Positions 1 to 61,352 of a stretch of DNA of 61,352 nucleotides are shown here, piece after piece. This DNA is from an uncultured Clostridia bacterium (lineage in GTDB: Bacteria > Bacillota > Clostridia > Oscillospirales > Oscillospiraceae). Position numbers and translations under genes: made by a program. The notes under the pieces are model-generated. The model was not told the origin of the DNA and made no database searches. It worked only from the letters and a program-made list of their open reading frames with translations. The stretch is taken from positions 1 to 61,352 of the forward strand of contig CAMCSE010000003.1 in assembly GCA_945877515.1 (NCBI GenBank), written 5' to 3'. Position 1 is the stretch's first letter. Each line of letters starts with the position of its first letter.

Positions 1-925
1 CCAGACCGGCCGTATAGCCGGGAGACACCACAGGGTCGGCCAGCTCCCAGATCTTACCGGCGGGGTCCTTAAAGGCGCCGTCGCCGTAGACCATGGCCTC
101 GATGTGCTTGCCGGTGGCCTCGCTCATGGCCTTGCCGATGCCCTCCGCCACAGCCATGGCGTCCCGGGGGAACAGCTTGATGCGCTCTTCGTCGGCCTTG
201 TTGCTGCCCAGCAGGCCGTACTGGGGGTTATAGCCGCTGCCGTTGACCGGAGCCGTCAGCAGATCGTCCAGGCCCAGCACCGTTTTGGCGCCGGCGGCCT
301 TCAGCAGGCGCTTGCTGCGTGCCCGGGTGTGAATGTCGCAGCAGATCACGGTATCGGTGTAATTCAGCACCGTCTGTACGCGGTTGGCAAAGACGATCTC
401 CGCCTGGGCGCCGGCGCTCTCGATGATGGACTTGTAGTAGTCCACATAGTCCACGCCGGTGAAGGGGTGGATCACCGCGCCGAAGGCGTCCCGGAAGCGC
501 TTGAGATCCAGCACGTCGTGCCATGGATCGATGCCCGCCTCGTCCAGCTGATCCATGCTGACCAGATGGTTGCCCACCTCGTCCGAGGGATAGCTGAGCA
601 TCAGCACCACCTTTTTGCAGCCGCCGGCAATGCCCTGCAGCAGCAGAGAAAAACGGTTGCGGCTGAGAATGGGGAACGTGACGCCCACCGTTTCGCCGCC
701 GGTCTTGGCGCGGACATCGGCGCTGATCTGCTCCACCGTGGCATAGTTGCCCTGGCAGCGGGCCACCACGGACTCGGTAATGGCCACCACATCCTTGTCA
801 TGTGCCTCGATCCCGTTTTCCCGCAGCGCGTTCAGCACGGTCTCCACGGTGACGGCAACGGCGTCGTCGCCCTGACGGAAAATGGGCGCGCGCACGCCCC
901 GTACAACAGTTCCCAGCGTTCTCAT
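1..925 (-). CDS. Coenzyme F420:L-glutamate ligase-like (CofE-family) protein, partial
   Basis: The minus strand is open from the ATG at 925 to the window edge, so about 308 codons are visible and the C-terminus is missing. A good ribosome-binding site (AAAGGAAG) lies just before the start. The translation begins MRTLGTVVRGVRAPIF and contains TVGVTFPILSRNRFSLLLQG and a later VYGDGAFKDPAGKIWELADP stretch. I recognise these as typical of the F420-ligase-like domain proteins common in Clostridia. The family adds gamma-glutamyl units to F420 in archaea and actinobacteria; what the clostridial members do is not known, because these organisms generally lack F420. The gene is GC-rich like the right-hand chromosome and is transcribed away from the tRNA. 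Confidence 0.65.
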   Translation of the reverse strand, partial: MRTLGTVVRGVRAPIFRQGDDAVAVTVETVLNALRENGIEAHDKDVVAITESVVARCQGNYATVEQISADVRAKTGGETVGVTFPILSRNRFSLLLQGIAGGCKKVVLMLSYPSDEVGNHLVSMDQLDEAGIDPWHDVLDLKRFRDAFGAVIHPFTGVDYVDYYKSIIESAGAQAEIVFANRVQTVLNYTDTVICCDIHTRARSKRLLKAAGAKTVLGLDDLLTAPVNGSGYNPQYGLLGSNKADEERIKLFPRDAMAVAEGIGKAMSEATGKHIEAMVYGDGAFKDPAGKIWELADPVVSPGYTAGL

Positions 926-1046
926 ATTGTTTCTTCCTTTCCCAGTCGGTCAATTGCGTTTTGCATTTTATTATAGCAAATGCGGTTCCATAAGTAAAAT
1001 ACTTAATTTTAATGCTCGACATAAGTTATACTTAACGTTTTTTCTC

Positions 1047-1074
1047 TTGCTTTTTCGAAAAAACTGTGTATAAT
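1047..1074 (+). promoter_or_regulatory. Sigma-A-type promoter of the tRNA-Ala transcript
   Basis: TTGCTT at 1047-1052 and a perfect TATAAT at 1069-1074 are separated by 16 bp. Transcription would start near 1081, just ahead of the truncated 5' tRNA copy (1085) and the complete tRNA (1147), so both would be on one precursor RNA. Confidence 0.75.
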
Positions 1075-1084
1075 GAAAGGGTAC

Positions 1085-1106
1085 GGGCTTGTAGCTCAGC
1101 TGGGAG
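1085..1106 (+). pseudogene. Truncated 5' copy of tRNA-Ala (acceptor 5' strand plus start of D arm)
   Basis: The first 22 nt of the tRNA (GGGCTTGTAGCTCAGCTGGGAG) occur here as an exact copy, then the match stops. The next 40 bp include a small hairpin (GTGGT 1113-1117 with ACCAC 1127-1131), and CCCGAA at 1107-1112 can pair with TTCGGG at 1144-1149, which includes the first three bases of the intact tRNA. It looks like the scar of an earlier recombination at this tRNA, where one 5' half was left behind and a second complete copy was rebuilt (inference). Confidence 0.7.
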
Positions 1107-1146
1107 CCCGAAGTGGTCATAACGCAACCACTACAACTTTATATTC

Positions 1147-1222
1147 GGGCTTGTAGCTCAGCTGGGAGAGCGTTCGGTTCGCATCCGAGAGGTCGAGGGT
1201 TCGAATCCCTTCAGGTCCACCA
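1147..1222 (+). tRNA. tRNA-Ala (anticodon CGC), integration target
   Basis: A complete 76-nt cloverleaf with encoded CCA end. The acceptor stem GGGCTTG/CAGGTCC contains the G3:U70 pair that marks alanine tRNAs. The D arm is AGCTCAGCTGGGAGAGC and the anticodon loop is TTCGCAT, giving anticodon CGC (reads GCG). The T arm is GAGGGTTCGAATCCCTT. The 3' portion from 1163 on is duplicated at 49787-49848, so this is the tRNA rebuilt at the left end of the element. It is transcribed from the promoter at 1047-1074 and terminated by the hairpin at 1225-1257. Confidence 0.95.
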
Positions 1223-1224
1223 AA
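1163..1224 (+). repeat. attL: 62-bp direct repeat in the 3' part of tRNA-Ala
   Basis: An identical 62-bp sequence, starting TGGGAGAGCG in the D arm and ending CCACCAAA just past the CCA, is present at 49787-49848. A repeat that covers the anticodon-to-3' end of a tRNA and restores an intact gene is the classical footprint of tRNA-targeting site-specific integration. Confidence 0.93.
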
Positions 1225-1257
1225 AATCCGCAAATTTATATGATTTGCGGATTTTTT
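1225..1257 (+). terminator. Intrinsic terminator after tRNA-Ala, supplied by the element
   Basis: AATCCGCAAAT at 1225-1235 pairs with ATTTGCGGATT at 1243-1253, followed by a T-run. It begins exactly where the attL repeat ends, so the element brings its own tRNA terminator. A different terminator hairpin, presumably the original chromosomal one, follows attR at 49852. Confidence 0.8.
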
Positions 1258-1575
1258 ATTATCTTTTTTACGATTATCTTTATTAGACTATTTGAGTAGC
1301 CTGATAAAGATTGTTCAAGGGATGCGTACCAGGCGCCGCAACCGGTTCGCATCCTCGCATCCGTCTGAAACACACCAGGAAAACAATCATAACGGATAAT
1401 ACAAAAAAGCTATGCCATCTATGATAAATGGCATAGCACAATGTCTCCAAAATAGTCTTTTCATATTCTTTGAATTTCGGGCGTCGGTTTGTTGGTTTCG
1501 TAAAACCATCGAACCGGCGCCTTTTTGCGTTTTCAAGACAAATCAAACAGGGCGTATGCCCGGAAAGGAACCGCT
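1258..1575. other. Left-end non-coding region of the element
   Basis: No convincing gene is present. The stretch is of mixed composition and includes CGGTTCGCATCC at 1343-1354, a 12-bp match to the anticodon arm of the tRNA (1175-1186). A possible 87-codon minus-strand frame (1283-1546) has no ribosome-binding site or recognisable domain. Confidence 0.5.
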
Positions 1576-1788
1576 ATGAAAGGCCCCTTTGATACGTTGA
1601 AATACAAGATCGATGAGCACATCCCGTCCAAATACAAGCGAGAACCTCCGGAACCGGTATGCTGCCGCCGATCAGAGAAATGCAGCGGCTGCCCCTATCC
1701 CCGCCACGGCGCCATTTGCTGGCACTGGGATGGAAGCTGCCTGCGAACGGATATGGAGGAAATCGAAGAAAGGAGACAAAGAAAATGA
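1576..1788 (+). CDS. Small Cys-rich protein (70 aa), ICE accessory, unknown function
   Basis: Starts at an ATG preceded by a GGAAAGGAA ribosome-binding site. The central part carries CCRRSEKCSGCPYPRHGAIC, five cysteines plus a histidine that could hold a metal, followed by a charged C-terminus. Its stop overlaps the start of ardA (ATGA), so the two are translationally coupled. Small Cys-rich proteins in this position are common at the left end of Clostridia ICEs. I do not recognise a named family, and the metal-binding idea is inference. Confidence 0.6.
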   Translation: MKGPFDTLKYKIDEHIPSKYKREPPEPVCCRRSEKCSGCPYPRHGAICWHWDGSCLRTDMEEIEERRQRK

Positions 1789-2966
1789 TGTTCAAAGCAG
1801 TGATCGGGAACCTGCAACACGAGGATTACGGTGTGGTAACGCTGCCCTTTCCCGTGAAGGACGGTGATTACGACAGTGATTGGGAGATGCTGCGGGGTCT
1901 GGACGTGGGTGAGGCCGGAGCAAGAGACTGCTGCATCCGAGAGATCGAGGGCAGCGTTCCGGTACTCAAGCAGCTGGAAGGGACCTGCGTGGCCTTCGAC
2001 GAGCTGCGTTGGCTGGGCGTGCAGCTGGATGCTTTCGACAAGTATGAACTGGCCGCGTATCAGGCTATGGCGGCCAAGCTGGATCTGCACGACGTCAAGG
2101 ACTTCATCGACCTTACCTTTTGCTGTCAGCAGGCAACGGTGATCACGGACTTTTCCGATCTGGACGCCGTTGGCCGCAGGCATTATCTGACCACCCATGG
2201 CGGGTGCGCCGTAAAAAGTGAATGGGAAAGTGTGGATGGCAAGGAGACGGCGCTGCTGCTTCTCAGCAACGGAAACGGAACCGTTACGCCATACGGTGTG
2301 GTGTTCGACAACGGTATGAGGCTGGAGCAGCACTATGATGGCCATCGTCTGCCGCCGGAACCTATGGGAGATGCACTCTTGGAGATCGCCGCTATTTCCG
2401 CAGCAGAGGCAGAGATGGAAGCAATGCCGGTATGGCTGTATCTCCCGGCTTCCGACGATCAAATCGAACACGCCCTGAAACGGGCGAGTATCGATCCGCA
2501 GTCCATGCGGCTGCGACTGTCCCACTATGACCTGCCCGGAGAACTGGCAGCGGCCATCGACCTGGAACAGGACTCGCTCTCCGACATCAATCATATGTGC
2601 CGTGCCATTGCATGTTTGGGCAAACAAGAACTGCATAAGCTCTCAGCCGTGGCGGAATGGTGCGGAGCGAACGGCGCGGAGCAGCTCTGGCGGCTGGCGG
2701 AGAATCTGGAGGACTTTACGTTCTGCCCGGGCATTCAAACGGCGGAGGAATATGGGCAGTACATGATCCGGCAGTCCGGCCACTTTGCGTACGACGAAAA
2801 CCTGGAGGGCTATTATCAATTCGGCGATTACGGCTTGGACCGGATGTTGGCCGAGGGCGGTGAATTCACCAAAACCGGCTATGTGGCCTACTGCGGTGTA
2901 ACGCCGTTGGAGGAGTTGATGAGCCGCTGCCGGCAGGTGGAACCGAGAATGGGATGTATGGTATGA
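1785..2966 (+). CDS. ardA: ArdA-like antirestriction protein (393 aa)
   Basis: ArdA proteins are acidic DNA mimics that inhibit type I restriction enzymes and protect incoming conjugative DNA. The protein is strongly acidic, and its C-terminal third carries the ArdA signature region around YYQFGDYGLDRMLAEGGEFT followed by TGYVAYCG. The N-terminal half (starting MMFKAVIGNLQHEDYGVV) probably holds another ArdA-like domain. The length of about 390 aa agrees with the longer ArdA versions found on Firmicutes ICEs. The start was chosen at 1785, where it overlaps the upstream stop; an alternative ATG follows immediately at 1788. Its position near the end that would follow tRNA-side integration fits early expression after transfer (inference). 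Confidence 0.75.
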   Translation: MMFKAVIGNLQHEDYGVVTLPFPVKDGDYDSDWEMLRGLDVGEAGARDCCIREIEGSVPVLKQLEGTCVAFDELRWLGVQLDAFDKYELAAYQAMAAKLDLHDVKDFIDLTFCCQQATVITDFSDLDAVGRRHYLTTHGGCAVKSEWESVDGKETALLLLSNGNGTVTPYGVVFDNGMRLEQHYDGHRLPPEPMGDALLEIAAISAAEAEMEAMPVWLYLPASDDQIEHALKRASIDPQSMRLRLSHYDLPGELAAAIDLEQDSLSDINHMCRAIACLGKQELHKLSAVAEWCGANGAEQLWRLAENLEDFTFCPGIQTAEEYGQYMIRQSGHFAYDENLEGYYQFGDYGLDRMLAEGGEFTKTGYVAYCGVTPLEELMSRCRQVEPRMGCMV

Positions 2967-3091
2967 GCGGTCATCCCGCTTGTGCCAGAGGGCCTCCCGC
3001 TTTTGTTTCCCCCGTTTCGCGTCTTTCCGTTGACTTGTGGCAGGTTGTGTGATACTTGTTTGTGCTACCAAAAGAAAGGAGAGTGGCACAA

Positions 3092-3790
3092 ATGAAACAA
3101 CTCACACCATTGGCGATCAGCGCCCTGCTGCTCCTGACCGCCTGCGGGCAGATAGAGAGCGCACCGGACAATCAGACGGCACTTCCCCCACCGACCATGC
3201 AGGCGGAACGACAAGCCATGTATGCCGACACGCAGATGCAGACCGTCTTAGAGGAACAACCAGCAAAGGAGCAACAGACGCATACCACGGCGACAGAAGC
3301 TACTCGGGAAGCCGTGGCAGTGCAGACTGCCAGCTTACCGGATACCGCAGCAGAGAATCCTGAACCGACCACCGCAGCGCCTGCCGCACCGCAGGACATC
3401 CCCTCGGCTACCGTCCATGCCAAGACGGGCTATGTGGAGCCGGAGCCGGAACCGGAACCAACACCGGAGCCTGACCCTGCTCCTGTGGGAACCGCGGACC
3501 GGCAGGCGGCCATGGATGCCGCCAACGCCTACGCCGTCACCGCATATAGCGTGGAGACGGACGGAAGCCTTACGCTGGACAACAGCGCCTACCGCTTCCC
3601 GGCATCGGTGCCGACGGACGCAACACAGGCCACGCTGGAAGCCAAGGCGCGGGACATGGTGGACTTCACCTTCCGCCAGTTGATGATGCAGGCAGGGGTG
3701 GACACCCTGGCAGATGCGGGATTCCGGTGCAATGTCTGTATCATGGAGGACGGCGGGAGCCTGCTGATCTACGTCCTCTACGATGGATGA
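3092..3790 (+). CDS. Secreted lipoprotein with Pro/Glu/Thr-rich linker (232 aa)
   Basis: A typical lipoprotein signal peptide ends in LLTAC with the lipidated cysteine around residue 17. Next comes a long low-complexity stretch rich in Thr, Ala and Gln. A Glu/Pro repeat (EPEPEPEPTPEPDP) acts as a spacer, and a C-terminal globular domain of about 85 residues ends VCIMEDGGSLLIYVLYDG. The layout suggests a wall-spanning lipoprotein that displays its C-terminal domain outside the membrane. It immediately precedes the pilus genes and is separated from them by a hairpin, so it may act at the cell surface during mating. Family unknown. The start is the ATG 9 bp after GGAGAG. Confidence 0.7.
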   Translation: MKQLTPLAISALLLLTACGQIESAPDNQTALPPPTMQAERQAMYADTQMQTVLEEQPAKEQQTHTTATEATREAVAVQTASLPDTAAENPEPTTAAPAAPQDIPSATVHAKTGYVEPEPEPEPTPEPDPAPVGTADRQAAMDAANAYAVTAYSVETDGSLTLDNSAYRFPASVPTDATQATLEAKARDMVDFTFRQLMMQAGVDTLADAGFRCNVCIMEDGGSLLIYVLYDG

Positions 3791-3809
3791 CAAGTGAATA
3801 CCCATAGCG

Positions 3810-3840
3810 AAAGCCTCTCTGGCAACAGAGAGGCTTTACT
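3810..3840 (+). terminator. Intrinsic terminator after the lipoprotein gene
   Basis: AAAGCCTCTCTG (3810-3821) pairs with CAGAGAGGCTTT (3826-3837) around a GCAA tetraloop. Only a weak T-rich tail follows, so it may be an attenuator in front of the pilus genes. Confidence 0.65.
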
Positions 3841-3866
3841 CTTACCCAAGAAAAGGAGGAACTCAA

Positions 3867-5276
3867 TTGAACACAGTCAAACGCATGACGGCCCTGCTGC
3901 TGGCGCTGATCATGGCGGCGGCGCTGGCGGTATCCGCCTATGCCGCCACCGTGGTGGTCAAGTACAAGGTCTACGTCTACACCGACCAGCTGACCTTTAC
4001 CCAGTACGATTACAGCACCAGCACCACACCCAACATAAGAAACCTGACCATTCTGGCAGACAGCAGTCTCGGCAGCGGCAGCGCCCTGTACCACATGAAA
4101 TACGTCAACGGCGCCGTGGCCTACTGCATCCAGCCGGGCGTCCGCTCCGATGACAGCAGCAACTATGTGCAGGGCTCCAGCGGCTGCTGGTACAACCTGC
4201 CCGCCGCCGTCCAGAGCGGCATCGCGCTGGCACTGGCCTGCGGCTATCCCAGCGCGGAGTACGGCACTGCTTCCGGTGACCGAAACAGCAGCGATATCAT
4301 CAACGCTGAGAAATGGGCGGCGACACAGGCCATCATCTGGGATCTCATCTGCGAGTACCGCAGTCCTTATGATTACCGCTCCTGGGGAACCAGCCCTTTC
4401 TATACCTGCGTGGATACCTCCCGCTATCCCACGTTCGCCCTGTGGTACGATGCCATTGCGGCCGCCATGCAGTCGGCAATGGATATCCCCAGCTTTGCGG
4501 CGGTATCCTCCCGCTGGTGCACCCCCATTGAGCTGACAAAGGATCCCAGTGGCAGCTACAGTGCCAGCGTCACCGACACCAACGGCGTGCTGAGCGACTT
4601 CGATTTCAGCAGCAACAGCGGCAGCGGCATTACCTTCTCTCAGCAGGGCAATACCCTGACCATTACGGCCACGGCGGAGGCGGCCAAGAATCTGAGCAGT
4701 GAAAAGACCTACTCCGCCACTGGCAGCGCCTACGGTATGGATCCGGATGCGGCGGTGCTGTGCTGGTATGACAGCACCGGTAAGTACCAGTCGCTGGCCA
4801 GCTACACCGGTGTGGGCCGTGACCCGGTCAAGGCGTACATCAAGATCAAGGCCACGGTGGTGGAGGAAACAGGCAGCATCACCGTATACAAGGTGGATGT
4901 GACCGGCAGTCCCCTCTCCGGTGCGGAGCTGCTGCTGGAGGTCTCCCCGGACGGCAACTCGTGGACGGAGGTAAGCCGCCTCACCACCGGCGCAGACGGC
5001 ATCGCCAAGTGGGAGGAGCTGACCATTGGCGCACAGTACCGTATCACCGAAACCAAAGCGCCCGCAGGCTACAGTCTCCTGACGGAGCCGCTGACCACCG
5101 GCGCACTGACAGCCGCCAGCCCCGATATCACCGTCACCGCCTGCAATAATACCAATTTCGCCCTGCCCTTCACCGGCAGCCATGGTTTTATCGTACCTCT
5201 TCTGTTGGCAGCACTCATGCTCGGCATGGGTGTTTATTTTTACAAAAAAGCAGCCCGCCGAAAAACGGCAGGCTGA
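3867..5276 (+). CDS. Thioester-domain surface adhesin with LPFTG sortase motif (469 aa)
   Basis: Likely the pilus-tip adhesin. After a signal peptide (residues 1-27) comes a thioester domain: Cys87 in AYCIQPG and Gln154 in AATQAIIWD are the expected partners of the internal Cys-Gln thioester that lets these adhesins bond covalently to host or partner-cell amines. The C-terminal half has a prealbumin/SpaA-like repeat (SITVYKVDVTGSPLSGAEL to ITETKAPAGYSLL). LPFTG at 433-437, a hydrophobic segment and a basic tail then provide sortase anchoring. The start codon is TTG, chosen because a strong AAGGAGG lies 7 bp before it. It is followed on the same strand by the pilin and two sortases, interrupted by antisense hepT/mntA. 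Confidence 0.88.
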   Translation: MNTVKRMTALLLALIMAAALAVSAYAATVVVKYKVYVYTDQLTFTQYDYSTSTTPNIRNLTILADSSLGSGSALYHMKYVNGAVAYCIQPGVRSDDSSNYVQGSSGCWYNLPAAVQSGIALALACGYPSAEYGTASGDRNSSDIINAEKWAATQAIIWDLICEYRSPYDYRSWGTSPFYTCVDTSRYPTFALWYDAIAAAMQSAMDIPSFAAVSSRWCTPIELTKDPSGSYSASVTDTNGVLSDFDFSSNSGSGITFSQQGNTLTITATAEAAKNLSSEKTYSATGSAYGMDPDAAVLCWYDSTGKYQSLASYTGVGRDPVKAYIKIKATVVEETGSITVYKVDVTGSPLSGAELLLEVSPDGNSWTEVSRLTTGADGIAKWEELTIGAQYRITETKAPAGYSLLTEPLTTGALTAASPDITVTACNNTNFALPFTGSHGFIVPLLLAALMLGMGVYFYKKAARRKTAG

Positions 5277-5280
5277 TGGT

Positions 5281-5634
5281 TCAATTCTGAAATGCTTGTA
5301 GTTGTTGTTCGCAGAATTCGCACAAAACCGGGATGTCTGTGATAGCGGTTTCCCAAATGATCTCACGGCTCATACTTCCGTAATTATGAGCGACAAGATT
5401 TCGCATCGCCTTGATGGGTCCCCATTGAATCTGCTTCGTTGTCTCAAGCCGATATTCTTCAGAGAGTTTTCCACTCAACTCTCCGATCTGCAAAATGCAG
5501 AAAGACACGGAACGCTGATAATCAGGATCGCTATCGAAAGTTTCGAAAGATGCCCCATAGCGCTCTATTGTCTTTTTGATCTCAAGGCAGTAATCGCGAA
5601 TGTGAGCCAAACGTTGGGCATCAGGCGGCAGCAT
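5281..5634 (-). CDS. hepT: HepT-like HEPN toxin (117 aa)
   Basis: HEPN-domain ribonuclease of the HEPN/MNT (type VII) toxin-antitoxin class. The catalytic RxxxxH-x-Y motif is intact (RNLVAHNYG; R78, H83, Y85), and Tyr85 is the residue that the partner MntA AMPylates in characterised systems. The length is normal for the family. It overlaps mntA by 14 bp, so the pair is co-translated from the minus-strand promoter at 5979-6007. The module sits antisense between the adhesin and major pilin genes of the pilus locus. Confidence 0.85.
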   Translation of the reverse strand: MLPPDAQRLAHIRDYCLEIKKTIERYGASFETFDSDPDYQRSVSFCILQIGELSGKLSEEYRLETTKQIQWGPIKAMRNLVAHNYGSMSREIIWETAITDIPVLCEFCEQQLQAFQN

Positions 5635-5947
5635 AGATGTTCACCCTTTCTTTTAACACGGTATCACGGAAGCGGACGTCATTTTCCATCTGCGGACGCT
5701 GCTCCAAAGAGCTGACCGTAATAAGATCAATGTTTTTGTGGAGCGCATCTTCTAAATCACAGTAAACAGCAGAAAGGGAGAGAAGGCTCTTGATGTTCGT
5801 TCCGGAGGTGTCGATCAAAAGGTCAATATCGCTGGATTCGGTCGCGGTTCCACGGGCATAGGAACCAAACAAATAGACTGCCTTTAAGCCGTATTTCTGC
5901 GCGACAGGCAAAATGCGCTGTGCGATTTCTTCTACGGAATACACCAT
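5621..5947 (-). CDS. mntA: MntA-like nucleotidyltransferase antitoxin (108 aa)
   Basis: Minimal nucleotidyltransferase that neutralises HepT by transferring AMP to its HEPN tyrosine. The NTase motif GSYARGTATESSDIDLLI gives G28, S29, D40 and D42, the GS-x10-DxD signature, and a third carboxylate is plausible in KNIDLIT. The start at 5947 is preceded by GAGGAGGTG at the right spacing; longer upstream frames lack a ribosome-binding site. mntA is translated first, and its end overlaps hepT, matching the usual antitoxin-first order. Confidence 0.85.
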   Translation of the reverse strand: MVYSVEEIAQRILPVAQKYGLKAVYLFGSYARGTATESSDIDLLIDTSGTNIKSLLSLSAVYCDLEDALHKNIDLITVSSLEQRPQMENDVRFRDTVLKERVNIYAAA

Positions 5948-5978
5948 CTGCAAACACCTCCTCAGCATTGATACCACC

Positions 5979-6007
5979 AGTATACCCGCAAAAAGCAAAT
6001 AATTCAA
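5979..6007 (-). promoter_or_regulatory. Promoter of mntA-hepT
   Basis: On the minus strand TTGAAT (6002-6007) and TATACT (5979-5984) are spaced by exactly 17 bp, placing a start site near 5972, about 25 bp before the mntA start. The module therefore has its own promoter, independent of the pilus operon. Confidence 0.75.
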
Positions 6008-6040
6008 CTCAAAAATAACAGACAAGGAGAACCACTGAAC

Positions 6041-7849
6041 ATGAAAAAGATCCATCGCGTACTAGCGCTGCTGCTGGCAGCGCTCATGGCCCTCGCCCTG
6101 ATGACCACAGCCTTCGCAGCGCCTACCATCGACCCCGGCAGGAAGGCGTCCCTGAACATCTACAAGTACGACATCACCAAAGCCGGTGCGGACGGCGCGT
6201 GGGATGCGGAATCCTACGTCTCCACCGGTCTGCATGACGATACCGTCATCGACACGCTCTCGCCCTACGCCGTGCAGGGTGTGGAGTTCACCTATCTCCG
6301 CGTGGCGGATATGGTGACTCACAATGAAGCCGGCGCAGTAAATGTGCTGTATGGCTTTGATAGCAGCAACGCTGTCCTGTCCGCCATTGGCCTGACGGCG
6401 GCAGACGCCCATAAGACCGAGGGCAGCGTTAGCTACTACACCAGCGATATGCTGAACAATAAGCTGTCCGCTGCGCTGGCGGCCAATGCCACCGATGTGA
6501 AGAACGCCCTCGAAACTGCTGTGAAAAATGGCGGCGTGGTCATGGCCGAAACTGACGCAGCCGGCCACACCGCCGCCTCCGACATGGAGCAGGGCTTGTA
6601 TCTGGTGGTGGAGACCCGTGTGCCTGAAAATGTGACTTCCACCTGCAACCCCTTCTTTGTCAGCCTGCCCATGACCACCATTGACGGTGCGGCGTGGAAC
6701 TATGATGTCACCGTGTACCCCAAGAACCAGACCGGCAATCCCACGCTGGAGAAAACCGTCCGGGAGGGCATGGGCTCTACCGGTAAGAACAACGGCAGCG
6801 TCAGCGACATCACCGATGGCTACGCCCACACGGCTACTGCCTCCGTGGGCGACACTGTGGAGTACCAGATCATCAGCACCCTACCCACCATCACCTCCAA
6901 GTCCTCCGCACTGACCGCATATACCTATGTGGACACGCTGAGCAAGGGCATCCGGTATCACAAGAACGATGTGGTCATTGAGTTCTTCTCCGACGCCGCT
7001 TGCACCGATAAGATCACCGCTTGGGATGAAAACTCCGGTAAGTTCACCGTGGCCTATGACGAGGATGCCAACACCATGACCATCGCCATGACGGAGAGCG
7101 GCCTTGCGGAGATCAACGAATCGGCCACCGTCTACACCAACAGTGTGCAGCGGGGCTACAGCGACTGCACCATGCGCATCACTTACGCCGCCGCCCTGAC
7201 TTCCGATGCCCAGCTGGGCGACAAGGACAATCCCAATGAGGTCGTGCTGACATGGAAGCGCACCAACACCGCCTATTCCGATACCCTCTCCGACTGCTGC
7301 CACGTCTACAGCTACGGCATCGACGTGCTGAAAACCTTCTCCGATAGTAAAGGCAACGCCCAGAACGTGAAGTTCCTGCTGCACAACGACACCGACGACT
7401 GCTACATCGTGGCCGAGCAGAAGGACGGCGTGTACTACGCCAAGGGCTTTACCAGCAAGAAGGCCGATGCTACCACCTTTGTTCCCAATAGTAGCGGCCA
7501 TGTTATCGTGAAAGGTCTGGAGGACGATGCCTACTCCCTGACCGAGACTGCCACCGACAAGGGGTATGTGCTGCTGAAGGAGGACATCAAGATGGTCATC
7601 AAGACCACCGAGAGCGGGCAGTGTGAGAAATGTTCCGCCCAACTGCTGACCGCCTCCGCCACCGTTAACGACAAGGACGTGACCATGACCGACAGCAACG
7701 CCATTGTCCCTCTGACTGTGGTCAACAACCCCGGTTTCGATCTGCCCAAGACCGGCAGCTACGGTACATGGATGTTCACCGTGGGCGGCGTGATGCTGCT
7801 GGGCGCCGCGGCCTTCATCGTGCTTCGCAGCCGCAAGCATAACCAGTGA
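6041..7849 (+). CDS. SpaA-type major pilin with LPKTG motif (602 aa)
   Basis: Backbone pilin for a sortase-assembled pilus. A signal peptide ends near residue 27 (TTAFAAP). The pilin motif VTVYPKN contains Lys228, the lysine expected to attack the sortase acyl-intermediate. An E-box-like segment (YSLTETATDKGYVLL) lies in the C-terminal domain. LPKTG at 568-572 is followed by a membrane helix and RSRKHNQ tail. Three Ig-like/CNA-B-type domains are likely. It is followed with overlap (GTGA) by the first sortase. On an ICE such a pilus may help mating-pair contact or gut adhesion (inference). Confidence 0.9.
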   Translation: MKKIHRVLALLLAALMALALMTTAFAAPTIDPGRKASLNIYKYDITKAGADGAWDAESYVSTGLHDDTVIDTLSPYAVQGVEFTYLRVADMVTHNEAGAVNVLYGFDSSNAVLSAIGLTAADAHKTEGSVSYYTSDMLNNKLSAALAANATDVKNALETAVKNGGVVMAETDAAGHTAASDMEQGLYLVVETRVPENVTSTCNPFFVSLPMTTIDGAAWNYDVTVYPKNQTGNPTLEKTVREGMGSTGKNNGSVSDITDGYAHTATASVGDTVEYQIISTLPTITSKSSALTAYTYVDTLSKGIRYHKNDVVIEFFSDAACTDKITAWDENSGKFTVAYDEDANTMTIAMTESGLAEINESATVYTNSVQRGYSDCTMRITYAAALTSDAQLGDKDNPNEVVLTWKRTNTAYSDTLSDCCHVYSYGIDVLKTFSDSKGNAQNVKFLLHNDTDDCYIVAEQKDGVYYAKGFTSKKADATTFVPNSSGHVIVKGLEDDAYSLTETATDKGYVLLKEDIKMVIKTTESGQCEKCSAQLLTASATVNDKDVTMTDSNAIVPLTVVNNPGFDLPKTGSYGTWMFTVGGVMLLGAAAFIVLRSRKHNQ

Positions 7850-8664
7850 AACGCTGGATACTGGCAGCGTTTTGCGGTGTTGTGGCGCTGGGGCTGCTGT
7901 TCTATCCGCTGGTGGGCAAATGGATGAACGAGAAATACCACTCCGACGTGGAAACAACGTACACAGCAGCCATTGAAGCAACCAACGATACCGAACTGGC
8001 CGCACAGCGGCAGGCGGCAGAGCAGTACAACGCTATGTTGGCCAATTCTACCATTCTCTCTACGGGAGGGGCTTCAGCCCCTCCCTTGGCGTATGACCAA
8101 CTGCTCACCGTAGGCGGTGTTATGTGTTACATCGACATCCCCAAAATTGACGTATATCTCCCCGTACAGCACGGTACCGACGCAAAAACACTGGAGCATG
8201 CCGTGGGTCATGTGGTGGGCACCTCCCTGCCGGTGGGCGGCGCAAGTACCCACGCAGTACTGTCCGCCCACAGCGGCATGTCCGGCGCCAAGCTATTCTC
8301 CGATATTGAACTGTTGGAGGCGGACGATATCTTCTACATCCATGTGCTGGGTGACACATTGGCCTATCAGGTAGACAATATCGCCACGGTACTGCCCGCA
8401 GACACTTCCCTGCTGCAAATCGAGGACGGAAAGGACTATGTGACGCTGGTCACCTGCACGCCCTTCGGGATCAACACCCACCGGCTGCTGGTGCGAGGGC
8501 ATCGGATTCCCTACGAACCAGAAAAGGCAACAGAAGCTGCCGCGCAGCCGGTGGCCTCCTCATGGACACGGCATTATCTGACGGGGCTTGCTGCCGGATT
8601 TGGCACATTGGCTGTGGCCGGTGGTGCCTATTACTTAATAAAGAGGAGGAAACAACATGGGTAA
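7846..8664 (+). CDS. srtC: Class C pilin-polymerising sortase (272 aa)
   Basis: Membrane transpeptidase that joins pilin subunits. It has an N-terminal membrane helix, catalytic His in LSAHSG, catalytic Cys in TLVTCTPFG and Arg in HRLLVRGHR, and a second C-terminal helix followed by KRRKQ, the layout of class C sortases. The GTG start overlaps the pilin stop, so translation is coupled. Residues around 73-81 (STGGASAPPL) derive from a near-perfect palindrome in the DNA and may be an inserted segment; in this enzyme class that zone lies before the catalytic core, near the lid. Confidence 0.9.
   Translation: MKRWILAAFCGVVALGLLFYPLVGKWMNEKYHSDVETTYTAAIEATNDTELAAQRQAAEQYNAMLANSTILSTGGASAPPLAYDQLLTVGGVMCYIDIPKIDVYLPVQHGTDAKTLEHAVGHVVGTSLPVGGASTHAVLSAHSGMSGAKLFSDIELLEADDIFYIHVLGDTLAYQVDNIATVLPADTSLLQIEDGKDYVTLVTCTPFGINTHRLLVRGHRIPYEPEKATEAAAQPVASSWTRHYLTGLAAGFGTLAVAGGAYYLIKRRKQHG
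8064..8085. repeat. 22-bp palindrome inside the sortase coding sequence
   Basis: GGGAGGGGCT at 8064-8073 is mirrored by AGCCCCTCCC at 8076-8085 around a 2-bp centre. It is far more GC-rich and symmetrical than the surrounding codons and encodes GGASAPPL in frame. It resembles the short palindromic elements scattered in some gut Firmicutes, here tolerated inside a gene (inference). Confidence 0.6.
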
Positions 8665-9352
8665 GAAACCACTTCTCTTTGCCGCGTTTCTGGCGGTGTT
8701 GGGCGCATGTCTCATACTGTGGCCGGTTCTCCACGGAAGCCGATTGCAATCCCAGGCTGCCGACGCGGCGCAAAGCTTTCTGGAGCAACAGGCGGAAGCG
8801 CCGCAGTATCCCGAACTGCTGGCGGCGCTGCAGGAGTACAACCGGCAGCTCTATGCGGAGAAACAGTCCGGTCTTATGGATCTGGCGGCCTGTCAGGCAC
8901 CCGCCGCAGACCTGACCGCTTACGGCATTGCGGATGAGGTGTTTGGTGTGCTGGAGATCCCGACCATGGATTTGACCATGCCCATCTATTTGGGTGCCAG
9001 TGACGAACATCTGGCCGCAGGCGCGGCGGTGCTTGGAAACACCTCCGCGCCCATCGGCGGCGACAACACCAACTGCGTCATTGCCGGGCACCGGGGCTGG
9101 CAGGGTGCGGACTACTTCCGCCACATTGACCTCTTGCAAGTAGGCGATGAGGTGACTGTGACCAACCTGTGGGAGAAGCTGACCTACACCGTGACAGATA
9201 TCCAGATCATCCAGCCCCACGAGGTGGACAAGATCAAAATTCAACCGAACCGCGATCTGTTGACCCTGCTGACCTGTCACCCCTATGCCAGCGGCGGACG
9301 GCAGCGATATGTGGTGTACTGTGAAAGAACAGATATTCAGAATGAAAAATAG
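8657..9352 (+). CDS. srtC: Second class C sortase (231 aa)
   Basis: The N-terminal membrane anchor is GKKPLLFAAFLAVLGACLIL. The catalytic core includes VIAGHRGW (His), LLTLLTCHPY (Cys) and GRQRYVVYCER (Arg). It is shorter than the first sortase and lacks the C-terminal membrane helix, so it may instead attach the pilus base or add the tip adhesin. It overlaps the preceding sortase by 8 bp, with its own ribosome-binding site (AAGAGGAGG). Confidence 0.88.
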   Translation: MGKKPLLFAAFLAVLGACLILWPVLHGSRLQSQAADAAQSFLEQQAEAPQYPELLAALQEYNRQLYAEKQSGLMDLAACQAPAADLTAYGIADEVFGVLEIPTMDLTMPIYLGASDEHLAAGAAVLGNTSAPIGGDNTNCVIAGHRGWQGADYFRHIDLLQVGDEVTVTNLWEKLTYTVTDIQIIQPHEVDKIKIQPNRDLLTLLTCHPYASGGRQRYVVYCERTDIQNEK

Positions 9353-9364
9353 AAGGAGAACTTT

Positions 9365-9457
9365 ATGAAAAAAACGATTTATCTCGTTCTGGCGGCGGTT
9401 GTCGCCGCAGCGCTCATCTTCCGCCGCTCCCGGCCCCGTGGCCGCGGGGAGATGTGA
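9365..9457 (+). CDS. Very small one-helix membrane peptide (30 aa)
   Basis: An AGAAGGAG ribosome-binding site sits at proper spacing before ATG. The peptide is a single hydrophobic segment (TIYLVLAAVVAAALIF) followed by a strongly basic tail (RRSRPRGRG). It lies 12 bp after the second sortase and ends 2 bp before the next start, so it is packed into the operon like a real gene. Function unknown; a membrane cofactor of the sortases is a guess. Confidence 0.55.
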   Translation: MKKTIYLVLAAVVAAALIFRRSRPRGRGEM

Positions 9458-9459
9458 GC

Positions 9460-9699
9460 ATGGAACTGATCGGCAAGGCGACCTTCGCCAATGGAGACGT
9501 TATCCGCTATTACGATGCGGAGGCTTTTTTGGACTGCATCCGGGAGGAGCTGCTCTACCGGGATACCACAGGGTTTCACTATGAAGTGCTGACAGACGAT
9601 CTCACCGTCCGCAAGGCGGCAGATGACATCCTGTACGATCTCTTTGGGGAGGAAAACCCCCGTGAGCTGGCAGACTATGCACAGATGGGAGGATTTTGA
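9460..9699 (+). CDS. Small hypothetical ICE protein (79 aa)
   Basis: Begins [20 protein letters not shown], with GGGGAG 8 bp before the ATG; a GTG six bases upstream is a possible alternative. It is acidic and predicted soluble, with no recognised motif. It is followed after 1 bp by the DUF4314 gene, so the two are very likely co-translated. Similar small proteins accompany the DUF4314 gene in Clostridia ICEs as far as I recall. Confidence 0.6.
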
Positions 9700-9700
9700 T

Positions 9701-10681
9701 ATGAATATCAGCAGAGAATGGCTGGCATTCCTTCGGGAACAGTACCCCGCAGGGAGCCGCATTAAGCTCCGTGAAATGAAAGGCCCCTATGCCCCGCTCC
9801 CACCCGGCACGATGGGAACACTGACGTACATCGATGACGCAGGCACCTTCCACATGAAGTGGGACAACGGCAGAACGCTGGGGCTGGTGGTGGGTGAGGA
9901 CAGCTTCACCGTCCTGCCGCCTGAACCCGCCGTCCTGAAGCTGTATATGCCCCTGACCGCCGACTTCTGTGAGCGGAACGAATGGGGCGACACAGAAGAG
10001 GACAGCACAGAGCTGGACGGCAGAGAACTGTTGGACTACGAAGGCGCGATCCTGAAAGCACTCATCCGAAATCGAATGCCGGAGGAAGCGGAAAGCGGCA
10101 TCATGCACTGGTATGACAGAAATGACAGCATCGCGGAAAAGGTGCGCTCGGTGACGTTCACCGCCGAGGAGCGCAATAGCAGGCTGTGGGGCGTGGCAGA
10201 GTGCCGTGTGGTCGGTGCGCTCACCCCTGAGGAACTGTCCACCCTGAAAGAATACATCACCGGTCAGGCCTCAGACGGTTGGGGCGAAGGCTTTGAGCAG
10301 CGGGAGATCGAGGTGGGCAACGGCACGCTGTACGTCCATCTCTGGCAGCCGGAGCACTGGGACATTCAGACAGAGGAAGAACAGTTTACACCCAAGCTGG
10401 CGGAGGGCCTGCCGGAGATGTGCTTCTCCCTGCTGCCGGGCAGCGGACAGCTCATCTGCATCAAGCGGGGCGAGAGCGGTTATTACCCCAGCGACTGGTC
10501 TACGGACGATGCCCGTGAAAACCGCCGTATCGCAGACGAGCAGAACGCCCGTCTGGGTGTCTCTCTTGCTCAGGAGGAGGCCATGAAGATCGGCAGCCTG
10601 TGCGGCTGGGACGTCCCCGGCGCAGACCCCGCCAACTGCGAGGACATTGTGCAGCGGAGAGAGGGAATGACACTTGATTAA
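9701..10681 (+). CDS. DUF4314 domain protein (326 aa)
   Basis: The N-terminal 70 residues ([19 protein letters not shown] through [20 protein letters not shown] and [10 protein letters not shown]) match the DUF4314 small beta-barrel, which often accompanies ICE proteins. The remainder, rich in acidic residues and Trp, is a family-specific extension with no known motif. It is acidic overall, which would be compatible with a DNA-mimic or DNA-processing accessory role (inference). The start at 9701 follows GGGAGG. Confidence 0.65.
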
Positions 10682-10775
10682 GGAGGTCTTTTCCGTCTCT
10701 CTGGTGCCGGTAGGTGGTCTGCTGACGAAATGACCGCCGCATACAATTGAAAATATCAGAGGGGCCGGTTTCCGG

Positions 10776-10800
10776 GAGGAGCTTCGGCTCCTCTTTTTTG
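10776..10800 (+). terminator. Intrinsic terminator
   Basis: GAGGAGC (10776-10782), a TTCG tetraloop and GCTCCTC (10787-10793) followed by TTTTTT. It closes the pilus/DUF4314 transcription unit before the next operon. Confidence 0.85.
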
Positions 10801-10843
10801 CTCCCTTTTTTCGCAAGCCGGCCGCTCGGAAAGGAGACATTCG

Positions 10844-11152
10844 ATGAAAATGGAGACCATTGCGTGGTATCTCCAAAATGGCTGCATGGGGCAAAAAAAC
10901 GCCGTCAGCAGCGGCGAGCTGGAGCGTATGCTGGCCATCAGCGGAAACGAACTGCGTAAGAAGATCAATCTTCTGCGCCGTCGCGCCATCCCCATCGCGG
11001 CGGATCAGCATGGGTACTACTACGCGGAGACGGCGGGTGAAGTCTACGCCACCATCCGCAGCTTGCAGAAAATGCGGGATGGCCTGGATGCCGCCATTGC
11101 GGGGCTGGAGCGTTCGCTGGGATCCTTTGGCGAGGAGCGGAGCAGCCCATGA
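10844..11152 (+). CDS. Small winged-helix-like protein (102 aa)
   Basis: Starts MKMETIAWYLQNGCMGQKNA after AAAGGAG. The segment SSGELERMLAISGNELRKKI followed by NLLRRRAIPIAADQHGYYYA looks like a helix-turn-helix with a wing, the arrangement of small DNA-binding regulators. It overlaps the downstream methyltransferase by 4 bp (ATGA), so it may be that gene's regulator. No specific family assigned. Confidence 0.65.
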   Translation: MKMETIAWYLQNGCMGQKNAVSSGELERMLAISGNELRKKINLLRRRAIPIAADQHGYYYAETAGEVYATIRSLQKMRDGLDAAIAGLERSLGSFGEERSSP

Positions 11153-12108
11153 GAAAACTGATTCCGTGGGTGGGCAGTAAAACACCGCTCCTGTGGGCCA
11201 TTCAAAGCCTGCTGCCTGTCCATTTCCGGAAGTTCGTGGATGTATTCGGCGGCAGCGGAACTGTGACGCTGAATCTCCAACTGCCAAAGAACTGCCTGCA
11301 GATCTACAACGATCTGGACCACGACCTCTATAACCTCTTGTACTGCACCAAGAATAAAACGCTGGCGCTGACCCGTGAGCTGGGCTTTCTGCCGGATAAC
11401 TCCCGCGATACCTTTGACGAGGTATGCCGGTTTTTGAAGATGGAGGAATACGGGGACAGGGATCTGGAGGAGGAACTGGCGCTGGCGAAGGTGCTGTTCG
11501 ACAAGCCCCAGGCAGAGGAGATCTCCCGCCTTCTCCTGCAGCGTTCGGTGCCGCCCGATGTGCGCCGTGCCGCAGCCTACTACAAGATGATCCGCTACAG
11601 CTTCAACGGCCAGGGCAACAACTACGCCGTGGCTTCCTGCGATATCCGCCAGTTCTTTCATCAGATCTGGGAGGTCTCCCGCAGGCTGAAGGATGTGGTG
11701 CTGGAGAATCGGGACTTCGAGAGTATCATTAAGAAAAACAATGAACCTCAGACGGTACTCTACTGTGACCCGCCCTACTATAAAGCGGAGCGCTGCTACG
11801 ACGTGGAGTTTCCCCGCAGCGACCACCAGCGCCTTCATGACGTGCTGATTGTGCATGAAGGCTTTTTTATGGTGTCCTATAACTACTGCGACTTCATAAA
11901 GGAATTGTATAAGGAGTGCTTCATCTACTATTTGGAACGGCCCAACAGCCAGTCGCGGAAAAAGGGCAGCGTCTATGAGGAGTGTATCATTACCAACTAC
12001 GATCCCCGGGTCTTTGCCCGGCAGATCACGATGTACGGGGATTTTGGCAGAGATGACCGGGCGTGCAAATTGGTGCATATCCCGGACCACCCATTGAAAG
12101 TGGAATAG
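11149..12108 (+). CDS. dam: D12-class adenine-N6 DNA methyltransferase (Dam-like, 319 aa)
   Basis: Transfers methyl from SAM to adenine in DNA. The SAM-binding motif is FVDVFGGSGTV near residue 30 and the catalytic DPPY motif lies in YCDPPYY near residue 207, the alpha-group order. The length is normal. It is an orphan enzyme with no restriction partner in the window, so a role in protecting ICE DNA from host restriction or marking transfer status is plausible. The start overlaps the upstream regulator-like gene. Confidence 0.88.
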   Translation: MRKLIPWVGSKTPLLWAIQSLLPVHFRKFVDVFGGSGTVTLNLQLPKNCLQIYNDLDHDLYNLLYCTKNKTLALTRELGFLPDNSRDTFDEVCRFLKMEEYGDRDLEEELALAKVLFDKPQAEEISRLLLQRSVPPDVRRAAAYYKMIRYSFNGQGNNYAVASCDIRQFFHQIWEVSRRLKDVVLENRDFESIIKKNNEPQTVLYCDPPYYKAERCYDVEFPRSDHQRLHDVLIVHEGFFMVSYNYCDFIKELYKECFIYYLERPNSQSRKKGSVYEECIITNYDPRVFARQITMYGDFGRDDRACKLVHIPDHPLKVE

Positions 12109-12117
12109 GAGATAGCT

Positions 12118-12486
12118 ATGAATTGTGAATTGAATCGAACCGGGCTTCAGATCCCGCGGGCCGTGCTGGCAGGTCTTGGCCTTGCGGACATTGCATTGGA
12201 AGCCCATATGAACCGGCATGTTCTGCTGCTGATGCCGGAGAACATGACAGCGGCAGAGCTCATCGACGTGCTGGAGGGGATACAGAATGCCGTCGACCTG
12301 CTGATGTCGTGCCTGATCAGTGCCTGCCGCCACAGCTGCGGCGGGGACTGTCCGGAGACAGCCGAGGGAGAATATGACTTCTCCCAGGTGTCGGAGGAGC
12401 TCTATGACCTGCTGATGGACAACGGCTGCTGCCCGGCAGCGCTGGCGTACCATCTGGGCAAGGAGGATATCATCTATGGCCGGTAA
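12118..12486 (+). CDS. Hypothetical ICE protein, 122 aa
   Basis: Begins MNCELNRTGLQIPRAVLAGL. The first half reads like a small AbrB-like swapped-hairpin region (IPRAVLAGLGL then HVLLLMPENM). The second half is helical with paired cysteines (CRHSCGGDC, GCC). It overlaps the next gene by 11 bp. No assigned function; the AbrB resemblance is weak. Confidence 0.55.
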   Translation: MNCELNRTGLQIPRAVLAGLGLADIALEAHMNRHVLLLMPENMTAAELIDVLEGIQNAVDLLMSCLISACRHSCGGDCPETAEGEYDFSQVSEELYDLLMDNGCCPAALAYHLGKEDIIYGR

Positions 12487-13198
12487 GCCGATGTATCCCT
12501 ACACGGCAAAAGAGGCGAAGGCCCGCGGCGAGCTGGAGGCATGGCGGGAGAATTTCCGTGCCAACTGCGCCTGTGCAGGCGCCATCGAGCTGGCGATCCA
12601 GCGCGACTTCGACGGGATGCACCTGAAAGAGGATTGTGCCAAAAGTGTCATCAAACTGTACGGCTATCGGCGGGTGGGCTTCGTGCTGGCCAATACCTTG
12701 CAGGAGCATTCCTACGATGGGCGGTACAGTCCCCGCAACAAGGCGTGGAGCCGTACCATTTACATCCCGCCTGAGGGTGACCACCGGTACACGTTTCTCA
12801 TCGGCAGCCATCCCGCCGTGCTGGACGGCTTCGTGAACGAATACCGCTCAGCGCCGGAGGAACTGCATCTCTTTAATGCATCCCACTGTATACCCGATTC
12901 CGGAGAGCAGGAGTATATGGATAGGGTGCTGGTGCTTTCCCCGGATACGCTGCGGGAGGACTGCTGGCAGCCGGAAAATCAGCTTTGGTTGGCGTTGGAC
13001 GGGTTCGGGTGCAGACCCCACGCGATCGGGCGCTCGATACGCTGTACCTGTCTGGGTGACGGTGAAACGACACGCTGGAACCGTTCGGAATTTGTGGGGA
13101 TCCTGAAGGACGAGTGCCTGCCGGACTGGGCGGTGGACCGGCTGACACAACTCCGGCAGGAACAGGCAGCGCCCGTCATGAATGAAGTAACGATGTAG
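12476..13198 (+). CDS. DUF3849-like ICE protein (240 aa)
   Basis: The N-terminal half (PYTAKEAKARGELEAWRENF, AIELAIQRDFDGMHL, GFVLANTLQE) resembles DUF3849, a family almost confined to Firmicutes conjugative elements. The C-terminal half contains repeated Trp and Cys residues and a stretch near SPDTLREDCWQPENQLWLAL. Function unknown; conserved linkage to transfer genes suggests a DNA-processing or regulatory role. Translationally coupled to the upstream gene and 12 bp before the pilin-like gene. Confidence 0.6.
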   Translation: MAGKPMYPYTAKEAKARGELEAWRENFRANCACAGAIELAIQRDFDGMHLKEDCAKSVIKLYGYRRVGFVLANTLQEHSYDGRYSPRNKAWSRTIYIPPEGDHRYTFLIGSHPAVLDGFVNEYRSAPEELHLFNASHCIPDSGEQEYMDRVLVLSPDTLREDCWQPENQLWLALDGFGCRPHAIGRSIRCTCLGDGETTRWNRSEFVGILKDECLPDWAVDRLTQLRQEQAAPVMNEVTM

Positions 13199-13210
13199 GA
13201 GGAAACGAAT

Positions 13211-13552
13211 ATGAGAACAACTAAACACGCGGCAGCGGCGCTGTGCCTGACGGTACTCCTGTGCTGTCTGCTTTGCGTACCTGTCTGGGCCACCGGCACC
13301 GGTGATGTGGCCAGTGCGGTGGAGAATACATGGAAAACGGCGTCCGGCCAGATCAAGACGGTGGTCAATAACGTAGTGTTCCCCGCCATTGATCTGATCC
13401 TGGCAGTATTCTTTTTCGCCAAGTTGGGAATGTCGTACTTCGACTACCGAAAGAGTGGCCAGTTCGAGTGGACGGCGCCTGCCATCCTGTTTGCCTGTCT
13501 GGTGTTCACCCTCACCGCCCCGCTGTATGTGTGGGATATCATCGGGATCTGA
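13211..13552 (+). CDS. DUF3852-type membrane protein, VirB2/TrbC-pilin-like (113 aa)
   Basis: A cleavable signal (LLCCLLCVPVWA) is followed by a soluble amphipathic segment and two membrane helices (VVFPAIDLILAVFFFAKLGM and TAPAILFACLVFTLTAPLYV). Size and topology match the small VirB2-like components of Gram-positive type IV secretion systems. The gene sits directly before the VirB6-like gene, its usual partner. AGGAGG precedes the ATG. Confidence 0.7.
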   Translation: MRTTKHAAAALCLTVLLCCLLCVPVWATGTGDVASAVENTWKTASGQIKTVVNNVVFPAIDLILAVFFFAKLGMSYFDYRKSGQFEWTAPAILFACLVFTLTAPLYVWDIIGI

Positions 13553-13584
13553 GTATCATACCGACTTGAGATAAAGAAGGCGAG

Positions 13585-14499
13585 GTGAAAACATTGTTTA
13601 TCTGGGATTTTGTAGCCAACACGGTGCTGGGACAGATCCTTGACTGGTGTTACAGCCAGATCGTGGGCTTTCTGGGCAATTTCTTTTCCGAGATGGGCGG
13701 CATGGGCGCAGAACTGTTTGAGATGGGCTGGGTACAAAGTATCGTGCTGTTTTTCTCCTATCTGGGCTGGGCACTCTACGGCGTAGGACTGGTGGTGGCC
13801 TGTTTCGAGTACGGCGTGGAGTATTCCGGCGGACGCGGTAATGTCCGCGAGACTGTCCTGAGTGCTATCAAGGGCTTTCTTGCCGTCAGCCTGTTTACGC
13901 AGGTACCGGTGCGGCTGTATGTGTTGGCGATCTCTTTGCAGGCTGACCTGACAGCCGGTATCACCGGTTACGGCTCCACCAGCATAGGGGAGGCGGCCAA
14001 AGAAGCTCTGACGGATTATCGTGTGGTGGACAGCATTGTGGAGCTGGGAAACCCGACGCCCATCGGCGGGTTCGGCAGCAGCCCGACCAGCGGCCTTATG
14101 CTGCTGTTCAGCCTGATTCTCATGGCCTATGCCGTCATCAAAGTCTTTTTTGCCAATCTCAAGCGGGGCGGCATCCTGCTGATCCAGATCGCGGTGGGAA
14201 GCCTGTATATGTTCTCCGTCCCCCGCGGCTATGGGGACGGCTTCCTCCAATGGTGCAAGCAGATCATCGGCCTGTGCCTGACGGCCTTTCTGCAGGCCAC
14301 CATTCTGGTGGCGGGCCTGATGGTGTTCAAAAGCCACGCTCTGCTGGGATTGGGGCTGATGCTCTCTGCCGGCGAGATCCCCCGTATCGCCGGTGCCTTC
14401 GGGCTGGATACCACCACGCGGGCCAACATCATGTCCGCCGTCTATACGGCCCAGACCGCTGTCAACATGACTCGCACGGTGATACAGGCCGTGAAATGA
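13585..14499 (+). CDS. VirB6/TrbL-like polytopic conjugation protein (304 aa)
   Basis: Predicted to form the inner-membrane channel part of the T4SS. Five or more hydrophobic helices are visible (for example SIVLFFSYLGWALYGVGLVV, SGLMLLFSLILMAYAVIKVF, IGLCLTAFLQATILVAGLMV), and the protein ends in a soluble Thr-rich tail. Position after the VirB2-like gene supports the call. The GTG at 13585 is close to AGAAGG; a TTG at 13594 with GAGG at better spacing is an alternative start. The stop overlaps the methyltransferase ATG. Confidence 0.75.
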   Translation: MKTLFIWDFVANTVLGQILDWCYSQIVGFLGNFFSEMGGMGAELFEMGWVQSIVLFFSYLGWALYGVGLVVACFEYGVEYSGGRGNVRETVLSAIKGFLAVSLFTQVPVRLYVLAISLQADLTAGITGYGSTSIGEAAKEALTDYRVVDSIVELGNPTPIGGFGSSPTSGLMLLFSLILMAYAVIKVFFANLKRGGILLIQIAVGSLYMFSVPRGYGDGFLQWCKQIIGLCLTAFLQATILVAGLMVFKSHALLGLGLMLSAGEIPRIAGAFGLDTTTRANIMSAVYTAQTAVNMTRTVIQAVK

Positions 14500-16191
14500 G
14501 AGAAAACCATGTGAAGCGCGTGCTGACGATGGGCAGCCTCTTTGACGGTATCGGCGGATTTCCCCTGGCTGCGCTCCACAACAACGTGGTGCCGCTGTGG
14601 GCCAGCGAGATCGAGCCGTTTCCCATCCGGGTCACAATAGAGCGACTGCCGGGTATGCTGCACTTTGGCGATATTACAAAGCTGCATGGGGAAGAACTGC
14701 CGCCTGTGGATATCATCTGCGGCGGCAGTCCCTGTCAGGATCTGTCGATCGCCGGAGCGCGTGCGGGACTTGCCGGCGCACGTTCCGGCCTTTTTTGGGA
14801 GCAGATCCGGATCGTAAAGGAGATGCGAGATGCAGATATATTACGAGGACGATCAGGCATCCATGTTCGCCCCCGTCTCATGTGCTGGGAAAATGTCCCG
14901 GGAGCCTTCAGTTCAGGGCATCCCAAGGGTGAGGACTTCCGGATCGTGCTGGAGGAAACGCTCCGAATTGGTCTATCAGGAATTCATGTTCCTGAAAATC
15001 ACCCCTGGGGCTGGCGATATCCTGGGGCGGCTATATTGGGAGATCTTATCTCCCTATGTTGGAGAGTCCTTGACGCTCAATACTGGGGTGTCCCCCAGAG
15101 CCGTAAGAGAATCTTCCTTGTGGCAGATTTTGGAAGTCCATCCTCATCGCAAATACTATTTGTCCCGGAAGGCCTGTCTGGGAATACTGCGCAGGGCACG
15201 GAAACGGGGCAAAGAACTGCCGCCGCCGCTGAAACTGGCGCTGGAGCTCCAGAGCGGGCTGCGTCTGCCGGATCTGCTGACGCTGGCGCAGTTGGGGCTG
15301 CTGAAAGCATATCATATCAATCAACGTGATGAGGGCATCGATCTGGATGACAAAGCTGGTGCTCTTATGGCGACAGCGAATTTGCAGTTACAGACCTTTG
15401 TGGCCGGTTTCTCTGCCGGCGCGGGAGCCAGTGCAGGCAGTATTGGTTATAACGAAGAAATTGCGCCCACGCTGAAGGGAGGCGGCAGCGGCAACAGTAT
15501 GCCTTCTATCCTGTGTCTTAACGATCAGGGCGGGCAAGCAATGGACACTTCCGCGGATGTGTCCGGTACCCTCCGCGCCCAGCAGCACGGCCACCAGCCG
15601 CTGGTCTTTGAAAACCACGGGATAGACGCACGCTACCGTGAAATGGGTAATGCGGCTCCCACCATTTCTGCCCGTTACGGAACGGGCGGGAATAATATAC
15701 CGCTGGTGGAACAGGAGCCGGAAGTCTACTGTATCACCGGCAATGCCATAGACCGGCAGCCGGAAAACGGCGGTAATGGCATCGGGTATCAGGAAGATGT
15801 GGCCTATACGCTCAACACCATGGACCGCCATGCCGTTTTCCGCCGCCAGCGTGTGGACCGGTTCTCCTCCGATGAGATCGCCGGTACGCAGAGCGCACGA
15901 CAGAGTAAGGACGCCACTGATCTGGTAATTGACAGTGAGCCGGATGCATTGTACACCTGTGAGCCGGCTGGCGACAATGACCTGCCCATCCTGCTGATCC
16001 GTCGTCTGACGCCGTTGGAATGCGAACGGCTGCAGGGATTTCCTGACGGATGGACGGATATTCCCGGTGCATCTGACAGTGCGCGATATAAAGCGTTGGG
16101 CAACAGCGTAGCCATTTCCTGCGTGGACTTCGTTATGAAGTGCATGGCGGACGCCATTCGGGAAAGCGAGGGGATCGGGCATACTGAGTAG
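14496..16191 (+). pseudogene. Cytosine-5 DNA methyltransferase, broken by one frameshift
   Basis: The first 277 codons (14496-15329) contain the catalytic half: SAM site GSLFDGIGGF, catalytic GGSPCQDLS, CWENVPG and WGVPQSRKRIF. Reading then hits TGA at 15327. Skipping a single base (T at 15327) moves into a frame that continues without a stop from DEGIDLDDKAGALMA to 16191. That part includes the target-recognition region and motifs IX-X (RRLTPLECERLQGFP, YKALGNSVA). A one-base insertion or two-base deletion therefore splits an otherwise complete ~565-aa enzyme; a sequencing error or recoding cannot be excluded. ATGA coupling to the virB6-like gene is retained. Confidence 0.85.
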
Positions 16192-16307
16192 CATTGTCTG
16201 TTATGCTTCCTGTTACTGCCGCTTTCTCGTTGGACTTGTCAATAGCTTTTGCCGCAGCTTTTGGGTATGCTTTGCTTGCCTCGCGTGAGGCGGAAAGGAG
16301 CCGACAT

Positions 16308-16601
16308 ATGGAATCCAAGAAAAATCTCTGCGCCCCGATCCCGGAATCGCTGCATCAGAAAGTACGGCAGGAACAGGAGCAGCGGGGACAAACTCTGGGT
16401 GAATACATCACCGAAATACTGAACGAACATTTTGAAGGAGGACTTAGACCTATGAATACCGCAACCCGTACCATCGCCTTTCAGGTGCCGGAAGAATTGT
16501 TCAACCGTCTGAAGGACTATCTGGCCGCCCATGATCTCAAGCAGAAGGAGTTCATCCTGGGCCTCATCGAACGGGAGCTGAATGACGCCGAGGATGCATA
16601 A
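16308..16601 (+). CDS. Tandem ribbon-helix-helix-like DNA-binding protein (97 aa)
   Basis: Two similar units follow one another. The first (LCAPIPESLHQKVRQEQEQR, then TLGEYITEILNEHF) and the second (TIAFQVPEELFNRLKDYLAA, then KQKEFILGLIEREL) both have the beta-strand plus two helices of RHH/Arc repressors. A single-chain RHH pair could bind DNA as a monomer and regulate transfer genes. GGAAAGGAG precedes the ATG. An internal ATG at the second unit is a possible second start. Confidence 0.65.
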   Translation: MESKKNLCAPIPESLHQKVRQEQEQRGQTLGEYITEILNEHFEGGLRPMNTATRTIAFQVPEELFNRLKDYLAAHDLKQKEFILGLIERELNDAEDA

Positions 16602-16610
16602 GTATCATCG

Positions 16611-16645
16611 GGAGCCGCAGGCACAGCCCTGCGGCTCCTACTTTT
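16611..16645 (+). terminator. Intrinsic terminator
   Basis: GGAGCCGCAGG (16611-16621) pairs with CCTGCGGCTCC (16628-16638), followed by TACTTTT. It separates the regulator-like gene from the PrgI/VirB4 block. Confidence 0.7.
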
Positions 16646-16660
16646 GGGAGGTAACCATAT

Positions 16661-16921
16661 ATGTATCTATATCCTGATAACCTGACGGCGCGGCCCATGC
16701 TGTGGCTGTGGGCGCTGCGGGACGTGGCGCTCATCGGCGTCTGCGTGCTGCTGTCAGCACTGGCGCTGACACAGGCGGGTCTTGTCGTGCCGCTGGTGGT
16801 CACCGCTGTTTACGCCTTTCTCGCCATCCGCCATGACGGTGTCAGCATGCTGGACTTCCTCCGCTATGCCGGCGCTTTCTTTTTCGGACGGCAGCATTTT
16901 ACCTGGAGGTTTGAGCCATGA
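16661..16921 (+). CDS. PrgI-family (VirB3-like) membrane protein (86 aa)
   Basis: Two closely spaced membrane helices (DVALIGVCVLLSALALTQAG and VVPLVVTAVYAFLAI) lie between short soluble ends. PrgI-like proteins play the part of VirB3 and usually lie just upstream of the VirB4 ATPase, as here. The end overlaps the next start by 4 bp (ATGA). Confidence 0.75.
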   Translation: MYLYPDNLTARPMLWLWALRDVALIGVCVLLSALALTQAGLVVPLVVTAVYAFLAIRHDGVSMLDFLRYAGAFFFGRQHFTWRFEP

Positions 16922-17481
16922 GTATTTTTCAGAGGAAACCACCCTCTACCCGGCAGTTGCTGGGCATCGACCAGATAACACAGCGGAGTATCAAAACGCC
17001 TCACGGAGAGCTGTTCTTCTTCATTCTCCGGCCCAGCAATCTGAACGTATTGCCGGAAAGCTATGTCCGCCGACGGATCACAGACCTGCTGAACGTGCTG
17101 AAAGGCACGGCGGAGGTGGAATTGCTGGCGCTGGACTCCAAGGAGTCCTTTCAGGATAACCGCAGCTTCTATCAGCGGCGGCTGGAACAGGAGACGCATC
17201 CGGCTCTCCGTGCCCTGCTCGTTCAAGACAGCCGGCATCTGGACGATGTGCAGACTCTGATGGCCTCGGCCCGCGTGTTCGGTCTCGTGCTGCGGCAGCG
17301 GCAGGATGGCAGCTTCAGCGAATCATACCTTGCCAATGTGGAAAAGCAGATCTCCGACAGCGGTTTCACCGTCCACCGGGCCGGTGAACAGGAACTGCGG
17401 GAATTGCTGGCAGTGTATTTCGAGCAGGACGTTTCCCATGAAGTCTATGATCGCGTGGACGGAGAACGGTATGTGACATAA
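16918..17481 (+). CDS. T4SS accessory protein, possibly C-terminally truncated (187 aa)
   Basis: Starts MSIFQRKPPSTRQLLGIDQI. It resembles the small soluble proteins located between PrgI and VirB4 in Tn1549-like elements, with an alpha/beta part rich in Arg and Glu (LLALDSKESFQDNRSFYQRR). Right after the stop the DNA turns AT-rich for about 1 kb, and a GC-rich backbone-like coding tail appears at 18535-18606. The natural C-terminus may therefore have been displaced by an insertion. Confidence 0.6.
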   Translation: MSIFQRKPPSTRQLLGIDQITQRSIKTPHGELFFFILRPSNLNVLPESYVRRRITDLLNVLKGTAEVELLALDSKESFQDNRSFYQRRLEQETHPALRALLVQDSRHLDDVQTLMASARVFGLVLRQRQDGSFSESYLANVEKQISDSGFTVHRAGEQELRELLAVYFEQDVSHEVYDRVDGERYVT

Positions 17482-17721
17482 TACGACCATTACAGTAAAA
17501 TGATGTCAGAGTTTGATCTTAATCGTGGTGAAAAGAAATCCGCCGCTGTCAGAAGAATTACGGCCGGTAATTGGCAGTCCATTTATGTAATCATTTAGGA
17601 ACTCAAACGATTGAACAACAAAAACAGCTTGCAGATATCGGTCTGACGTTGTAAAATATCCATAAGCCTTGTAGCAATACTTTGGAATGTTTGAAATAAC
17701 CACTTATGGAGGTACTGTTTG

Positions 17722-18519
17722 ATGAAACGGCAATTTGCTTTATTACTGGCTATTATTATGGTGTTTTCTCTCTGTGCTTGTGGCAAATCCCATGAGAATA
17801 TGTCAAAAACGCCTTGTACATCCAAGGATATGCGGGGTGAAGCTTATGAAAAAGCAGTTGAGACATTTGGTAATGCTGGCTTTACAAATATTACCACAGA
17901 AAAGGTTGAGGACTTAGTTTTGGGCTGGCTCAATGATGAGGGGGATGTTGATAAAATCACCATTGACGGAAGTGCTGATTTTGATTCCGGAGTGTGGTAT
18001 CCCTCAGATGCAAGCGTTGTTATCTACTATCATGCATTCCCGGAAAAAGAGGAAGATACCGAGGATGCTTATGATCAGGATGAGATAACGGACGAAGATG
18101 ACTCCTCACCTATTACAGCTGAAACAAATGCTGATTTCGCAAATCTTATCTCCACACAGTACCCATCTGAAGAAATGTTGCAATCCTTCTACGACAAGTA
18201 CCGCAGCAGGCGCAGCGGGTTAATTGAGTATGATTGCTTTATTTCATACAAGGAGTACAATAAAGACAGAAGCAAAGCAAGCTTCTTACTATGGTCTGGG
18301 GACTATCCTGGAGAAGCAGGAGAGCCTTTTGATTACAACATGGACTACACTGGGCCACAAATTACAATTAAGGATGAGGATTTTAAGGGGTTATCTACTG
18401 ATCTTACCATCTTCGATGTCAACCAAGGGGATAATGTTCATGTAACAATTTCTCTTTGTCCTTATGTGAACGGTACCTATATGTATGAAGCAATTCTATT
18501 TGATATTTCACTGCGGTGA
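17722..18519 (+). CDS. AT-rich inserted lipoprotein with PASTA-like domain (265 aa)
   Basis: The lipobox is FSLCAC near residue 20. Residues 38-110 follow a PASTA-like pattern (EKAVETFGNAGFTNITTEKV, then DKITIDGSADFDSGVWYPSD), a module that elsewhere binds muropeptides. An acidic linker (EKEEDTEDAYDQDEITDEDD) and a C-terminal domain follow. Base composition is clearly lower in GC than the flanking transfer genes, so it was probably acquired separately. It could act as an entry-exclusion or surface lipoprotein (guess). The ATG at 17722 has GGAGG 9 bp upstream. Confidence 0.7.
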   Translation: MKRQFALLLAIIMVFSLCACGKSHENMSKTPCTSKDMRGEAYEKAVETFGNAGFTNITTEKVEDLVLGWLNDEGDVDKITIDGSADFDSGVWYPSDASVVIYYHAFPEKEEDTEDAYDQDEITDEDDSSPITAETNADFANLISTQYPSEEMLQSFYDKYRSRRSGLIEYDCFISYKEYNKDRSKASFLLWSGDYPGEAGEPFDYNMDYTGPQITIKDEDFKGLSTDLTIFDVNQGDNVHVTISLCPYVNGTYMYEAILFDISLR

Positions 18520-18534
18520 ATTCAGATCATCGCC

Positions 18535-18606
18535 ATGCTGGATCGACTGGAAGAATATGTCAACGTTCTGTCGCCTGATGCGCAGATCCATCGACAGCTG
18601 ATGTAA
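18535..18606 (+). pseudogene. Short GC-rich coding remnant (23 codons)
   Basis: MLDRLEEYVNVLSPDAQIHR and three more residues read in a backbone-like codon style directly after the AT-rich lipoprotein gene. There is no ribosome-binding site, so it is more likely the displaced 3' end of the interrupted gene 16918-17481 than a gene. Confidence 0.4.
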
Positions 18607-18626
18607 GAATACAAACAAGAACAAGC

Positions 18627-18656
18627 AAAAAAGCCACCTATGAGGGTGGCTTTTTT
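18627..18656 (+). terminator. Intrinsic terminator
   Basis: AAAAAAGCCACC (18627-18638) pairs with GGTGGCTTTTTT (18645-18656), a symmetrical hairpin with a T-run, able to stop transcription in both directions. Confidence 0.85.
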
Positions 18657-18677
18657 CTGTAATAGGAGGAATGATCC

Positions 18678-19031
18678 ATGCGAATCTTGAAAATAGAACC
18701 CGGCCGATTCCCTTTTGAAAAGGATATGCCGGATACACTGGAGGCCATCCAGCAGGAGGTGGAGGGCCTGTTCCAGCCGGTATATATGGAGGAGGACGTC
18801 ATCCTGTGCTGCAACGAGGAGGGAAAACTCATCGGAATGCAGCCCAACCGCAGGATTCCCGGCGACATCATCTGCGGTCCCTTTTTCCTGGTGGGCGATG
18901 ATGGCGAGGGCGGCTTCTGTTCCCTTACTCACCAGCAGATACAGCGGTACACGGAATACTTCCGTGAGCCGGAACAGTTTACCGGGGCGGAACCGGAGCT
19001 GGAACCCCGGATGGATTTCTATTGGCTGTGA
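18678..19031 (+). CDS. DUF3846 protein (117 aa)
   Basis: MRILKIEPGRFPFEKDMPDT, then QQEVEGLFQPVYMEEDVILC and CNEEGKLIGMQPNRRIPGDI followed by a GPFFLVGDD segment, are the hallmark of DUF3846, a small protein carried by many Clostridia ICEs and phages. Function unknown. It is preceded by AGGAGG and followed after 9 bp by virB4. Confidence 0.75.
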   Translation: MRILKIEPGRFPFEKDMPDTLEAIQQEVEGLFQPVYMEEDVILCCNEEGKLIGMQPNRRIPGDIICGPFFLVGDDGEGGFCSLTHQQIQRYTEYFREPEQFTGAEPELEPRMDFYWL

Positions 19032-19040
19032 GGTGGCGGA

Positions 19041-20885
19041 ATGGTGAAACGGATGAAAAACATCTTCAAACGTAAAAGGAAAGCCCCTGCGGAAACGCCC
19101 GTCCTGTCCTTTCTGGACTGCATCGCGCCGGGCGTGCTGAAATTCGAAACAGATCACTATATCTGCGGCAACACCTGGCGCAGCGTGTGGGCACTGCGGG
19201 AGTATCCCGCCAGCACGGAATCACAGGCACTGCTGCGGCGGCTGGGCGACAGGACCGGCGTGACGCTGCGGATCTATTGCCGGCTGGTGAGCACCAGTGA
19301 GGAAAACAGGATCATCCACAACGCTACCAACCGCAATAAGCTGGAGCGCTCCAATACCAACGACCTGCGGCGGGTCATCACGGCAGAGAGCAATCTGCAG
19401 GACATGGCATCTCTGGTAGGGGCGTTGGACCGGGAGCATGAGCCTCTCATTCGCTGCACCGTCTATCTGGAAATGAGCGCCGACTCTTATGAAGCGTTGA
19501 AGCTGCTGGAGACCTCTATCCAGTCGGAACTGCTGCGGTGTAAGCTGACGGTGGATCGCCTCCTGCTGCGCCAGCAGCAGGGATTCCTGTCTGTTCATCC
19601 GGCAGGCCATAATGTGCTGGCTCCGCAGTTCGACCGGGTACTGCCCGCCAGTTCTGTGGCCAACCTGTATCCTTTCAATTACTCCGGCAAGTCGGATCCC
19701 AACGGCTTCTACATCGGCAAGGACAAATTCGGCAGCAATGTGGTGGTGGACTTCGACCTGCGCTCGGCGGATAAGACCTCCGCCAATATCCTCATTTTGG
19801 GCAACAGCGGCAAGGGCAAATCCTACTTGATGAAGCTGCTGATCTGCAATCTGCTGGAGGCGGGGAAATCCATTATCTCGCTGGATGCGGAGCATGAACT
19901 GGAGGAGCTGTGCGGCAATCTGGGCGGCTGCTTCATCGACCTGATGGCCGGTGACAGGCACATCAACGTGCTGGAGGTAAAATGCTGGGACGAGGGAAAT
20001 ATCGGAGAGACAGACGAGTCCGTACCGGATGCCTTTCGGAAAAGCACGCTGCTGGCACGGCATATCTCCTTTCTGAAGGATTTCTTCCGTGCCTATAAAG
20101 ATTTCTCCGACGCACAGATCGACACCATTGAGATCCTGCTGACCCGGCTCTACGAGAAATGGGGCATTACCGAAAGCACCGACCTGCGGCAGCTGGCAGC
20201 CACGGACTATCCCATCCTGTCGGACTTCTATGAGTTGATGGAGGCGGAATATCTCCACTACGACCCCACCGCACATCCGCTTTATACCAAGGAGCTGCTG
20301 CAGGAGGTGCTGCTGGGCCTGCACTCCATCTGCAAGGGTGCGGACGCTCATTTTTTCAACGGGCATACGGATATCACCTCTGAGCGGTTTCTGGTGTTCG
20401 GCGTCAGCGGTGTGCTGAACGCGGCAAAGAGCCTGCGGAACGCCCTGCTGTTCAACGTCCTGTCCTACATGTCAGATAAGCTGCTGGTGGAGGGCAATAC
20501 GGTGGCGGCGCTGGACGAGCTGTATCTGTGGCTGTCCAATCCCATCGCCATCGAGTACATCCGCAACTGCCTGAAACGTGTGCGAAAGCGGGAGTCTGCC
20601 CTGATGATGGCCAGCCAGAATCTGGAGGACTTCAATCAAGAGGGGGTGCGGGAGATGACCAAGCCACTGTTCGCCATACCGCCCCATCAGTTTCTCTTTC
20701 ATCCCGGCACCACCAGCAAGCAGTTCCTGATGGATATGCTCCAGCTGGAGGAGACGGAATGCAGCCTCATCAGCAAGGCGGACAAGGGCAACTGTCTGTT
20801 CCGTTGCGGTAATGAGCGGTACATGCTGGAGGTAAAGGCCCCGGAGTATAAGGCAGCGCTGTTCGGCACCGCAGGCGGGAAGTAA
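19041..20885 (+). CDS. virB4: VirB4-like conjugation ATPase (614 aa)
   Basis: Hexameric ATPase powering the T4SS. The Walker A is GNSGKGKS near residue 254 (SANILILGNSGKGKSYLMKL), the Walker B is TVAALDELYLWL, and a downstream RKRESALMMASQNLEDF motif is typical of the family. The N-terminal 250 residues form the membrane-associated TraE/CagE-like domain. The size is slightly short but complete. It is the highest-confidence marker of the transfer system here. Confidence 0.92.
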   Translation: MVKRMKNIFKRKRKAPAETPVLSFLDCIAPGVLKFETDHYICGNTWRSVWALREYPASTESQALLRRLGDRTGVTLRIYCRLVSTSEENRIIHNATNRNKLERSNTNDLRRVITAESNLQDMASLVGALDREHEPLIRCTVYLEMSADSYEALKLLETSIQSELLRCKLTVDRLLLRQQQGFLSVHPAGHNVLAPQFDRVLPASSVANLYPFNYSGKSDPNGFYIGKDKFGSNVVVDFDLRSADKTSANILILGNSGKGKSYLMKLLICNLLEAGKSIISLDAEHELEELCGNLGGCFIDLMAGDRHINVLEVKCWDEGNIGETDESVPDAFRKSTLLARHISFLKDFFRAYKDFSDAQIDTIEILLTRLYEKWGITESTDLRQLAATDYPILSDFYELMEAEYLHYDPTAHPLYTKELLQEVLLGLHSICKGADAHFFNGHTDITSERFLVFGVSGVLNAAKSLRNALLFNVLSYMSDKLLVEGNTVAALDELYLWLSNPIAIEYIRNCLKRVRKRESALMMASQNLEDFNQEGVREMTKPLFAIPPHQFLFHPGTTSKQFLMDMLQLEETECSLISKADKGNCLFRCGNERYMLEVKAPEYKAALFGTAGGK

Positions 20886-20963
20886 GGTTGCAAGTGGTAT
20901 GGGTGAATGGTATAATGAGCGGCAGAAGTGAGTTGCGCATAACGGGATTTGTGGAGGAATAAA

Positions 20964-21410
20964 ATGCAGCTTCGAGAATATATGACTTCTGACTGTGAAC
21001 AGTTAGCACAATTGTTTTTTCACACTGTTCACAGTGTAAATGCGAAGGATTACACAAAAGAGCAGTTAGATGTGTGGGCGACTGGTTCAGTCGATTTGAA
21101 AGAATGGGATAAATCATTTCTGAAACACCATACATTTGTTGCAATAGAGAATGCCGAAATTGTTGGTTTTGGGGATATTGATGAATCTGGCTATTTGAAC
21201 AGGTTATTTGTTCACAAAGAACATCAAAGGGAGGGTATTGCTTCTGCAATATGTGATAAATTGGAGCAGGCAGTAAGCGGAAGGGCAATTACCACCCATT
21301 CATCTATTACTGCCAGACCATTCTTCGAGCATCGAGGCTACCACGTTATCCAACAACAAACAGTCTTTAGAAATGGAATAGCACTCACGAATTTTGTTAT
21401 GGAGAAATAG
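20964..21410 (+). CDS. GNAT-family N-acetyltransferase (148 aa)
   Basis: Acetyl-CoA-dependent acetyltransferase. The CoA-binding loop is RLFVHKEHQREGIASAI (R/QxxGxG/A type), followed by a helix with LEQAVSGRAI and the terminal RPFFEHRGYHVIQQQTVFRN. The start ATG has GGAGG 6 bp upstream; a TTG at 20949 is less likely. Its AT-rich codons differ from the flanking transfer genes and it is closed by its own terminator, so it is an inserted gene in the T4SS operon. Substrate unknown. Confidence 0.85.
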   Translation: MQLREYMTSDCEQLAQLFFHTVHSVNAKDYTKEQLDVWATGSVDLKEWDKSFLKHHTFVAIENAEIVGFGDIDESGYLNRLFVHKEHQREGIASAICDKLEQAVSGRAITTHSSITARPFFEHRGYHVIQQQTVFRNGIALTNFVMEK

Positions 21411-21446
21411 GTAAATTCGTATTCGTCAAAATCAAACCACTTCCAC

Positions 21447-21483
21447 AAGCCGCCGTATGATTCATTCATACGGCGGCTTTTCT
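21447..21483 (+). terminator. Intrinsic terminator after the acetyltransferase gene
   Basis: AAGCCGCCGTATGA (21447-21460) pairs with TCATACGGCGGCTT (21466-21479), followed by TTTCT. Confidence 0.85.
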
Positions 21484-21502
21484 ATGTCCAAGGAGGTGCT
21501 AC

Positions 21503-22684
21503 ATGTCAACAACACTGGCGCGGCTGGCGGCCGCCGTGCTATCTAACGAAAAAGGCCGCAGGACGGTGGGCTGGGTCATTGCCGCCGTCCTCTCACCGGT
21601 GATCCTGCTGGCGGCGTTCCTCTGCTGCTTCGGCACCGCTGCGGTGGAACACAACAATTTCGCCGTGTCCGCGTCCTTTTACGGTCCGGCGTTCTCGGAC
21701 AAGATTCCAAATGAATACAAAGACCACATCGCCGGGATGCGGCAGGCGTTCGCTCTTCTGGATTCGGCGACAGCCGCAGTGAATGCCAAAGCGGAACGCG
21801 GAGGCCTTGACCCCTTGCAGATCAAGGCCGTTTTTTATGCCCTGTGCTTCGGTGAGGAGGCGCCTACCCGCCGCGCCGCCGCCCACTTCGTGGACTGCTT
21901 CTACCGTCTGGAGGAGCGGGTGGAAACCACCACGACGGAGAGGGAGGAAGGCTCGGTGGTGGTGCAGACAACCGTTTACTATGTGGCGGTACCGCTGCCG
22001 CTGGCGACGGTCTATCAAAAGTTGTCTGCGTGGCAGGGCGAACCGGTGACGGAGGAGGACAAGGTTAACGCCGCCCACATCTATGCCATGGTGACAGGCA
22101 GCGGCGGCGGCGATACCTTTGACGGCGATTATATCCCCGGTGGCGGCGGCGCGGCGTTGGATGTCTCTGACCTGACCAATCCCGCCGGCAAAAATGCTGC
22201 CGATCTGGTGGTCTACGTCACCAACGCATGGCAGTCCGGCTGGGGATATGTGTGGGGCACCTATGGTCAGGTGCTGACGCCGGAGCTGTTTCAATACAAG
22301 CTGACGCAATACCCGGAGGGTGTGGGACAGTACGCCGATTTCATCCGCGCCAACTGGGTTGGTAAGCGCACCGCCGACTGCGTGGGACTCATCAAGGGGT
22401 ATGGCTGGCTGAACAACGAGACCATGGAGATAGAATACGGCAGCAACGGCATGCCGGACATCGGCGCCAACCAGATGTACTACAACGCACGGCACTCCGG
22501 TACCATCGATACTATCCCCGACACGCCGGGGCTGGCGGTATGGAAGCCGGGACACATCGGCGTGTATATTGGAAACGGCGAGGTAATAGAAGCCATGGGT
22601 ACCAAATACGGTGTGGTCATGACCCAACTGCAAGGCCGGGGCTGGACCCACTGGCTGGAGATACCGTATATTGCGTATGAGTAA
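21503..22684 (+). CDS. NlpC/P60 cell-wall hydrolase of the conjugation apparatus (393 aa)
   Basis: Cuts peptidoglycan to let the T4SS pass, like CwlT of Tn916-type elements. An N-terminal membrane anchor (GWVIAAVLSPVILLAAFLCC) and a middle domain (SDKIPNEYKDHIAGMRQAFA) are followed by an NlpC/P60 domain with Cys in KRTADCVGLIKGYGW and His in KPGHIGVYIGNGEV. A Gly-rich linker near residue 200 separates the domains. It follows virB4, its normal place, with only the acetyltransferase insert between them. Confidence 0.88.
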   Translation: MSTTLARLAAAVLSNEKGRRTVGWVIAAVLSPVILLAAFLCCFGTAAVEHNNFAVSASFYGPAFSDKIPNEYKDHIAGMRQAFALLDSATAAVNAKAERGGLDPLQIKAVFYALCFGEEAPTRRAAAHFVDCFYRLEERVETTTTEREEGSVVVQTTVYYVAVPLPLATVYQKLSAWQGEPVTEEDKVNAAHIYAMVTGSGGGDTFDGDYIPGGGGAALDVSDLTNPAGKNAADLVVYVTNAWQSGWGYVWGTYGQVLTPELFQYKLTQYPEGVGQYADFIRANWVGKRTADCVGLIKGYGWLNNETMEIEYGSNGMPDIGANQMYYNARHSGTIDTIPDTPGLAVWKPGHIGVYIGNGEVIEAMGTKYGVVMTQLQGRGWTHWLEIPYIAYE

Positions 22685-22697
22685 GGAGGAATCTGAC

Positions 22698-22934
22698 ATG
22701 GAAAAAATCAGTATCACGGTAAGCATGGAGGCCGAGCGGCTCCGTGCGTTGGAATTTGCCCTTAAGAAAAAAAGCAGTTCCGTCCAGCGACGTATGGACG
22801 AGGCGCTGCGCCAGCTCTATGCCCAAGAGGTGCCCCAGCCCATCCGGGAATATGTGGACAGCCTGCTGGTTCCCCCTGCCCGGCCAAGGCGTACAGCACG
22901 CCCTGCGGTGAAAGAGGATACAGAGAATGGCTGA
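22698..22934 (+). CDS. DUF6103-like small protein (78 aa)
   Basis: MEKISITVSMEAERLRALEF, then KKKSSSVQRRMDEALRQLY, looks like a short beta strand plus helices, in the style of an RHH or antitoxin-like DNA binder. It is preceded by AAGGAGG and overlaps the next gene by 8 bp. The family is recalled from ICE annotations rather than proven. Confidence 0.6.
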   Translation: MEKISITVSMEAERLRALEFALKKKSSSVQRRMDEALRQLYAQEVPQPIREYVDSLLVPPARPRRTARPAVKEDTENG

Positions 22935-23928
22935 CAGAGAGATCGTACTGTGGCTGGAGGAACGGTGGTATGACGCTCTCTCGCACCACCTGAAGAACGA
23001 GACATTGGAGGAGCACTTGGAAAACGTACTGGATGAGCTGTGCGATCAGCTCCCAAAACAGGATTATGAGCGCATCAGCCGTGAGATTCAGGAACAGGCG
23101 CGTGCTGAACGCGAAGCGGCGGAAGCGGCTCGCACCTATGCTGCCTATCATGTGATGGAAAATGGCAAGGAGTACTACTTCAAGACTTCCCCCGGTGAAG
23201 TGTTGCTAAGTGCTGCACAGAAGCTGCGCAGTTATCTCACTGCCAAAGATAAAACCGGCAATGAGTTTGTCAGTCTATTCTTGCGGGGACGTCCGATCTC
23301 TCCGGTGGAATATCAGCAAATGATGAAACTCCGCATGGAGAACACCGGTAAGGTGGTCGGTGTCTTTGACGTAGACTTCGATAAGCGGGAATTCTCTGCC
23401 GTCCACATTATGGACGGCTGGAAAACATGGGCCATGCATGATGTGTCCGTGGCCGCCTATCGCGCCGGACAGACACAGTATATGGAAAGTGAGGATCGCC
23501 TGCAAAAGCTGCTGGAGCATCTGGACGGCAAGGAGATCACGTCGGCAGGTCACCTCTCTGCGCGGAATTTTACCTTCGGCGATGAGATCATTGAGATGGA
23601 CGGCAAACTCAACTTCTATGTGCAGGCGGCGTTTGATGTGGACGCAGCCTTCGGGACACATGTTCTCACGGATGAAAACGACGATTGGCTGAACATCTAT
23701 GCCAACTACGATATGGAACGGAACACCCTGTGCAGCACACTGGAGCTGACGCTCTGCAAGGGCGACGGCTCTGAGGAGGATCTCAGTTATACGCTCAATG
23801 CCGCGGAGCAGGAAGTTCTGCTCCGCAAGATGGATGCGTTCTGTCTGGATCATACTGGAGCGAATTTACACGATTACAGCCAGCAGATACGGGAGGAACA
23901 GGAACTATCCCCCCAGTTGCAAATATGA
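22927..23928 (+). CDS. Conserved ICE protein of unknown function (333 aa)
   Basis: Starts MADREIVLWLEERWYDALSH. A helical N-terminus (to residue ~70, Glu/Arg-rich) leads to an alpha/beta region (SLFLRGRPISPVEYQQMMKL, GVFDVDFDKREFSAVHIMDG) and a C-terminal acidic domain. No catalytic motif is seen. Proteins with this layout occur next to the DUF6103-like gene in related elements, suggesting a paired function. Translationally coupled to the upstream gene. Confidence 0.55.
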   Translation: MADREIVLWLEERWYDALSHHLKNETLEEHLENVLDELCDQLPKQDYERISREIQEQARAEREAAEAARTYAAYHVMENGKEYYFKTSPGEVLLSAAQKLRSYLTAKDKTGNEFVSLFLRGRPISPVEYQQMMKLRMENTGKVVGVFDVDFDKREFSAVHIMDGWKTWAMHDVSVAAYRAGQTQYMESEDRLQKLLEHLDGKEITSAGHLSARNFTFGDEIIEMDGKLNFYVQAAFDVDAAFGTHVLTDENDDWLNIYANYDMERNTLCSTLELTLCKGDGSEEDLSYTLNAAEQEVLLRKMDAFCLDHTGANLHDYSQQIREEQELSPQLQI

Positions 23929-23956
23929 GGTGAGATTGTCGGTTATGTTTTCAGGC

Positions 23957-23985
23957 TTGACGTGTTATCGGCGTACCGATATAAT
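23957..23985 (+). promoter_or_regulatory. Promoter with HipB-like operator for the XRE/kinase module
   Basis: TTGACG (23957-23962) and TATAAT (23980-23985) are spaced by exactly 17 bp. An inverted repeat TATCGG-CGTA-CCGATA (23966-23981) fills the spacer, that is TATC-N8-GATA, close in design to the known hip operator (TATCC-N8-GGATA). Transcription would start near 23992, only 4-10 bp before the start codon, so the mRNA would be nearly leaderless. Confidence 0.75.
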
Positions 23986-24001
23986 AGTGTTGGTGATGCA
24001 T

Positions 24002-24424
24002 ATGACGATTCAAGACATGCTGCGGGAAAAGAATATCACCCGCTATCAGCTCTCTAAAAAAAGCGGCGTACCCTGGGCAACGCTGGCGGACATCTGCTCC
24101 GGCAAGACTGCTCTCTCCCGATGCAGTGCCGGAACACTTCTCAAGCTATCCGCAGCATTGGATATACCGATGGAGCAGCTAATGTCCCTTTCTGTTGACG
24201 ATAGCAAAACGCCATCTGGAAAACCGAAAGATCGCAGCTATTTGGAAAAGGGTCTGCCGCCCAGTCTTGAAAAAGCACTCAGAGAATATATTCAGGGGGA
24301 GAAGGATAACGTATCTTATATGGACTGCCTGTGGGGAGAACTGTATGGTGCAATCAACTCAAATCAATGGAGCAACGCCATTACACAGGAGCAGGCAGAT
24401 TACCTGCGCGAAAAATATCTGTAA
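24002..24424 (+). CDS. XRE-family regulator/antitoxin (140 aa)
   Basis: The N-terminal HTH (MTIQDMLREKNITRYQLSKK, then VPWATLADICSGKTALSRC) is of the Cro/CI type, with a C-terminal extension of about 70 residues (SLEKALREYIQGEKDNVSYM). It likely represses its own promoter at the TATC-N8-GATA repeat and pairs with the kinase downstream. No ribosome-binding site precedes either candidate ATG (23996 or 24002), matching the very short leader. Confidence 0.82.
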   Translation: MTIQDMLREKNITRYQLSKKSGVPWATLADICSGKTALSRCSAGTLLKLSAALDIPMEQLMSLSVDDSKTPSGKPKDRSYLEKGLPPSLEKALREYIQGEKDNVSYMDCLWGELYGAINSNQWSNAITQEQADYLREKYL

Positions 24425-24444
24425 TGTCAAGGAGATGAATACCC

Positions 24445-25365
24445 GTGATTGATTTTACTGGCTGTCCCATCAACCGCTTCCGCGCTTATGGTGGTGCAAA
24501 TGGGAATAAGATCAACATTTCCTATGCAGGGCATAGTTACATGCTCAAGTTTCCGCCTCGCCCCAGCCGAAATAAAGAAATGAGCTATACTAACGGCTGC
24601 ATCAGCGAATATATTGCCTGCCACATCTTCGAAATGCTTGGTTTCAAGACGCAGGAAACACTTCTGGGGAACTACACGGACAGCCGCGGGAAAACGAAGT
24701 TGGTAGTTGCCTGCCGCGACTTTACAGAAGATGGTAAGCGGCTCATTGAGTTTGCGCATTTGAAAAACACATGTGTGGATAGTGAGCAGAACGGGTATGG
24801 TAAGGAACTTTCTTCCATTTTGGAAGCCATCAATGAGCAGGCGATTTTTCCATCCGGCAGGCTCCGGGATTTTTTCTGGGACATGTTTATTGCAGATGCG
24901 TTCCTCGGAAACTTTGACAGGCATAACGGCAACTGGGGTTTTCTTGTTGACGAAGAAAAACAGCAGGCGGAGCTGGCACCGGTCTATGATTGTGGCTCAT
25001 GCTTATATCCGCAGTTGGACTTGGATCGAATGCCTTCTGTTCTTTGTGACAGAGCAGAGATCGATCGCCGTATCTATACGTTCCCCGCATCTGCTATCGA
25101 GGAAAATGGCATAAAAATATCGTACTTTGAATTTATCTCTTCATTAAAAAACGCAGAGTGTAACGAAGCGCTCAAGAGGATCTGTCCGCGAATAGACTTG
25201 AATGCGATCCAGAATTTATTGGAGAACACTTCTGTACTGGAACCGGTACAAAAAGAATTCTATCTGACCATGCTGACGGAGCGAAAGGAAAAGATTTTGG
25301 ACTACAGTCTCGAATTACTGATGCGGCAGGAGCAGCAGTTGGGTTTCGGTCAAATGAATATGTAA
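24445..25365 (+). CDS. HipA-like/CtkA-type serine-threonine kinase (306 aa)
   Basis: Probable toxin of a HipBA-like pair. The catalytic loop is FIADAFLGNFDRHNGNWGFL (D and N residues of the HipA C-domain), followed by the metal-binding VYDCGSCLY in place of DFG. N-terminally it has SYAGHSYMLKFPPRPSRNKE as the ATP lysine region. It is 306 aa and lacks the HipA N-subdomain, as in CtkA and HipT proteins. The GTG start has AAGGAG upstream. Targets are unknown; HipA-type kinases often modify tRNA synthetases. Confidence 0.8.
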   Translation: MIDFTGCPINRFRAYGGANGNKINISYAGHSYMLKFPPRPSRNKEMSYTNGCISEYIACHIFEMLGFKTQETLLGNYTDSRGKTKLVVACRDFTEDGKRLIEFAHLKNTCVDSEQNGYGKELSSILEAINEQAIFPSGRLRDFFWDMFIADAFLGNFDRHNGNWGFLVDEEKQQAELAPVYDCGSCLYPQLDLDRMPSVLCDRAEIDRRIYTFPASAIEENGIKISYFEFISSLKNAECNEALKRICPRIDLNAIQNLLENTSVLEPVQKEFYLTMLTERKEKILDYSLELLMRQEQQLGFGQMNM

Positions 25366-25380
25366 CTCATACATGAGTGC

Positions 25381-25414
25381 GCGGGCTGTTCGGATGACGG
25401 GCAGCTCGCTTTTT
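25381..25414 (+). terminator. Intrinsic terminator after the kinase gene
   Basis: GCGGGCTG (25381-25388) pairs with CAGCTCGC (25402-25409), one G:U pair, followed by TTTTT. Confidence 0.7.
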
Positions 25415-25724
25415 CACCCCGTGGTTGCCCCTGTGAGCCGCTGTGTGGCCTCGCGGGGACGAAGGAGGGTAACCATAGCGGCCCCAGGGGTCTGGAGGCG
25501 TTGCGGCCATTTTTGGGCCGGGATATTTTGGGGCAGGTGAAACGCCCGGGGTCGTAAACGCCTCGGGCCGGTCACTTCTGCCCGCAGTGCGGGCAGTTTC
25601 ACAAGGGATGCACAGGGGTCAAACGGACAAAAAATCGGCGCGGAAGGAGTCACAGATCGAAAAAAACGCGTAATTGCAAGATAAACAGCGGGGTCGTACC
25701 GCGATTTGAGGGAGGTAAATACCT
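25415..25724. other. Putative origin of transfer (oriT) region
   Basis: About 310 bp without a gene, lying between a terminator and the mobC-like/relaxase pair, the usual place for oriT in this family. It holds several inverted repeats, notably CTGCCCGC-AGT-GCGGGCAG at 25578-25596, and GC-rich short repeats around 25540-25575 (CGCCCGGGG, CGCCTCGGGC). The nick site cannot be identified from sequence alone. Confidence 0.5.
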
Positions 25725-26129
25725 ATGGCAACGAATAAGAGAAAACACGCTTTCTGGCTGACGCCGGAGGCAAAAGCTATGGTGGAAGAAAATGCCCACG
25801 CGGACAACTGCGGCAGTCAGAGCGAGTTCGTGGAGAAGGCCATCCGGTTCTATGACGGCTACCTGCACACCGACAGGGCCAGTGCCTTCCTGCCCCGGGT
25901 GCTGCTGGATGTGCTGGAAGGTTCTCTGGGAGTGTTCTGCGGACGGATGGGGAAGCTGCTGTTCAATCTTGCGGTGGAGCACAGCATCACCAACCACCTG
26001 ATGGCGGAGGATGCAGATCTGAACGCCGAAGCATATCGCAAGCTCCGTGGCTACAGCGTCCGTGAGGTAACGGAGACCCAGGGCAGCTTCTCCTTCCGGG
26101 ATGCGCTGCGGCTCCACAGGCAGCGGTAA
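25725..26129 (+). CDS. MobC-like relaxosome accessory protein (134 aa)
   Basis: The N-terminus (KRKHAFWLTPEAKAMVEENA, then SQSEFVEKAIRFYDGY) is an RHH DNA-binding unit. The remainder is helical with LNAEAYRKLRGYSVREVTET. Such proteins bind oriT and help the relaxase nick. It sits 3 bp before the relaxase gene, next to the putative oriT. AGGGAGG precedes the ATG. Confidence 0.75.
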   Translation: MATNKRKHAFWLTPEAKAMVEENAHADNCGSQSEFVEKAIRFYDGYLHTDRASAFLPRVLLDVLEGSLGVFCGRMGKLLFNLAVEHSITNHLMAEDADLNAEAYRKLRGYSVREVTETQGSFSFRDALRLHRQR

Positions 26130-26132
26130 CAG

Positions 26133-27557
26133 ATGGCGCGGCTCATACAGAAAAGCGGTTACTTCAAAGGCGGCAGCGCTGCAGGATACCTGAAATATAT
26201 CGCGCAACGGGATGGCGTGGAGATCCTCACAGACACCGGCCCTGTCACGGAGAAGCAGCGGAAGCTGGTAGTACAGGTGCTGAAAGATTTCCCGGATGCC
26301 AAGGATCTGTTTGAGTATGAGGACTATCTGGCTACGCCTGGCCGGGCCACTGCCTCTGCTTTTATTGCTGCGGCGCTGGATACCAACCTGCACCGGATAG
26401 CGCCGGAGAGCGGCTATATGAAGTATATCGCACAGCGGCCACGGGCGGAAAAGCACGGTGGCCACGGTCTGTTCAGCGCCGCACCCGTCACCGATCTGGA
26501 CAAGGCGGTGGCGGAGTTGGAGACACACGAAGGCCATGTGTGGACGTTCATCTTCTCCCTGCGGCGGGAGGATGCGGTGCAGACCGGCTATAACAACGCC
26601 GCGGCATGGCGCAGTCTGCTGCTTCAGCAGTCCGGTACATTGGCGGACGCTATGCGCATCCCGCAGAATAAGCTGCACTGGTACGCCGCGTTCCATGACG
26701 AGGGCCACCATCCCCATATACACATGATGGTGTGGTCAGAGGATCCAAAGGAAGGGTATCTCACCAGAAAAGGGATCTCCGCCATGCGCTCCAAACTCAC
26801 CGGCACGATTTTCAAGGAGGAATTGCAGGATCTCTACGTCCGCAAGGAAACCGTCTATCGCCGCAGTGTCGAAACGGCACAGGAAAAGCTGCGCCAGCTG
26901 ACGGAGCAGCTGGAACAGCGCACCGCACCGGACGGCCAGATCGAGCATCTGATACAGAAACTGTCCGCACAGCTGGCGCAGACGGGCGGCAAGCATCAAT
27001 ACGGTTATCTGCCCAAGCCTGCCAAGGCACTGGTGGACGCCATCGTAGACCGGCTGGCTGTGCTGCCAGAGGTGGCTGCCTGCTACGAGCAGTGGCATTG
27101 CGTGAAGGATGAATTGGTACGGTTCCATAACCAGAATCCCCGCGAGCATCTGCCGCTCTCACAGCAGAAGGAATTCCGTGTCATTCAGAATATGGTGATC
27201 CGGGAGGCAGACCGCACCCGCGAAACACGGCGGGATATCGCGTTGCCTTTACCGGCAGAAGAAGCAGCCGCGGCAGAAATACCTGTGCGCTCGTCTCCTC
27301 CGCGACCCACCACAGAAGCGGGGCAGCCGCAGAATGTAACTCCGGTTCAGGACTCCGCCGCGCTCCCCGCCACCCTTCGCCTGCTGCACCACATGAGCCG
27401 TATCTTTCAGCACGACGCACAGATATCCCCTGTGACGATGCGCATCGACTCCAAGCGCCGCAAGCGGCTGCAGGAGAAACGAATGGCTCTGGGCCACAAG
27501 CGGGATGACCATGAGGAGGAACAGCGGCAGCATCAAAACAATCATCTGACTATCTGA
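26133..27557 (+). CDS. MobL/MobP-type relaxase (474 aa)
   Basis: Nicks oriT and pilots single-stranded DNA into the recipient. The N-terminus is ARLIQKSGYFKGGSAAGYLK and the metal-binding HUH-type motif is in AFHDEGHHPHIHMMVW. Catalytic Tyr candidates are Tyr residues in the first 30 aa and in PESGYMKYIAQR. The C-terminal third is coiled and Arg/Gln-rich. The start lies 3 bp after the accessory gene. Confidence 0.85.
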   Translation: MARLIQKSGYFKGGSAAGYLKYIAQRDGVEILTDTGPVTEKQRKLVVQVLKDFPDAKDLFEYEDYLATPGRATASAFIAAALDTNLHRIAPESGYMKYIAQRPRAEKHGGHGLFSAAPVTDLDKAVAELETHEGHVWTFIFSLRREDAVQTGYNNAAAWRSLLLQQSGTLADAMRIPQNKLHWYAAFHDEGHHPHIHMMVWSEDPKEGYLTRKGISAMRSKLTGTIFKEELQDLYVRKETVYRRSVETAQEKLRQLTEQLEQRTAPDGQIEHLIQKLSAQLAQTGGKHQYGYLPKPAKALVDAIVDRLAVLPEVAACYEQWHCVKDELVRFHNQNPREHLPLSQQKEFRVIQNMVIREADRTRETRRDIALPLPAEEAAAAEIPVRSSPPRPTTEAGQPQNVTPVQDSAALPATLRLLHHMSRIFQHDAQISPVTMRIDSKRRKRLQEKRMALGHKRDDHEEEQRQHQNNHLTI

Positions 27558-27567
27558 GGAGGAACCT

Positions 27568-28530
27568 ATGTCCCCATACATTCATTTCACACAAGGACAA
27601 AAAGACCGGGCGGCAGCCACAGATCTGGAATCGTTCCTGCAAAGCCGCGGCGAAACGCTGCTGCCCTCCGGTCGGGACAAGCGTCTTGCCAGTGACCACA
27701 GCGTTACCATACGGGGCAATCGCTGGTATGATCACTCCGCCCGTCAGGGCGGCAATGCCATCAGCTTCGTTCAGCGGTTCTGCCATCTGGGCTACGCCGA
27801 CGCTGTGTCGCTGCTGTTGTGCAGCGGCCATGCTCTTGTAAAACCAGAAAAAGAACCACCCAAAGAATTTACTCCACCGGCCGCCAACGGAACTATGCGC
27901 CATGTGTTTGCCTATCTGGTACAACATCGCCGCATCCACCGTGAGGTGGTTTCTTTTTTTGCCCACATGCGTCTCCTCTACGAGGATGCGGTACACCACA
28001 ACTGCGTGTTCGTAGGGCGGGATGCTCAGGGCGTCATGCGTCATGCCCATCTGCGCGGTACCGCCAGCCGGGGCAAGCCTTTCCGTCAGACGGTGGAGGG
28101 AAGCGACGCGCGTTACAGCTTTCACTACGCAGGCGGCAGCTCGTCACTCTATGTATTCGAGTCCCCTGTCGACCTGCTGTCCTATATCACCCTGCATCCG
28201 GACAACTGGCAGACGCAGAACTATGTGGCCTGCTGCGGCACGGCTTTCACGCCGGTGGAGCAGATGTTCCGCACCTATCCTCAAATCGACCGGGTGTCCC
28301 TCTGTCTCGACAACGATGAGGCCGGCCACAAGGCAGCGCAGCGCATGGAGGAATATCTCCGGGCAGAGGGTATCGTCTCCATGCGCTTGGTACCGGTGCA
28401 TAAGGACTGGAACGACGATCTGACACAACAGGAGGAATCATATGAGCCAAAATCTCTGGATCCTGCTGGCGGTGGGCGGTGTGGTGACGGTGGTCATCAT
28501 CGCCTTGTCGCTGCTGGCGGACAACCATAA
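27568..28530 (+). CDS. DUF3991/Toprim-domain protein (320 aa)
   Basis: The N-terminus (LESFLQSRGETLLPSGRDKR, then WYDHSARQGGNAISF) matches the DUF3991/primase-like zinc-free fold. The C-terminal half is a Toprim domain with SSLYVFESPVDLLSYI (E) and VSLCLDNDEAGHKAAQ (DxD). It resembles the CHC2/Toprim proteins paired with relaxases and may prime complementary-strand synthesis after transfer (inference). The end overlaps the coupling-protein gene by 89 bp. Confidence 0.8.
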   Translation: MSPYIHFTQGQKDRAAATDLESFLQSRGETLLPSGRDKRLASDHSVTIRGNRWYDHSARQGGNAISFVQRFCHLGYADAVSLLLCSGHALVKPEKEPPKEFTPPAANGTMRHVFAYLVQHRRIHREVVSFFAHMRLLYEDAVHHNCVFVGRDAQGVMRHAHLRGTASRGKPFRQTVEGSDARYSFHYAGGSSSLYVFESPVDLLSYITLHPDNWQTQNYVACCGTAFTPVEQMFRTYPQIDRVSLCLDNDEAGHKAAQRMEEYLRAEGIVSMRLVPVHKDWNDDLTQQEESYEPKSLDPAGGGRCGDGGHHRLVAAGGQP

Positions 28531-30214
28531 TCTTGATCACATCAAATCCAAAACCGTAGGCGACGGCCAGCACGGCACCGCACGCTGGGCTACCGAGCAG
28601 GAGATCCGCCGCAGCTACACCCATGTGCCCTTCCGTGTGCAGGACTGGCGTAAAGGAAAAAATCTCCCCCAAGCGCAGGGATTGGTGCTGGGCAGCCGCA
28701 AGGGAAAGAGCGGCACCACGGCGCTGGTGGACAGCGACGATATCCACTGTCTCATGATCGGTGCCTCCGGCGTGGGCAAGACCGCCTATTTTCTGTATCC
28801 CAATCTGGAGTATGCCTGCGCCTGCGGCATGAGTTTCTTTGCTCTGGACACCAAGGGTGACCTTGCCCGGAACTACGGTGCCGTGGCGCAGAAATACTAT
28901 GGCTACCATGTGTCGGTGGTGGACTTACGCAACCCTACACGTTCGGACGGGTACAACCTCATGACACTCATCAACCGCTATATGGACATTGGCCGAAACG
29001 ACCCCGGCAACATCAAAGCCTACGCCACAGCGGAAAACTATGCGAAGATCCTGGCCAGCAGTATCATCTCGCCGGACGGCAGTGAGGATCGCGGGCAGAA
29101 CGCCTACTTCTATGAGGCCGCCGAAGGACTGCTGGCAGCGGTGACGATCCTGCTGGCGGAGTTCCTGCCGCCGGACAGCCGCCACCCCACGGAACGGCGG
29201 CACATCGTGTCGGTGTTCCTGCTGATCCAGCAGATGCTGGCGCCCTCCGGCATTCGGGGAAAGCCCTACTTCAAGCTTCTGATGGATATGCTGCCCGTCG
29301 CCCACAGAGCACGGAATCTGGCGGCGTCGGCATTGGATACCTCAGAGCAGGCCATGGCCTCCGTTATGTCCACGGCGCTGGCGAGAATGAATGCTTTTCT
29401 GGACACGGCGCTGGAGCAGGTGGTGTGCTTCGACAGCAGCGTGGACGCAGAGAAGTTTGCAGCGGAAAAGACCGCCATCTTTCTGATCCTGCCGGAGGAG
29501 GACAGCACTAAGAATTTTATGGCAGGCTTGATGATCCAGGGCCTCTCCCACGAGCTGCTCACCCTCGCCGAAGCGCACGGAGGACGGCTGCCCAACCGGG
29601 TGGTCTTCTTCTGCGATGAGTTTGGCACCATGCCGGCTTTCGACGTAAGATCTCTGTTCAGTGCGGGGCGGTCCCGCGGGATCACGATGGTACCCATCAT
29701 ACAGTCACTGGCACAGCTGGATGAGAACTATGGAGAGAAAGGTGCGGAAACACTGGTGGATAACTGTCAGGACACCATTTTCGGCGGCTTTGCGCCCAAC
29801 AGCCAGACAGCGGAAAGACTGTCACAGGCATTGGGCAGCCGCACGGTGCTGTCCGGCTCCGTCAGCAAGGGCAAGAACGAGCAGAGCCAGAGCTTACAGA
29901 TGATGGAGCGTCCCCTGATGACGGCGGATGAACTGAAATCGCTGCCCAAAGGGACTTTTGTGGTGATGAAAACCGGCGCCCATCCCATGCAGACGAAGCT
30001 GCGGCTGTTTTCAGACTGGGGCATCACCTTTGACGAACCGTATGCCACACCGGAACACGCAGCCCGGCCGGTGGCCTATGCCAGCCGGGAGGAACTATTC
30101 CGCAGTGTGCAGCTTGCCTATTGCAAAAGCAGCGACGTGTATGCCGAGCAGTACAGTCAGCATGAGATCTCCGGCGAGCGATCCTTTAACAGTTTCGAGG
30201 AGGACACGCTATGA
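28442..30214 (+). CDS. virD4: VirD4/TraG-type coupling ATPase (590 aa)
   Basis: Links the relaxosome to the T4SS. One N-terminal membrane helix (WILLAVGGVVTVVIIALSLL) is followed by a soluble part with Walker A GASGVGKTAYFLYPN near residue 107 and Walker B in RVVFFCDEFGTMPAF. The ATPase core is complete and the size is normal. The ATG lies inside the preceding gene's end, and the stop overlaps the next start (ATGA). Confidence 0.92.
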   Translation: MSQNLWILLAVGGVVTVVIIALSLLADNHNLDHIKSKTVGDGQHGTARWATEQEIRRSYTHVPFRVQDWRKGKNLPQAQGLVLGSRKGKSGTTALVDSDDIHCLMIGASGVGKTAYFLYPNLEYACACGMSFFALDTKGDLARNYGAVAQKYYGYHVSVVDLRNPTRSDGYNLMTLINRYMDIGRNDPGNIKAYATAENYAKILASSIISPDGSEDRGQNAYFYEAAEGLLAAVTILLAEFLPPDSRHPTERRHIVSVFLLIQQMLAPSGIRGKPYFKLLMDMLPVAHRARNLAASALDTSEQAMASVMSTALARMNAFLDTALEQVVCFDSSVDAEKFAAEKTAIFLILPEEDSTKNFMAGLMIQGLSHELLTLAEAHGGRLPNRVVFFCDEFGTMPAFDVRSLFSAGRSRGITMVPIIQSLAQLDENYGEKGAETLVDNCQDTIFGGFAPNSQTAERLSQALGSRTVLSGSVSKGKNEQSQSLQMMERPLMTADELKSLPKGTFVVMKTGAHPMQTKLRLFSDWGITFDEPYATPEHAARPVAYASREELFRSVQLAYCKSSDVYAEQYSQHEISGERSFNSFEEDTL

Positions 30215-30468
30215 GCTATTTTGACACCATCTACGCCGATCACCTGCTGCCCCACAGGGCCAGAGCCGTCTACATGTACCTCCGTGACCGGGGTGACGCA
30301 CAGCATAAATGCTGGCCCAGCATCCGCACCATCTCTGCTGACCTGAATCTCTCCCGCAGCACAGTCAAGCGGGCCTTGGGCGAGTTGGAGCAGCATGGGT
30401 ATCTGGAACGCCTGCCCCGTTTCCGGCCCAACGGCAGCAGCACCTCCAATCTCTACACCGTGCGATAA
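30211..30468 (+). CDS. Helix-turn-helix protein (85 aa)
   Basis: The body is a winged helix of the HTH_36/GntR-like type (KCWPSIRTISADLNLSRSTV, then KRALGELEQHGYLERLPRFR). Similar proteins replace replication or regulatory modules at the end of Tn1549-like transfer operons. Translationally coupled to virD4. DNA target unknown. Confidence 0.75.
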   Translation: MSYFDTIYADHLLPHRARAVYMYLRDRGDAQHKCWPSIRTISADLNLSRSTVKRALGELEQHGYLERLPRFRPNGSSTSNLYTVR

Positions 30469-30868
30469 AAAACGGACATAGCCGCCAAGGGGCGACTATG
30501 CCTGTTCACTGGACCCAGGAGGGGTCCAATATGGACCTCCCGGAAGGACTCACTCTATCGGAGGTATCAGTACAGAGAGAAGAATAGAACCAGACTTCCT
30601 GTAGAAGAACAAGGTCTGCGCCGATATGCTTTGTGCAAACCACAGATTTTTCTTCAGCATATCCGCAGAAACCATTATGCGCGGGAGCAAAGAAATACCA
30701 TCCCTGTCAAACTGCAGATGCTCACTGCCCTACATTTGGTATGTGCAAAATGTCAAAGACAGCACAGCCGCCCCATGATTTACCGCTTGCACAAATAAAA
30801 CATTTGTTCTACTATAAGATAAACGCGTCCGGCTTAATTGAAAGCGAGTGAGGAAAGAAGGTTTCTGT
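30469..30868. other. Non-coding gap before dinB
   Basis: About 400 bp. A possible inverted element (GGACCCAGGAGGGGTCC around 30511) and several weak frames are seen (for example a TTG-started 72-codon frame at 30633), none with a good ribosome-binding site or a recognisable domain. No gene is called. Confidence 0.5.
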
Positions 30869-32116
30869 ATGGCAAGGCATATTTTGCATGTTGATATGAA
30901 CGCATTTTACGCCTCCGTGGAATGTCAGCGGAGGCCGGAGCTGCGGCAGAAACCTGTAGCCGTCTGCGGTGATCCCGAGGCGCGGCACGGCATTGTCCTG
31001 ACCGCCAACTATGTGGCCAAGCCGAAAGGCGTCAAAACAGGAATGGCCATCTGGCAGGCAAAACAGGTGTGTCCTGACCTTGTAGTACTGCCGGCCGATA
31101 TGGGTGAGTATATCCGCATCAGCCGCATGGCACGGGAGATCTACGAGAGATATACCGACCAAATCGAGCCGTTCGGCCTTGATGAGAGTTGGCTGGATGT
31201 GACCGGCAGTACGGAACTGTTCGGCTCAGCCATGGATATCGCGCGGGAGATCAGCGACCGCATCAAGTTCGAACTGGGCATCACGGCCAGCATCGGCGTG
31301 TCGGATAATAAGATCACCGCCAAGCTGGGCAGCGACTATCAAAAACCCGACGCCATCACCCGTATCGAACGGGACAACTACAAGGATATCGTTTATCCCT
31401 TGCCGGTGGGAGATCTGCTGTATGTAGGTCCGGCCACAGAGCGCAAGCTGCGCAGTATCGGGATCAAAACCATCGGGCAATTGGCGCAGAGCTCACCGGG
31501 GCTTTTGGAATACAAGTTGGGCAAGATGGGGATGATCCTGCATACCTTTGCCAACGGTCTTGACATATCTCCCGTCCAGCGCAGCGACCATATCCGGGCC
31601 ATCAAGTCGGTGGGCAACAGCGCCACCACGCCCCGTGATCTGGTCAACGATGATGATGTACGCCTGATGTTGTACCTGCTGGCTGAGAGCGTGGCCTGCC
31701 GTATGCGGGAGCTGGCGTCCAAGTGCACGGTCGTGGAGGTCAGCGTCCGGGACAGCGAACTGCACTGGTACAGCCGTCAGCGCAAGCTGGCTGTTCCCAC
31801 CTGCTCCAGTGCGGAGATCGCAGAGGTGGCCTTTGATTTGTTTCGCAGAAGCTATCCCTGGACGCAGCCGGTACGGAGCATAGGCGTCCGGGGTGCCGGA
31901 TTGGTGGATGGATCGGTTGGCATCCAAACTTCGCTATTCGATAATGACAAACGGCGCAGTGCCTGGGAGCGTATCGACGTGACCGTGGATGAGCTGCGGC
32001 GGCGATACGGCTATATGAGTGTCCGCCGTGCCATCACCATGGCAGACCCGCTGCTGAGCGGTATCAACCCCAAGGATGACCACACGGTACATCCCATAGG
32101 CTATTTTGCAGGATAG
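30869..32116 (+). CDS. Y-family DNA polymerase (DinB/UmuC-like, 415 aa)
   Basis: Translesion polymerase. The first aspartate of the active site is in HVDMNAFYASVE and the second in GLDESWLDVTG. The HhH domain (GPATERKLRSIGIKTIGQLA) and little-finger region (WERIDVTVDELRRRYGY) follow. It lacks a clear beta-clamp motif at the very end but contains QTSLFDND, a plausible clamp-binding QxxLF box. The ATG at 30869 was chosen because AGAAGG precedes it; the upstream GTG adds only seven residues. Common cargo at the end of ICE transfer regions. Confidence 0.88.
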   Translation: MARHILHVDMNAFYASVECQRRPELRQKPVAVCGDPEARHGIVLTANYVAKPKGVKTGMAIWQAKQVCPDLVVLPADMGEYIRISRMAREIYERYTDQIEPFGLDESWLDVTGSTELFGSAMDIAREISDRIKFELGITASIGVSDNKITAKLGSDYQKPDAITRIERDNYKDIVYPLPVGDLLYVGPATERKLRSIGIKTIGQLAQSSPGLLEYKLGKMGMILHTFANGLDISPVQRSDHIRAIKSVGNSATTPRDLVNDDDVRLMLYLLAESVACRMRELASKCTVVEVSVRDSELHWYSRQRKLAVPTCSSAEIAEVAFDLFRRSYPWTQPVRSIGVRGAGLVDGSVGIQTSLFDNDKRRSAWERIDVTVDELRRRYGYMSVRRAITMADPLLSGINPKDDHTVHPIGYFAG

Positions 32117-32133
32117 GAGGAGGCTTGCAGTAA

Positions 32134-32382
32134 ATGGAACGGGAAAAACGGTATATCCCCGTAACCGTGCGCTTTGACGCAGAAGGGAAAATGCGCCCCA
32201 TCGAGCTTGAGTTCGATGAGGCGCATAGATATCGGATCGATAGGATCACAGATGTCCGCCGGGCTGCCTGCCAGAGCGTGGGCGGTGTGGGAGACCGTTA
32301 TACCTGCCGCATCCGAGGGCAGGAGCGGTATCTTTGGTTTGAAAAGGGCCGCTGGTTTGTGGAGGCGAAAGAGCGCGAATAA
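32134..32382 (+). CDS. Small protein following dinB (82 aa)
   Basis: MEREKRYIPVTVRFDAEGKM, then RPIELEFDEAHRYRIDRITD and RYLWFEKGRWFVEAKERE, predicts a compact beta-rich domain. It is the constant partner downstream of the Y-family polymerase in related elements as I recall. It may modulate the polymerase; function unproven. Confidence 0.65.
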   Translation: MEREKRYIPVTVRFDAEGKMRPIELEFDEAHRYRIDRITDVRRAACQSVGGVGDRYTCRIRGQERYLWFEKGRWFVEAKERE

Positions 32383-33043
32383 ATCTCTTCTTCATTTTCA
32401 TCGTCTCTACAGTTGATGAGATCGATGTCCGGCATGCCGGTTCTTCTGGGCACACTCTCAGCTTATCTGGTTTCACGTCACTTTGTGTCTTGCGCTGACT
32501 CGTTATGATGCCTTTGATACTTTCAAAATCATGTTCAGATGGAAGCACTTTACCCGTTGGCAGGGAGCGCCGTTTCCGGTGCTTCTCCGCAGGAACAAGG
32601 GCTTACAATAACCGGGAAGCCTTGCTGTTACGCACTTTTTACGGCCTGCTTGTATGTTTGTCTCTCTTTACTTGTACGGGGTCAGTACGATGCCACATGG
32701 GGTAAATACACCATGCTCCGATGGAGCGGTGGCGGACACCATGCCGCTGAACTCGGCTGCGGAAGGCTCCGCCGATGTCCTGTGATCCGCCCGGCAACGA
32801 ATCGGGGATGCGAACCCTGCATGACCGGCGCCGCACTCTGGCTGCGGCATACAGGGGCGGGAGCTTGCCTCTCCCTTGCCAACTCTTACGCTCGCTCTTG
32901 TACGATAGCCCGGGAAAGCTGTGTAGAACATAGCGCACTGAGGGAAAAGGCAGGTACTTCTTGCATTCTGTTCAAATTTCCAATATAATTACAGGAAAGT
33001 ATTGTAGATCGTAATGAATTATTGAGTTGCAGGGAGGGACAAA
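32383..33043. other. Non-coding gap between ICE backbone and radical SAM cargo
   Basis: 660 bp with no convincing gene. It shows small palindromes (CTCCGATGGAG at 32718; GGAAGGCTCC/GGCGG around 32761) and changes from mid-GC to AT-rich near 32950. This probably marks the left junction of the cargo. A weak 149-codon plus-strand frame lacks a start signal. Confidence 0.45.
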
Positions 33044-33592
33044 GTGGCTTTATATACAAAAAAACTGATAATGACCACATTTCAGAATATGTTAGAAGAA
33101 ATGCCTTTCGACAAAATTACCGTATCGTCATTAGTACGCAGGGCAGGCATTAGTAATAATACATTTTATTACCACTATCAGGATATTTACGCACTGTTGG
33201 ACGCTTGGTTTCGAGAAAAAGTTGAGTATTTTGTACCTAACGGAGAGCCAATAGAGTGGAAAAGTACCACAAAAGCTGTCCTAAAGCAGTGCAAGGCGCA
33301 TCCCAAAACCATCTATCATGTGTTTGATTGTCTTTCCCGTGACCGATTGGAGCGATATATCTTCTCGCTGACAGACGACGTTTTTTATCGGCTGGTACAA
33401 CAGGCTGCGGGAGAGCGTCCACTTACTGATGCTTATCTGCGAAGTATCGCTTCATTTTGCCGTTACGCCTATATTGGCTTTGTTATGCAGTTCTTTTGGA
33501 ACCACATGACAAATGACATTGACGAAAGTGTTGATCGTTTGGCAACCCTTTTTGATAGCTTTCTAACTGGCGCAATCCATGCTGCTGAATAA
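33044..33592 (+). CDS. TetR/AcrR-family transcriptional regulator (182 aa)
   Basis: The N-terminal HTH (TFQNMLEEMPFDKITVSSLV, then RRAGISNNTFYYHYQDIYAL) is of the TetR type, with a helical ligand-binding C-domain containing RSIASFCRYAYIGFVMQFFW. The GTG start follows GGGAGGG. It lies at the head of the cargo and is separated from rSAM1 by a terminator and promoter, so it most likely controls the operon in response to a small molecule, possibly acyl-type (inference). Confidence 0.85.
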   Translation: MALYTKKLIMTTFQNMLEEMPFDKITVSSLVRRAGISNNTFYYHYQDIYALLDAWFREKVEYFVPNGEPIEWKSTTKAVLKQCKAHPKTIYHVFDCLSRDRLERYIFSLTDDVFYRLVQQAAGERPLTDAYLRSIASFCRYAYIGFVMQFFWNHMTNDIDESVDRLATLFDSFLTGAIHAAE

Positions 33593-33605
33593 TCAAAGAT
33601 GGTAA

Positions 33606-33637
33606 GGGACTGTTCATGAGAACAGTCCCCTTTTTTG
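33606..33637 (+). terminator. Intrinsic terminator after tetR
   Basis: GGGACTGTTC (33606-33615), ATGA loop, GAACAGTCCC (33620-33629), then CTTTTTT. Confidence 0.88.
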
Positions 33638-33715
33638 CGTAAACTCCCCTTTTTGCGCAAAAACACACACTTTACTGAATCTATTGCATTTCAGAGAAAA
33701 CGACTTTTTTCGCCA

Positions 33716-33744
33716 TGGAACATGTGTGTAGATTCCGTTAAGAT
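33716..33744 (+). promoter_or_regulatory. Possible promoter of the radical SAM operon
   Basis: A TAAGAT -10-like box at 33739-33744, with a weak TGGAAC (33716-33721) 17 bp upstream. The -35 is poor, as often in activator- or repressor-controlled promoters. The interval from the tetR terminator to rSAM1 (33640-33785) is the natural TetR operator site, but no clear palindrome was identified. Confidence 0.4.
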
Positions 33745-33761
33745 AGAGTCAACCCGATCCA

Positions 33762-33776
33762 ATAAAACAGAAAGGA
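33762..33776 (+). repeat. Leader repeat copy 1 (ATAAAACAGAAAGGA)
   Basis: Identical 15-bp leader to that at 38775-38789, directly before the start codon of rSAM1 and including its ribosome-binding site. The paralogues thus share their translation-initiation region, pointing to duplication together with the leader. Confidence 0.8.
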
Positions 33777-33785
33777 ACTGTTGTT

Positions 33786-35171
33786 ATGAATGCCTCTGAA
33801 GTACTAAAAGGATTTGCTATGAAGCAAGTTTACGGCTATTTGGATAAAGATCCTGATGCCAATATCCCAAAGCTGTTGGACATGCTGGAGAAGTATGACA
33901 AGAGCGGCGAGGCCATAACCTCGCAAGCGGAGGGTATTCGCACAGCGCTGGCAGACCCCGATAATAACTGGTCAAAGCTGGTAAAAAGCCTGTGGACTGA
34001 CATTGATGCCGGCCAACGAAAAAAACTGGTAGAGACTGTTGTGATCAACGGCACGTTGATTGGAACCCCCGCAACGATGAAAATGCAGGATAAATATCAA
34101 TGCAACATTCCTTGGGCGATTCTGATGGATCCCACATCCGCCTGTAACCTTCACTGTACCGGCTGCTGGGCAGCGGAATACGGCAACAAGCTGAATCTGA
34201 CCTTTGAACAGCTGGACGATGTGATCCGTCAGGGAAAAGAGCTTGGCACCTATGTATACATCTACTCCGGAGGCGAACCTCTGGTGCGGAAGGCCGATCT
34301 GATCCGGCTTTGCGAGAAACACAGTGATTGTGCGTTTCTTGCCTTTACCAATGGCACACTGATCGATGATGATTTCGCCGATGAAATGCTGCGTGTCAAG
34401 AATTTCGTTCCTGCTATCAGTATTGAGGGCTTTGAAGAGGCAACGGATTTCCGGCGCGGAAATGGAACGTATCAGAAAGTCATCGAGGCCATGAAGCGTC
34501 TGAAAGCACGCAAGCTTCTGTTCGGCATCTCCTGCTGTTACACCAGCAAGAACGTCGAAGTCATCGGCAGCGAGGAATATTTTGATTCCATGATTAGCAT
34601 GGGTGCAAAGTTTGCGTGGCTGTTTACTTATATGCCCATCGGCGCGGCAGCCGTACCGGAGCTGATCGCCACAGCGGAGCAGCGCAAGTTTATGTATGAT
34701 CAAATCCACAAATTCCGCAAGACAAAGCCCATCTTCACCATGGATTTCTGGAACGACGGCGATGCTGTTGGCGGCTGTATCGCAGGCGGGCGCGGATATT
34801 GCCACATCAACGCAAATGGTGATATGGAGCCTTGTGCCTTTATCCATTATTCAGATTCCAACATCAAGGAGAAGTCCCTCATTGAATGTTACCAATCCCC
34901 TCTGTTTATGGCATATCGCCGCAACCAGCCCTTTAATGAGAATATGCTGCGGCCCTGCCCGGTATTGGATAATCCTGGTCGCCTGACGCGGATGGTTGAC
35001 GAATCCGGCGCACACTCCACCGACCTGCAAAGTCCTGAGCGCGCCTGCGATTACTGCAACCGCTGTGTGCCTGCCGCGGAGAAATGGGCGCCGGTAGCGG
35101 ATGAGCTGTGGAACTCGCTGCCCAACAAAAAGGGAACGCAGTATACCGGGAAGATGGCTAAAAAATCCTGA
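33786..35171 (+). CDS. Radical SAM/SPASM enzyme 1 (461 aa)
   Basis: The cluster motif CNLHCTGC gives C120-x3-C124-x2-C127, preceded by ILMDPTSA and followed by WAAEYG and a GGEPLVRKADLIRLCEKH strand-helix (GGE of SAM binding). The second half carries a SPASM-type Cys set (GGCIAGGRGYCHINANGDME, then PCAFIHYS; LRPCPV; ACDYCNRC) that should bind one or two more Fe-S clusters. A helical 100-residue N-terminal domain precedes the core. Substrate unknown: SPASM proteins modify peptides, sugars or lipids. Position before metK and membrane/lipid genes suggests membrane lipid chemistry (inference). It is about 50% similar by eye to the second copy at 38798. Confidence 0.88.
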   Translation: MNASEVLKGFAMKQVYGYLDKDPDANIPKLLDMLEKYDKSGEAITSQAEGIRTALADPDNNWSKLVKSLWTDIDAGQRKKLVETVVINGTLIGTPATMKMQDKYQCNIPWAILMDPTSACNLHCTGCWAAEYGNKLNLTFEQLDDVIRQGKELGTYVYIYSGGEPLVRKADLIRLCEKHSDCAFLAFTNGTLIDDDFADEMLRVKNFVPAISIEGFEEATDFRRGNGTYQKVIEAMKRLKARKLLFGISCCYTSKNVEVIGSEEYFDSMISMGAKFAWLFTYMPIGAAAVPELIATAEQRKFMYDQIHKFRKTKPIFTMDFWNDGDAVGGCIAGGRGYCHINANGDMEPCAFIHYSDSNIKEKSLIECYQSPLFMAYRRNQPFNENMLRPCPVLDNPGRLTRMVDESGAHSTDLQSPERACDYCNRCVPAAEKWAPVADELWNSLPNKKGTQYTGKMAKKS

Positions 35172-35185
35172 CGGGAGGCGGTACT

Positions 35186-36334
35186 GTGAGCAAACTGCTG
35201 TTTACATCCGAATCCGTGACTTGCGGGCACCCGGATAAAGTTTGCGATCAAGTTGCGGATAAGATTTTAGATGAGCTGTTGGCACAGGATTCCCAGTCAC
35301 GTGTGGCATGTGAGGTGACCTGCGCCGAAAACCAGATGCATATTTTCGGAGAAGTAACCACTGAAGCAGAAGTGAATTACCGCGCCGTGGCACGGCAGGT
35401 CATTGAGGAGATCGGCTACACGCAACCGGGGCGAGGTTTCGATGCCGCTACTTGCGGTATCTCAGTCGATCTGCATTGTCAGTCACCGGACATCGCACGC
35501 GGGATCAGCCGCGGCCGTGATGCGGAGCGGATGGATGCCGGCGCGGGCGATCAGGGAATGATGTTTGGCTATGCCTGCAACCAGACAGATAGCCTGATGC
35601 CGCTGCCCATCGAATTGGCTCATGAACTGGCAAAGCGGCTGGAGTCAGTGCGCCGTACCGGTGAACTTCCGTTTCTGCTGCCGGACGGCAAGACGCAGGT
35701 AACTGTCGAGTATGACGGAAACCGTCCTGTTCGCATTGCATCCGTATTGGTATCCGCTCAGCATCAGGAGAATGTATCCATCGAGGCGGTACGCAGTGAA
35801 GTACGACGCCATGTCATGGAAGCCATACTGCCGCCGGATATGCTGGATGAAAACACGCAATTCTTTGTCAATCCCACCGGACGCTTTGTGTACGGCGGCC
35901 CTGCCGCTGATTCCGGTCTGACCGGGCGGAAGCTGATGGTAGACACCTATGGCGGCTATGCTCGTCATGGCGGCGGCGCATTTTCCGGGAAGGACGCCAC
36001 CAAGGTTGACCGCAGCGGTGCGTATATGGCCCGCTATATTGCCAAAAACATTGTGGCCCAGGAGTTGGCTGACCAGTGTGAGGTACAGCTTAGCTATGCA
36101 ATTGGCTTGGCGGAGCCTTTATCCGTTCGGATCGAGACATTTGGAACAGAACGGGTGGATCGGGAAATCCTCAGTCGTGCGATTATCAACAGCGTGGATA
36201 TGCGCCCTGCTGCGATCATCCAGTGCTTTGGCCTGACACGTCCCATTTTTTCCAATGTATCCTGTTATGGGCATTTTGGCAGTAATGCTTGCCTGATGCC
36301 GTGGGAGAAGACCGATCTGCAGATCAAGCTGTAA
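35186..36334 (+). CDS. metK: S-adenosylmethionine synthetase (382 aa)
   Basis: Makes SAM from methionine and ATP. Signature stretches are visible: TSESVTCGHPDKVCDQVAD, the ATP-loop hexapeptide GAGDQG, and GGGAFSGKDATKVDRSGAYM. The length is standard. The GTG start follows GGGAGG, 14 bp after rSAM1. A full metK on an ICE, inside a radical SAM operon, should raise the local SAM supply; the host must also have its own essential metK. Confidence 0.93.
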   Translation: MSKLLFTSESVTCGHPDKVCDQVADKILDELLAQDSQSRVACEVTCAENQMHIFGEVTTEAEVNYRAVARQVIEEIGYTQPGRGFDAATCGISVDLHCQSPDIARGISRGRDAERMDAGAGDQGMMFGYACNQTDSLMPLPIELAHELAKRLESVRRTGELPFLLPDGKTQVTVEYDGNRPVRIASVLVSAQHQENVSIEAVRSEVRRHVMEAILPPDMLDENTQFFVNPTGRFVYGGPAADSGLTGRKLMVDTYGGYARHGGGAFSGKDATKVDRSGAYMARYIAKNIVAQELADQCEVQLSYAIGLAEPLSVRIETFGTERVDREILSRAIINSVDMRPAAIIQCFGLTRPIFSNVSCYGHFGSNACLMPWEKTDLQIKL

Positions 36335-36357
36335 ATTTGTCAGGAGGTAATATTTCT

Positions 36358-37206
36358 GTGAAAGTGAAGATCACGTCGGACAGCACCTGCGACCTGTCGC
36401 CGGAATTGCTGCGGCACTATGATATTTCCATTACCCCCTTATCGGTCTGCTGCGGCGAAAAGGTCGGTGCAGACGGAACAGAGATCACGCCGGAGGATAT
36501 CTACGAATTTGTACGCACAAAAGGAGAACTGCCGCAGACCAGTGCCGTAAATGTCATCGACTACATAGAGGCGTTTCATCAATGGGTGAACGAGGGATAC
36601 TGCGTCGTACATTTTTGCATCAGCAGTGATTTCTCCAGCACATATCAAAATGCCTGCCTTGCTGCAAAGGAAGTCGGAAGTGTATTCGTCGTGGATTCCC
36701 GGAATCTGTCAACGGGGCAAGGCTTGCTGGTACTTCATGCAGCAGAAATGGCGGCCAAGGGTCACTATGCACAGGAAATATGGAAAGTCTGTACAGCGCT
36801 CACAAAGCAAGTGGAAGCCAGTTTTGTCATAGATAACCTGGACTACCTCTATAAAGGTGGACGATGTTCTGCTTTAAGCGCTTTTGGTGGAAATCTGCTT
36901 CGCCTGAAACCATGTATTGAAGTTAAGGATGGCAAAATGCTCCCCAGCAAAAAGTACAGGGGGAAGATTGAAAAAGTCATGTTGCAATATGTGGAGGATC
37001 GTCTCAGCGGCCGAAGTGACATTGATAAACACCGCATTTTTATTACGCACACCAAATGCAGTGAAGAAGCAGTCCGGGCTGTGCGCGACAAGATACTGGA
37101 AATTGTACCGGATTTTGAAGAAATTCTGGAAACAACTGCAGGTGCGACGATCACCTCCCATTGTGGGCCAAATACACTGGGTATTCTGTTTTTGAGGAAA
37201 AGCTAG
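36358..37206 (+). CDS. DegV-family fatty-acid-binding protein (282 aa)
   Basis: DegV proteins bind a fatty acid in a hydrophobic tunnel, and the FakB subset presents it to fatty-acid kinase. N-terminal ITSDSTCDLSPELLRHYDIS, central FCISSDFSSTYQNACLAA and DSRNLSTGQGLLVLHAAEMA, and C-terminal TSHCGPNTLGILFL are standard DegV motifs. The GTG start at 36358 follows AGGAGG. There is no FakA nearby, so the protein would use the host kinase or simply shuttle acyl chains (inference). Confidence 0.87.
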   Translation: MKVKITSDSTCDLSPELLRHYDISITPLSVCCGEKVGADGTEITPEDIYEFVRTKGELPQTSAVNVIDYIEAFHQWVNEGYCVVHFCISSDFSSTYQNACLAAKEVGSVFVVDSRNLSTGQGLLVLHAAEMAAKGHYAQEIWKVCTALTKQVEASFVIDNLDYLYKGGRCSALSAFGGNLLRLKPCIEVKDGKMLPSKKYRGKIEKVMLQYVEDRLSGRSDIDKHRIFITHTKCSEEAVRAVRDKILEIVPDFEEILETTAGATITSHCGPNTLGILFLRKS

Positions 37207-37291
37207 TGTGACCGACGCTGCCATGTGTGGATGTGAAGATTGGCAGCTTAGCACAGGAAGTTTTGTCAAAAGCGATTATCCGTGTTTGGGA

Positions 37292-37326
37292 CTGCGGCGG
37301 GCGCATGCCACCCGCCGCAGCCTTTT
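37292..37326 (+). terminator. Hairpin between degV and the PAP2-like gene
   Basis: CTGCGGCGGG (37292-37301) and CCCGCCGCAG (37311-37320) form a strong hairpin followed by CCTTTTA. It may attenuate transcription, giving less of the membrane proteins than of the enzymes. Confidence 0.75.
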
Positions 37327-37345
37327 ATAAAGGAGGACTTCCCTG

Positions 37346-37909
37346 ATGAGTGAAGATCTGGCAAAAGCGATTCGCATCGTAACATTGCCGCAAGTTATGG
37401 TGTTTTTTCTGATTTTACTTTTGGGAGATCAGATTCCGGTTTGGCACGATGGAATGGCTATTGTTCTTTTATGTATACTACCGTTACTGTCCTATCTATA
37501 TTGGAGAATAACGCCGAAACTGCGTGAGCAGGGGCGGAAGTCCCAAAGGAAGCTGGCGATTGCTTTTTCTGTGGTGGGATATGTGCTCGGCACGGTGTAC
37601 TGCATCACATCCAACGGCAGCCAGACAGAGCTGTTCATGTATCTGTGCTATGTGACCTGCGGTGCGCTGATCGCACTGTCCTCTTATGCCTTTCACATCA
37701 AGAGCAGCGGCCATGCTGCGGGGGTTGTAGGCCCTGTCATGATTCTGTCTCTGCGAGTGAGCCCATGGTTCCTGTTCGGGCTTTTACTGATGATACCCGT
37801 AGGGATCAGTTCGGTCAGGCTTGGCCGCCATACACCAAAGGAACTACTCTTAGGAAGCTGCTATCCCGTTGTCGTTGCATTGCTCTTGCAGCTGTTCCTC
37901 AGGGGATAA
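37346..37909 (+). CDS. PAP2-like integral membrane protein (187 aa)
   Basis: Six hydrophobic segments. Between helices it shows SSGHAAG (like the PSGH motif 2 of PAP2 phosphatases) and SSVRLGRHTPKELLLG (like motif 3, SR-x5-H-x3-D/E). The first KxxxxxxRP motif is not clear, so catalysis is uncertain. PAP2 proteins remove phosphate from phosphatidate or prenyl diphosphates at the membrane. It lies after an AAAGGAGG and before the VTT gene; both may handle lipid intermediates (inference). Confidence 0.6.
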   Translation: MSEDLAKAIRIVTLPQVMVFFLILLLGDQIPVWHDGMAIVLLCILPLLSYLYWRITPKLREQGRKSQRKLAIAFSVVGYVLGTVYCITSNGSQTELFMYLCYVTCGALIALSSYAFHIKSSGHAAGVVGPVMILSLRVSPWFLFGLLLMIPVGISSVRLGRHTPKELLLGSCYPVVVALLLQLFLRG

Positions 37910-37925
37910 GGGAATCAGACGGCTC

Positions 37926-38636
37926 ATGCGTAAACAAAGAAATATCTCACCAGATGAGCGGCGAATACGGCTGGCAAAGTGTGTACTGGGACTGGTGTGG
38001 CTCACGATCATCGCAGTGTGCCTGCTGCACAAGGATGAGTTTACGTTGGAGGGCATCCTGAACGATACTCCTCGTCAACCGGTATTGGCGGCGCTGGTGC
38101 TGCTGGTGCTGTTTGCAGTCAAAAGTCTGAGCATCTTTTTATATTCTGGACTGCTGTATGCGGCCAACGGTGTTTTGTTTCCGTTACCTGCGGCTATTGC
38201 CGTGAGCATTGCAGGGACTGCGGTGATGGTCAGCATCCCCTATTGGCTGGGAAAGCGGCTGGGCAGCCAGGCGGTACAGTATATTCTAAACCGGTATCCC
38301 AAGGCATCTGTGCTCCGCGACATTCGCAGCGGGAGCGATTTCTTTTTCGTCCTGATCGTCCGGCTACTGGGTATCCTGCCTGCGGATGTGGTCAGTGCCT
38401 ATATGGGCGCGGTGGGAGTGAAGTACCGGGACTACTTGCCTGCGTGTATTCTGGGTTTCCTGCCCCCCTGTGTATTGTTTCCCATCATGGGCATGAGTCT
38501 CTCAGATGTGCATTCTCCTCAATTTCTTATCGCGGCAGGTATTGAATTTGTGGCTATGCTGCTCTCCTGCATCGTGTTTCATTTCTATCGAAAGAAACAC
38601 TGCACCAAAAAACAGGAAGGGGAGCAACCGTCATGA
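37926..38636 (+). CDS. TVP38/TMEM64 (VTT/DedA-type) membrane protein (236 aa)
   Basis: The VTT core is recognisable: SIAGTAVMVSIPYWLGKRLG, then FFFVLIVRLLGILPADVVSA and YMGAVGVKYRDYLPACILGF. DedA/VTT proteins include lipid scramblases and flippases for undecaprenyl phosphate or phosphatidylethanolamine. Start chosen at 37926 (MRKQRNISPDERRIRLAKC) because the longer frame begins with a Cys/Ser-rich stretch read from the previous gene. The stop TGA overlaps the ATG of the 30-codon ORF. Confidence 0.82.
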   Translation: MRKQRNISPDERRIRLAKCVLGLVWLTIIAVCLLHKDEFTLEGILNDTPRQPVLAALVLLVLFAVKSLSIFLYSGLLYAANGVLFPLPAAIAVSIAGTAVMVSIPYWLGKRLGSQAVQYILNRYPKASVLRDIRSGSDFFFVLIVRLLGILPADVVSAYMGAVGVKYRDYLPACILGFLPPCVLFPIMGMSLSDVHSPQFLIAAGIEFVAMLLSCIVFHFYRKKHCTKKQEGEQPS

Positions 38637-38725
38637 TCAGAGCGTTGGACAGGGCGCTGTATCTTGAACCGGGCATTGTGGTACACCAAAGCCTACGGGA
38701 ACTAAGCGCAATACTGACGAATTAA
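38633..38725 (+). CDS. Tiny coupled ORF (30 aa)
   Basis: The ATG overlaps the VTT stop (ATGA), a strong sign of translational coupling. The peptide is MIRALDRALYLEPGIVVHQS followed by LRELSAILTN. It could be a leader or a small partner protein, or the beginning of a gene cut short by duplication of rSAM2. No homology recognised. Confidence 0.4.
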   Translation: MIRALDRALYLEPGIVVHQSLRELSAILTN

Positions 38726-38774
38726 ATATATTTTTATAACGAGACTTTCTCTCATGACAGAAGAATTATCACAT

Positions 38775-38789
38775 AAAACAGAAAGGATG
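38775..38789 (+). repeat. Leader repeat copy 2 (ATAAAACAGAAAGGA)
   Basis: Exact copy of 33762-33776, in front of rSAM2 at nearly the same distance to its start codon (8 versus 9 bp). Confidence 0.8.
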
Positions 38790-38797
38790 TGTGACCT

Positions 38798-40171
38798 ATG
38801 AGTATTACCGAAAAAATCTCTCATGCGGCGGAACGTAAGGCATTTGAAAAAATTCTTGATTCCATGCTGAAAAAGGGGCAGACACAAGACGTGGGCGATC
38901 TGGCCAAGCAGCTGATCGACATGATCCAAAAGATCCACAAGGATACATGGAGCGACAAATCCTATGAGTCGCTGCGGATGATCGTGGAAAACCCCGACGG
39001 CAAATGGGCACATTATACCCAGCGGCTTATTCGTGAGAATGATCCCTATATTCTTAAGACCTTCCTGACCAATGTGGCCTATGAGGGTGGCTTCCGGGGC
39101 TATCAGACGGCACAGGAAAATGCCGCAAAGTACGATATCAATGTGCCTTGGCTCATTCTGATGGATCCCACCTCCGCCTGCAACATGCATTGCACCGGCT
39201 GTTGGGCCGCAGAATACGGACACAAGCAGAGCCTGACCTTTGAGGAGATGGATCGTGTCCTCACCGAGGCCAAGGAGCTGGGTACCCATGCCTGCCTGTT
39301 CACCGGCGGCGAACCGCTGCTGCGGAAAAAGGATATCATTCGCCTGTGCGAAAAGCACCGCGATATGGCATTTCATGCATTCACTAACGGCACTCTTATT
39401 GATGAAGAGTTCTGTCAGGAAATGCTGCGGGTGGGCAACTTCTTTGTCTCTATCAGTGTGGAAGGATTTGAGGAGGCCAACGATGGCCGCCGTGGTCAGG
39501 GACACTTTAAGAAGGCGCTGGATGCCATGGATCTGATGCACAGCCATCGGATACCCTTCGGTGTGTCTATCTGCTACACCAGCAAAAACTATCAAGTCGT
39601 TACCAGCGATGAGTTTCTTGATCTGCTGATCTCCAAAGGCTGCATCTTTGCGTGGTATTTCCACTATATGCCGGTAGGCATCAATGCAGATACCTCTCTG
39701 TTGCTGACACCGGAACAACGTGCCTATATGAAGGATCGTGTCCGCGAAATCCGTGGCATTACCGGCGGCAAGGAACTGTACTGCATTGACTTCCAAAACG
39801 ACGGCGAATTTGCTGGCGGCTGTGTGGCGGGTGGACGTATCTACTGCCACATCAACGCCGCTGGCGACGTTGAACCCTGCGTGTTCATTCACTATTCCAG
39901 TGCCAACATCCGGGAAAAGAGCTTCTTGGAGTGCTTGCAGCAGCCGCTGTTCAAACTGTATCGTAAAGGACAGCCATTCAATAACAACCATCTGCGTCCC
40001 TGCCCTATGCTGGAAAACCCGGAGCTGCTGCCAAAAATGGTAGCGGAATCCGGCGCGCATTCCACGGATCTGGAAGCGCCGGAGAGTGCCGAGCACCTGT
40101 GCGAGAAGTGTAAGTCTTATGCCGACTGCTGGAGGCCAGAAGCAGACAAGTTGTGGACAGAAGAACATTGA
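38798..40171 (+). CDS. Radical SAM/SPASM enzyme 2 (457 aa)
   Basis: Paralogue of the enzyme at 33786 with the same order of parts. A helical N-terminus is followed by C128-x3-C132-x2-C135 in ACNMHCTGCW, FTGGEPLLRKKDIIRLCEKH, and a SPASM region GGCVAGGRIYCHINAAGDVE then PCVFIHYS, LRPCPM and HLCEKCKSYADCW. The paralogues differ most in the first 100 residues and in the segment between the barrel and SPASM (AWYFHYMPVGINADTSL versus AWLFTYMPIGAAAVPEL), so they may act on two related substrates or two sites of one substrate. Confidence 0.88.
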   Translation: MSITEKISHAAERKAFEKILDSMLKKGQTQDVGDLAKQLIDMIQKIHKDTWSDKSYESLRMIVENPDGKWAHYTQRLIRENDPYILKTFLTNVAYEGGFRGYQTAQENAAKYDINVPWLILMDPTSACNMHCTGCWAAEYGHKQSLTFEEMDRVLTEAKELGTHACLFTGGEPLLRKKDIIRLCEKHRDMAFHAFTNGTLIDEEFCQEMLRVGNFFVSISVEGFEEANDGRRGQGHFKKALDAMDLMHSHRIPFGVSICYTSKNYQVVTSDEFLDLLISKGCIFAWYFHYMPVGINADTSLLLTPEQRAYMKDRVREIRGITGGKELYCIDFQNDGEFAGGCVAGGRIYCHINAAGDVEPCVFIHYSSANIREKSFLECLQQPLFKLYRKGQPFNNNHLRPCPMLENPELLPKMVAESGAHSTDLEAPESAEHLCEKCKSYADCWRPEADKLWTEEH

Positions 40172-40185
40172 ACGGAGGTGAAAAT

Positions 40186-40392
40186 ATGAAAAAAACGAAT
40201 CAGGACTGCTGCCAGAGAAAACATGGCAAGTGTATGAGCATCGTGAAATTCATTCTGGGTGCTGGTGTCCTTAGTATTCTGGTACACACGGCACATAATT
40301 GGCTCAGTTCTTATAAGGAGTACGCTTTAGAGGACTTCATTTCCCGCAGCAATGAAGATATCAGTTCCGAGTACGCATACTATGCAGATTGA
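40186..40392 (+). CDS. Cys-rich one-helix membrane peptide after rSAM2 (68 aa)
   Basis: The N-terminus MKKTNQDCCQRKHGKC holds three cysteines, then a membrane helix (SIVKFILGAGVLSILVHTA) and an acidic Tyr/Glu-rich tail (EDFISRSNEDISSEYAYYAD). GGAGGTG precedes the ATG, only 14 bp after the radical SAM gene, so they are co-expressed. It may anchor or deliver the enzyme at the membrane. A RiPP precursor role is possible but the helix makes it less likely. No family recognised. Confidence 0.55.
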   Translation: MKKTNQDCCQRKHGKCMSIVKFILGAGVLSILVHTAHNWLSSYKEYALEDFISRSNEDISSEYAYYAD

Positions 40393-40647
40393 AAACCGAT
40401 GTAGTTAATCTGGCGATGCTCGGCCATGCTGCCCCAGTCAATTCTCTCATTTTTCCTTTGATGCTTCTGTTGGATAAATTGACTCATTATCGAGGGGTAT
40501 TGGTACATCCCGCGCGGCCACAAAATTTAGCCTTATCGCGGTCAAATCAGATAACACTCCGCGGCATCATCGCGCTGCTTGGAACGTTAATACTACTTCT
40601 TTATTTGTAACGCTTCCCGGCATTTGATAACACAGCGCAAATCCTTC

Positions 40648-40851
40648 CTACGGCGATTCCAATCCGGTTGTCACCTTCAACTTGTCGATTAACTTCTCCA
40701 CGGTGGCCTGTACGAGATCCTCCATCTGCCAATGGTCATTGACTACTTGATTGGCTGTGTCATACATCAGCCATTGGTATTGGGTAAAGACTCTTGTCAT
40801 GAACTCGCGGTCATTTTCTTCTTCAATCGCAAAAAAACATATCGGAAGCAT
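40648..40851 (-). pseudogene. N-terminal remnant of a sigma-70 family factor (67 codons)
   Basis: The minus-strand peptide FMTRVFTQYQWLMYDTANQV, then HWQMEDLVQATVEKLIDKL, is sigma region 2 of the small ICE-encoded sigma factors, but it stops after 67 residues (KVTTGLESP) where about 100 more are expected. The break coincides with the right end of the radical SAM cargo, suggesting that cargo acquisition cut the gene. Confidence 0.7.
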
Positions 40852-40972
40852 ACGCCCTTATGGAATCACTCTCTTCATTTCCTCTTTTCCTTGCTGCTTT
40901 CCCCATTATACCCACTATATGCCGAAAACCCGGTCGCCTCCTAATGTGTACCGGGTTTCTCGACAGGCTGAA

Positions 40973-41005
40973 GGGAGCGACACATTTTTGTGTCGCTCCC
41001 TTTGT
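40973..41005. terminator. Intrinsic terminator-like hairpin
   Basis: GGGAGCGACAC (40973-40983) and GTGTCGCTCCC (40990-41000) form a perfect 11-bp stem around ATTTTT, followed by TTTG. It lies between the sigma remnant and the next gene. Confidence 0.75.
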
Positions 41006-41125
41006 CATATGCTTTTCCAGTTGGTACTTCTGCCAAACTGGAAGATTTTTTTGCGCTGTAGAAGCCCGCCGTTTTTGCCATTTGCGAATCTCTCACAAAT
41101 GATACAAAACGGAGGTAACTTCAAC

Positions 41126-41587
41126 ATGAGCTTCAACAAAAGTCGAGAATGGAAAAAGTTCTTGCAGGGACAACGGGCACAAGCCAAATGGTATCGTTCT
41201 GTGGGCATGAGTGAAGCACAGATCAAGGCGATGTTCGATTTTGACCTGGAGGTCTTTAACAGTATGCGCCGATATGCGACTCACACTCAGCCGCTCACCA
41301 GTGAGAATCAAGCGGAAGATGGAATGTCTCCTTTGTTGAGGACTTTTCCCACTGCCCTTACATATACCATCGATCGTGAGCAGGACCATTCCCCTTACTG
41401 GTGGATAGAGGAAATTGATACCCCCGCCTTTGTGGAAGTGGTAAAAAGCCTGTGTGCAGAAGATCTTCTCCTTTTAACATGGCTGTGCTGTACGAACCTT
41501 ACTCAGCAGGATATGGCAAATATTTTGGGCATTTCGCAAAACAGCATTTTCAAGCGAATCCGCCGCCTAAAAAAGTTTTTTGAATAA
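41126..41587 (+). CDS. Sigma-70 region 4-like HTH protein of the ICE (153 aa)
   Basis: The N-terminus (SREWKKFLQGQRAQAKWYRS, then GMSEAQIKAMFDFDLEVFNS) is shared by many Firmicutes ICEs. The C-terminus (LTQQDMANILGISQNSIFKR) is a sigma region 4-type helix-turn-helix. It probably directs expression of excision or transfer genes. The ATG was chosen because GGAGG precedes it by 9 bp. Confidence 0.78.
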   Translation: MSFNKSREWKKFLQGQRAQAKWYRSVGMSEAQIKAMFDFDLEVFNSMRRYATHTQPLTSENQAEDGMSPLLRTFPTALTYTIDREQDHSPYWWIEEIDTPAFVEVVKSLCAEDLLLLTWLCCTNLTQQDMANILGISQNSIFKRIRRLKKFFE

Positions 41588-41934
41588 TTTTTTCAGAGTG
41601 GCTATAAAAATTGCGTTTTTGTCGGCTACCAAGTGAGGGGACTCTTTCGTCCTCTCTGCTCCTTGAAAAACGCTGCTGCTCACGCGGCCATATCCGGCAA
41701 CTGGATCACTTCAGCAGATGGGCCTCCCTAAGAAAGAGGACAGCGATTCGGAGAACGCGCCATGACCACCTGCACGGGGACACCCCGTGTCAATGACGTT
41801 TCCAAACGCAAGGTGCAGAGCGATACCCGTTCATCTCAAAACGGCTTTGGCAAGCCGTCTCGCCATGATCCCATCTGCCTACAATGGTACTTCTGCATAG
41901 CGACAGACACAAGCAATCGGTGCAGCTCGGAGAG

Positions 41935-42007
41935 ATCCTCGGAGGGGTGCAATTCCCATGTGCGGTGCCAGCCGCAGTCCAGTTGACCGCCCGACAGTCC
42001 GGGAAGT
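41935..42007 (+). promoter_or_regulatory. FMN (RFN)-riboswitch-like fragment, degenerate
   Basis: ATCCTCGGAGGGGTGCAATT then CCC and GCGGT resemble the start of FMN riboswitches (ATCTTC-GGGGCAGGGTGAAATTCCC-x-GGCGGT). Later AGTTGACC and CCCGACAGTCCGGGAAG resemble the end (GTTGATC ... GCCGACAGT-AGTCCGGATG). The middle arm with the second GGTGAAATTCC is missing, so FMN binding is doubtful; it is a remnant or a rare variant. A strong hairpin follows at 42045. Confidence 0.35.
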
Positions 42008-42044
42008 AGTGTCGAATAGGACTGAGCAAATGACAGAAACGGCA

Positions 42045-42088
42045 GGGGCCGTTCCGGAAACATGTGCAAACACAACCGGAACGGCCCC
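42045..42088. repeat. Perfect 13-bp inverted repeat (stem-loop)
   Basis: GGGGCCGTTCCGG (42045-42057) and CCGGAACGGCCCC (42076-42088) with an 18-nt loop. There is no T-run on the plus strand. It could be the expression platform of the upstream riboswitch-like fragment or a recombination-associated structure. Confidence 0.65.
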
Positions 42089-42298
42089 GCCATACAGATC
42101 ACCTGATGGCAGAAATGCGGGCACTGTTGCTTTTGTTTCACTTTACCTTGTGCTTTCTTTAATACTCTTACCTCTTCCCTGCTCTCCTTTCGCCTGATCT
42201 CCAGTGCCCGCATTTGTGCCATCAGTAGCGCATTTAAGTTCAAGATGTAGGGAAGCAAAACTCACCAGTTGACATCTTATGTATAAGGAGGAGTTCTT

Positions 42299-42748
42299 AT
42301 CAGAATATCAGAGCACACCTATACCATAGAGCCAGATGGGCGACTTGTCATCCCGGCAAATGAGCTGGCTGAAATGGGTCTGCTTGCCGGGCAATCTGTA
42401 TACGTTGCTTATATTGCTGAAGATGATCTGACGAATTGCTACAGCGAATTTTTGGTGTCAGGGACTTCGTTTGCCGAACTTGATACCTCTGAGCATATCG
42501 CCATACCGGAGCAACTACTGGAAAACGCAGGAATCGCAGCTGGGGGTGATGTTCAGATAATCTGCATCAATGGCGCAGTAATCATTACTCAAGAGGACAA
42601 TCTGAATCTGCGGGAATTGAACGATGCAATCAGCCAGCTGAGAGCAGCAAATGAAATCACAGGGCAGCTGTCAACTAGTCCCAAGCAGATCTTACCAGAG
42701 TTGGCTGAAATAATTTGTGACATGGAAGGAGACCGGTACGATGGATGA
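42299..42748 (+). CDS. SpoVT/AbrB-like domain protein with an apparent ATC start (149 aa)
   Basis: The first 50 residues (YTIEPDGRLVIPANELAEMG, then LLAGQSVYVAYI) are an AbrB swapped-hairpin DNA-binding unit. The ideal Shine-Dalgarno AAGGAGGAG (42285-42293) points at codon ATC (42299), not ATG. The first in-frame ATG (42374) is inside the domain and would destroy it. So either initiation occurs at ATC or the start was mutated and the gene is silent. The rest (SEHIAIPEQLLENAGIAAGG) looks like a second AbrB unit. It overlaps the next small gene and precedes the recombinase, as excision regulators do. Confidence 0.65.
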   Translation: MRISEHTYTIEPDGRLVIPANELAEMGLLAGQSVYVAYIAEDDLTNCYSEFLVSGTSFAELDTSEHIAIPEQLLENAGIAAGGDVQIICINGAVIITQEDNLNLRELNDAISQLRAANEITGQLSTSPKQILPELAEIICDMEGDRYDG

Positions 42749-42884
42749 AAGAAATAATGTAATCATCACGGAAGTGAATGGCATCCACGTGTATCTGACT
42801 TTTACACCGTTTCCGAATGATGATGTCTGCAACAATGTTCGGACTATTCTGAAGAACAGCTATGTCCGAACGCTGGATGTATAA
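42741..42884 (+). CDS. Small protein between abrB-like gene and recombinase (47 aa)
   Basis: MDERNNVIITEVNGIHVYLT, then FTPFPNDDVCNNVRTILKNS. Compact beta-alpha size and position (8 bp overlap with the AbrB-like gene, recombinase just after) suggest a recombination directionality or excision accessory factor. No family proven. Confidence 0.55.
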   Translation: MDERNNVIITEVNGIHVYLTFTPFPNDDVCNNVRTILKNSYVRTLDV

Positions 42885-42895
42885 GGGATATGGTC

Positions 42896-44542
42896 ATGAG
42901 GAAAAGAGTTTGCTGTCTTTATCGCGTTTCTACATTGAAGCAAGTTGAAAAGGATGACATCCCTATGCAGAAGCAGCGATGCCACGAGTTTGCCGCCCAA
43001 ATGGGCTGGGACATCGTTCGGGAGTTTTCGGAAAAAGGGGTGTCCGGCTTTAAGGTCTCTGCTAAGCAGCGTGACGCCATACAGGAGATCCAGCGTGAAG
43101 CGGCGCTGAATACCTTCGATATTCTTCTTGTTTTCATGTTTGACCGGCTGGGCCGCCGCGATGATGAAACGCCATTTATCGTGGAATGGTTTGTCAATAA
43201 CGGCATTGAGGTCTGGAGTGCAGAGGAAGGTCAGCAGCGATTTGATAACCATGTGGACAAGCTGCTCAACTACATCCGCTACTGGCAAGCCTCCGGTGAG
43301 AGCATTAAAACTTCCATCCGCACAAAGACAAGACTCGGTCAAATCGTCATGGAAGGTCGATTTCGCGGGGGCTATGCGCCTTACGGGTATCAGCTGGTAA
43401 AAAAAGGTCGCATCGGAAAAAAGAATCGAGAACTGTTTGACATTGAGGTAAATCCGCTGGAAGCAGCTGCAGTTCGCCGCATTTTTGATTTGGCGGATCA
43501 GTATGGGTATGGTGGACGAAGAACCTCTACCATCCTCAAGGAAGAAGGCATCATTAATCTCCGCACCGGGGAACCGTTTCACTACTCTTCTATCCAAAAT
43601 ATTCTCATCAATGTCGCCTATACCGGCGTGCTGCGAAGTGGCGAGAGCGTCTCCGAAGTTTTTCCGGAACTGCAGATTATTACGCCGGAACAATTTGAAC
43701 GAGTTCAAAAAGGCCGCGAACAGCGGTCAGCGGAATATCTTGCAAAGTGCGAGGCAGCAGGAAGTTTGCAGACGATTCAATTGCAGGACGGCAGCGAAAT
43801 GGACGTCTCTCGTCCGTCTCGAAGCTACCCGAGAAAGAATATGGGGAGCGCGCTCCTCTCCGGCAACGTGTACTGCGGTCACTGCGGTGGCCGCCTTTTT
43901 GCATCAACGGCGAGAAAAACGCATCACCCAGTGGACGGGACCAATGGCCGCGTTGCAATTTATAAATGTTACAATCGCACCCAGCATAAAGGCAGCTGTG
44001 ACGGCCCAACTACATACCGGGCGGAGAAAGTTGACGCTGTGGTCAGCAAGATCATTCATGATGTACTGCAAAAGGCCGGTACAGTCAGAGAGTCTGATAT
44101 CGTAAGCCAACAGATCGGGGCAACCGCTGTAGATCTGAATCAGCAAATAAGGCAGTCCAAACTGGAGCTTTCCAGGAAACGCATAGAGCTAGGGAAATTG
44201 GAGGGTCTCATGCTGGACTCTTTGGATGGTAAATGCGTATTTACACCAGAACAAGTCAAAAGCAGAATGGACTCTGTACAGGAGGCGATGACATCACTGT
44301 CCGCCAATGTTGAGTCTTTAGAAGCACGGCTACATGATAGCGAACAAATCGCAAAAGAGCTGGCAGCACAACACAAGCAACTCCTATCATGGGCGGAGAT
44401 GTTCGATGCCGCCAGCTCTGCTGAGAGGAAACTTATTGCCTCACAGCTCATCAAAGCTGTCACACTGAGCCGCGGCTATGATATGCAAATCGAGTTCAAC
44501 ATTTCCGAGGCCCAGTATCTGAATGGGATGAAGATGGGGTGA
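42896..44542 (+). CDS. Large serine recombinase (548 aa)
   Basis: Site-specific recombinase of the TnpX/TndX type. The N-terminal resolvase domain has the catalytic Ser in LYRVSTLKQ and FMFDRLGRRDDETPFIVEWF. It is followed by a recombinase domain (GYGGRRTSTILKEEGIINLR), a zinc-ribbon (VYCGHCGGRLFASTAR, then YKCYNRTQHKGSC) and a coiled-coil C-terminus (SKLELSRKRIELGKLEGLML). The start at 42896 is better placed to AAGGGA than 42890. Such enzymes cut at a 2-bp core rather than leaving a 62-bp tRNA repeat, so it is uncertain that it integrated this element. Confidence 0.9.
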   Translation: MRKRVCCLYRVSTLKQVEKDDIPMQKQRCHEFAAQMGWDIVREFSEKGVSGFKVSAKQRDAIQEIQREAALNTFDILLVFMFDRLGRRDDETPFIVEWFVNNGIEVWSAEEGQQRFDNHVDKLLNYIRYWQASGESIKTSIRTKTRLGQIVMEGRFRGGYAPYGYQLVKKGRIGKKNRELFDIEVNPLEAAAVRRIFDLADQYGYGGRRTSTILKEEGIINLRTGEPFHYSSIQNILINVAYTGVLRSGESVSEVFPELQIITPEQFERVQKGREQRSAEYLAKCEAAGSLQTIQLQDGSEMDVSRPSRSYPRKNMGSALLSGNVYCGHCGGRLFASTARKTHHPVDGTNGRVAIYKCYNRTQHKGSCDGPTTYRAEKVDAVVSKIIHDVLQKAGTVRESDIVSQQIGATAVDLNQQIRQSKLELSRKRIELGKLEGLMLDSLDGKCVFTPEQVKSRMDSVQEAMTSLSANVESLEARLHDSEQIAKELAAQHKQLLSWAEMFDAASSAERKLIASQLIKAVTLSRGYDMQIEFNISEAQYLNGMKMG

Positions 44543-44890
44543 AATATACGCTCGATAACGCTATTACACTGCTAGTCTTTTCACTACATCGATCAAATTA
44601 AATATTAACAGTGTTTTGCCTTTCCCTAAGTGATATCGATGTGATGATCGGCTCATTCCATTCTTGGGATACATTGTTACAACACACTAAATGAGACTAT
44701 GCGTTTTCTATCAAGTGAGTCCATGAAGCCAGTGGCACGACGCAGAAGCAACAGGAATATATTGTTGACCTCTTTCCATAGACGATTATGAGAAACCAGC
44801 AATGAAGTACCACAAACGGTAAAGCTTCATTGCTGGTTATCTCAAATCATTTCAAAGTGGGAGAAGGCATTGATGATAGCTCGTTCAAAA
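44543..44890. other. Gap right of the recombinase
   Basis: About 350 bp without a gene, AT-rich. For a serine-recombinase element one end would normally lie here, but no second copy of the sequence was recognised in the window. The terminator of the oxidoreductase operon occupies 44793-44838. Confidence 0.45.
44793..44838 (-). terminator. Terminator of the transporter-oxidoreductase operon
   Basis: On the minus strand AACCAGCAATGAAG (44838-44825) pairs with CTTCATTGCTGGTT (44807-44794), followed by TCTC. It lies 50 bp past the end of the oxidoreductase gene. Confidence 0.7.
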
Positions 44891-46432
44891 TCAGACTAGT
44901 TTCCCGTCATCTTCGTCCGAGGAATAATTGTGATCCTGGCGAAAACTTCTGGTATCAAGGCTTTTCTCCGCTGCGGCCTTAGCCGCGGCTGTATACAAAC
45001 CATACTGTTTTTCCTCCACCAGTTCCTGATAGGAGGGATCCTTTGCCTCAAACTTACTGTTTCTGGGCAGAGGTACATTCTGGTCAACCAAGATATCCTG
45101 AACTTTTCTGATATTTACATTATGGGTGGTGGTCCCGTCCATGACCGCAACAGCGGCGGCTACGCCAGCACCCTGACCGGTACCAACGCACTGAGGGATC
45201 AGATTCAGCCAGTCGATAGCCACATCGTCTGTGGACAGATGGCGTCCGGGTGCCAGCAAGTTTTCGATCTTCTGAGGCAGAATGGCTCTGTAAGGGATCT
45301 CAACAGGACCACAGTCGTTAATCTGGCAAATGGTGGAGTGCCATGCGATAACATCATCATGCTTTTTAGCAAAAGCAAAATCGTTAGCGGTCATCACATA
45401 CTCGCCCTTCAAACGACGGCTACAGCGGCAGCCCAACTGGGGCGCGATGTCATACAGGAACGCATTCTTGAAAGCAAAGGGGACACACTCCCGCATATAA
45501 TCGATTAGAGCATGGATCGTCATACGGGTGTTGATCTCGGTAGCAGTCTGGTCCTTAATAACTGTACAGTCTCGGTTGGAATGCCAGTTGTCAATCCAGC
45601 AGACACCGTCACGGCTGGACTGGAAGGGAACAACGCGGAAACCTGCAGTCTTGGAAAGGCCGGTTGCAAAAGCAGCGGCCTCCACGGGATGAACCTTTTG
45701 CCACTCGTGATAGGTGTCCCAGTCCACGCCCCCGATACGATACACCAGTGCAGTGGTAGAAGATCGGCACGTCCCGTCCGCCAAACTGGCATAGGGGGCG
45801 CCGGACTTGCTATAAATGTCTCCATCTCCAGTGGCATCGATAACCACTTTGGCAAGGATGGCTTTTCGCCCTTCTTTGCTCTCAAAAATTATGCCCTTAA
45901 CTACATCATTTTCTACAATGGGCTTGGTCACCCAGCTGTGGTAGCAAACCTGAATTGCATCCCGCTCCTCATAAATCATCTGATCCATGGCGATCTTCAA
46001 CTCATTGGGCTCATAATGGACGGCGCGCACCAGACATTTTTCCTTGGCTCCCTCATAATCGCTGCGGCTGGTGCAATCCAGAAATGATGACCAGCGATAA
46101 AGTTTTGCTGGATCGTGGCCGCCAATTTCCTTGAGAGATGGGCCGGTTACCGCACCGGGAATATGCTCCAGACGGGTAAACCATTCCTCCTGAATGCCTC
46201 TGACAAAGGCCTTGTCATACCAACTGAGATTGGGAACCATAATAACATAGCCGCCAGTGGCATCACCGCCCATATAGCCATATCGCTCCATAAGAATGAT
46301 ATTTTTTGCTCCGGCCCGTGCTGCTGCCAGTGCTGCGGCGTGTCCGGCAGCACCTCCGCCCACGACGAGGATGTCACAGGAGGCGTAGACCGGAATACTG
46401 GCTGACGGTTCCTGATAAAAAGCAGTTGACAT
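44891..46432 (-). CDS. FAD-dependent oxidoreductase (FAD_oxidored family, 513 aa)
   Basis: The FAD-binding Rossmann motif is ILVVGGGAAGHAAALAAARA followed by an acidic residue in IILMERYGYMGG; a second FAD contact is VVIDATGDGDI and GCRCSRRLKGEY. This family oxidises or reduces diverse small organic substrates; the substrate here is unknown. It is co-directional with the SLC13-like transporter (24 bp apart), so the transporter probably imports its substrate, and LysR divergent from them is the likely regulator. AAAAGGAG precedes the ATG. Confidence 0.82.
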   Translation of the reverse strand: MSTAFYQEPSASIPVYASCDILVVGGGAAGHAAALAAARAGAKNIILMERYGYMGGDATGGYVIMVPNLSWYDKAFVRGIQEEWFTRLEHIPGAVTGPSLKEIGGHDPAKLYRWSSFLDCTSRSDYEGAKEKCLVRAVHYEPNELKIAMDQMIYEERDAIQVCYHSWVTKPIVENDVVKGIIFESKEGRKAILAKVVIDATGDGDIYSKSGAPYASLADGTCRSSTTALVYRIGGVDWDTYHEWQKVHPVEAAAFATGLSKTAGFRVVPFQSSRDGVCWIDNWHSNRDCTVIKDQTATEINTRMTIHALIDYMRECVPFAFKNAFLYDIAPQLGCRCSRRLKGEYVMTANDFAFAKKHDDVIAWHSTICQINDCGPVEIPYRAILPQKIENLLAPGRHLSTDDVAIDWLNLIPQCVGTGQGAGVAAAVAVMDGTTTHNVNIRKVQDILVDQNVPLPRNSKFEAKDPSYQELVEEKQYGLYTAAAKAAAEKSLDTRSFRQDHNYSSDEDDGKLV

Positions 46433-46456
46433 ATCGTTTTCTCCTTTTTAATTGGA

Positions 46457-47908
46457 TTAGAAGGGCAACAGGATCACACCCAGAGGATAGACCACAGCCA
46501 GGCAAAGAATAACAGCAATCGGAATCATAACGGCACCGTATTTCATTGCATGACTTCTGGATGCACCACTACCCAAGACAATCGCACTGGCAGCGGAGGC
46601 TGCAGGCGTCATGATGCCAATATTGGCCGCAATGGCTACCACCACAGCAAGTGCAGTAACGCTGACCATCGGAGATAGTGCTACAGCAATCGGTGCAATG
46701 AGAGAAAAGGCAATATTGGCAATGGCATTGCAGGACATAAAATTAGTAAAGATTGCGCAGAAAGCTGCTACTAGAAGAACAATGGGGATCCAGGAAGTCA
46801 TATTTGCCGTAAGCGGACTAAGAACATTGGCAATCCACACCGGGATGCCAGTGTTTTCTGCCGTAAGACAGGGAGCCACAACGAACATACCCATGACTAG
46901 CAACGCCGCGCCCCAAGGGATCTCATGGATGGACTTGCTGAAGTCCAGCAGACGCTCACCGTTTTCATCCTTGAAGATATACAAAAGCGAAATGCCCACC
47001 ACAGCGGGAGCGTTGATGGTCAGGCCAGAAACAAATGCGGCGGCCTCAGGCAGGAAACCACGGCAAATATCAGGGAACAAGATACCCAAAATAATCAGGC
47101 AGAAGATGATCACAGCGCTCTTCTCGCCTTTTCCCATTTCTCGGCTCAGATTGCTGGCACGGGCTTCAGGATCATAGTTGACAAACTTGCTCACATCGGG
47201 TCTAACAACAAAACGGAATACTAGGAAACTGAGAATGCCCAGAACAATGGTGCTAGGAATGCCAACCATCATAAAGTCCAGCATAGAGATAGCTTGGCCG
47301 GTATATGTCTCAATCAAGCCCATGATAATAATGGATACGGTGTGGGCAATCGGTGTGGCAGCGTAGCCCCACATACTGAACCAAATAACACCAAGATACA
47401 TACAAGAAGCAAACTTGGAATCATCCTCGTAGCCGATCTCCCGGCAAAGCTCTCTGGCGACAGGAAGTGCGATCAAGGCGCAGGCAGCAACATCCAGAAA
47501 ACATCCGATAACATAGATTGCAGCAAAGTAGAATGCAAAGAACAACCACGGGCGACCCTTCAGGAATTTTCGGGTGACAGCCCAGTTAATCACGCGAGAA
47601 ATAAAGCCAGTCCGGCTCAGTGGAATCGTAACGGCACTCATCACAATGATCAACAGAACCGGAACGGCTCCGGTTGTGAGAAGCTTACCAAACGGCATCA
47701 CCCCTGCTACAGCAAACAGTAGAACACTCAGTATACTTGTCCAGTCTGTGGCGACAAAAGTCCATAGGTAAACAGTAGCAACAGCGGCACCAATGGCGCG
47801 CACACCAATGTCAGTCAAGCCGTTGCCTGCGGGTATCAAGACGCTAATTAAAATGTCCAGAATGATAGCAATAAAAAAGTGCATGACTTTTTTATCTTTT
47901 ACTTTCAT
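46457..47908 (-). CDS. SLC13/DASS-like anion transporter (483 aa)
   Basis: About 11-13 hydrophobic segments. The family-like hairpin and NPG/SNT-type loops are suggested by FTNFMSCNAIANIAFSLIAP and NIGIMTPAASAASAIVLGSG. DASS proteins carry di- or tricarboxylates or sulfate with Na+. The start at 47908 (ATG) has GAGGGGAG upstream; a TTG six bases earlier is possible. It is first in the operon with the oxidoreductase. Exact substrate unknown. Confidence 0.78.
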   Translation of the reverse strand: MKVKDKKVMHFFIAIILDILISVLIPAGNGLTDIGVRAIGAAVATVYLWTFVATDWTSILSVLLFAVAGVMPFGKLLTTGAVPVLLIIVMSAVTIPLSRTGFISRVINWAVTRKFLKGRPWLFFAFYFAAIYVIGCFLDVAACALIALPVARELCREIGYEDDSKFASCMYLGVIWFSMWGYAATPIAHTVSIIIMGLIETYTGQAISMLDFMMVGIPSTIVLGILSFLVFRFVVRPDVSKFVNYDPEARASNLSREMGKGEKSAVIIFCLIILGILFPDICRGFLPEAAAFVSGLTINAPAVVGISLLYIFKDENGERLLDFSKSIHEIPWGAALLVMGMFVVAPCLTAENTGIPVWIANVLSPLTANMTSWIPIVLLVAAFCAIFTNFMSCNAIANIAFSLIAPIAVALSPMVSVTALAVVVAIAANIGIMTPAASAASAIVLGSGASRSHAMKYGAVMIPIAVILCLAVVYPLGVILLPF

Positions 47909-48107
47909 ATTCAAGCACTCCCCTCAAAGTATTATGAAGAACACTACGTCCAGAGGAGGAAATGGGCACAGAGTCCTCTTCCGCCCGGACAGGTCTTCTT
48001 TGCCGGCAAAAATAGTTTAGCAGAAAATCGTCCCTTTGAGAAATGCCAAGTCATTTATAAGAACATGCATAAAAAGTTATCTTGTCAACAGGATGTGGCT
48101 GTACACC

Positions 48108-48137
48108 TTGCCAACCCTTCTGCCGATATGCTATACT
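48108..48137 (+). promoter_or_regulatory. Promoter of lysR
   Basis: TTGCCA (48108-48113) and TATACT (48132-48137) with an 18-bp spacer, about 48 bp before the start codon. The 276-bp space between the divergent genes is the natural LysR binding site; no single T-N11-A box was chosen. Confidence 0.6.
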
Positions 48138-48184
48138 ATTTTTAGCGTCAGGCAATCATCAGTGAAAAGAAGGGGGCGGACAAT

Positions 48185-49078
48185 ATGAACGATTTGGAAT
48201 ACCGCTATTTTTACGAAGTGGCAATGACCTTGAATTTCAGTCAGGCCGCAGAGCGCCTTTTCATTTCTCAGCCCGCATTAAGCCGCTGTATTTCAAACCT
48301 GGAAGAGGAATTCCATGCTCCGCTTTTTGTTCGCAACAAGCGTGGCGTGCACCTTACCAGTGCCGGAGTTGCCCTTCTTCACAATTATCCACAGGTCCAA
48401 CAGGCCAACCGTATTCTCCAAGAAACAGTGCAAAATGCCGCGTGCGGGATGGATTCTCGGCTGGTGATCGGCATTCAAGAAGGTCACCTCATTACAGCAT
48501 CCATAAAGCAGGCTCTGAAAGATTTTCGAATCCACAACCCCAGCATTGAAATTAATGTGGTAAGTCTCGTTTACAACCAGCTGTTTGACCAACTCAATTC
48601 TCACAAAATTGATCTGGCCTTTTCCCTTGACTTTCCTAACAACATCTATCCAAACATTGAGCGAAAGCATCTGGCCGAAAAACAGAGCTACGCGCTGGTC
48701 AGTCGGGATCATCCGGCCGCAAAGTGCAAAGATCCGGCGGAAGGCCTCAAAATACTTGACGGAATGGACCTTATGCTGGTGGAATGGAGCATTGTCCCCA
48801 ATGTAACCAGTTGGATCATTGACCAATGTGTGGCCAACGGCTTCAGCCCGGCAAATATCCACTACGCTCCAAGCTATCTTACGCTTTACAACTGGCTTAT
48901 TATGGAAAAAGGCTTTGTCATTATGAATAAGGAACCAATTTTTAATGAGTCATACATCCACTATATCCCTCTTTTAAAAGAAAAAACGGTGGATTTCTGC
49001 GTTTATCGGCACAAAGAGGCAACAAATCCTGCCACGCTGAAGCTTATCGAAAGTCTTCCTGCATGTCTGGAACTCTAA
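48185..49078 (+). CDS. LysR-family transcriptional regulator (297 aa)
   Basis: The N-terminal HTH is FSQAAERLFISQPALSRCIS, then NLEEEFHAPLFVRNKRGVHL, typical of LysR, with a periplasmic-binding-like effector domain (RLVIGIQEGHLITASIKQAL onward). It is divergent from the transporter-oxidoreductase operon and most likely activates it when the imported compound is present. The start follows AAGGGGGCG. Confidence 0.9.
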   Translation: MNDLEYRYFYEVAMTLNFSQAAERLFISQPALSRCISNLEEEFHAPLFVRNKRGVHLTSAGVALLHNYPQVQQANRILQETVQNAACGMDSRLVIGIQEGHLITASIKQALKDFRIHNPSIEINVVSLVYNQLFDQLNSHKIDLAFSLDFPNNIYPNIERKHLAEKQSYALVSRDHPAAKCKDPAEGLKILDGMDLMLVEWSIVPNVTSWIIDQCVANGFSPANIHYAPSYLTLYNWLIMEKGFVIMNKEPIFNESYIHYIPLLKEKTVDFCVYRHKEATNPATLKLIESLPACLEL

Positions 49079-49131
49079 ACAAATGCAAACACCGAAAAAA
49101 CGCCAAAAGAAGTGTAAGGAGATTATTTGAT

Positions 49132-49317
49132 ATGACTACGAACCAGCCTCACGATTCTAAAACACTACCAACATCATCATCGCCTATATACCCCAAAAAG
49201 GCTCAACAGGGTGATAACGCTGATCTGAGTCAGGAGTTTTATCTACATCTATTGGGAGGACAGCCTCCCTGCAAGACAGGTGCCCCCTGCAACGGCTGCG
49301 GACAATGTGGCCGGTAG
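49132..49317 (+). CDS. Cys-rich small protein (61 aa)
   Basis: GTAAGGAG precedes the ATG. The first half is disordered and polar. The end is GGQPPCKTGAPCNGCGQCGR, four cysteines spaced C-x5-C-x2-C-x2-C with glycines, suited to bind a zinc ion or Fe-S cluster. It lies 53 bp after lysR on the same strand, at the end of the element. It could be an electron carrier or a metallochaperone for the oxidoreductase (inference). No family recognised. Confidence 0.6.
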   Translation: MTTNQPHDSKTLPTSSSPIYPKKAQQGDNADLSQEFYLHLLGGQPPCKTGAPCNGCGQCGR

Positions 49318-49786
49318 ACAAATCTTCATGAGCAATATATCAGCATCTTTTCTTTGGAAATTCATGATATTTCTTGATTGGTCCGAGGGCTTTATGGGAT
49401 TCGGAAATGCCGGAGCACTATTGGATACTATCATTAGAACAGAAAAGAACAGAAACTTGAATATAATAAGCAGCCTTTCCACGGATCCGAACGAGAGAGA
49501 ACCGAACTTTCTTTTTCGGCATAGTTCATGATTTCAGGCTTTCTATTTTGTGAAACATGCCAAGGCATGATTATAGCCGCAATTCATCTTTTTAAAGAAC
49601 AAAAAGCCAGTAATGTCCAACATTCTGAGGAGACGTTAAATAGCAGATGCAGGCGAGATAATTGACAAGGTGTTCATAAAGCATAAATTCCGCCCCTCAC
49701 ATTATACAGACATTTTCGATTGTTATCCTTGATATTTTATTGTTTTTGCAACAATTCTTTGCGGTGTGGATGTGATATGTCCAGCT
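49318..49786. other. Right-end non-coding region of the element
   Basis: About 470 AT-rich bases. A weak frame (49280-49531, plus strand) has no start signal. No integrase or excisionase gene is present, although a tRNA-type attachment site normally has one here. Confidence 0.5.
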
Positions 49787-49848
49787 TGGGAGAGCGTTCG
49801 GTTCGCATCCGAGAGGTCGAGGGTTCGAATCCCTTCAGGTCCACCAAA
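49787..49848 (+). repeat. attR: right 62-bp direct repeat of tRNA-Ala 3' end
   Basis: Identical to 1163-1224. The 5' tRNA part is missing here; the preceding sequence (ATGTCCAGCTT) is element DNA. Right of it the original tRNA terminator follows, so 49849 begins the chromosome again. Confidence 0.93.
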
Positions 49849-49851
49849 GAA

Positions 49852-49890
49852 TAACCGCAATCTTGATACAAGGTTGCGGTTACTCTCTTT
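49852..49890 (+). terminator. Original chromosomal terminator of tRNA-Ala
   Basis: TAACCGCAA (49852-49860) pairs with TTGCGGTTA (49874-49882), followed by CTCTTTTT. It differs in sequence from the terminator after attL but has the same place relative to the tRNA end. Confidence 0.75.
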
Positions 49891-49902
49891 TTATGGTACA
49901 AT
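49874..49902 (+). promoter_or_regulatory. Promoter of the DUF2019-like gene
   Basis: TTGCGG (49874-49879) and TACAAT (49897-49902), spaced 17 bp, with a TG one base before the -10. The -35 overlaps the 3' arm of the tRNA terminator. Confidence 0.55.
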
Positions 49903-49922
49903 GGAGAAAAGGCGGTGATTAG

Positions 49923-50297
49923 ATGAATTTGGTGCAAGAATATTTTGTGTTAGTAAATGAAGTGGTTTCTTATAGGGAAACTGTATATAATGGTGCCACC
50001 GCAGAAGTACACAATCGCAAAGTGAAAAGAATGAGTGCCATTGCAACGGAAATTGAGCAAAACTTCCCAGAACTTAAGAATGATTTTTATGAATTGCTAG
50101 CAAATGAAAACAAAGAAATCCGCCTTTGGGTTGCACACCATATTCTTGAGCATATGAACTATGAGTGTTCTTTTAGAAAAAACGCATTAAAGGAAATCCG
50201 TAGTATGGTGCGGACGGATAAAACGGCGTATGGCTTTGGTGAAAAAGTGTGGTTAAAGGAGTGGTATAAATCCCATCCGAAGGACAGATGGATTTAA
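49923..50297 (+). CDS. DUF2019-like HEAT-type protein (124 aa)
   Basis: All-helical: SYRETVYNGATAEVHNRKVK, then LKNDFYELLANENKEIRLWV with AHHILEHM and FGEKVWLKEWYKSHPKDRWI. This resembles DUF2019, small HEAT-like proteins that are often immunity-type orphans. AT-rich compared with the glycine operon. GGCGGTG precedes the ATG. Function uncertain. Confidence 0.55.
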   Translation: MNLVQEYFVLVNEVVSYRETVYNGATAEVHNRKVKRMSAIATEIEQNFPELKNDFYELLANENKEIRLWVAHHILEHMNYECSFRKNALKEIRSMVRTDKTAYGFGEKVWLKEWYKSHPKDRWI

Positions 50298-50298
50298 A

Positions 50299-50369
50299 TG
50301 CACCCCCCTCAAACCCAATTTGCACCCCCTAAAATAACTTTGCACCCCCTAACTTCAAAAGGGGGTGCA
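50299..50369 (+). repeat. Three direct TGCACCCCC copies and one inverted copy
   Basis: TGCACCCCC occurs at 50299, 50321 and 50341, spaced 22 and 20 bp (two helical turns), and its complement AGGGGGTGCA lies at 50360-50369. The last pair can form a terminator hairpin after the DUF2019-like gene; any of the three 5' arms could pair with it. Confidence 0.7.
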
Positions 50370-50397
50370 TTTGTATTAAAATTAGGGTTAGTCTTCA

Positions 50398-50444
50398 CGA
50401 AAAATCCCTCTTTTGTCTACCACGACAAGAGAGGGTTTTCTTCG
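50398..50444. repeat. Long imperfect stem-loop
   Basis: The arm 50398-50416 (CGAAAAATCCCTCTTTTGTC region) pairs with 50424-50444 (GACAAGAGAGGGTTTTCTTC region). It is one of three stem-loops stacked in 200 bp between the two AT-rich genes. Confidence 0.65.
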
Positions 50445-50485
50445 TTTATGGGGCAAAATAGCCCGAAATACAGCAAAAACGACTC

Positions 50486-50534
50486 AAAACAGGGGTTGGT
50501 ACGGTTGATCAGACCGTGCCAGCCCCTGTTTTTG
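50486..50534 (+). terminator. Long intrinsic terminator
   Basis: The arm starting AAAACAGGGGTTGGTACGGT (50486-50505) pairs with ACCGTGCCAGCCCCTGTTTT (50513-50532) with two G:U pairs, and T-rich sequence follows. The rest of the 50298-50765 gap holds no gene. Confidence 0.75.
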
Positions 50535-50674
50535 CTTTTCACTGGTCAAACAAGCGTATTACTTTTCGCGTTTCTTTACAGAGCAAAGAAGTTGGCAAAA
50601 CAGCAGACTACGGGATTTGAATGAAAAAAGTACGAAAAAGTTAGAATAAGTCGCGAAAAAGTGACGCGAAGTCA

Positions 50675-50715
50675 TTGAAAAAATATATAAATTGTGATAC
50701 TCTTAATAAGAGTAT
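50675..50715 (+). promoter_or_regulatory. Promoter with 19-bp palindromic operator
   Basis: TTGAAA (50675-50680) and TACTCT (50698-50703) are spaced 17 bp. The palindrome ATACTCTT-AAT-AAGAGTAT (50697-50715) covers the -10 and start site, the classic position of a repressor operator. The matching repressor is not obvious in the window. Confidence 0.65.
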
Positions 50716-50765
50716 TATGCGCAGACAAGTGCAAATTCAAATCGCTTTAGTAAAGAGGTGTTCAA

Positions 50766-51563
50766 ATGAGTTCAGTAACCAATCGTATTAAAGATGTAAA
50801 GCAACCTAGGGGAGGATATATTAATCCTTCGGCATTTAAAGTCGAAACAATAGAAGACGGCAAAGTGCTAGGAGAGGAAAATCTGCACCCTTCTGTATTA
50901 GGTATGGTCGTAGATTATTTAACTAGATTTGTGATGGGTGCACCTGTTGCGGAAGCGTTTAAGATACCAATTGTGGGATACCGCACGCGAATGTTATTGG
51001 CAGGAAAAGAGGCAATTACTCGTGATAAAAAGATGAAAATTGACATTGAGTCGCTCCTCCAGCAGATTATATCTTTGGATAACGCCTCGATTATTGCAGC
51101 TTGTAAAGCTTGTACGTATGATGTGTGGTTTAGGAATCCCACTGGAGCTTTGTTTGCAAAAGGTGCAGACGAAACCACCCCAGATGATACAACGATAGAG
51201 AACATTAAGATTATGGTTGAGCGTAGCGTAAGCTTCTGGAAAAAATATGGACCTATAACTGTGGATGGATTTACATTTGAGGAAAAAGGATACACATCTA
51301 CAGTTGATTCCGGAGACGGAGATTATTTAACAGCAAATACATTATGGGATTTTAAAGTTTCGAAAACCAAGCCAACAAACAAACACACACTCCAATTGCT
51401 TATGTATTGGATTATGGGGCAGCATTCAGAAAAAGAAGAATTTCGTAACATAACTCGATTAGGTATTTTTAATCCACGGTTGAATACTGTTTATACATTA
51501 GATACCAGCGCAGTTCCGAAAGATATTATTATGGCTGTTGAGAAGGATGTTATTTGCTACTAA
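50766..51563 (+). CDS. PD-(D/E)XK nuclease-like protein (265 aa)
   Basis: The C-terminal half has an acidic GDGDYL region, then LWDFKVSK (D-x-K) and HTLQLLMYWIMG (Q-x3-Y), the order of RecB-like PD-(D/E)XK nucleases. The N-terminal half (INPSAFKVETIEDGKVLGEE and onward) is unassigned. It is AT-rich and sits under a palindromic operator, suggesting tightly repressed expression; a defence or DNA-processing role is possible. AAAGAGG precedes the ATG. Confidence 0.6.
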   Translation: MSSVTNRIKDVKQPRGGYINPSAFKVETIEDGKVLGEENLHPSVLGMVVDYLTRFVMGAPVAEAFKIPIVGYRTRMLLAGKEAITRDKKMKIDIESLLQQIISLDNASIIAACKACTYDVWFRNPTGALFAKGADETTPDDTTIENIKIMVERSVSFWKKYGPITVDGFTFEEKGYTSTVDSGDGDYLTANTLWDFKVSKTKPTNKHTLQLLMYWIMGQHSEKEEFRNITRLGIFNPRLNTVYTLDTSAVPKDIIMAVEKDVICY

Positions 51564-51624
51564 AAGTGTACTTTTGGTCTTTTTTACCTTGTTTCTGCTC
51601 CGTTTAGGGGGTCTTTCACATATG

Positions 51625-51654
51625 AAAAAACCACGACAAATGTCGTGGTTTTTT
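51625..51654 (+). terminator. Intrinsic terminator after the nuclease-like gene
   Basis: AAAAAACCACGACA (51625-51638) pairs with TGTCGTGGTTTTTT (51641-51654). Confidence 0.88.
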
Positions 51655-51796
51655 CATTGGATTCCACCCTGCAGTGATTGAAATGCCCGGGCGAAACGAA
51701 TTCGCCCTGCGTCAAGGTCTTGCCTGCGGCAAAACGCTTGTCACGTGCCACGCGGCGCAGCTGTCAGGATGGGCATCTATCGTGTTGCGATGTTAC

Positions 51797-51829
51797 AAAA
51801 AGTGCCGCGACTTTCGTCGCGGCACTTTT
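51797..51829 (-). terminator. Terminator of the glycerate kinase gene
   Basis: AAAAGTGCCGCGAC and GTCGCGGCACTTTT form a 14-bp stem, symmetrical so it works in both directions. The 51564-51855 interval otherwise holds no gene. Confidence 0.85.
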
Positions 51830-51855
51830 ATTGGTGAAGTTGGCGAATCACCGGA

Positions 51856-52992
51856 TCACCGCCGGCGCACCGCCCGGTAAAACCGCACCAGATTGGCGGC
51901 GGTGAACCGCAGATTCTCCTGACAGTGGGCCTTGACCTCCTCAAAGACCGCCGGTGCGGGATTGATGGGGAACACGCCGCTGACTCCCTCTCCATAGGCG
52001 GCGGCCATATCCGTCTCGCTGGCGCCCACCAGCGCCGCCGCCGGTACGCCCAGCGCTTTGGCCCGGCGGGCCACGCCGATGACCACCTTGCCCCGCAGGC
52101 TCTGGCTGTCCAGCCGCCCCTCGCCGGTAATGATCAGGTCGGCGTCCGCCGCCTTTTCGTCAAACGCCGTCAGCTCCAGCACCACGTCGATCCCCATCCG
52201 CAGGGGACTTGCGAAAAAGGCGGCCGCACCCGCGCCGAACCCGCCGGCCGCGCCGCCGCCGGGCAGTTCCAGCACGTCCCGGCCCAGATCACGGCGGATC
52301 ACCTCCGCCAGATGACGCAGCCCCTCGTCCAGCCGCCGCACCATGGCGGGACCGGCGCCCTTTTGGGGGCCGAACACCGCGGCGGCGCCCAAAGGGCCGC
52401 AGAGGGGATTGTCAATGTCGCACATGGTCATAAAGGGCGTACGCCGCAGCGTCTCTGCCATCCCCTCCGTGCTGACGCGGGCGATATCCTTCAGCGTGCC
52501 GCCCACCGGGACAAAGGGCTCCCCTTTCCCGTTGAAAAAGCGTACGCCCAGCGCGGCGGCAGCGCCGCAGCCGCCGTCGTTGGTGGCGCTTCCGCCCAAG
52601 GCCAGCACGATGCGCCGGGCGCCCCGGGACACCGCGTGGGCGATCAGCTGGCCCACGCCGTAGGTGGTGGTCCGTTCCGGGTCACGGTTTTCGCCCACCA
52701 TGGGCAGGCCCGCCGCCGCGGCCATCTCCACCACGGCGGTGCCGTCCGGCAGCAGGCCGTAGCAGGCGGTGATGGGCTCGCCGTAAGGCCCTGTGCAGGC
52801 GACAGCCACCTGTTGTCCGCCTACGGCGGTCAAAAACGCCTCCACCGTACCCTCGCCGCCGTCCGCCATGGGGATGGCGCAGACTTCCGCATCCGGCTCC
52901 TGGGCGTAAATCTCCTCCGCCACGATCCGGCAGATGTCCCGGGAGGACATGGTCCCCTTGAAGGAATCCGGAATCAGGACGTATTTGCTCAT
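51856..52992 (-). CDS. glxK: Glycerate 2-kinase (378 aa)
   Basis: Phosphorylates D-glycerate to 2-phosphoglycerate, feeding it into glycolysis. Family hallmarks are seen: VLIPDSFKGTMSSRDICRIV, PMADGGEGTVEAFL, LALGGSATNDGGCGAA and LIITGEGRLDSQSL. The length is usual. AAGGAGGG precedes the ATG. It lies after the terminator of the glycine operon, so it is a separate unit, though glycine to serine to glycerate is a plausible link. Confidence 0.93.
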   Translation of the reverse strand: MSKYVLIPDSFKGTMSSRDICRIVAEEIYAQEPDAEVCAIPMADGGEGTVEAFLTAVGGQQVAVACTGPYGEPITACYGLLPDGTAVVEMAAAAGLPMVGENRDPERTTTYGVGQLIAHAVSRGARRIVLALGGSATNDGGCGAAAALGVRFFNGKGEPFVPVGGTLKDIARVSTEGMAETLRRTPFMTMCDIDNPLCGPLGAAAVFGPQKGAGPAMVRRLDEGLRHLAEVIRRDLGRDVLELPGGGAAGGFGAGAAAFFASPLRMGIDVVLELTAFDEKAADADLIITGEGRLDSQSLRGKVVIGVARRAKALGVPAAALVGASETDMAAAYGEGVSGVFPINPAPAVFEEVKAHCQENLRFTAANLVRFYRAVRRR

Positions 52993-53145
52993 AGGTATCC
53001 CTCCTTGGCAAGAACCGGGGAAAACCGCTGCTGCATACGCAGCCGGTAAGCTCCGCCGGGTCTTATGAAAATTATAGCCGACGTTTCCCGTTTCCGCAAC
53101 AGGGAAAACCCGTTTTGCAAAGCAAACCTGCCCATGACCTGGGCA

Positions 53146-53182
53146 AAAAGAACACCACGGCGGCAGCCGCGGTGTTCTTTTG
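53146..53182 (-). terminator. Terminator of the glycine-cleavage operon
   Basis: AAAAGAACACC arms surround a GC-rich loop (53146-53181), with a T-run on the minus strand, 55 bp after the lpd stop. Confidence 0.8.
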
Positions 53183-53237
53183 AAAGGGTCAGAAAACTTC
53201 GGTTATCCCGCAAAGGGGAATCGCTCCGCGGGCCGTA

Positions 53238-54626
53238 TCAGGCCAGTTTGCCGGCCAGATTGTCCAGCGCTTCCGTCATGGCCTCCTCGAAGGAGGGATG
53301 GGGCCGCATGACCCGGCGCAGATCCTCCACCGTCTGTTGGTTGACCATGGCGGCGCTGATCTGGCTGATCATGTCGCTGGCGTGCTGGCACATGAGGGCC
53401 GCCCCCAGAATCTCGTGGGTCTCGGCGTGGGCCACCAGCTTCATGAAGCAGCGGCCGGGGTCCTCAATGACGGTGCGGGCGTTGCCGAACATGGTGCATT
53501 TGCCCGCCACGGCAGGGATCCCCTGCTCCTTGGCCTCCGCCTCGGTGACGCCCACCACGGCGATCTCCGGCGTGCTGTAAATGCAGCTGGGGATCACGTT
53601 CAGATCCACGTGATCGGCCACGCCGCACATACGCTCCACGCAGGCGGTGCCCTGTGCCGCGGCCACATGGGCCAGCTGCACCACGGAGGACGCGTCGCCG
53701 ATGGCGTACACGCCGGGGATGCCGGTTTGGAAGTTCTCGTCCACCAGCAGGCTCTTGCCACGGCACGCCGGGGTCATGCCCTCGGCGAACACGCCGTCCC
53801 AATAGGCGCGGCGGCCGATGGCGCACAGCACCTTTTCGCCGGTGACGGTCTTTTCCGCGCCCTTTTGCAGCAGGTGGACGCTCAGGCCGTCGCCGGTCTG
53901 CTCCAGAGACTGCACCATGGCGTTGGTCAGCACCTCCACGCCCTGCTTTTTCAGGATCTGCTGGAGGTTCTGGCCCAGCTCACGGTCCATGTTGGGCAGC
54001 AGGCGGTCCATGCCCTCCACCAGCGTGACGGCGCAGCCCAGATTGCGGTAGAAGGTGGCGAACTCCACGCCGATGACGCCGCCGCCGATGATGACCATCG
54101 AGTCATAGAGCCGGTCGCTGCCCTCCAGCAGCTCGTCGGAGGTCATAACGCCGGGCAGCTCCAGCCCGGGGATGGGAGGCCGCACGTTGACGGAGCCGGT
54201 GGCGATGAGGATACGCTCCGCGGTGTAGCGTGTCACCGTGCCGTCGGCGGCGGTCACGTCCACTTCGCCGGGGGCGGCGATGCGGCCCACGCCCTCGATG
54301 AGGTCCACCTTGGCGGACTTCAGCAGGCTGTGGATGCCGCCGCGCAGCTTCTCGGACACGCTGCGCTTGTAGGCGAAGATCTCCTCCATATTGAAGGTAG
54401 CGCCTGCCGCGTGAACGCCCATGCCCGCGCCGTCCACCGCGTCACGGTAGACCTGGGAGGCGTGGAGCAGCGTCTTGGTGGGGATGCAGCCACGGTTCAG
54501 GCAGGTGCCGCCTACCTCACGGCACTCCACCACGGCCGTATGCAGGCCCAGCGCCGCGGCCCGGAGGGCGGCGGTATAGCCGCCGGGGCCGGCGCCGATC
54601 ACGATCAGTTGATAGTCCATGCTCAT
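53238..54626 (-). CDS. lpdA: Dihydrolipoyl dehydrogenase, glycine-cleavage L protein (462 aa)
   Basis: Reoxidises the lipoyl arm of GcvH with NAD+. The FAD motif is LIVIGAGPGGYTAALRAAAL, the redox disulfide is in GGTCLNRGCIPTK, and an NAD motif VIIGGGVIGVEFATFYRNLG and C-terminal MRPHPSFEEAMTEAL follow. The start at 54626 overlaps the gcvPB stop; ATG at 54620 is an alternative. It is last in the operon, after gcvPB. Confidence 0.94.
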   Translation of the reverse strand: MSMDYQLIVIGAGPGGYTAALRAAALGLHTAVVECREVGGTCLNRGCIPTKTLLHASQVYRDAVDGAGMGVHAAGATFNMEEIFAYKRSVSEKLRGGIHSLLKSAKVDLIEGVGRIAAPGEVDVTAADGTVTRYTAERILIATGSVNVRPPIPGLELPGVMTSDELLEGSDRLYDSMVIIGGGVIGVEFATFYRNLGCAVTLVEGMDRLLPNMDRELGQNLQQILKKQGVEVLTNAMVQSLEQTGDGLSVHLLQKGAEKTVTGEKVLCAIGRRAYWDGVFAEGMTPACRGKSLLVDENFQTGIPGVYAIGDASSVVQLAHVAAAQGTACVERMCGVADHVDLNVIPSCIYSTPEIAVVGVTEAEAKEQGIPAVAGKCTMFGNARTVIEDPGRCFMKLVAHAETHEILGAALMCQHASDMISQISAAMVNQQTVEDLRRVMRPHPSFEEAMTEALDNLAGKLA

Positions 54627-56029
54627 TCCTCCGGCTGCCAGCGCAGCACCGGGTGACGGGCTGCCTTTACCTCATCGGGACGGCCGATGGGCATATGGTG
54701 GGGTGCGGTATGCATGGCTTCCGCGTCGTCGTAGGCCTTCTGGTACAGCATCCGCAGCACGTCGGCGGCGTGATCCAGCGTCTCGGGGCCCTCCGTCTCG
54801 GTGGGCTCCAGCATCAGCGCCTCGTGGACGATCAGCGGAAAGTACATCGTGGGCGGATGGATCCCCTCGTCAATGAGGGACTTGGACACGTCCAGCGCCG
54901 TGACACCGGTGGCCTTCTTCAGGTCGCTGAGATCCAGCACGAACTCGTGCATACAGACGCGGTCATAGGCGGGGGTGTAGGTGCCCTTCAGTTTGGCCAT
55001 CAGATAGTTGGCGTTGAGAACGGCGTTCTGCGCCGCCTCAGGGATACCCTCGCGGCCCAGCGTCAGCAGATAGGTCAGCGCGCGGACCACCACCAGGAAG
55101 TTGCCCCGGAAGCCCCGGACCTGCAGGTGGCCCGGCTCCTCCGCCGTGGCGCTGTGGGGCAGGAAGGGCGCAAGGAACGCCTTGCAGCCCACCGCACCGG
55201 CGCCGGGACCGCCGCCGCCGTGAGGCGTGGCGAAGGTCTTGTGGAGGTTCATGTGGATGCAGTCAAAGCCCATGTCGCCGGGGCGTACCACGCCCATGAC
55301 GGCGTTGAGGTTGGCGCCGTCGTAGTAGCACAGGCCGCCGGCCTCGTGGACGAGGCGGGTAATCTCCAGAATGTTGTGGTCGAAGATGCCCACGGTGTTG
55401 GGGTTGGTCAGCATCAAGCCGGCGGTATCCTCCCCCAGCACGGCCCGCAGGGCGTCCAGATCCACGCAGCCGTCCGGGCCGGAGGCGATGTTCACCACCT
55501 GATAGCCGCACATGGCGGCGGTGGCGGGATTGGTGCCGTGGGCGCTGTCGGGTACGATGATCTTGGTGCGCTTGTGGTCCCCCCGGGATTCATGGTACTG
55601 CTTGATCAGCAGCACGCCGGTGAACTCGCCGTGGGCGCCGGCAGCGGGCTGGAAGGTCATATCGTCCATACCGGTGATCTCGCACAGGTACTGCTTGGCG
55701 GTGTGCAGCACCTCCTGCACGCCCTGCTGATCGGCGGCGGGAGCCAAGGGGTGAACGGCGGTAAAGCCCTCCAGCGCGGCCATCTCCTCGTCGATGCGGG
55801 GGTTGTACTTCATGGTGCAGGAGCCAAGGGGATAGAAGCCGCAGTTGACGCCGTGGACCTGCTGCACCAGCTCAGTGTAGTGGCGGGAGATATCGGTCTC
55901 GCTCATCTCCGGCAGGGCCGGCGCGGTATCGCGGCACAGGGAGGCGGGCATGGCCGCTTCCGGCACGTCACAGGCCGGCAGAAGGCTGCAATGGCGGCCG
56001 GGAACGCTCTTTTCAAAGATCAGCTTCAT
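54623..56029 (-). CDS. gcvPB: Glycine dehydrogenase (decarboxylating) subunit 2 (468 aa)
   Basis: PLP-binding subunit of the two-subunit P protein. The PLP lysine lies in HMNLHKTFATPHGGGGPG, and NCGFYPLGSCTMKYNP and VPDSAHGTNPATAAM are standard. Start chosen at 56029 (MKLIFEKSVPGRH), overlapping gcvPA (ATGA). It decarboxylates glycine and passes aminomethyl to GcvH. Confidence 0.94.
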   Translation of the reverse strand: MKLIFEKSVPGRHCSLLPACDVPEAAMPASLCRDTAPALPEMSETDISRHYTELVQQVHGVNCGFYPLGSCTMKYNPRIDEEMAALEGFTAVHPLAPAADQQGVQEVLHTAKQYLCEITGMDDMTFQPAAGAHGEFTGVLLIKQYHESRGDHKRTKIIVPDSAHGTNPATAAMCGYQVVNIASGPDGCVDLDALRAVLGEDTAGLMLTNPNTVGIFDHNILEITRLVHEAGGLCYYDGANLNAVMGVVRPGDMGFDCIHMNLHKTFATPHGGGGPGAGAVGCKAFLAPFLPHSATAEEPGHLQVRGFRGNFLVVVRALTYLLTLGREGIPEAAQNAVLNANYLMAKLKGTYTPAYDRVCMHEFVLDLSDLKKATGVTALDVSKSLIDEGIHPPTMYFPLIVHEALMLEPTETEGPETLDHAADVLRMLYQKAYDDAEAMHTAPHHMPIGRPDEVKAARHPVLRWQPEE

Positions 56030-57342
56030 TTTGCCAGCACCTCCTTCACGATGGCGGCCGTCTTGTCCAGCGCTTCCTTGGTGACCTTTTCGGTGGCGCA
56101 CCACAGGATGCCGCCCTCCACGCTCAGGCCGCCCAGAATACCGGCCTGAGACAGGGCGGACTGGACCTCCTCCACCCGGGGCATATCGGTGACGAACTCA
56201 TGGAAAAACGCGCCGGTATAGCGCAGCTTCACGCCGTCGATGGCGCACAGGGCGCCGGCCAGATAGTGGGCCTTGGCCATGGACTGCTTTGCCGCCTGCG
56301 CCATGCCGTCGGGGCCCATGGTGGCCATATACAGTCCGGCGGTCAGGGCGCACAGGGCCTTGTTGGAGCAGATGTTGCTGCTGGCCTTTTCGCGGCGGAT
56401 GTGCTGCTCCCGGGCCTGCAGGCTCAGCACATAGGCGCGGCGGCCTTCGGCGTCCGTGGTCTCGCCCACGATACGGCCGGGCAGCTTGCGCATGTGCTTT
56501 TCGATGGTGGCCATGTAGCCCAGATAGGGGCCGCCGGCTGCCAGAGGCAGGCCCAGCGGCTGACCCTCGCCCACGGCGATGTCCGCGCCGCAGGCACGGG
56601 GCGTTTTCATGATGGCCAGCGCGATGGGGTTGCAGCCCATGATGTACATGGCGCCCGCTTCATGGACGGCGGCGCCCAGTGCCTCCGCGTCCTCAAACAG
56701 GCCGTGGAAGTTGGGCTGCTGCACATAGAAGGAGGCGGTATCCGCCGTCAGCATCTCCCGCAGGGCGTTGGGGTCGGTCTTGCCGTCCTTTTCGGGAACG
56801 ATGCGCAGCTCGTCGCCGGTGCCGTAGCAGTAGGTGCGGATGGTGTTGATCACGTCGGGATGGGTGGTGGCGGACACCAGCGTCACCCGGCGCTTGCGGT
56901 CACGGCACATGGCGGCGGCCTCGGCGGCGGCGGTGGCGCCGTCGTACACGGAGGCGTTGGACACGTCCATGCCGGTGAGCATGCAGATCATGGTCTGATA
57001 CTCAAAGATGGACTGCAGCAGGCCCTGGCTCATCTCCGCCTGATAGGGGGTGTAGGCCGTCAGGAATTCTTCCTTGGCGGGAATGTACTTGACGATGCTG
57101 GGGATATAGTGGTCGTAGGCGCCGGCGCCCCGGAGGATCACGTCGTACACCCGGTTCTTCGCCGCCATGGCGCGGACGGCGCGGCCCGCCTCCAGCTCGC
57201 TCATGCCGGAGGGGATCTCCAGCGGCCGGTCCAGATACATCTCCGCCGGCACATCGCCGTACAGCTCACGGAAGGAGGACAGGCCAATGGCCTGCAGCAT
57301 CTCCTGCCGCTGCGCCGGCGTGGAGGGGATATAGCTGCCCAT
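56026..57342 (-). CDS. gcvPA: Glycine dehydrogenase (decarboxylating) subunit 1 (438 aa)
   Basis: Partner of GcvPB. MGSYIPSTPAQRQEMLQAIG, FLTAYTPYQAEMSQGLLQSI, ASVYDGATAAAEAAAMC and REKASSNICSNKALCALTAG are typical. GGAGGGC precedes the ATG at 57342, just after the gcvH stop (57344), so the genes are tightly coupled. Confidence 0.94.
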   Translation of the reverse strand: MGSYIPSTPAQRQEMLQAIGLSSFRELYGDVPAEMYLDRPLEIPSGMSELEAGRAVRAMAAKNRVYDVILRGAGAYDHYIPSIVKYIPAKEEFLTAYTPYQAEMSQGLLQSIFEYQTMICMLTGMDVSNASVYDGATAAAEAAAMCRDRKRRVTLVSATTHPDVINTIRTYCYGTGDELRIVPEKDGKTDPNALREMLTADTASFYVQQPNFHGLFEDAEALGAAVHEAGAMYIMGCNPIALAIMKTPRACGADIAVGEGQPLGLPLAAGGPYLGYMATIEKHMRKLPGRIVGETTDAEGRRAYVLSLQAREQHIRREKASSNICSNKALCALTAGLYMATMGPDGMAQAAKQSMAKAHYLAGALCAIDGVKLRYTGAFFHEFVTDMPRVEEVQSALSQAGILGGLSVEGGILWCATEKVTKEALDKTAAIVKEVLAK

Positions 57343-57343
57343 A

Positions 57344-57721
57344 TCAGCCCTCCTGCGCGCAGAAGGCCTCGTAAGCGGCGGCGTCCAGCAGCTCCTCGGT
57401 GTCGCCGATGTTCTCCACCTTGATGAGCCACGCCTCATAGGGCGCCTTGTTCAGCTTCTCCGGCTCATCCAGCAGCTCCTCGTTGACGGCGCAGACGGTG
57501 CCGCTGACGGGGCAGACCAGATCGGACACGGCCTTGACGGATTCCACGTCGCCGAAGGCTTCGCCGGCGGTGGTGTCGTCGCCCTCACCGGGCAGGTTCA
57601 CGAACACCACGTCGCCCAGAGCGTCCTGCGCGAAATCGGAAATGCCGATGACGGCAACGCCGTCCTCCATCTTCACCCACTCGTGGGACTTGGTATACTT
57701 CAGTTCAGCGGGAAACAACAT
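57344..57721 (-). CDS. gcvH: Glycine-cleavage H protein (125 aa)
   Basis: Lipoyl-carrying shuttle. [20 protein letters not shown] and the lipoylated Lys in [18 protein letters not shown] are diagnostic. The length is standard. It lies between the gcvT-glyA fusion and gcvPA. Confidence 0.95.
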
Positions 57722-57810
57722 GATCTTTTACCTCCAATAATATGTTTTTGTTCCTGTGTTGTGATATGTTCGGGTTTATGGGCGCTGCGCCCTTATGCTG
57801 CCATGTACGC

Positions 57811-60456
57811 TTACACGGTTTTGGCGATCAGCTTCTCCAGCGCGTCCTCAAACTGGGCGTCGTTGAAGCAGTAGCCCATCTCCAGATGGCCGGCACGGAG
57901 CCTGGCCACGTCGCCGCCGATCTCCCTGCCCCGCAGGATGCAGTCGGCCATCAGGGCGGCCAGCTTGGCAAAGTCCTCCTTGCCGAAGCCGAAGCGGGTC
58001 ATCTCACTGACGCCCATGCGCAGCGCGCCGGAGGCGGTGAAGCCCTCCTCGTCGGGGGTGGCCTGATAGTTGACGATGACGTTGTTGCGCTCCAGACGGC
58101 TGGCGATCTCCGCGCCCTCGCCGTAGCCCACGGAGACGATGACCTGATGGGTCTCGGTGTAGCCGATGGCGGGATCGCCCATCACGTCCAGCCCCTCGGC
58201 CTTCAGGCTGCGGGCGAAGGACTTGGCGTTCTCGATGACGGCCTTCTGGTACTCGTCACGGAACTGGTTCATCTCATAGGCGGCCATCAGCATACCCAAC
58301 TGGGTGCCCAGATGGTGGTTGGAGACGCTGCCGGGGAAGGTGCGGGTCTCGATGGTCTTCCACAGGCCGTACTTGAGATCCTCCTCCTTGTAGTTGACGC
58401 CGATGACGCCCCGCTGGGGGCCGAAGAAGGTCTTGTGGGTGGAGCCGGTGACGATCTCCGCGCCCTCGGCGAAGGGGTTCTGGAAGTGGTCGCCGATGAG
58501 GCCCAGCACATGGGCCATGTCGTACATGATGGTGGTGGGGATCCTCTGCTCATCCACAAATCGGCGGATGGCGGCCACAGGCTCCTTATGCAGCACCATG
58601 CTCTTGCCGAAGACGATCAGCTCCGGACGGTAGCGGTCGATGAGCTTCTTTGTCTCCTCCACGTCCATCTTATAGGGGTTGTCGGCGCACACGGGGAAGT
58701 TCACGATGGCGGGCTTCTCGGTGACAGGGTCCACGGCGATGTAGTCGTGCAGCGCGCCCATGGGCTGGGCCGACAGGTGGCCGCCCTTGATGATGTGGTT
58801 GTTCATCACATAGCCCAGACGCCTGGGCTCCACCTTGCGGTCGAAGCGGTTCTTCCAGTCCATCAGCGCGGAGAACACCGCCATGTTGGACATCTGGCCG
58901 CTGAGGGTACGGGTCTCCACCTCGGTGCAGCCGAAGTAGGCCCGCATCTCCTCCACCAGCAGCTGCTCCACCTTGTCGATGAACTCGGTGCCCTGATAGT
59001 AGAAAACTTCCTTGTCATAGAAGGCCAGCACCTTCTTGTGCTCGGCGTAGCGGCAGCAGGGATCGCTGCCGGACAGCACGCGCACGGCGCGGCTGGGGGT
59101 GTTCTCGGAGGGGATCAGGTTGACGCACTGTTCCTGCCGCCACTGGTGGTTCTCCAGCGCGCGGGTCAGCAGCTCCAGCGCCTTGGGGGCACGGTCGCCG
59201 GAGGCCACCTTGTGCTCCTCCTCCTGCATACCATAGATCAGGGGGCGGGCGTAGGGAGGCGCGGCCACGCTCATGTGGCGGGCGGGAATAACGGCCTTCA
59301 GGCGCTTGCCGCGGACGTCCACCTCCACCTCTTCGTCCTCCAGAATGTCACTGTCGATATAGCACAGGCCGATGGCGCGCTTGCCGCTGGCCTCCAGAAT
59401 GACGGTGGACAGGCCCTCGCCCTCGCTCTTGAAGTAGGGGACCATGGTGCCGCTGGTGACCCAGCCCACCTGCTTGCCGTTTTTGTAGATCTCCATGCCG
59501 GCCCGCATGACGCCGCGGTCCAGCAGGGCGATGGGCGCGATCTTCCGGGGCAGGACGGACAGGTCGCTGAAATCCCGGTCCATATGTTTGACGAAGGACT
59601 CGTGCTGCTTCTCCAGCGCGGCGCGGCCGATGAAGTCGCCCTTCTCGGCGGCAAAGCTGACGGCGAACTTGGACAGGGGCACGGCGAAAATGGGAATCTC
59701 ACTGCCGTCGGGGGCGTTGCCCATTTCATGACCGTACAGGGGCAGGGCCGCCTCCAGACGCAGGGTGTCACGGGCGCCCAGTCCGGCAGGACGCGCGCCC
59801 AGCTCCAGCAGGCGGTTCCACAGCCACGCGGCGTCCTCGCTGCGGACGTAGACCTCATAGCCCAGAGGCTCGCCGGTGTAGCCGGTCTTGGCCACACGGG
59901 CGGTATGGCCCTCCAGCGACACGGTGCCCAGCGCGTTCTTCATGGGCTCGGTCAGCGGTGCGCCGCCGGTGAGCACCGTCAGCATCTCCTTGCTCTTGGG
60001 GCCCTGCACCGCCACGGCGGCCCACTGGGCGGTGATGTTCTCGATGGTGCAGTCGAAGCCCTTCAGGGCCTCGTGCAGGTGGGCCAGGTCCTTATCGGTG
60101 TTGGCGGCGTTCACCACCAGCAGATAGCTGTCCTCCTCGAACAGGTACAGGTATGCGTCGTCCACCGCGCCGCCGTCGGCGTTGGGGATGATGCAGTACT
60201 GGGCCATGTTCAGGTCCAGCGCGCTGACGTTGCTGGACAGCACATGCTGCAGAAACGCCTTGCGCTCCGGCCCCTTGATCAGCAGGCGGCCCATGTGGGA
60301 CACGTCGAACAGGCTGCACACCTGACGGGTATACAGATGCTCGGCAATGATGCCGCTGGGATACTGGATGGGCATTTCCCATCCGCCGAAGTCCACCAGC
60401 TCCGCGCCGGCGGCCACATGGATGTCATACAGTTGGGTACGCTTCAGTTCGCTCAT
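57811..60456 (-). CDS. Fused aminomethyltransferase-serine hydroxymethyltransferase (GcvT-GlyA, 881 aa)
   Basis: Residues 1 to about 370 are GcvT (FGGWEMPIQYPSGIIAEHLY, LFDVSHMGRL, TGYTGEPLGYEVYV). After a linker around 385-410 (HMSVAAPPYARPLIYGMQEE), residues 415-881 form a PLP-dependent SHMT with the PLP lysine in VTGSTHKTFFGPQRG and ENTPSRAVRVLSGSDPCCRY. No stop or start separates the domains. GcvT makes 5,10-methylene-THF from the H-bound aminomethyl group; SHMT uses it to turn glycine into serine. A fusion could channel the one-carbon unit (inference). First gene after the glycine riboswitch. Confidence 0.93.
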   Translation of the reverse strand: MSELKRTQLYDIHVAAGAELVDFGGWEMPIQYPSGIIAEHLYTRQVCSLFDVSHMGRLLIKGPERKAFLQHVLSSNVSALDLNMAQYCIIPNADGGAVDDAYLYLFEEDSYLLVVNAANTDKDLAHLHEALKGFDCTIENITAQWAAVAVQGPKSKEMLTVLTGGAPLTEPMKNALGTVSLEGHTARVAKTGYTGEPLGYEVYVRSEDAAWLWNRLLELGARPAGLGARDTLRLEAALPLYGHEMGNAPDGSEIPIFAVPLSKFAVSFAAEKGDFIGRAALEKQHESFVKHMDRDFSDLSVLPRKIAPIALLDRGVMRAGMEIYKNGKQVGWVTSGTMVPYFKSEGEGLSTVILEASGKRAIGLCYIDSDILEDEEVEVDVRGKRLKAVIPARHMSVAAPPYARPLIYGMQEEEHKVASGDRAPKALELLTRALENHQWRQEQCVNLIPSENTPSRAVRVLSGSDPCCRYAEHKKVLAFYDKEVFYYQGTEFIDKVEQLLVEEMRAYFGCTEVETRTLSGQMSNMAVFSALMDWKNRFDRKVEPRRLGYVMNNHIIKGGHLSAQPMGALHDYIAVDPVTEKPAIVNFPVCADNPYKMDVEETKKLIDRYRPELIVFGKSMVLHKEPVAAIRRFVDEQRIPTTIMYDMAHVLGLIGDHFQNPFAEGAEIVTGSTHKTFFGPQRGVIGVNYKEEDLKYGLWKTIETRTFPGSVSNHHLGTQLGMLMAAYEMNQFRDEYQKAVIENAKSFARSLKAEGLDVMGDPAIGYTETHQVIVSVGYGEGAEIASRLERNNVIVNYQATPDEEGFTASGALRMGVSEMTRFGFGKEDFAKLAALMADCILRGREIGGDVARLRAGHLEMGYCFNDAQFEDALEKLIAKTV

Positions 60457-60502
60457 ACGTTTTGTCCTCCTTCAAAATCGTTCCTTTTTTGGCAGCAAAA
60501 AA

Positions 60503-60534
60503 GGCACAAAGCCGCCATTTGCCAGCTTTGTGCC
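60503..60534 (-). terminator. Riboswitch expression-platform terminator
   Basis: On the minus strand GGCACAAAGC (60534-60525) pairs with GCTTTGTGCC (60512-60503), followed by TTTTTTG. It lies just after the second glycine aptamer and about 45 bp before the gcvT-glyA start, as expected for a glycine-ON switch. Confidence 0.85.
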
Positions 60535-60696
60535 CCCGTTGAGTTACCTGAGAGATTCCCCTCCCGTTCAGGAGAGTTGCACCTTCGGTGGTCGGGTGTC
60601 GCCGCCCGGCCTTTTCGGAGTATCGTCCGGAACCGGTCCTTTTGCCTGAGAGCTTCTGCGTTCCCCTTCGGCGCCGCCTGCGGCGGTCTCTCCCGA
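60535..60696 (-). promoter_or_regulatory. Tandem glycine riboswitch
   Basis: Two aptamers on the minus strand share the GGGAGAGA...CTCTCAGGCAAAAGGACC and CTCTCCTGAACGGGAGGGG...CTCTCAGGTAACTCAACGGG signatures. The linker GGACGATACTCCG separates them. It controls the gcvT-glyA to lpdA operon, turning it on when glycine is high. Confidence 0.93.
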
Positions 60697-60941
60697 TCCC
60701 ATCGTCCGATGTGTCCCTTTTCAGTTGTTTTGCCCCCTTTTGGGGCAAATTCAATGTAGCACACGGTCCGTTTCGTGTCAATCGTCCTGTTTGCTGAACG
60801 GAAAAATTTCGGCTTTTCTACCAAAATCCGGTCAACTTGCTTCGTCGTTATGACCAATCTGCCGGATATCGCTTGGTGTTCCGACAGATCGGGTGATGAC
60901 GCGGCCATGACGTAAATCACAGTGCGGTTTTCCGACGCCCC

Positions 60942-61352
60942 TTATAAGATGAAGCCGCCGTCCACCGTCAGCACCTGTCCGGTGATGAAGTCCGCCTTGT
61001 CCGACGCCAGAAACGCCGCCGCGTGGGCAATATCCTCCGGTGTTCCCAGACGGCGCAGGGGCGTCTCCTCCGCCAACTGGGGCAGCACCTCCGGCGGAAG
61101 GGCGTCCAGCATGTCCGTTTGGATGACGCCGGGGGCGATGCAGTTGACCCGGATATGGGTGGGCGCCAGCTCCGCCGCCAGCGAACGGGTCAGGCCGATC
61201 AGCGCCGCCTTGGTGCAGGAATACGTCACCTCGCAGCTGGCGCCCCGCTGGCCCCAGATGGAGGAGATGTTGATGATGCAGCCCTCGTGGGCGTGGAGCA
61301 TGGCCGGCAGCACCGCCTGAATGGCGTGGTACGCGCCGTCCACATTGGTGGA
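60942..61352 (-). CDS. Short-chain dehydrogenase/reductase (FabG-like), partial
   Basis: The visible C-terminal 136 residues contain the catalytic set of classical SDRs: IINISSIWGQ (Ser), YSCTKAAL (Tyr-x3-Lys), VNCIAPGVIQTDM and DFITGQVLTVDGGF at the end, as in 3-oxoacyl-ACP reductases. The N-terminal cofactor-binding half lies outside the window. GC-rich, transcribed toward the glycine operon; the 180 bp after its stop holds no other gene. Confidence 0.85.
   Translation of the reverse strand, partial: STNVDGAYHAIQAVLPAMLHAHEGCIINISSIWGQRGASCEVTYSCTKAALIGLTRSLAAELAPTHIRVNCIAPGVIQTDMLDALPPEVLPQLAEETPLRRLGTPEDIAHAAAFLASDKADFITGQVLTVDGGFIL

What the first reader, a model, noticed from the sequence alone, without database searches (positions are those of the whole stretch)
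33044..40392. Mobile TetR - radical SAM - MetK - DegV - PAP2-like - VTT - radical SAM cargo: candidate membrane-lipid modification system
Seen: two SPASM-type radical SAM paralogues with intact CxxxCxxC and SPASM cysteines flank a full metK, a DegV fatty-acid-binding gene and two integral membrane genes with PAP2-like (SGHA, GRHTPKE) and TVP38/DedA-like motifs, all on one strand behind a TetR gene. Known: radical SAM enzymes join or modify lipid chains in some prokaryotes, DegV binds fatty acids, PAP2 proteins act on phosphatidate, DedA/VTT proteins move lipids. Inference: an ICE-borne set that makes SAM locally and uses it to change membrane lipids, switched by an acyl-sensing TetR. I know no described system with this composition. 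Alternative: the radical SAM pair modifies a peptide or cofactor and the membrane genes export it.
Basis: partly seen in the sequence, partly recalled or inferred. Interest (0 to 1): 0.88.

Follow-up and report, generated by a model that had tools for sequence, protein, structure and literature searches.

The report
Mobile lipid-modifying radical-enzyme gene set
A transferable DNA element in a bacterium carries two related radical enzymes together with an enzyme that makes their cofactor, a fatty-acid-binding-type protein and membrane proteins; related enzymes elsewhere often keep similar company, which suggests, but does not prove, a system that chemically alters membrane lipids, perhaps by joining their tails.

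Summary
Others add oleate hydratase, patatin, MMPL, LPG_synthase_TM or Ger-like genes. The window's MetK sits in a well-supported clade of six, five of them enzyme-linked. Best reading: radical modification of membrane-lipid acyl chains, most likely Mss-like tail-to-tail coupling, with its own SAM supply. The chemistry is inferred: no Mss sequence was held, structure prediction was off, the best solved matches are peptide- or protein-modifying enzymes (SkfB for rSAM2, a sulfatase-maturating enzyme for rSAM1), and 71 of 111 loci have no lipid-type neighbour. Lipid-modifying cassette: about 0.7; C-C coupling: about 0.45. New variant of a known kind.

The parts
33044..33592 (+). TetR-family regulator (TetR_C_8)
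   Evidence: Pfam; TetR is the commonest neighbour of relatives, 41 of 111, and leads the blind tally of next-door ORFs; many of the TetR hits are only 20-40% identical
33606..33629 (+). Terminator-like hairpin after TetR
   Evidence: consensus match only; a comparable hairpin follows TetR in L034. No promoter-like match was found in the gap to rSAM1, so a promoter there is assumed
33786..35171 (+). rSAM1, radical SAM/SPASM enzyme
   Evidence: CxxxCxxC at 120/124/127, further Cys 331, 339, 350, 391, 424, 427
35186..36334 (+). MetK, S-adenosylmethionine synthetase, cluster-type clade
36358..37206 (+). DegV/FakB-like protein (the listed ORF starts at 36289 TTG; 36358 GTG has the better ribosome site)
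37292..37320 (+). 29-bp inverted repeat in the DegV-PAP2-like gap, conserved in L034 upstream of VTT
37346..37909 (+). Six-TM membrane protein, weakly PAP2-like with degenerate motifs
37926..38636 (+). VTT/DedA-family membrane protein
   Evidence: a homologue is fused to a CDP-alcohol phosphatidyltransferase in L041
38798..40171 (+). rSAM2, radical SAM/SPASM enzyme, paralogue of rSAM1
   Evidence: CxxxCxxC at 128/132/135
40186..40392 (+). 68-aa ORF with one TM segment, 14 bp after rSAM2, no relative found in the loci searched
26133..27557 (+). MobL relaxase of the carrying element
28442..30214 (+). Type IV coupling protein of the carrying element
42890..44542 (+). Large serine recombinase at the right side of the element
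   Evidence: FAD oxidoreductase, anion transporter and LysR genes follow

Best explanation
An inducible, horizontally carried membrane-lipid modification cassette. Inferred mechanism: DegV (FakB-like) feeds exogenous or recycled fatty acids into phospholipid synthesis. The two SPASM radical SAM enzymes then abstract hydrogen from acyl chains of membrane phospholipids and most likely join chains tail to tail, as Mss and Tes do, giving diabolic-acid-type or otherwise cross-linked lipids. VTT and the small membrane protein handle or move the lipid. MetK refills SAM, because a bulk lipid reaction at two SAM per C-C bond uses far more SAM than making a trace peptide or cofactor, and TetR switches the set on. 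Shown here: gene content, recurrent linkage, a separate MetK clade, mobility genes of the carrier, lipid-type company of a part of the relatives. Inferred: substrate, reaction, division of labour between the two enzymes, and the signal.
For: Linkage in 111 independent loci, window left out: TetR 41, DegV 17, DUF308 15, MMPL 10, MetK 9 (plus 2 with a MetK-like protein), oleate hydratase 6, patatin 6, VTT 4, and 5 with hits best matched by the CDP-alcohol-transferase-VTT fusion, which half not resolved. Densities fall with distance: TetR 79 to 7 per Mb, DegV 40 to 2, MetK 15 to 0, VTT 9 to 0 between 0-1.5 kb and 5-8 kb. A blind Pfam tally of the longest ORF on each side of the enzyme (202 ORFs) gives TetR_C_8 18, DegV 6, DUF308 at least 4, VTT at least 3, MetK 3; none of these is among the 25 families shown for 95 of 146 far ORFs. 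Pfam on chosen neighbours: oleate hydratase, patatin, CDP-alcohol transferase plus VTT, MMPL. Homologues of an LPG_synthase_TM protein (PF03706) start 53-173 bp after the matched enzyme stretch in 5 loci and 0.9 kb after it in 2. Ger-like proteins with two PF01869 stretches and PF09989 were seen by Pfam in L132 and L155 and by similarity in L066. rSAM1+rSAM2 type pairs recur in L044, L046, L047 and L060. MetK: a six-row clade at 100/99 holds the window copy; 5 of 6 are enzyme-linked, the sixth is next to TetR and LPG_synthase_TM near a contig end, with no enzyme in the 9.6 kb held. Two SAM per C-C bond in Tes: PMC9433317 passages. Mss plus Ger homologues in 277 Oscillospiraceae and 561 Lachnospiraceae species: PMC13274423 section 5.
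Against: By sequence the best solved match of rSAM2 is SkfB, a peptide thioether enzyme (9e-13; family profile 4e-16), and of rSAM1 an anaerobic sulfatase-maturating enzyme (4e-7); Tes 7tol gets 1e-4 and 0.035, profile 1e-3, over part of the core only. The best NCBIfam models, far below cut-off, are haem-pathway enzymes. No Mss sequence could be compared, and structure prediction was off. 71 of 111 loci have no lipid-type neighbour within 6 kb. Only 4 of the 9 enzyme-linked metK loci (L041, L044, L062, L175) hold the window's MetK type; L107 has another, and those of L036, L059, L130 and L171 lie among other metK branches. Oleate hydratase does not fall off cleanly with distance (9, 3, 3, 5 per Mb), nor does DUF308 (27, 0, 16, 0). 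PAP2-like occurs near the enzyme in only 1 other locus. The closest locus, L034 (rSAM2 92% identical), lacks rSAM1, MetK, DegV and PAP2-like in the 17 kb held. Several query families (oleate hydratase, patatin, MMPL, DUF308, LPG_TM, Ger, three of four DegV queries) were picked from the loci themselves, so their counts are not blind.
Confidence: 0.45

Rival explanations
1. Membrane-lipid or fatty-acid modification by the two radical SAM enzymes, but not tail-to-tail coupling: for example methylation, cyclisation, desaturation or thiolation of acyl chains, or detoxification of free fatty acids together with oleate hydratase, patatin and MMPL efflux.
For: Same neighbourhood evidence. Oleate hydratase and TetR-DUF308-MMPL groups suggest fatty-acid stress. 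Two paralogues suggest two steps. Oleate hydratase is over cut-off in 31 of 200 family genomes, 17 of them among the 63 with a strong enzyme match; Fisher 0.003, not corrected for kinship or assembly quality.
Against: A linked SAM synthetase argues for a bulk SAM-consuming reaction, which fits coupling best but does not exclude the others. Phosphatidyltransferase-type, LPG_synthase_TM and Ger-like neighbours fit lipids in the membrane better than free fatty acids.
Confidence: 0.27
2. The radical SAM pair matures a ribosomal peptide or a protein and the membrane genes export it.
For: Best solved matches are SkfB (rSAM2) and an anaerobic sulfatase-maturating enzyme (rSAM1). SPASM domains are common in peptide maturases (recalled). 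A 68-aa single-TM ORF follows rSAM2.
Against: The small ORF has no relative in the loci searched. Among 498 short ORFs with a ribosome-site-like motif (starting within 300 bp downstream or 700 bp upstream of 145 enzyme copies), the 12 largest groups, the only ones shown, are what look like TetR fragments (7 loci) and groups of 2-3 loci, one of them a Cys-rich small protein in 3 related loci. MetK, DegV, CDP-alcohol transferase and oleate hydratase are not known to me as peptide-maturation partners.
Confidence: 0.1
3. The enzymes act on a tetrapyrrole or another soluble cofactor, like NirJ/AhbD.
For: Best NCBIfam matches are NirJ2 and AhbD.
Against: Scores of 82-95 bits against cut-offs of 500; no haem-pathway family among the families shown for neighbouring ORFs (first 25 of 113 and of 91).
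Confidence: 0.06
4. A chance assembly of cargo genes on a mobile element without a shared function.
For: 71 of 111 loci lack lipid-type neighbours. L034 carries only TetR-VTT-rSAM2 of the set.
Against: TetR, DegV, MetK and VTT recur near independently placed relatives and fall off with distance; cluster-type MetK clade.
Confidence: 0.12

Closest known systems
Mss, bacterial membrane-spanning lipid synthase (Sahonero-Canavesi et al. 2022, not held; described in PMC13274423 and PMC11868695)
   Same: Enzyme that couples two fatty-acyl chains; homologues reported in Oscillospiraceae and Lachnospiraceae; proposed by its authors to act on lipids with a PG head group; reported together with Ger/PlsA homologues, and a protein of the two-activation-domain Ger type (2x PF01869 + PF09989) is in the window's genome. 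That Mss is a radical SAM enzyme is recalled and fits its stated likeness to Tes with a SAM site
   Different: No Mss sequence was available to compare. A cassette with metK, degV, VTT and TetR on a conjugative element, and two paralogues side by side, is not mentioned in the passages and sections read
Tes / GDGT-MAS, archaeal tetraether synthase (PDB 7tol, 7tom; PMC9433317, PMC8941075)
   Same: CxxxCxxC radical SAM core, C-terminal auxiliary-cluster region, lipid setting as inferred here
   Different: Only about 106 residues of the core of rSAM2 align (E 1e-4; profile 1e-3; rSAM1 0.035). The published Tes homologue criterion (E below 1e-50) is not met, and there are no conserved cysteines in the first 100 residues, where Tes has rubredoxin and auxiliary-cluster domains
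SkfB, anaerobic sulfatase-maturating enzyme and other SPASM maturases
   Same: Best solved sequence matches; radical SAM plus SPASM-type C-terminus
   Different: No shared precursor peptide family found near the enzymes
FakB/DegV fatty-acid-binding proteins
   Same: Window DegV matches the FakB1 model at 145 bits
   Different: Below the FakB1 equivalog cut-off of 350; no kinase gene among the window ORFs of the cassette

Membership tests
Mss (membrane-spanning lipid synthase) | E at most 1e-30 and over 30% identity to Mss (criterion in PMC13274423) | not testable with these tools
   The 2022 paper is not held and no named Mss sequence was at hand
Mss (membrane-spanning lipid synthase) | Radical SAM core with CxxxCxxC (recalled as a feature of Mss) | tested here: met
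Mss (membrane-spanning lipid synthase) | Fold like Tes with lipid pockets | not testable with these tools
   structure prediction switched off
Mss (membrane-spanning lipid synthase) | Product: C-C coupled acyl chains (diabolic acids) | not testable with these tools
   needs lipidomics
Mss (membrane-spanning lipid synthase) | Occurrence together with Ger/PlsA | tested here: inconclusive
   Ger-type protein in the window's genome and a Ger-like gene near 3 relatives, but PF09989 is in 144 of 200 family genomes, so co-occurrence says little
Tes / GDGT-MAS | Homology at E below 1e-50 | tested here: not met
   7tol E 1.2e-4 (rSAM2), 0.035 (rSAM1), 1.1e-3 (profile)
Tes / GDGT-MAS | N-terminal rubredoxin and auxiliary-cluster Cys/His motifs | tested here: not met
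   no cysteine column at 40% or more of 62 rows before residue 114 of rSAM2; histidines not examined
RiPP-type SPASM maturase | Adjacent conserved precursor peptide | tested here: not met
   145 enzyme copies, ORFs of 20-120 aa with a ribosome-site-like motif only
Methionine adenosyltransferase (MetK) | Three MAT domains, TIGR01034 equivalog cut-off | tested here: met
   532 bits against 309; all three Pfam domains
PAP2 phosphatase | Pfam gathering score of PF01569 | tested here: not met
   18.6 against 27.2 bits
Integrative conjugative element cargo | Relaxase, coupling protein and recombinase on either side | tested here: met
   MobL, T4CP, TraG/VirB4-like, serine recombinase; left end and attachment sites not determined, transfer not shown

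The most novel reading that the evidence does not exclude
A mobile, regulator-controlled 'membrane rebuilding' cassette: two paralogous radical SAM enzymes jointly cross-link phospholipid acyl chains in anaerobic Clostridia (for instance one joining chains tail to tail, the other making a second, different bond), fed by a SAM synthetase of a clade devoted to bulk lipid chemistry, with variants that recruit oleate hydratase, a phosphatidyltransferase-VTT fusion, LPG_synthase_TM proteins or Ger. Membrane architecture would then be a horizontally transferable trait.
Probability: 0.3. Interest if true: 0.85.

Novelty: new variant of a known kind. Interest (0 to 1): 0.62.

Why it matters
Homologues of a lipid-joining enzyme (Mss) are reported in many hundreds of Clostridia species (PMC13274423, Table 2), while I found no account of partners, regulation or SAM supply in the passages read. 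If this locus is of that kind, it names concrete partners, gives a compact gene set that can be cloned as one unit, links the chemistry to its own SAM synthetase, and shows it on a conjugative element. That would make it directly testable whether membrane-spanning or otherwise cross-linked lipids are a transferable trait.

Tried and rejected
Tes membership: rejected on sequence. RiPP reading: no precursor family found. Haem-pathway reading: scores far below cut-off. PAP2 as a firm assignment: rejected as sub-threshold. Ger/PlsA co-occurrence across the family: uninformative, PF09989 in 144 of 200 genomes. Plasmid relatives: E. albertii and K. pneumoniae plasmids carry enzymes 34% (99% of the query covered) and 35% (83% covered) identical to rSAM2, with no lipid gene among the annotated features shown, in a gene table that is incomplete; the E. 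albertii gene had no blastn match in the E. coli collection. Literature searches: no paper held at least three of radical SAM, DegV, metK and SPASM; none held radical SAM, oleate hydratase and gene cluster together; the two papers with radical SAM, SAM synthetase, operon, fatty acid and TetR are on other subjects by their listing. Not tested: significance of Ger-like genes near 3 loci; number of DegV copies per genome. A promoter-like match between TetR and rSAM1 was looked for and not found; the scan found fewer promoter-like and terminator-like sites in the region than shuffles give. The origin of L034's smaller set (loss there or gain in the window) could not be polarised. Attachment sites and left end of the element were not determined. 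'Independent' loci means no shared enzyme at 90% identity or more; 140 loci gave 111. Of 76 strong enzyme places outside the window I fetched 60; of 305 relatives the tool kept 80.

Full report
WHAT IS THERE. On one strand lie a TetR regulator (33044-33592), rSAM1 (33786-35171), MetK (35186-36334), DegV (likely 36358-37206), a six-TM protein (37346-37909), a VTT/DedA protein (37926-38636), rSAM2 (38798-40171) and a 68-aa single-TM ORF (40186-40392). The CxxxCxxC motif is invariant across 62 aligned sequences (two window enzymes, 60 relatives); in the C-terminal part three cysteines are invariant and two are conserved in 92%. The PAP2 label is weak: 18.6 bits against a cut-off of 27.2. The cluster is 50% G+C against 57% for 44891-61352. 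General functions of families named below (FakB-type DegV, VTT/DedA, LPG_synthase_TM, MMPL, oleate hydratase) are recalled knowledge attached to Pfam or NCBIfam names.

CARRIER. The window holds a MobL relaxase, a type IV coupling protein, a TraG/VirB4-like ATPase and a Toprim protein to the left (19041-30214), and a large serine recombinase at 42890-44542. After it come an FAD oxidoreductase, an anion transporter and a LysR gene. An integrative conjugative element is the natural reading; its left end and attachment sites were not determined. The carrier is not constant. G007 (L161) has a relative of the enzyme about 4 kb from a 60% identical coupling protein. L163 has a serine recombinase 1.3 kb away, and L034 has one about 4.5 kb after the enzyme. 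With the window's relaxase, coupling protein and recombinase as queries, only L161 and L163 of 140 loci gave a hit; that test is narrow, as it missed L034's recombinase.

THE ENZYME FAMILY. rSAM1 and rSAM2 are 53% identical. In the tree rSAM2-type genes form one branch (SH-aLRT 98); rSAM1-type genes fall mainly in two (84 and 89, below the 95 mark). Of 200 genomes of the same family, the window's included, 63 have a match at about 1e-79 or better (my cut). Of 295 genomes of the order, 34 match the profile at 1e-80 or better. The distribution is patchy and the named relatives include Lachnospiraceae, Erysipelotrichaceae, Atopobiaceae, Treponema, Sphaerochaeta and MAGs labelled Chloroflexi (record titles). 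rSAM1-type and rSAM2-type genes stand together in L044, L046, L047 and L060 besides the window; L078 has two rSAM2-type genes. The window's rSAM1 lies in the same sub-branch as that of L047 but in another than those of L044, L046 and L060, so such pairs may have formed more than once.

LINKAGE TEST. Merging loci that share an enzyme at 90% identity left 111; the window was left out. Within 6 kb: TetR 41, DegV 17, DUF308 15, MMPL 10, MetK 9, CmpB 9, patatin 6, oleate hydratase 6, RelA/SpoT 6, hits best matched by the CDP-alcohol transferase-VTT fusion 5 (which half not resolved), VTT 4, MetK-like 2, PAP2-like 1. Densities for 0-1.5, 1.5-3, 3-5 and 5-8 kb: TetR 79, 29, 13, 7 per Mb; DegV 40, 10, 10, 2; MetK 15, 10, 5, 0; VTT 9, 3, 0, 0; patatin 6, 7, 0, 2; MMPL 6, 16, 5, 2; but oleate hydratase 9, 3, 3, 5 and DUF308 27, 0, 16, 0 show no clean fall. 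For MetK about 1.2 loci are expected against 9 seen. At least one lipid-type neighbour was present in 40 of 111; 71 had none. The queries MetK, VTT, PAP2-like and TetR came from the window. Oleate hydratase, patatin, MMPL, DUF308, LPG_TM, Ger and three of the four DegV queries came from the loci, so their counts are not blind. TetR is a large family and many hits are only 20-40% identical. A blind control used the longest ORF of at least 100 aa in the 900 bp on each side of the enzyme (202 ORFs): TetR_C_8 18, DegV 6, DUF308 at least 4, VTT at least 3, MetK 3. None of these is among the 25 families shown (of 121) for 95 of 146 ORFs about 6 kb away; single hits there could be hidden by the cut.

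LIPID COMPANY. Pfam names for chosen neighbours: oleate hydratase (PF06100, 694 bits), patatin phospholipase, CDP-alcohol phosphatidyltransferase fused to VTT, MMPL transporter, alpha/beta hydrolase; ABC1/UbiB kinase. Homologues (24-30% identical) of an LPG_synthase_TM protein (PF03706 in L206) start 53-173 bp after the matched enzyme stretch in L074, L076, L079, L086 and L088, and a 41% one at 0.9 kb in L130 and L131. A protein with two PF01869 stretches and PF09989, the architecture that PMC13274423 (section 15 part 1) ties to validated glycerol ester reductases, lies 2.0 and 2.8 kb from the enzyme in L132 and L155; a homologue cut by the contig end lies 4.6 kb away in L066. One such protein of 1429 aa is in the window's own genome on another contig. 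Oleate hydratase is over cut-off in 31 of 200 family genomes, 17 of them among the 63 with a strong enzyme match (Fisher 0.003, kinship not corrected); the window's genome has none.

A SECOND metK. The window's genome gives one metK, the cluster copy, but the assembly is 80.6% complete, so a missing other copy is likely: two of three same-genus genomes have a full-length metK of 54-55% identity and the third a 120-residue match. In G201, G205, G130 and G200 a metK 62-73% identical to the window's coexists with another of 53-55%; G202 has one at 70% plus a fragment; G207 has 58%, 53% and 48%. Two of the 21 genomes searched (G029, G208) gave no metK match at all, so absence in this search is not proof. 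The tree puts the window copy with L041, L044, L062 (L180), L175 (L179) and one of G200 (L181) in a clade of six with support 100/99. Five of these six are within 6 kb of an enzyme of this family. The sixth (L206) is next to a TetR gene and an LPG_synthase_TM gene; no enzyme is in the 9.6 kb held, and the contig ends about 70 bases beyond the TetR match. The metK genes near L036, L059/L061, L130 and L171 belong to other branches and that of L107/L110 to a branch of its own. So linkage of a metK to the enzyme seems to have arisen more than once, while the devoted clade is only part of it.

MECHANISM. In Tes two SAM molecules are spent per C-C bond, and the enzyme binds two lipids with one chain of each in hydrophobic pockets (PMC9433317, passages). 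Bacterial Mss is reported to couple acyl chains, proposed to act on PG-bearing lipids, and, with Ger, to have homologues in 277 Oscillospiraceae and 561 Lachnospiraceae species (PMC13274423: abstract, passages, section 5, section 15 part 1). A bulk, SAM-spending reaction on membrane lipids would explain a linked MetK better than maturation of a peptide or cofactor. DegV as a fatty-acid carrier, the phosphatidyltransferase-VTT fusion, LPG_synthase_TM proteins and Ger-like reductases point to phospholipids. This is inference from company, not a shown activity.

WHAT SPEAKS AGAINST IT. By sequence the nearest solved structures are SkfB for rSAM2 (9e-13) and for the family profile (4e-16), and an anaerobic sulfatase-maturating enzyme for rSAM1 (4e-7): peptide- or protein-modifying enzymes. 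Tes matches weakly over part of the core (1e-4, 0.035, profile 1e-3). The best NCBIfam models are haem-pathway enzymes far below cut-off. L034, with the closest rSAM2 (92%), holds only TetR, VTT and rSAM2 of the set in 17 kb, so rSAM1, MetK, DegV and PAP2-like are not needed everywhere. A 39-bp stretch with the inverted repeat is shared with the window upstream of PAP2-like/VTT, which fits a loss or gain of that block without telling which. I could not compare the enzymes with a true Mss, nor model them.

VERDICT. Real, on a conjugative element, with recurrent and partly lipid-type linkage. Lipid modification is probable (about 0.7); Mss-like coupling is the best single reaction (about 0.45). 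The kind of chemistry is known; the cassette with its own SAM synthetase, regulator and membrane partners was not found in the searches made, hence a new variant of a known kind.

Noticed in passing
window 32680-32803 (-) and 41881-41961 (+): Rfam cis-regulatory motifs xerDC RNA and pemK RNA flank the cargo region on either side.
   Followed up: no
window 3867-7849: Pilus/adhesin-like genes on the conjugative element: SpaA plus thioester domain, and a Gram-positive pilin with LPXTG anchor.
   Followed up: no
window 14250-16191: Two overlapping ORFs match different parts of a C-5 cytosine DNA methylase, suggesting a split or frameshifted gene.
   Followed up: no
L115 2254-3633; L116 11884-13185: Plasmids of Escherichia albertii and Klebsiella pneumoniae carry 34-35% identical relatives of rSAM2 with no lipid gene among the annotated features shown; no blastn match to the E. 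albertii gene in the E. coli collection.
   Followed up: partly
L041 9437-10669: Single ORF fusing a CDP-alcohol phosphatidyltransferase with a VTT domain, directly after an rSAM2-type gene and before degV.
   Followed up: partly
L047 3446-4315; L039 from 5456: A divergent MetK-like protein (in L047 only part of the N-terminal MAT domain scores) sits next to rSAM2-type genes.
   Followed up: no
L068, L070, L071 downstream of rSAM2: A small cysteine-rich 64-68 aa protein, possibly a BFD-type ferredoxin by eye, follows the enzyme in three related loci.
   Followed up: no
L044 1-1664; L046 9326-11264: An ABC1/UbiB-type kinase gene with a short phasin-like neighbour (my label, by eye) lies near the enzymes in two loci.
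   Followed up: no
window 60624-60705 (-): Glycine riboswitch aptamer near the right end of the window.
   Followed up: no
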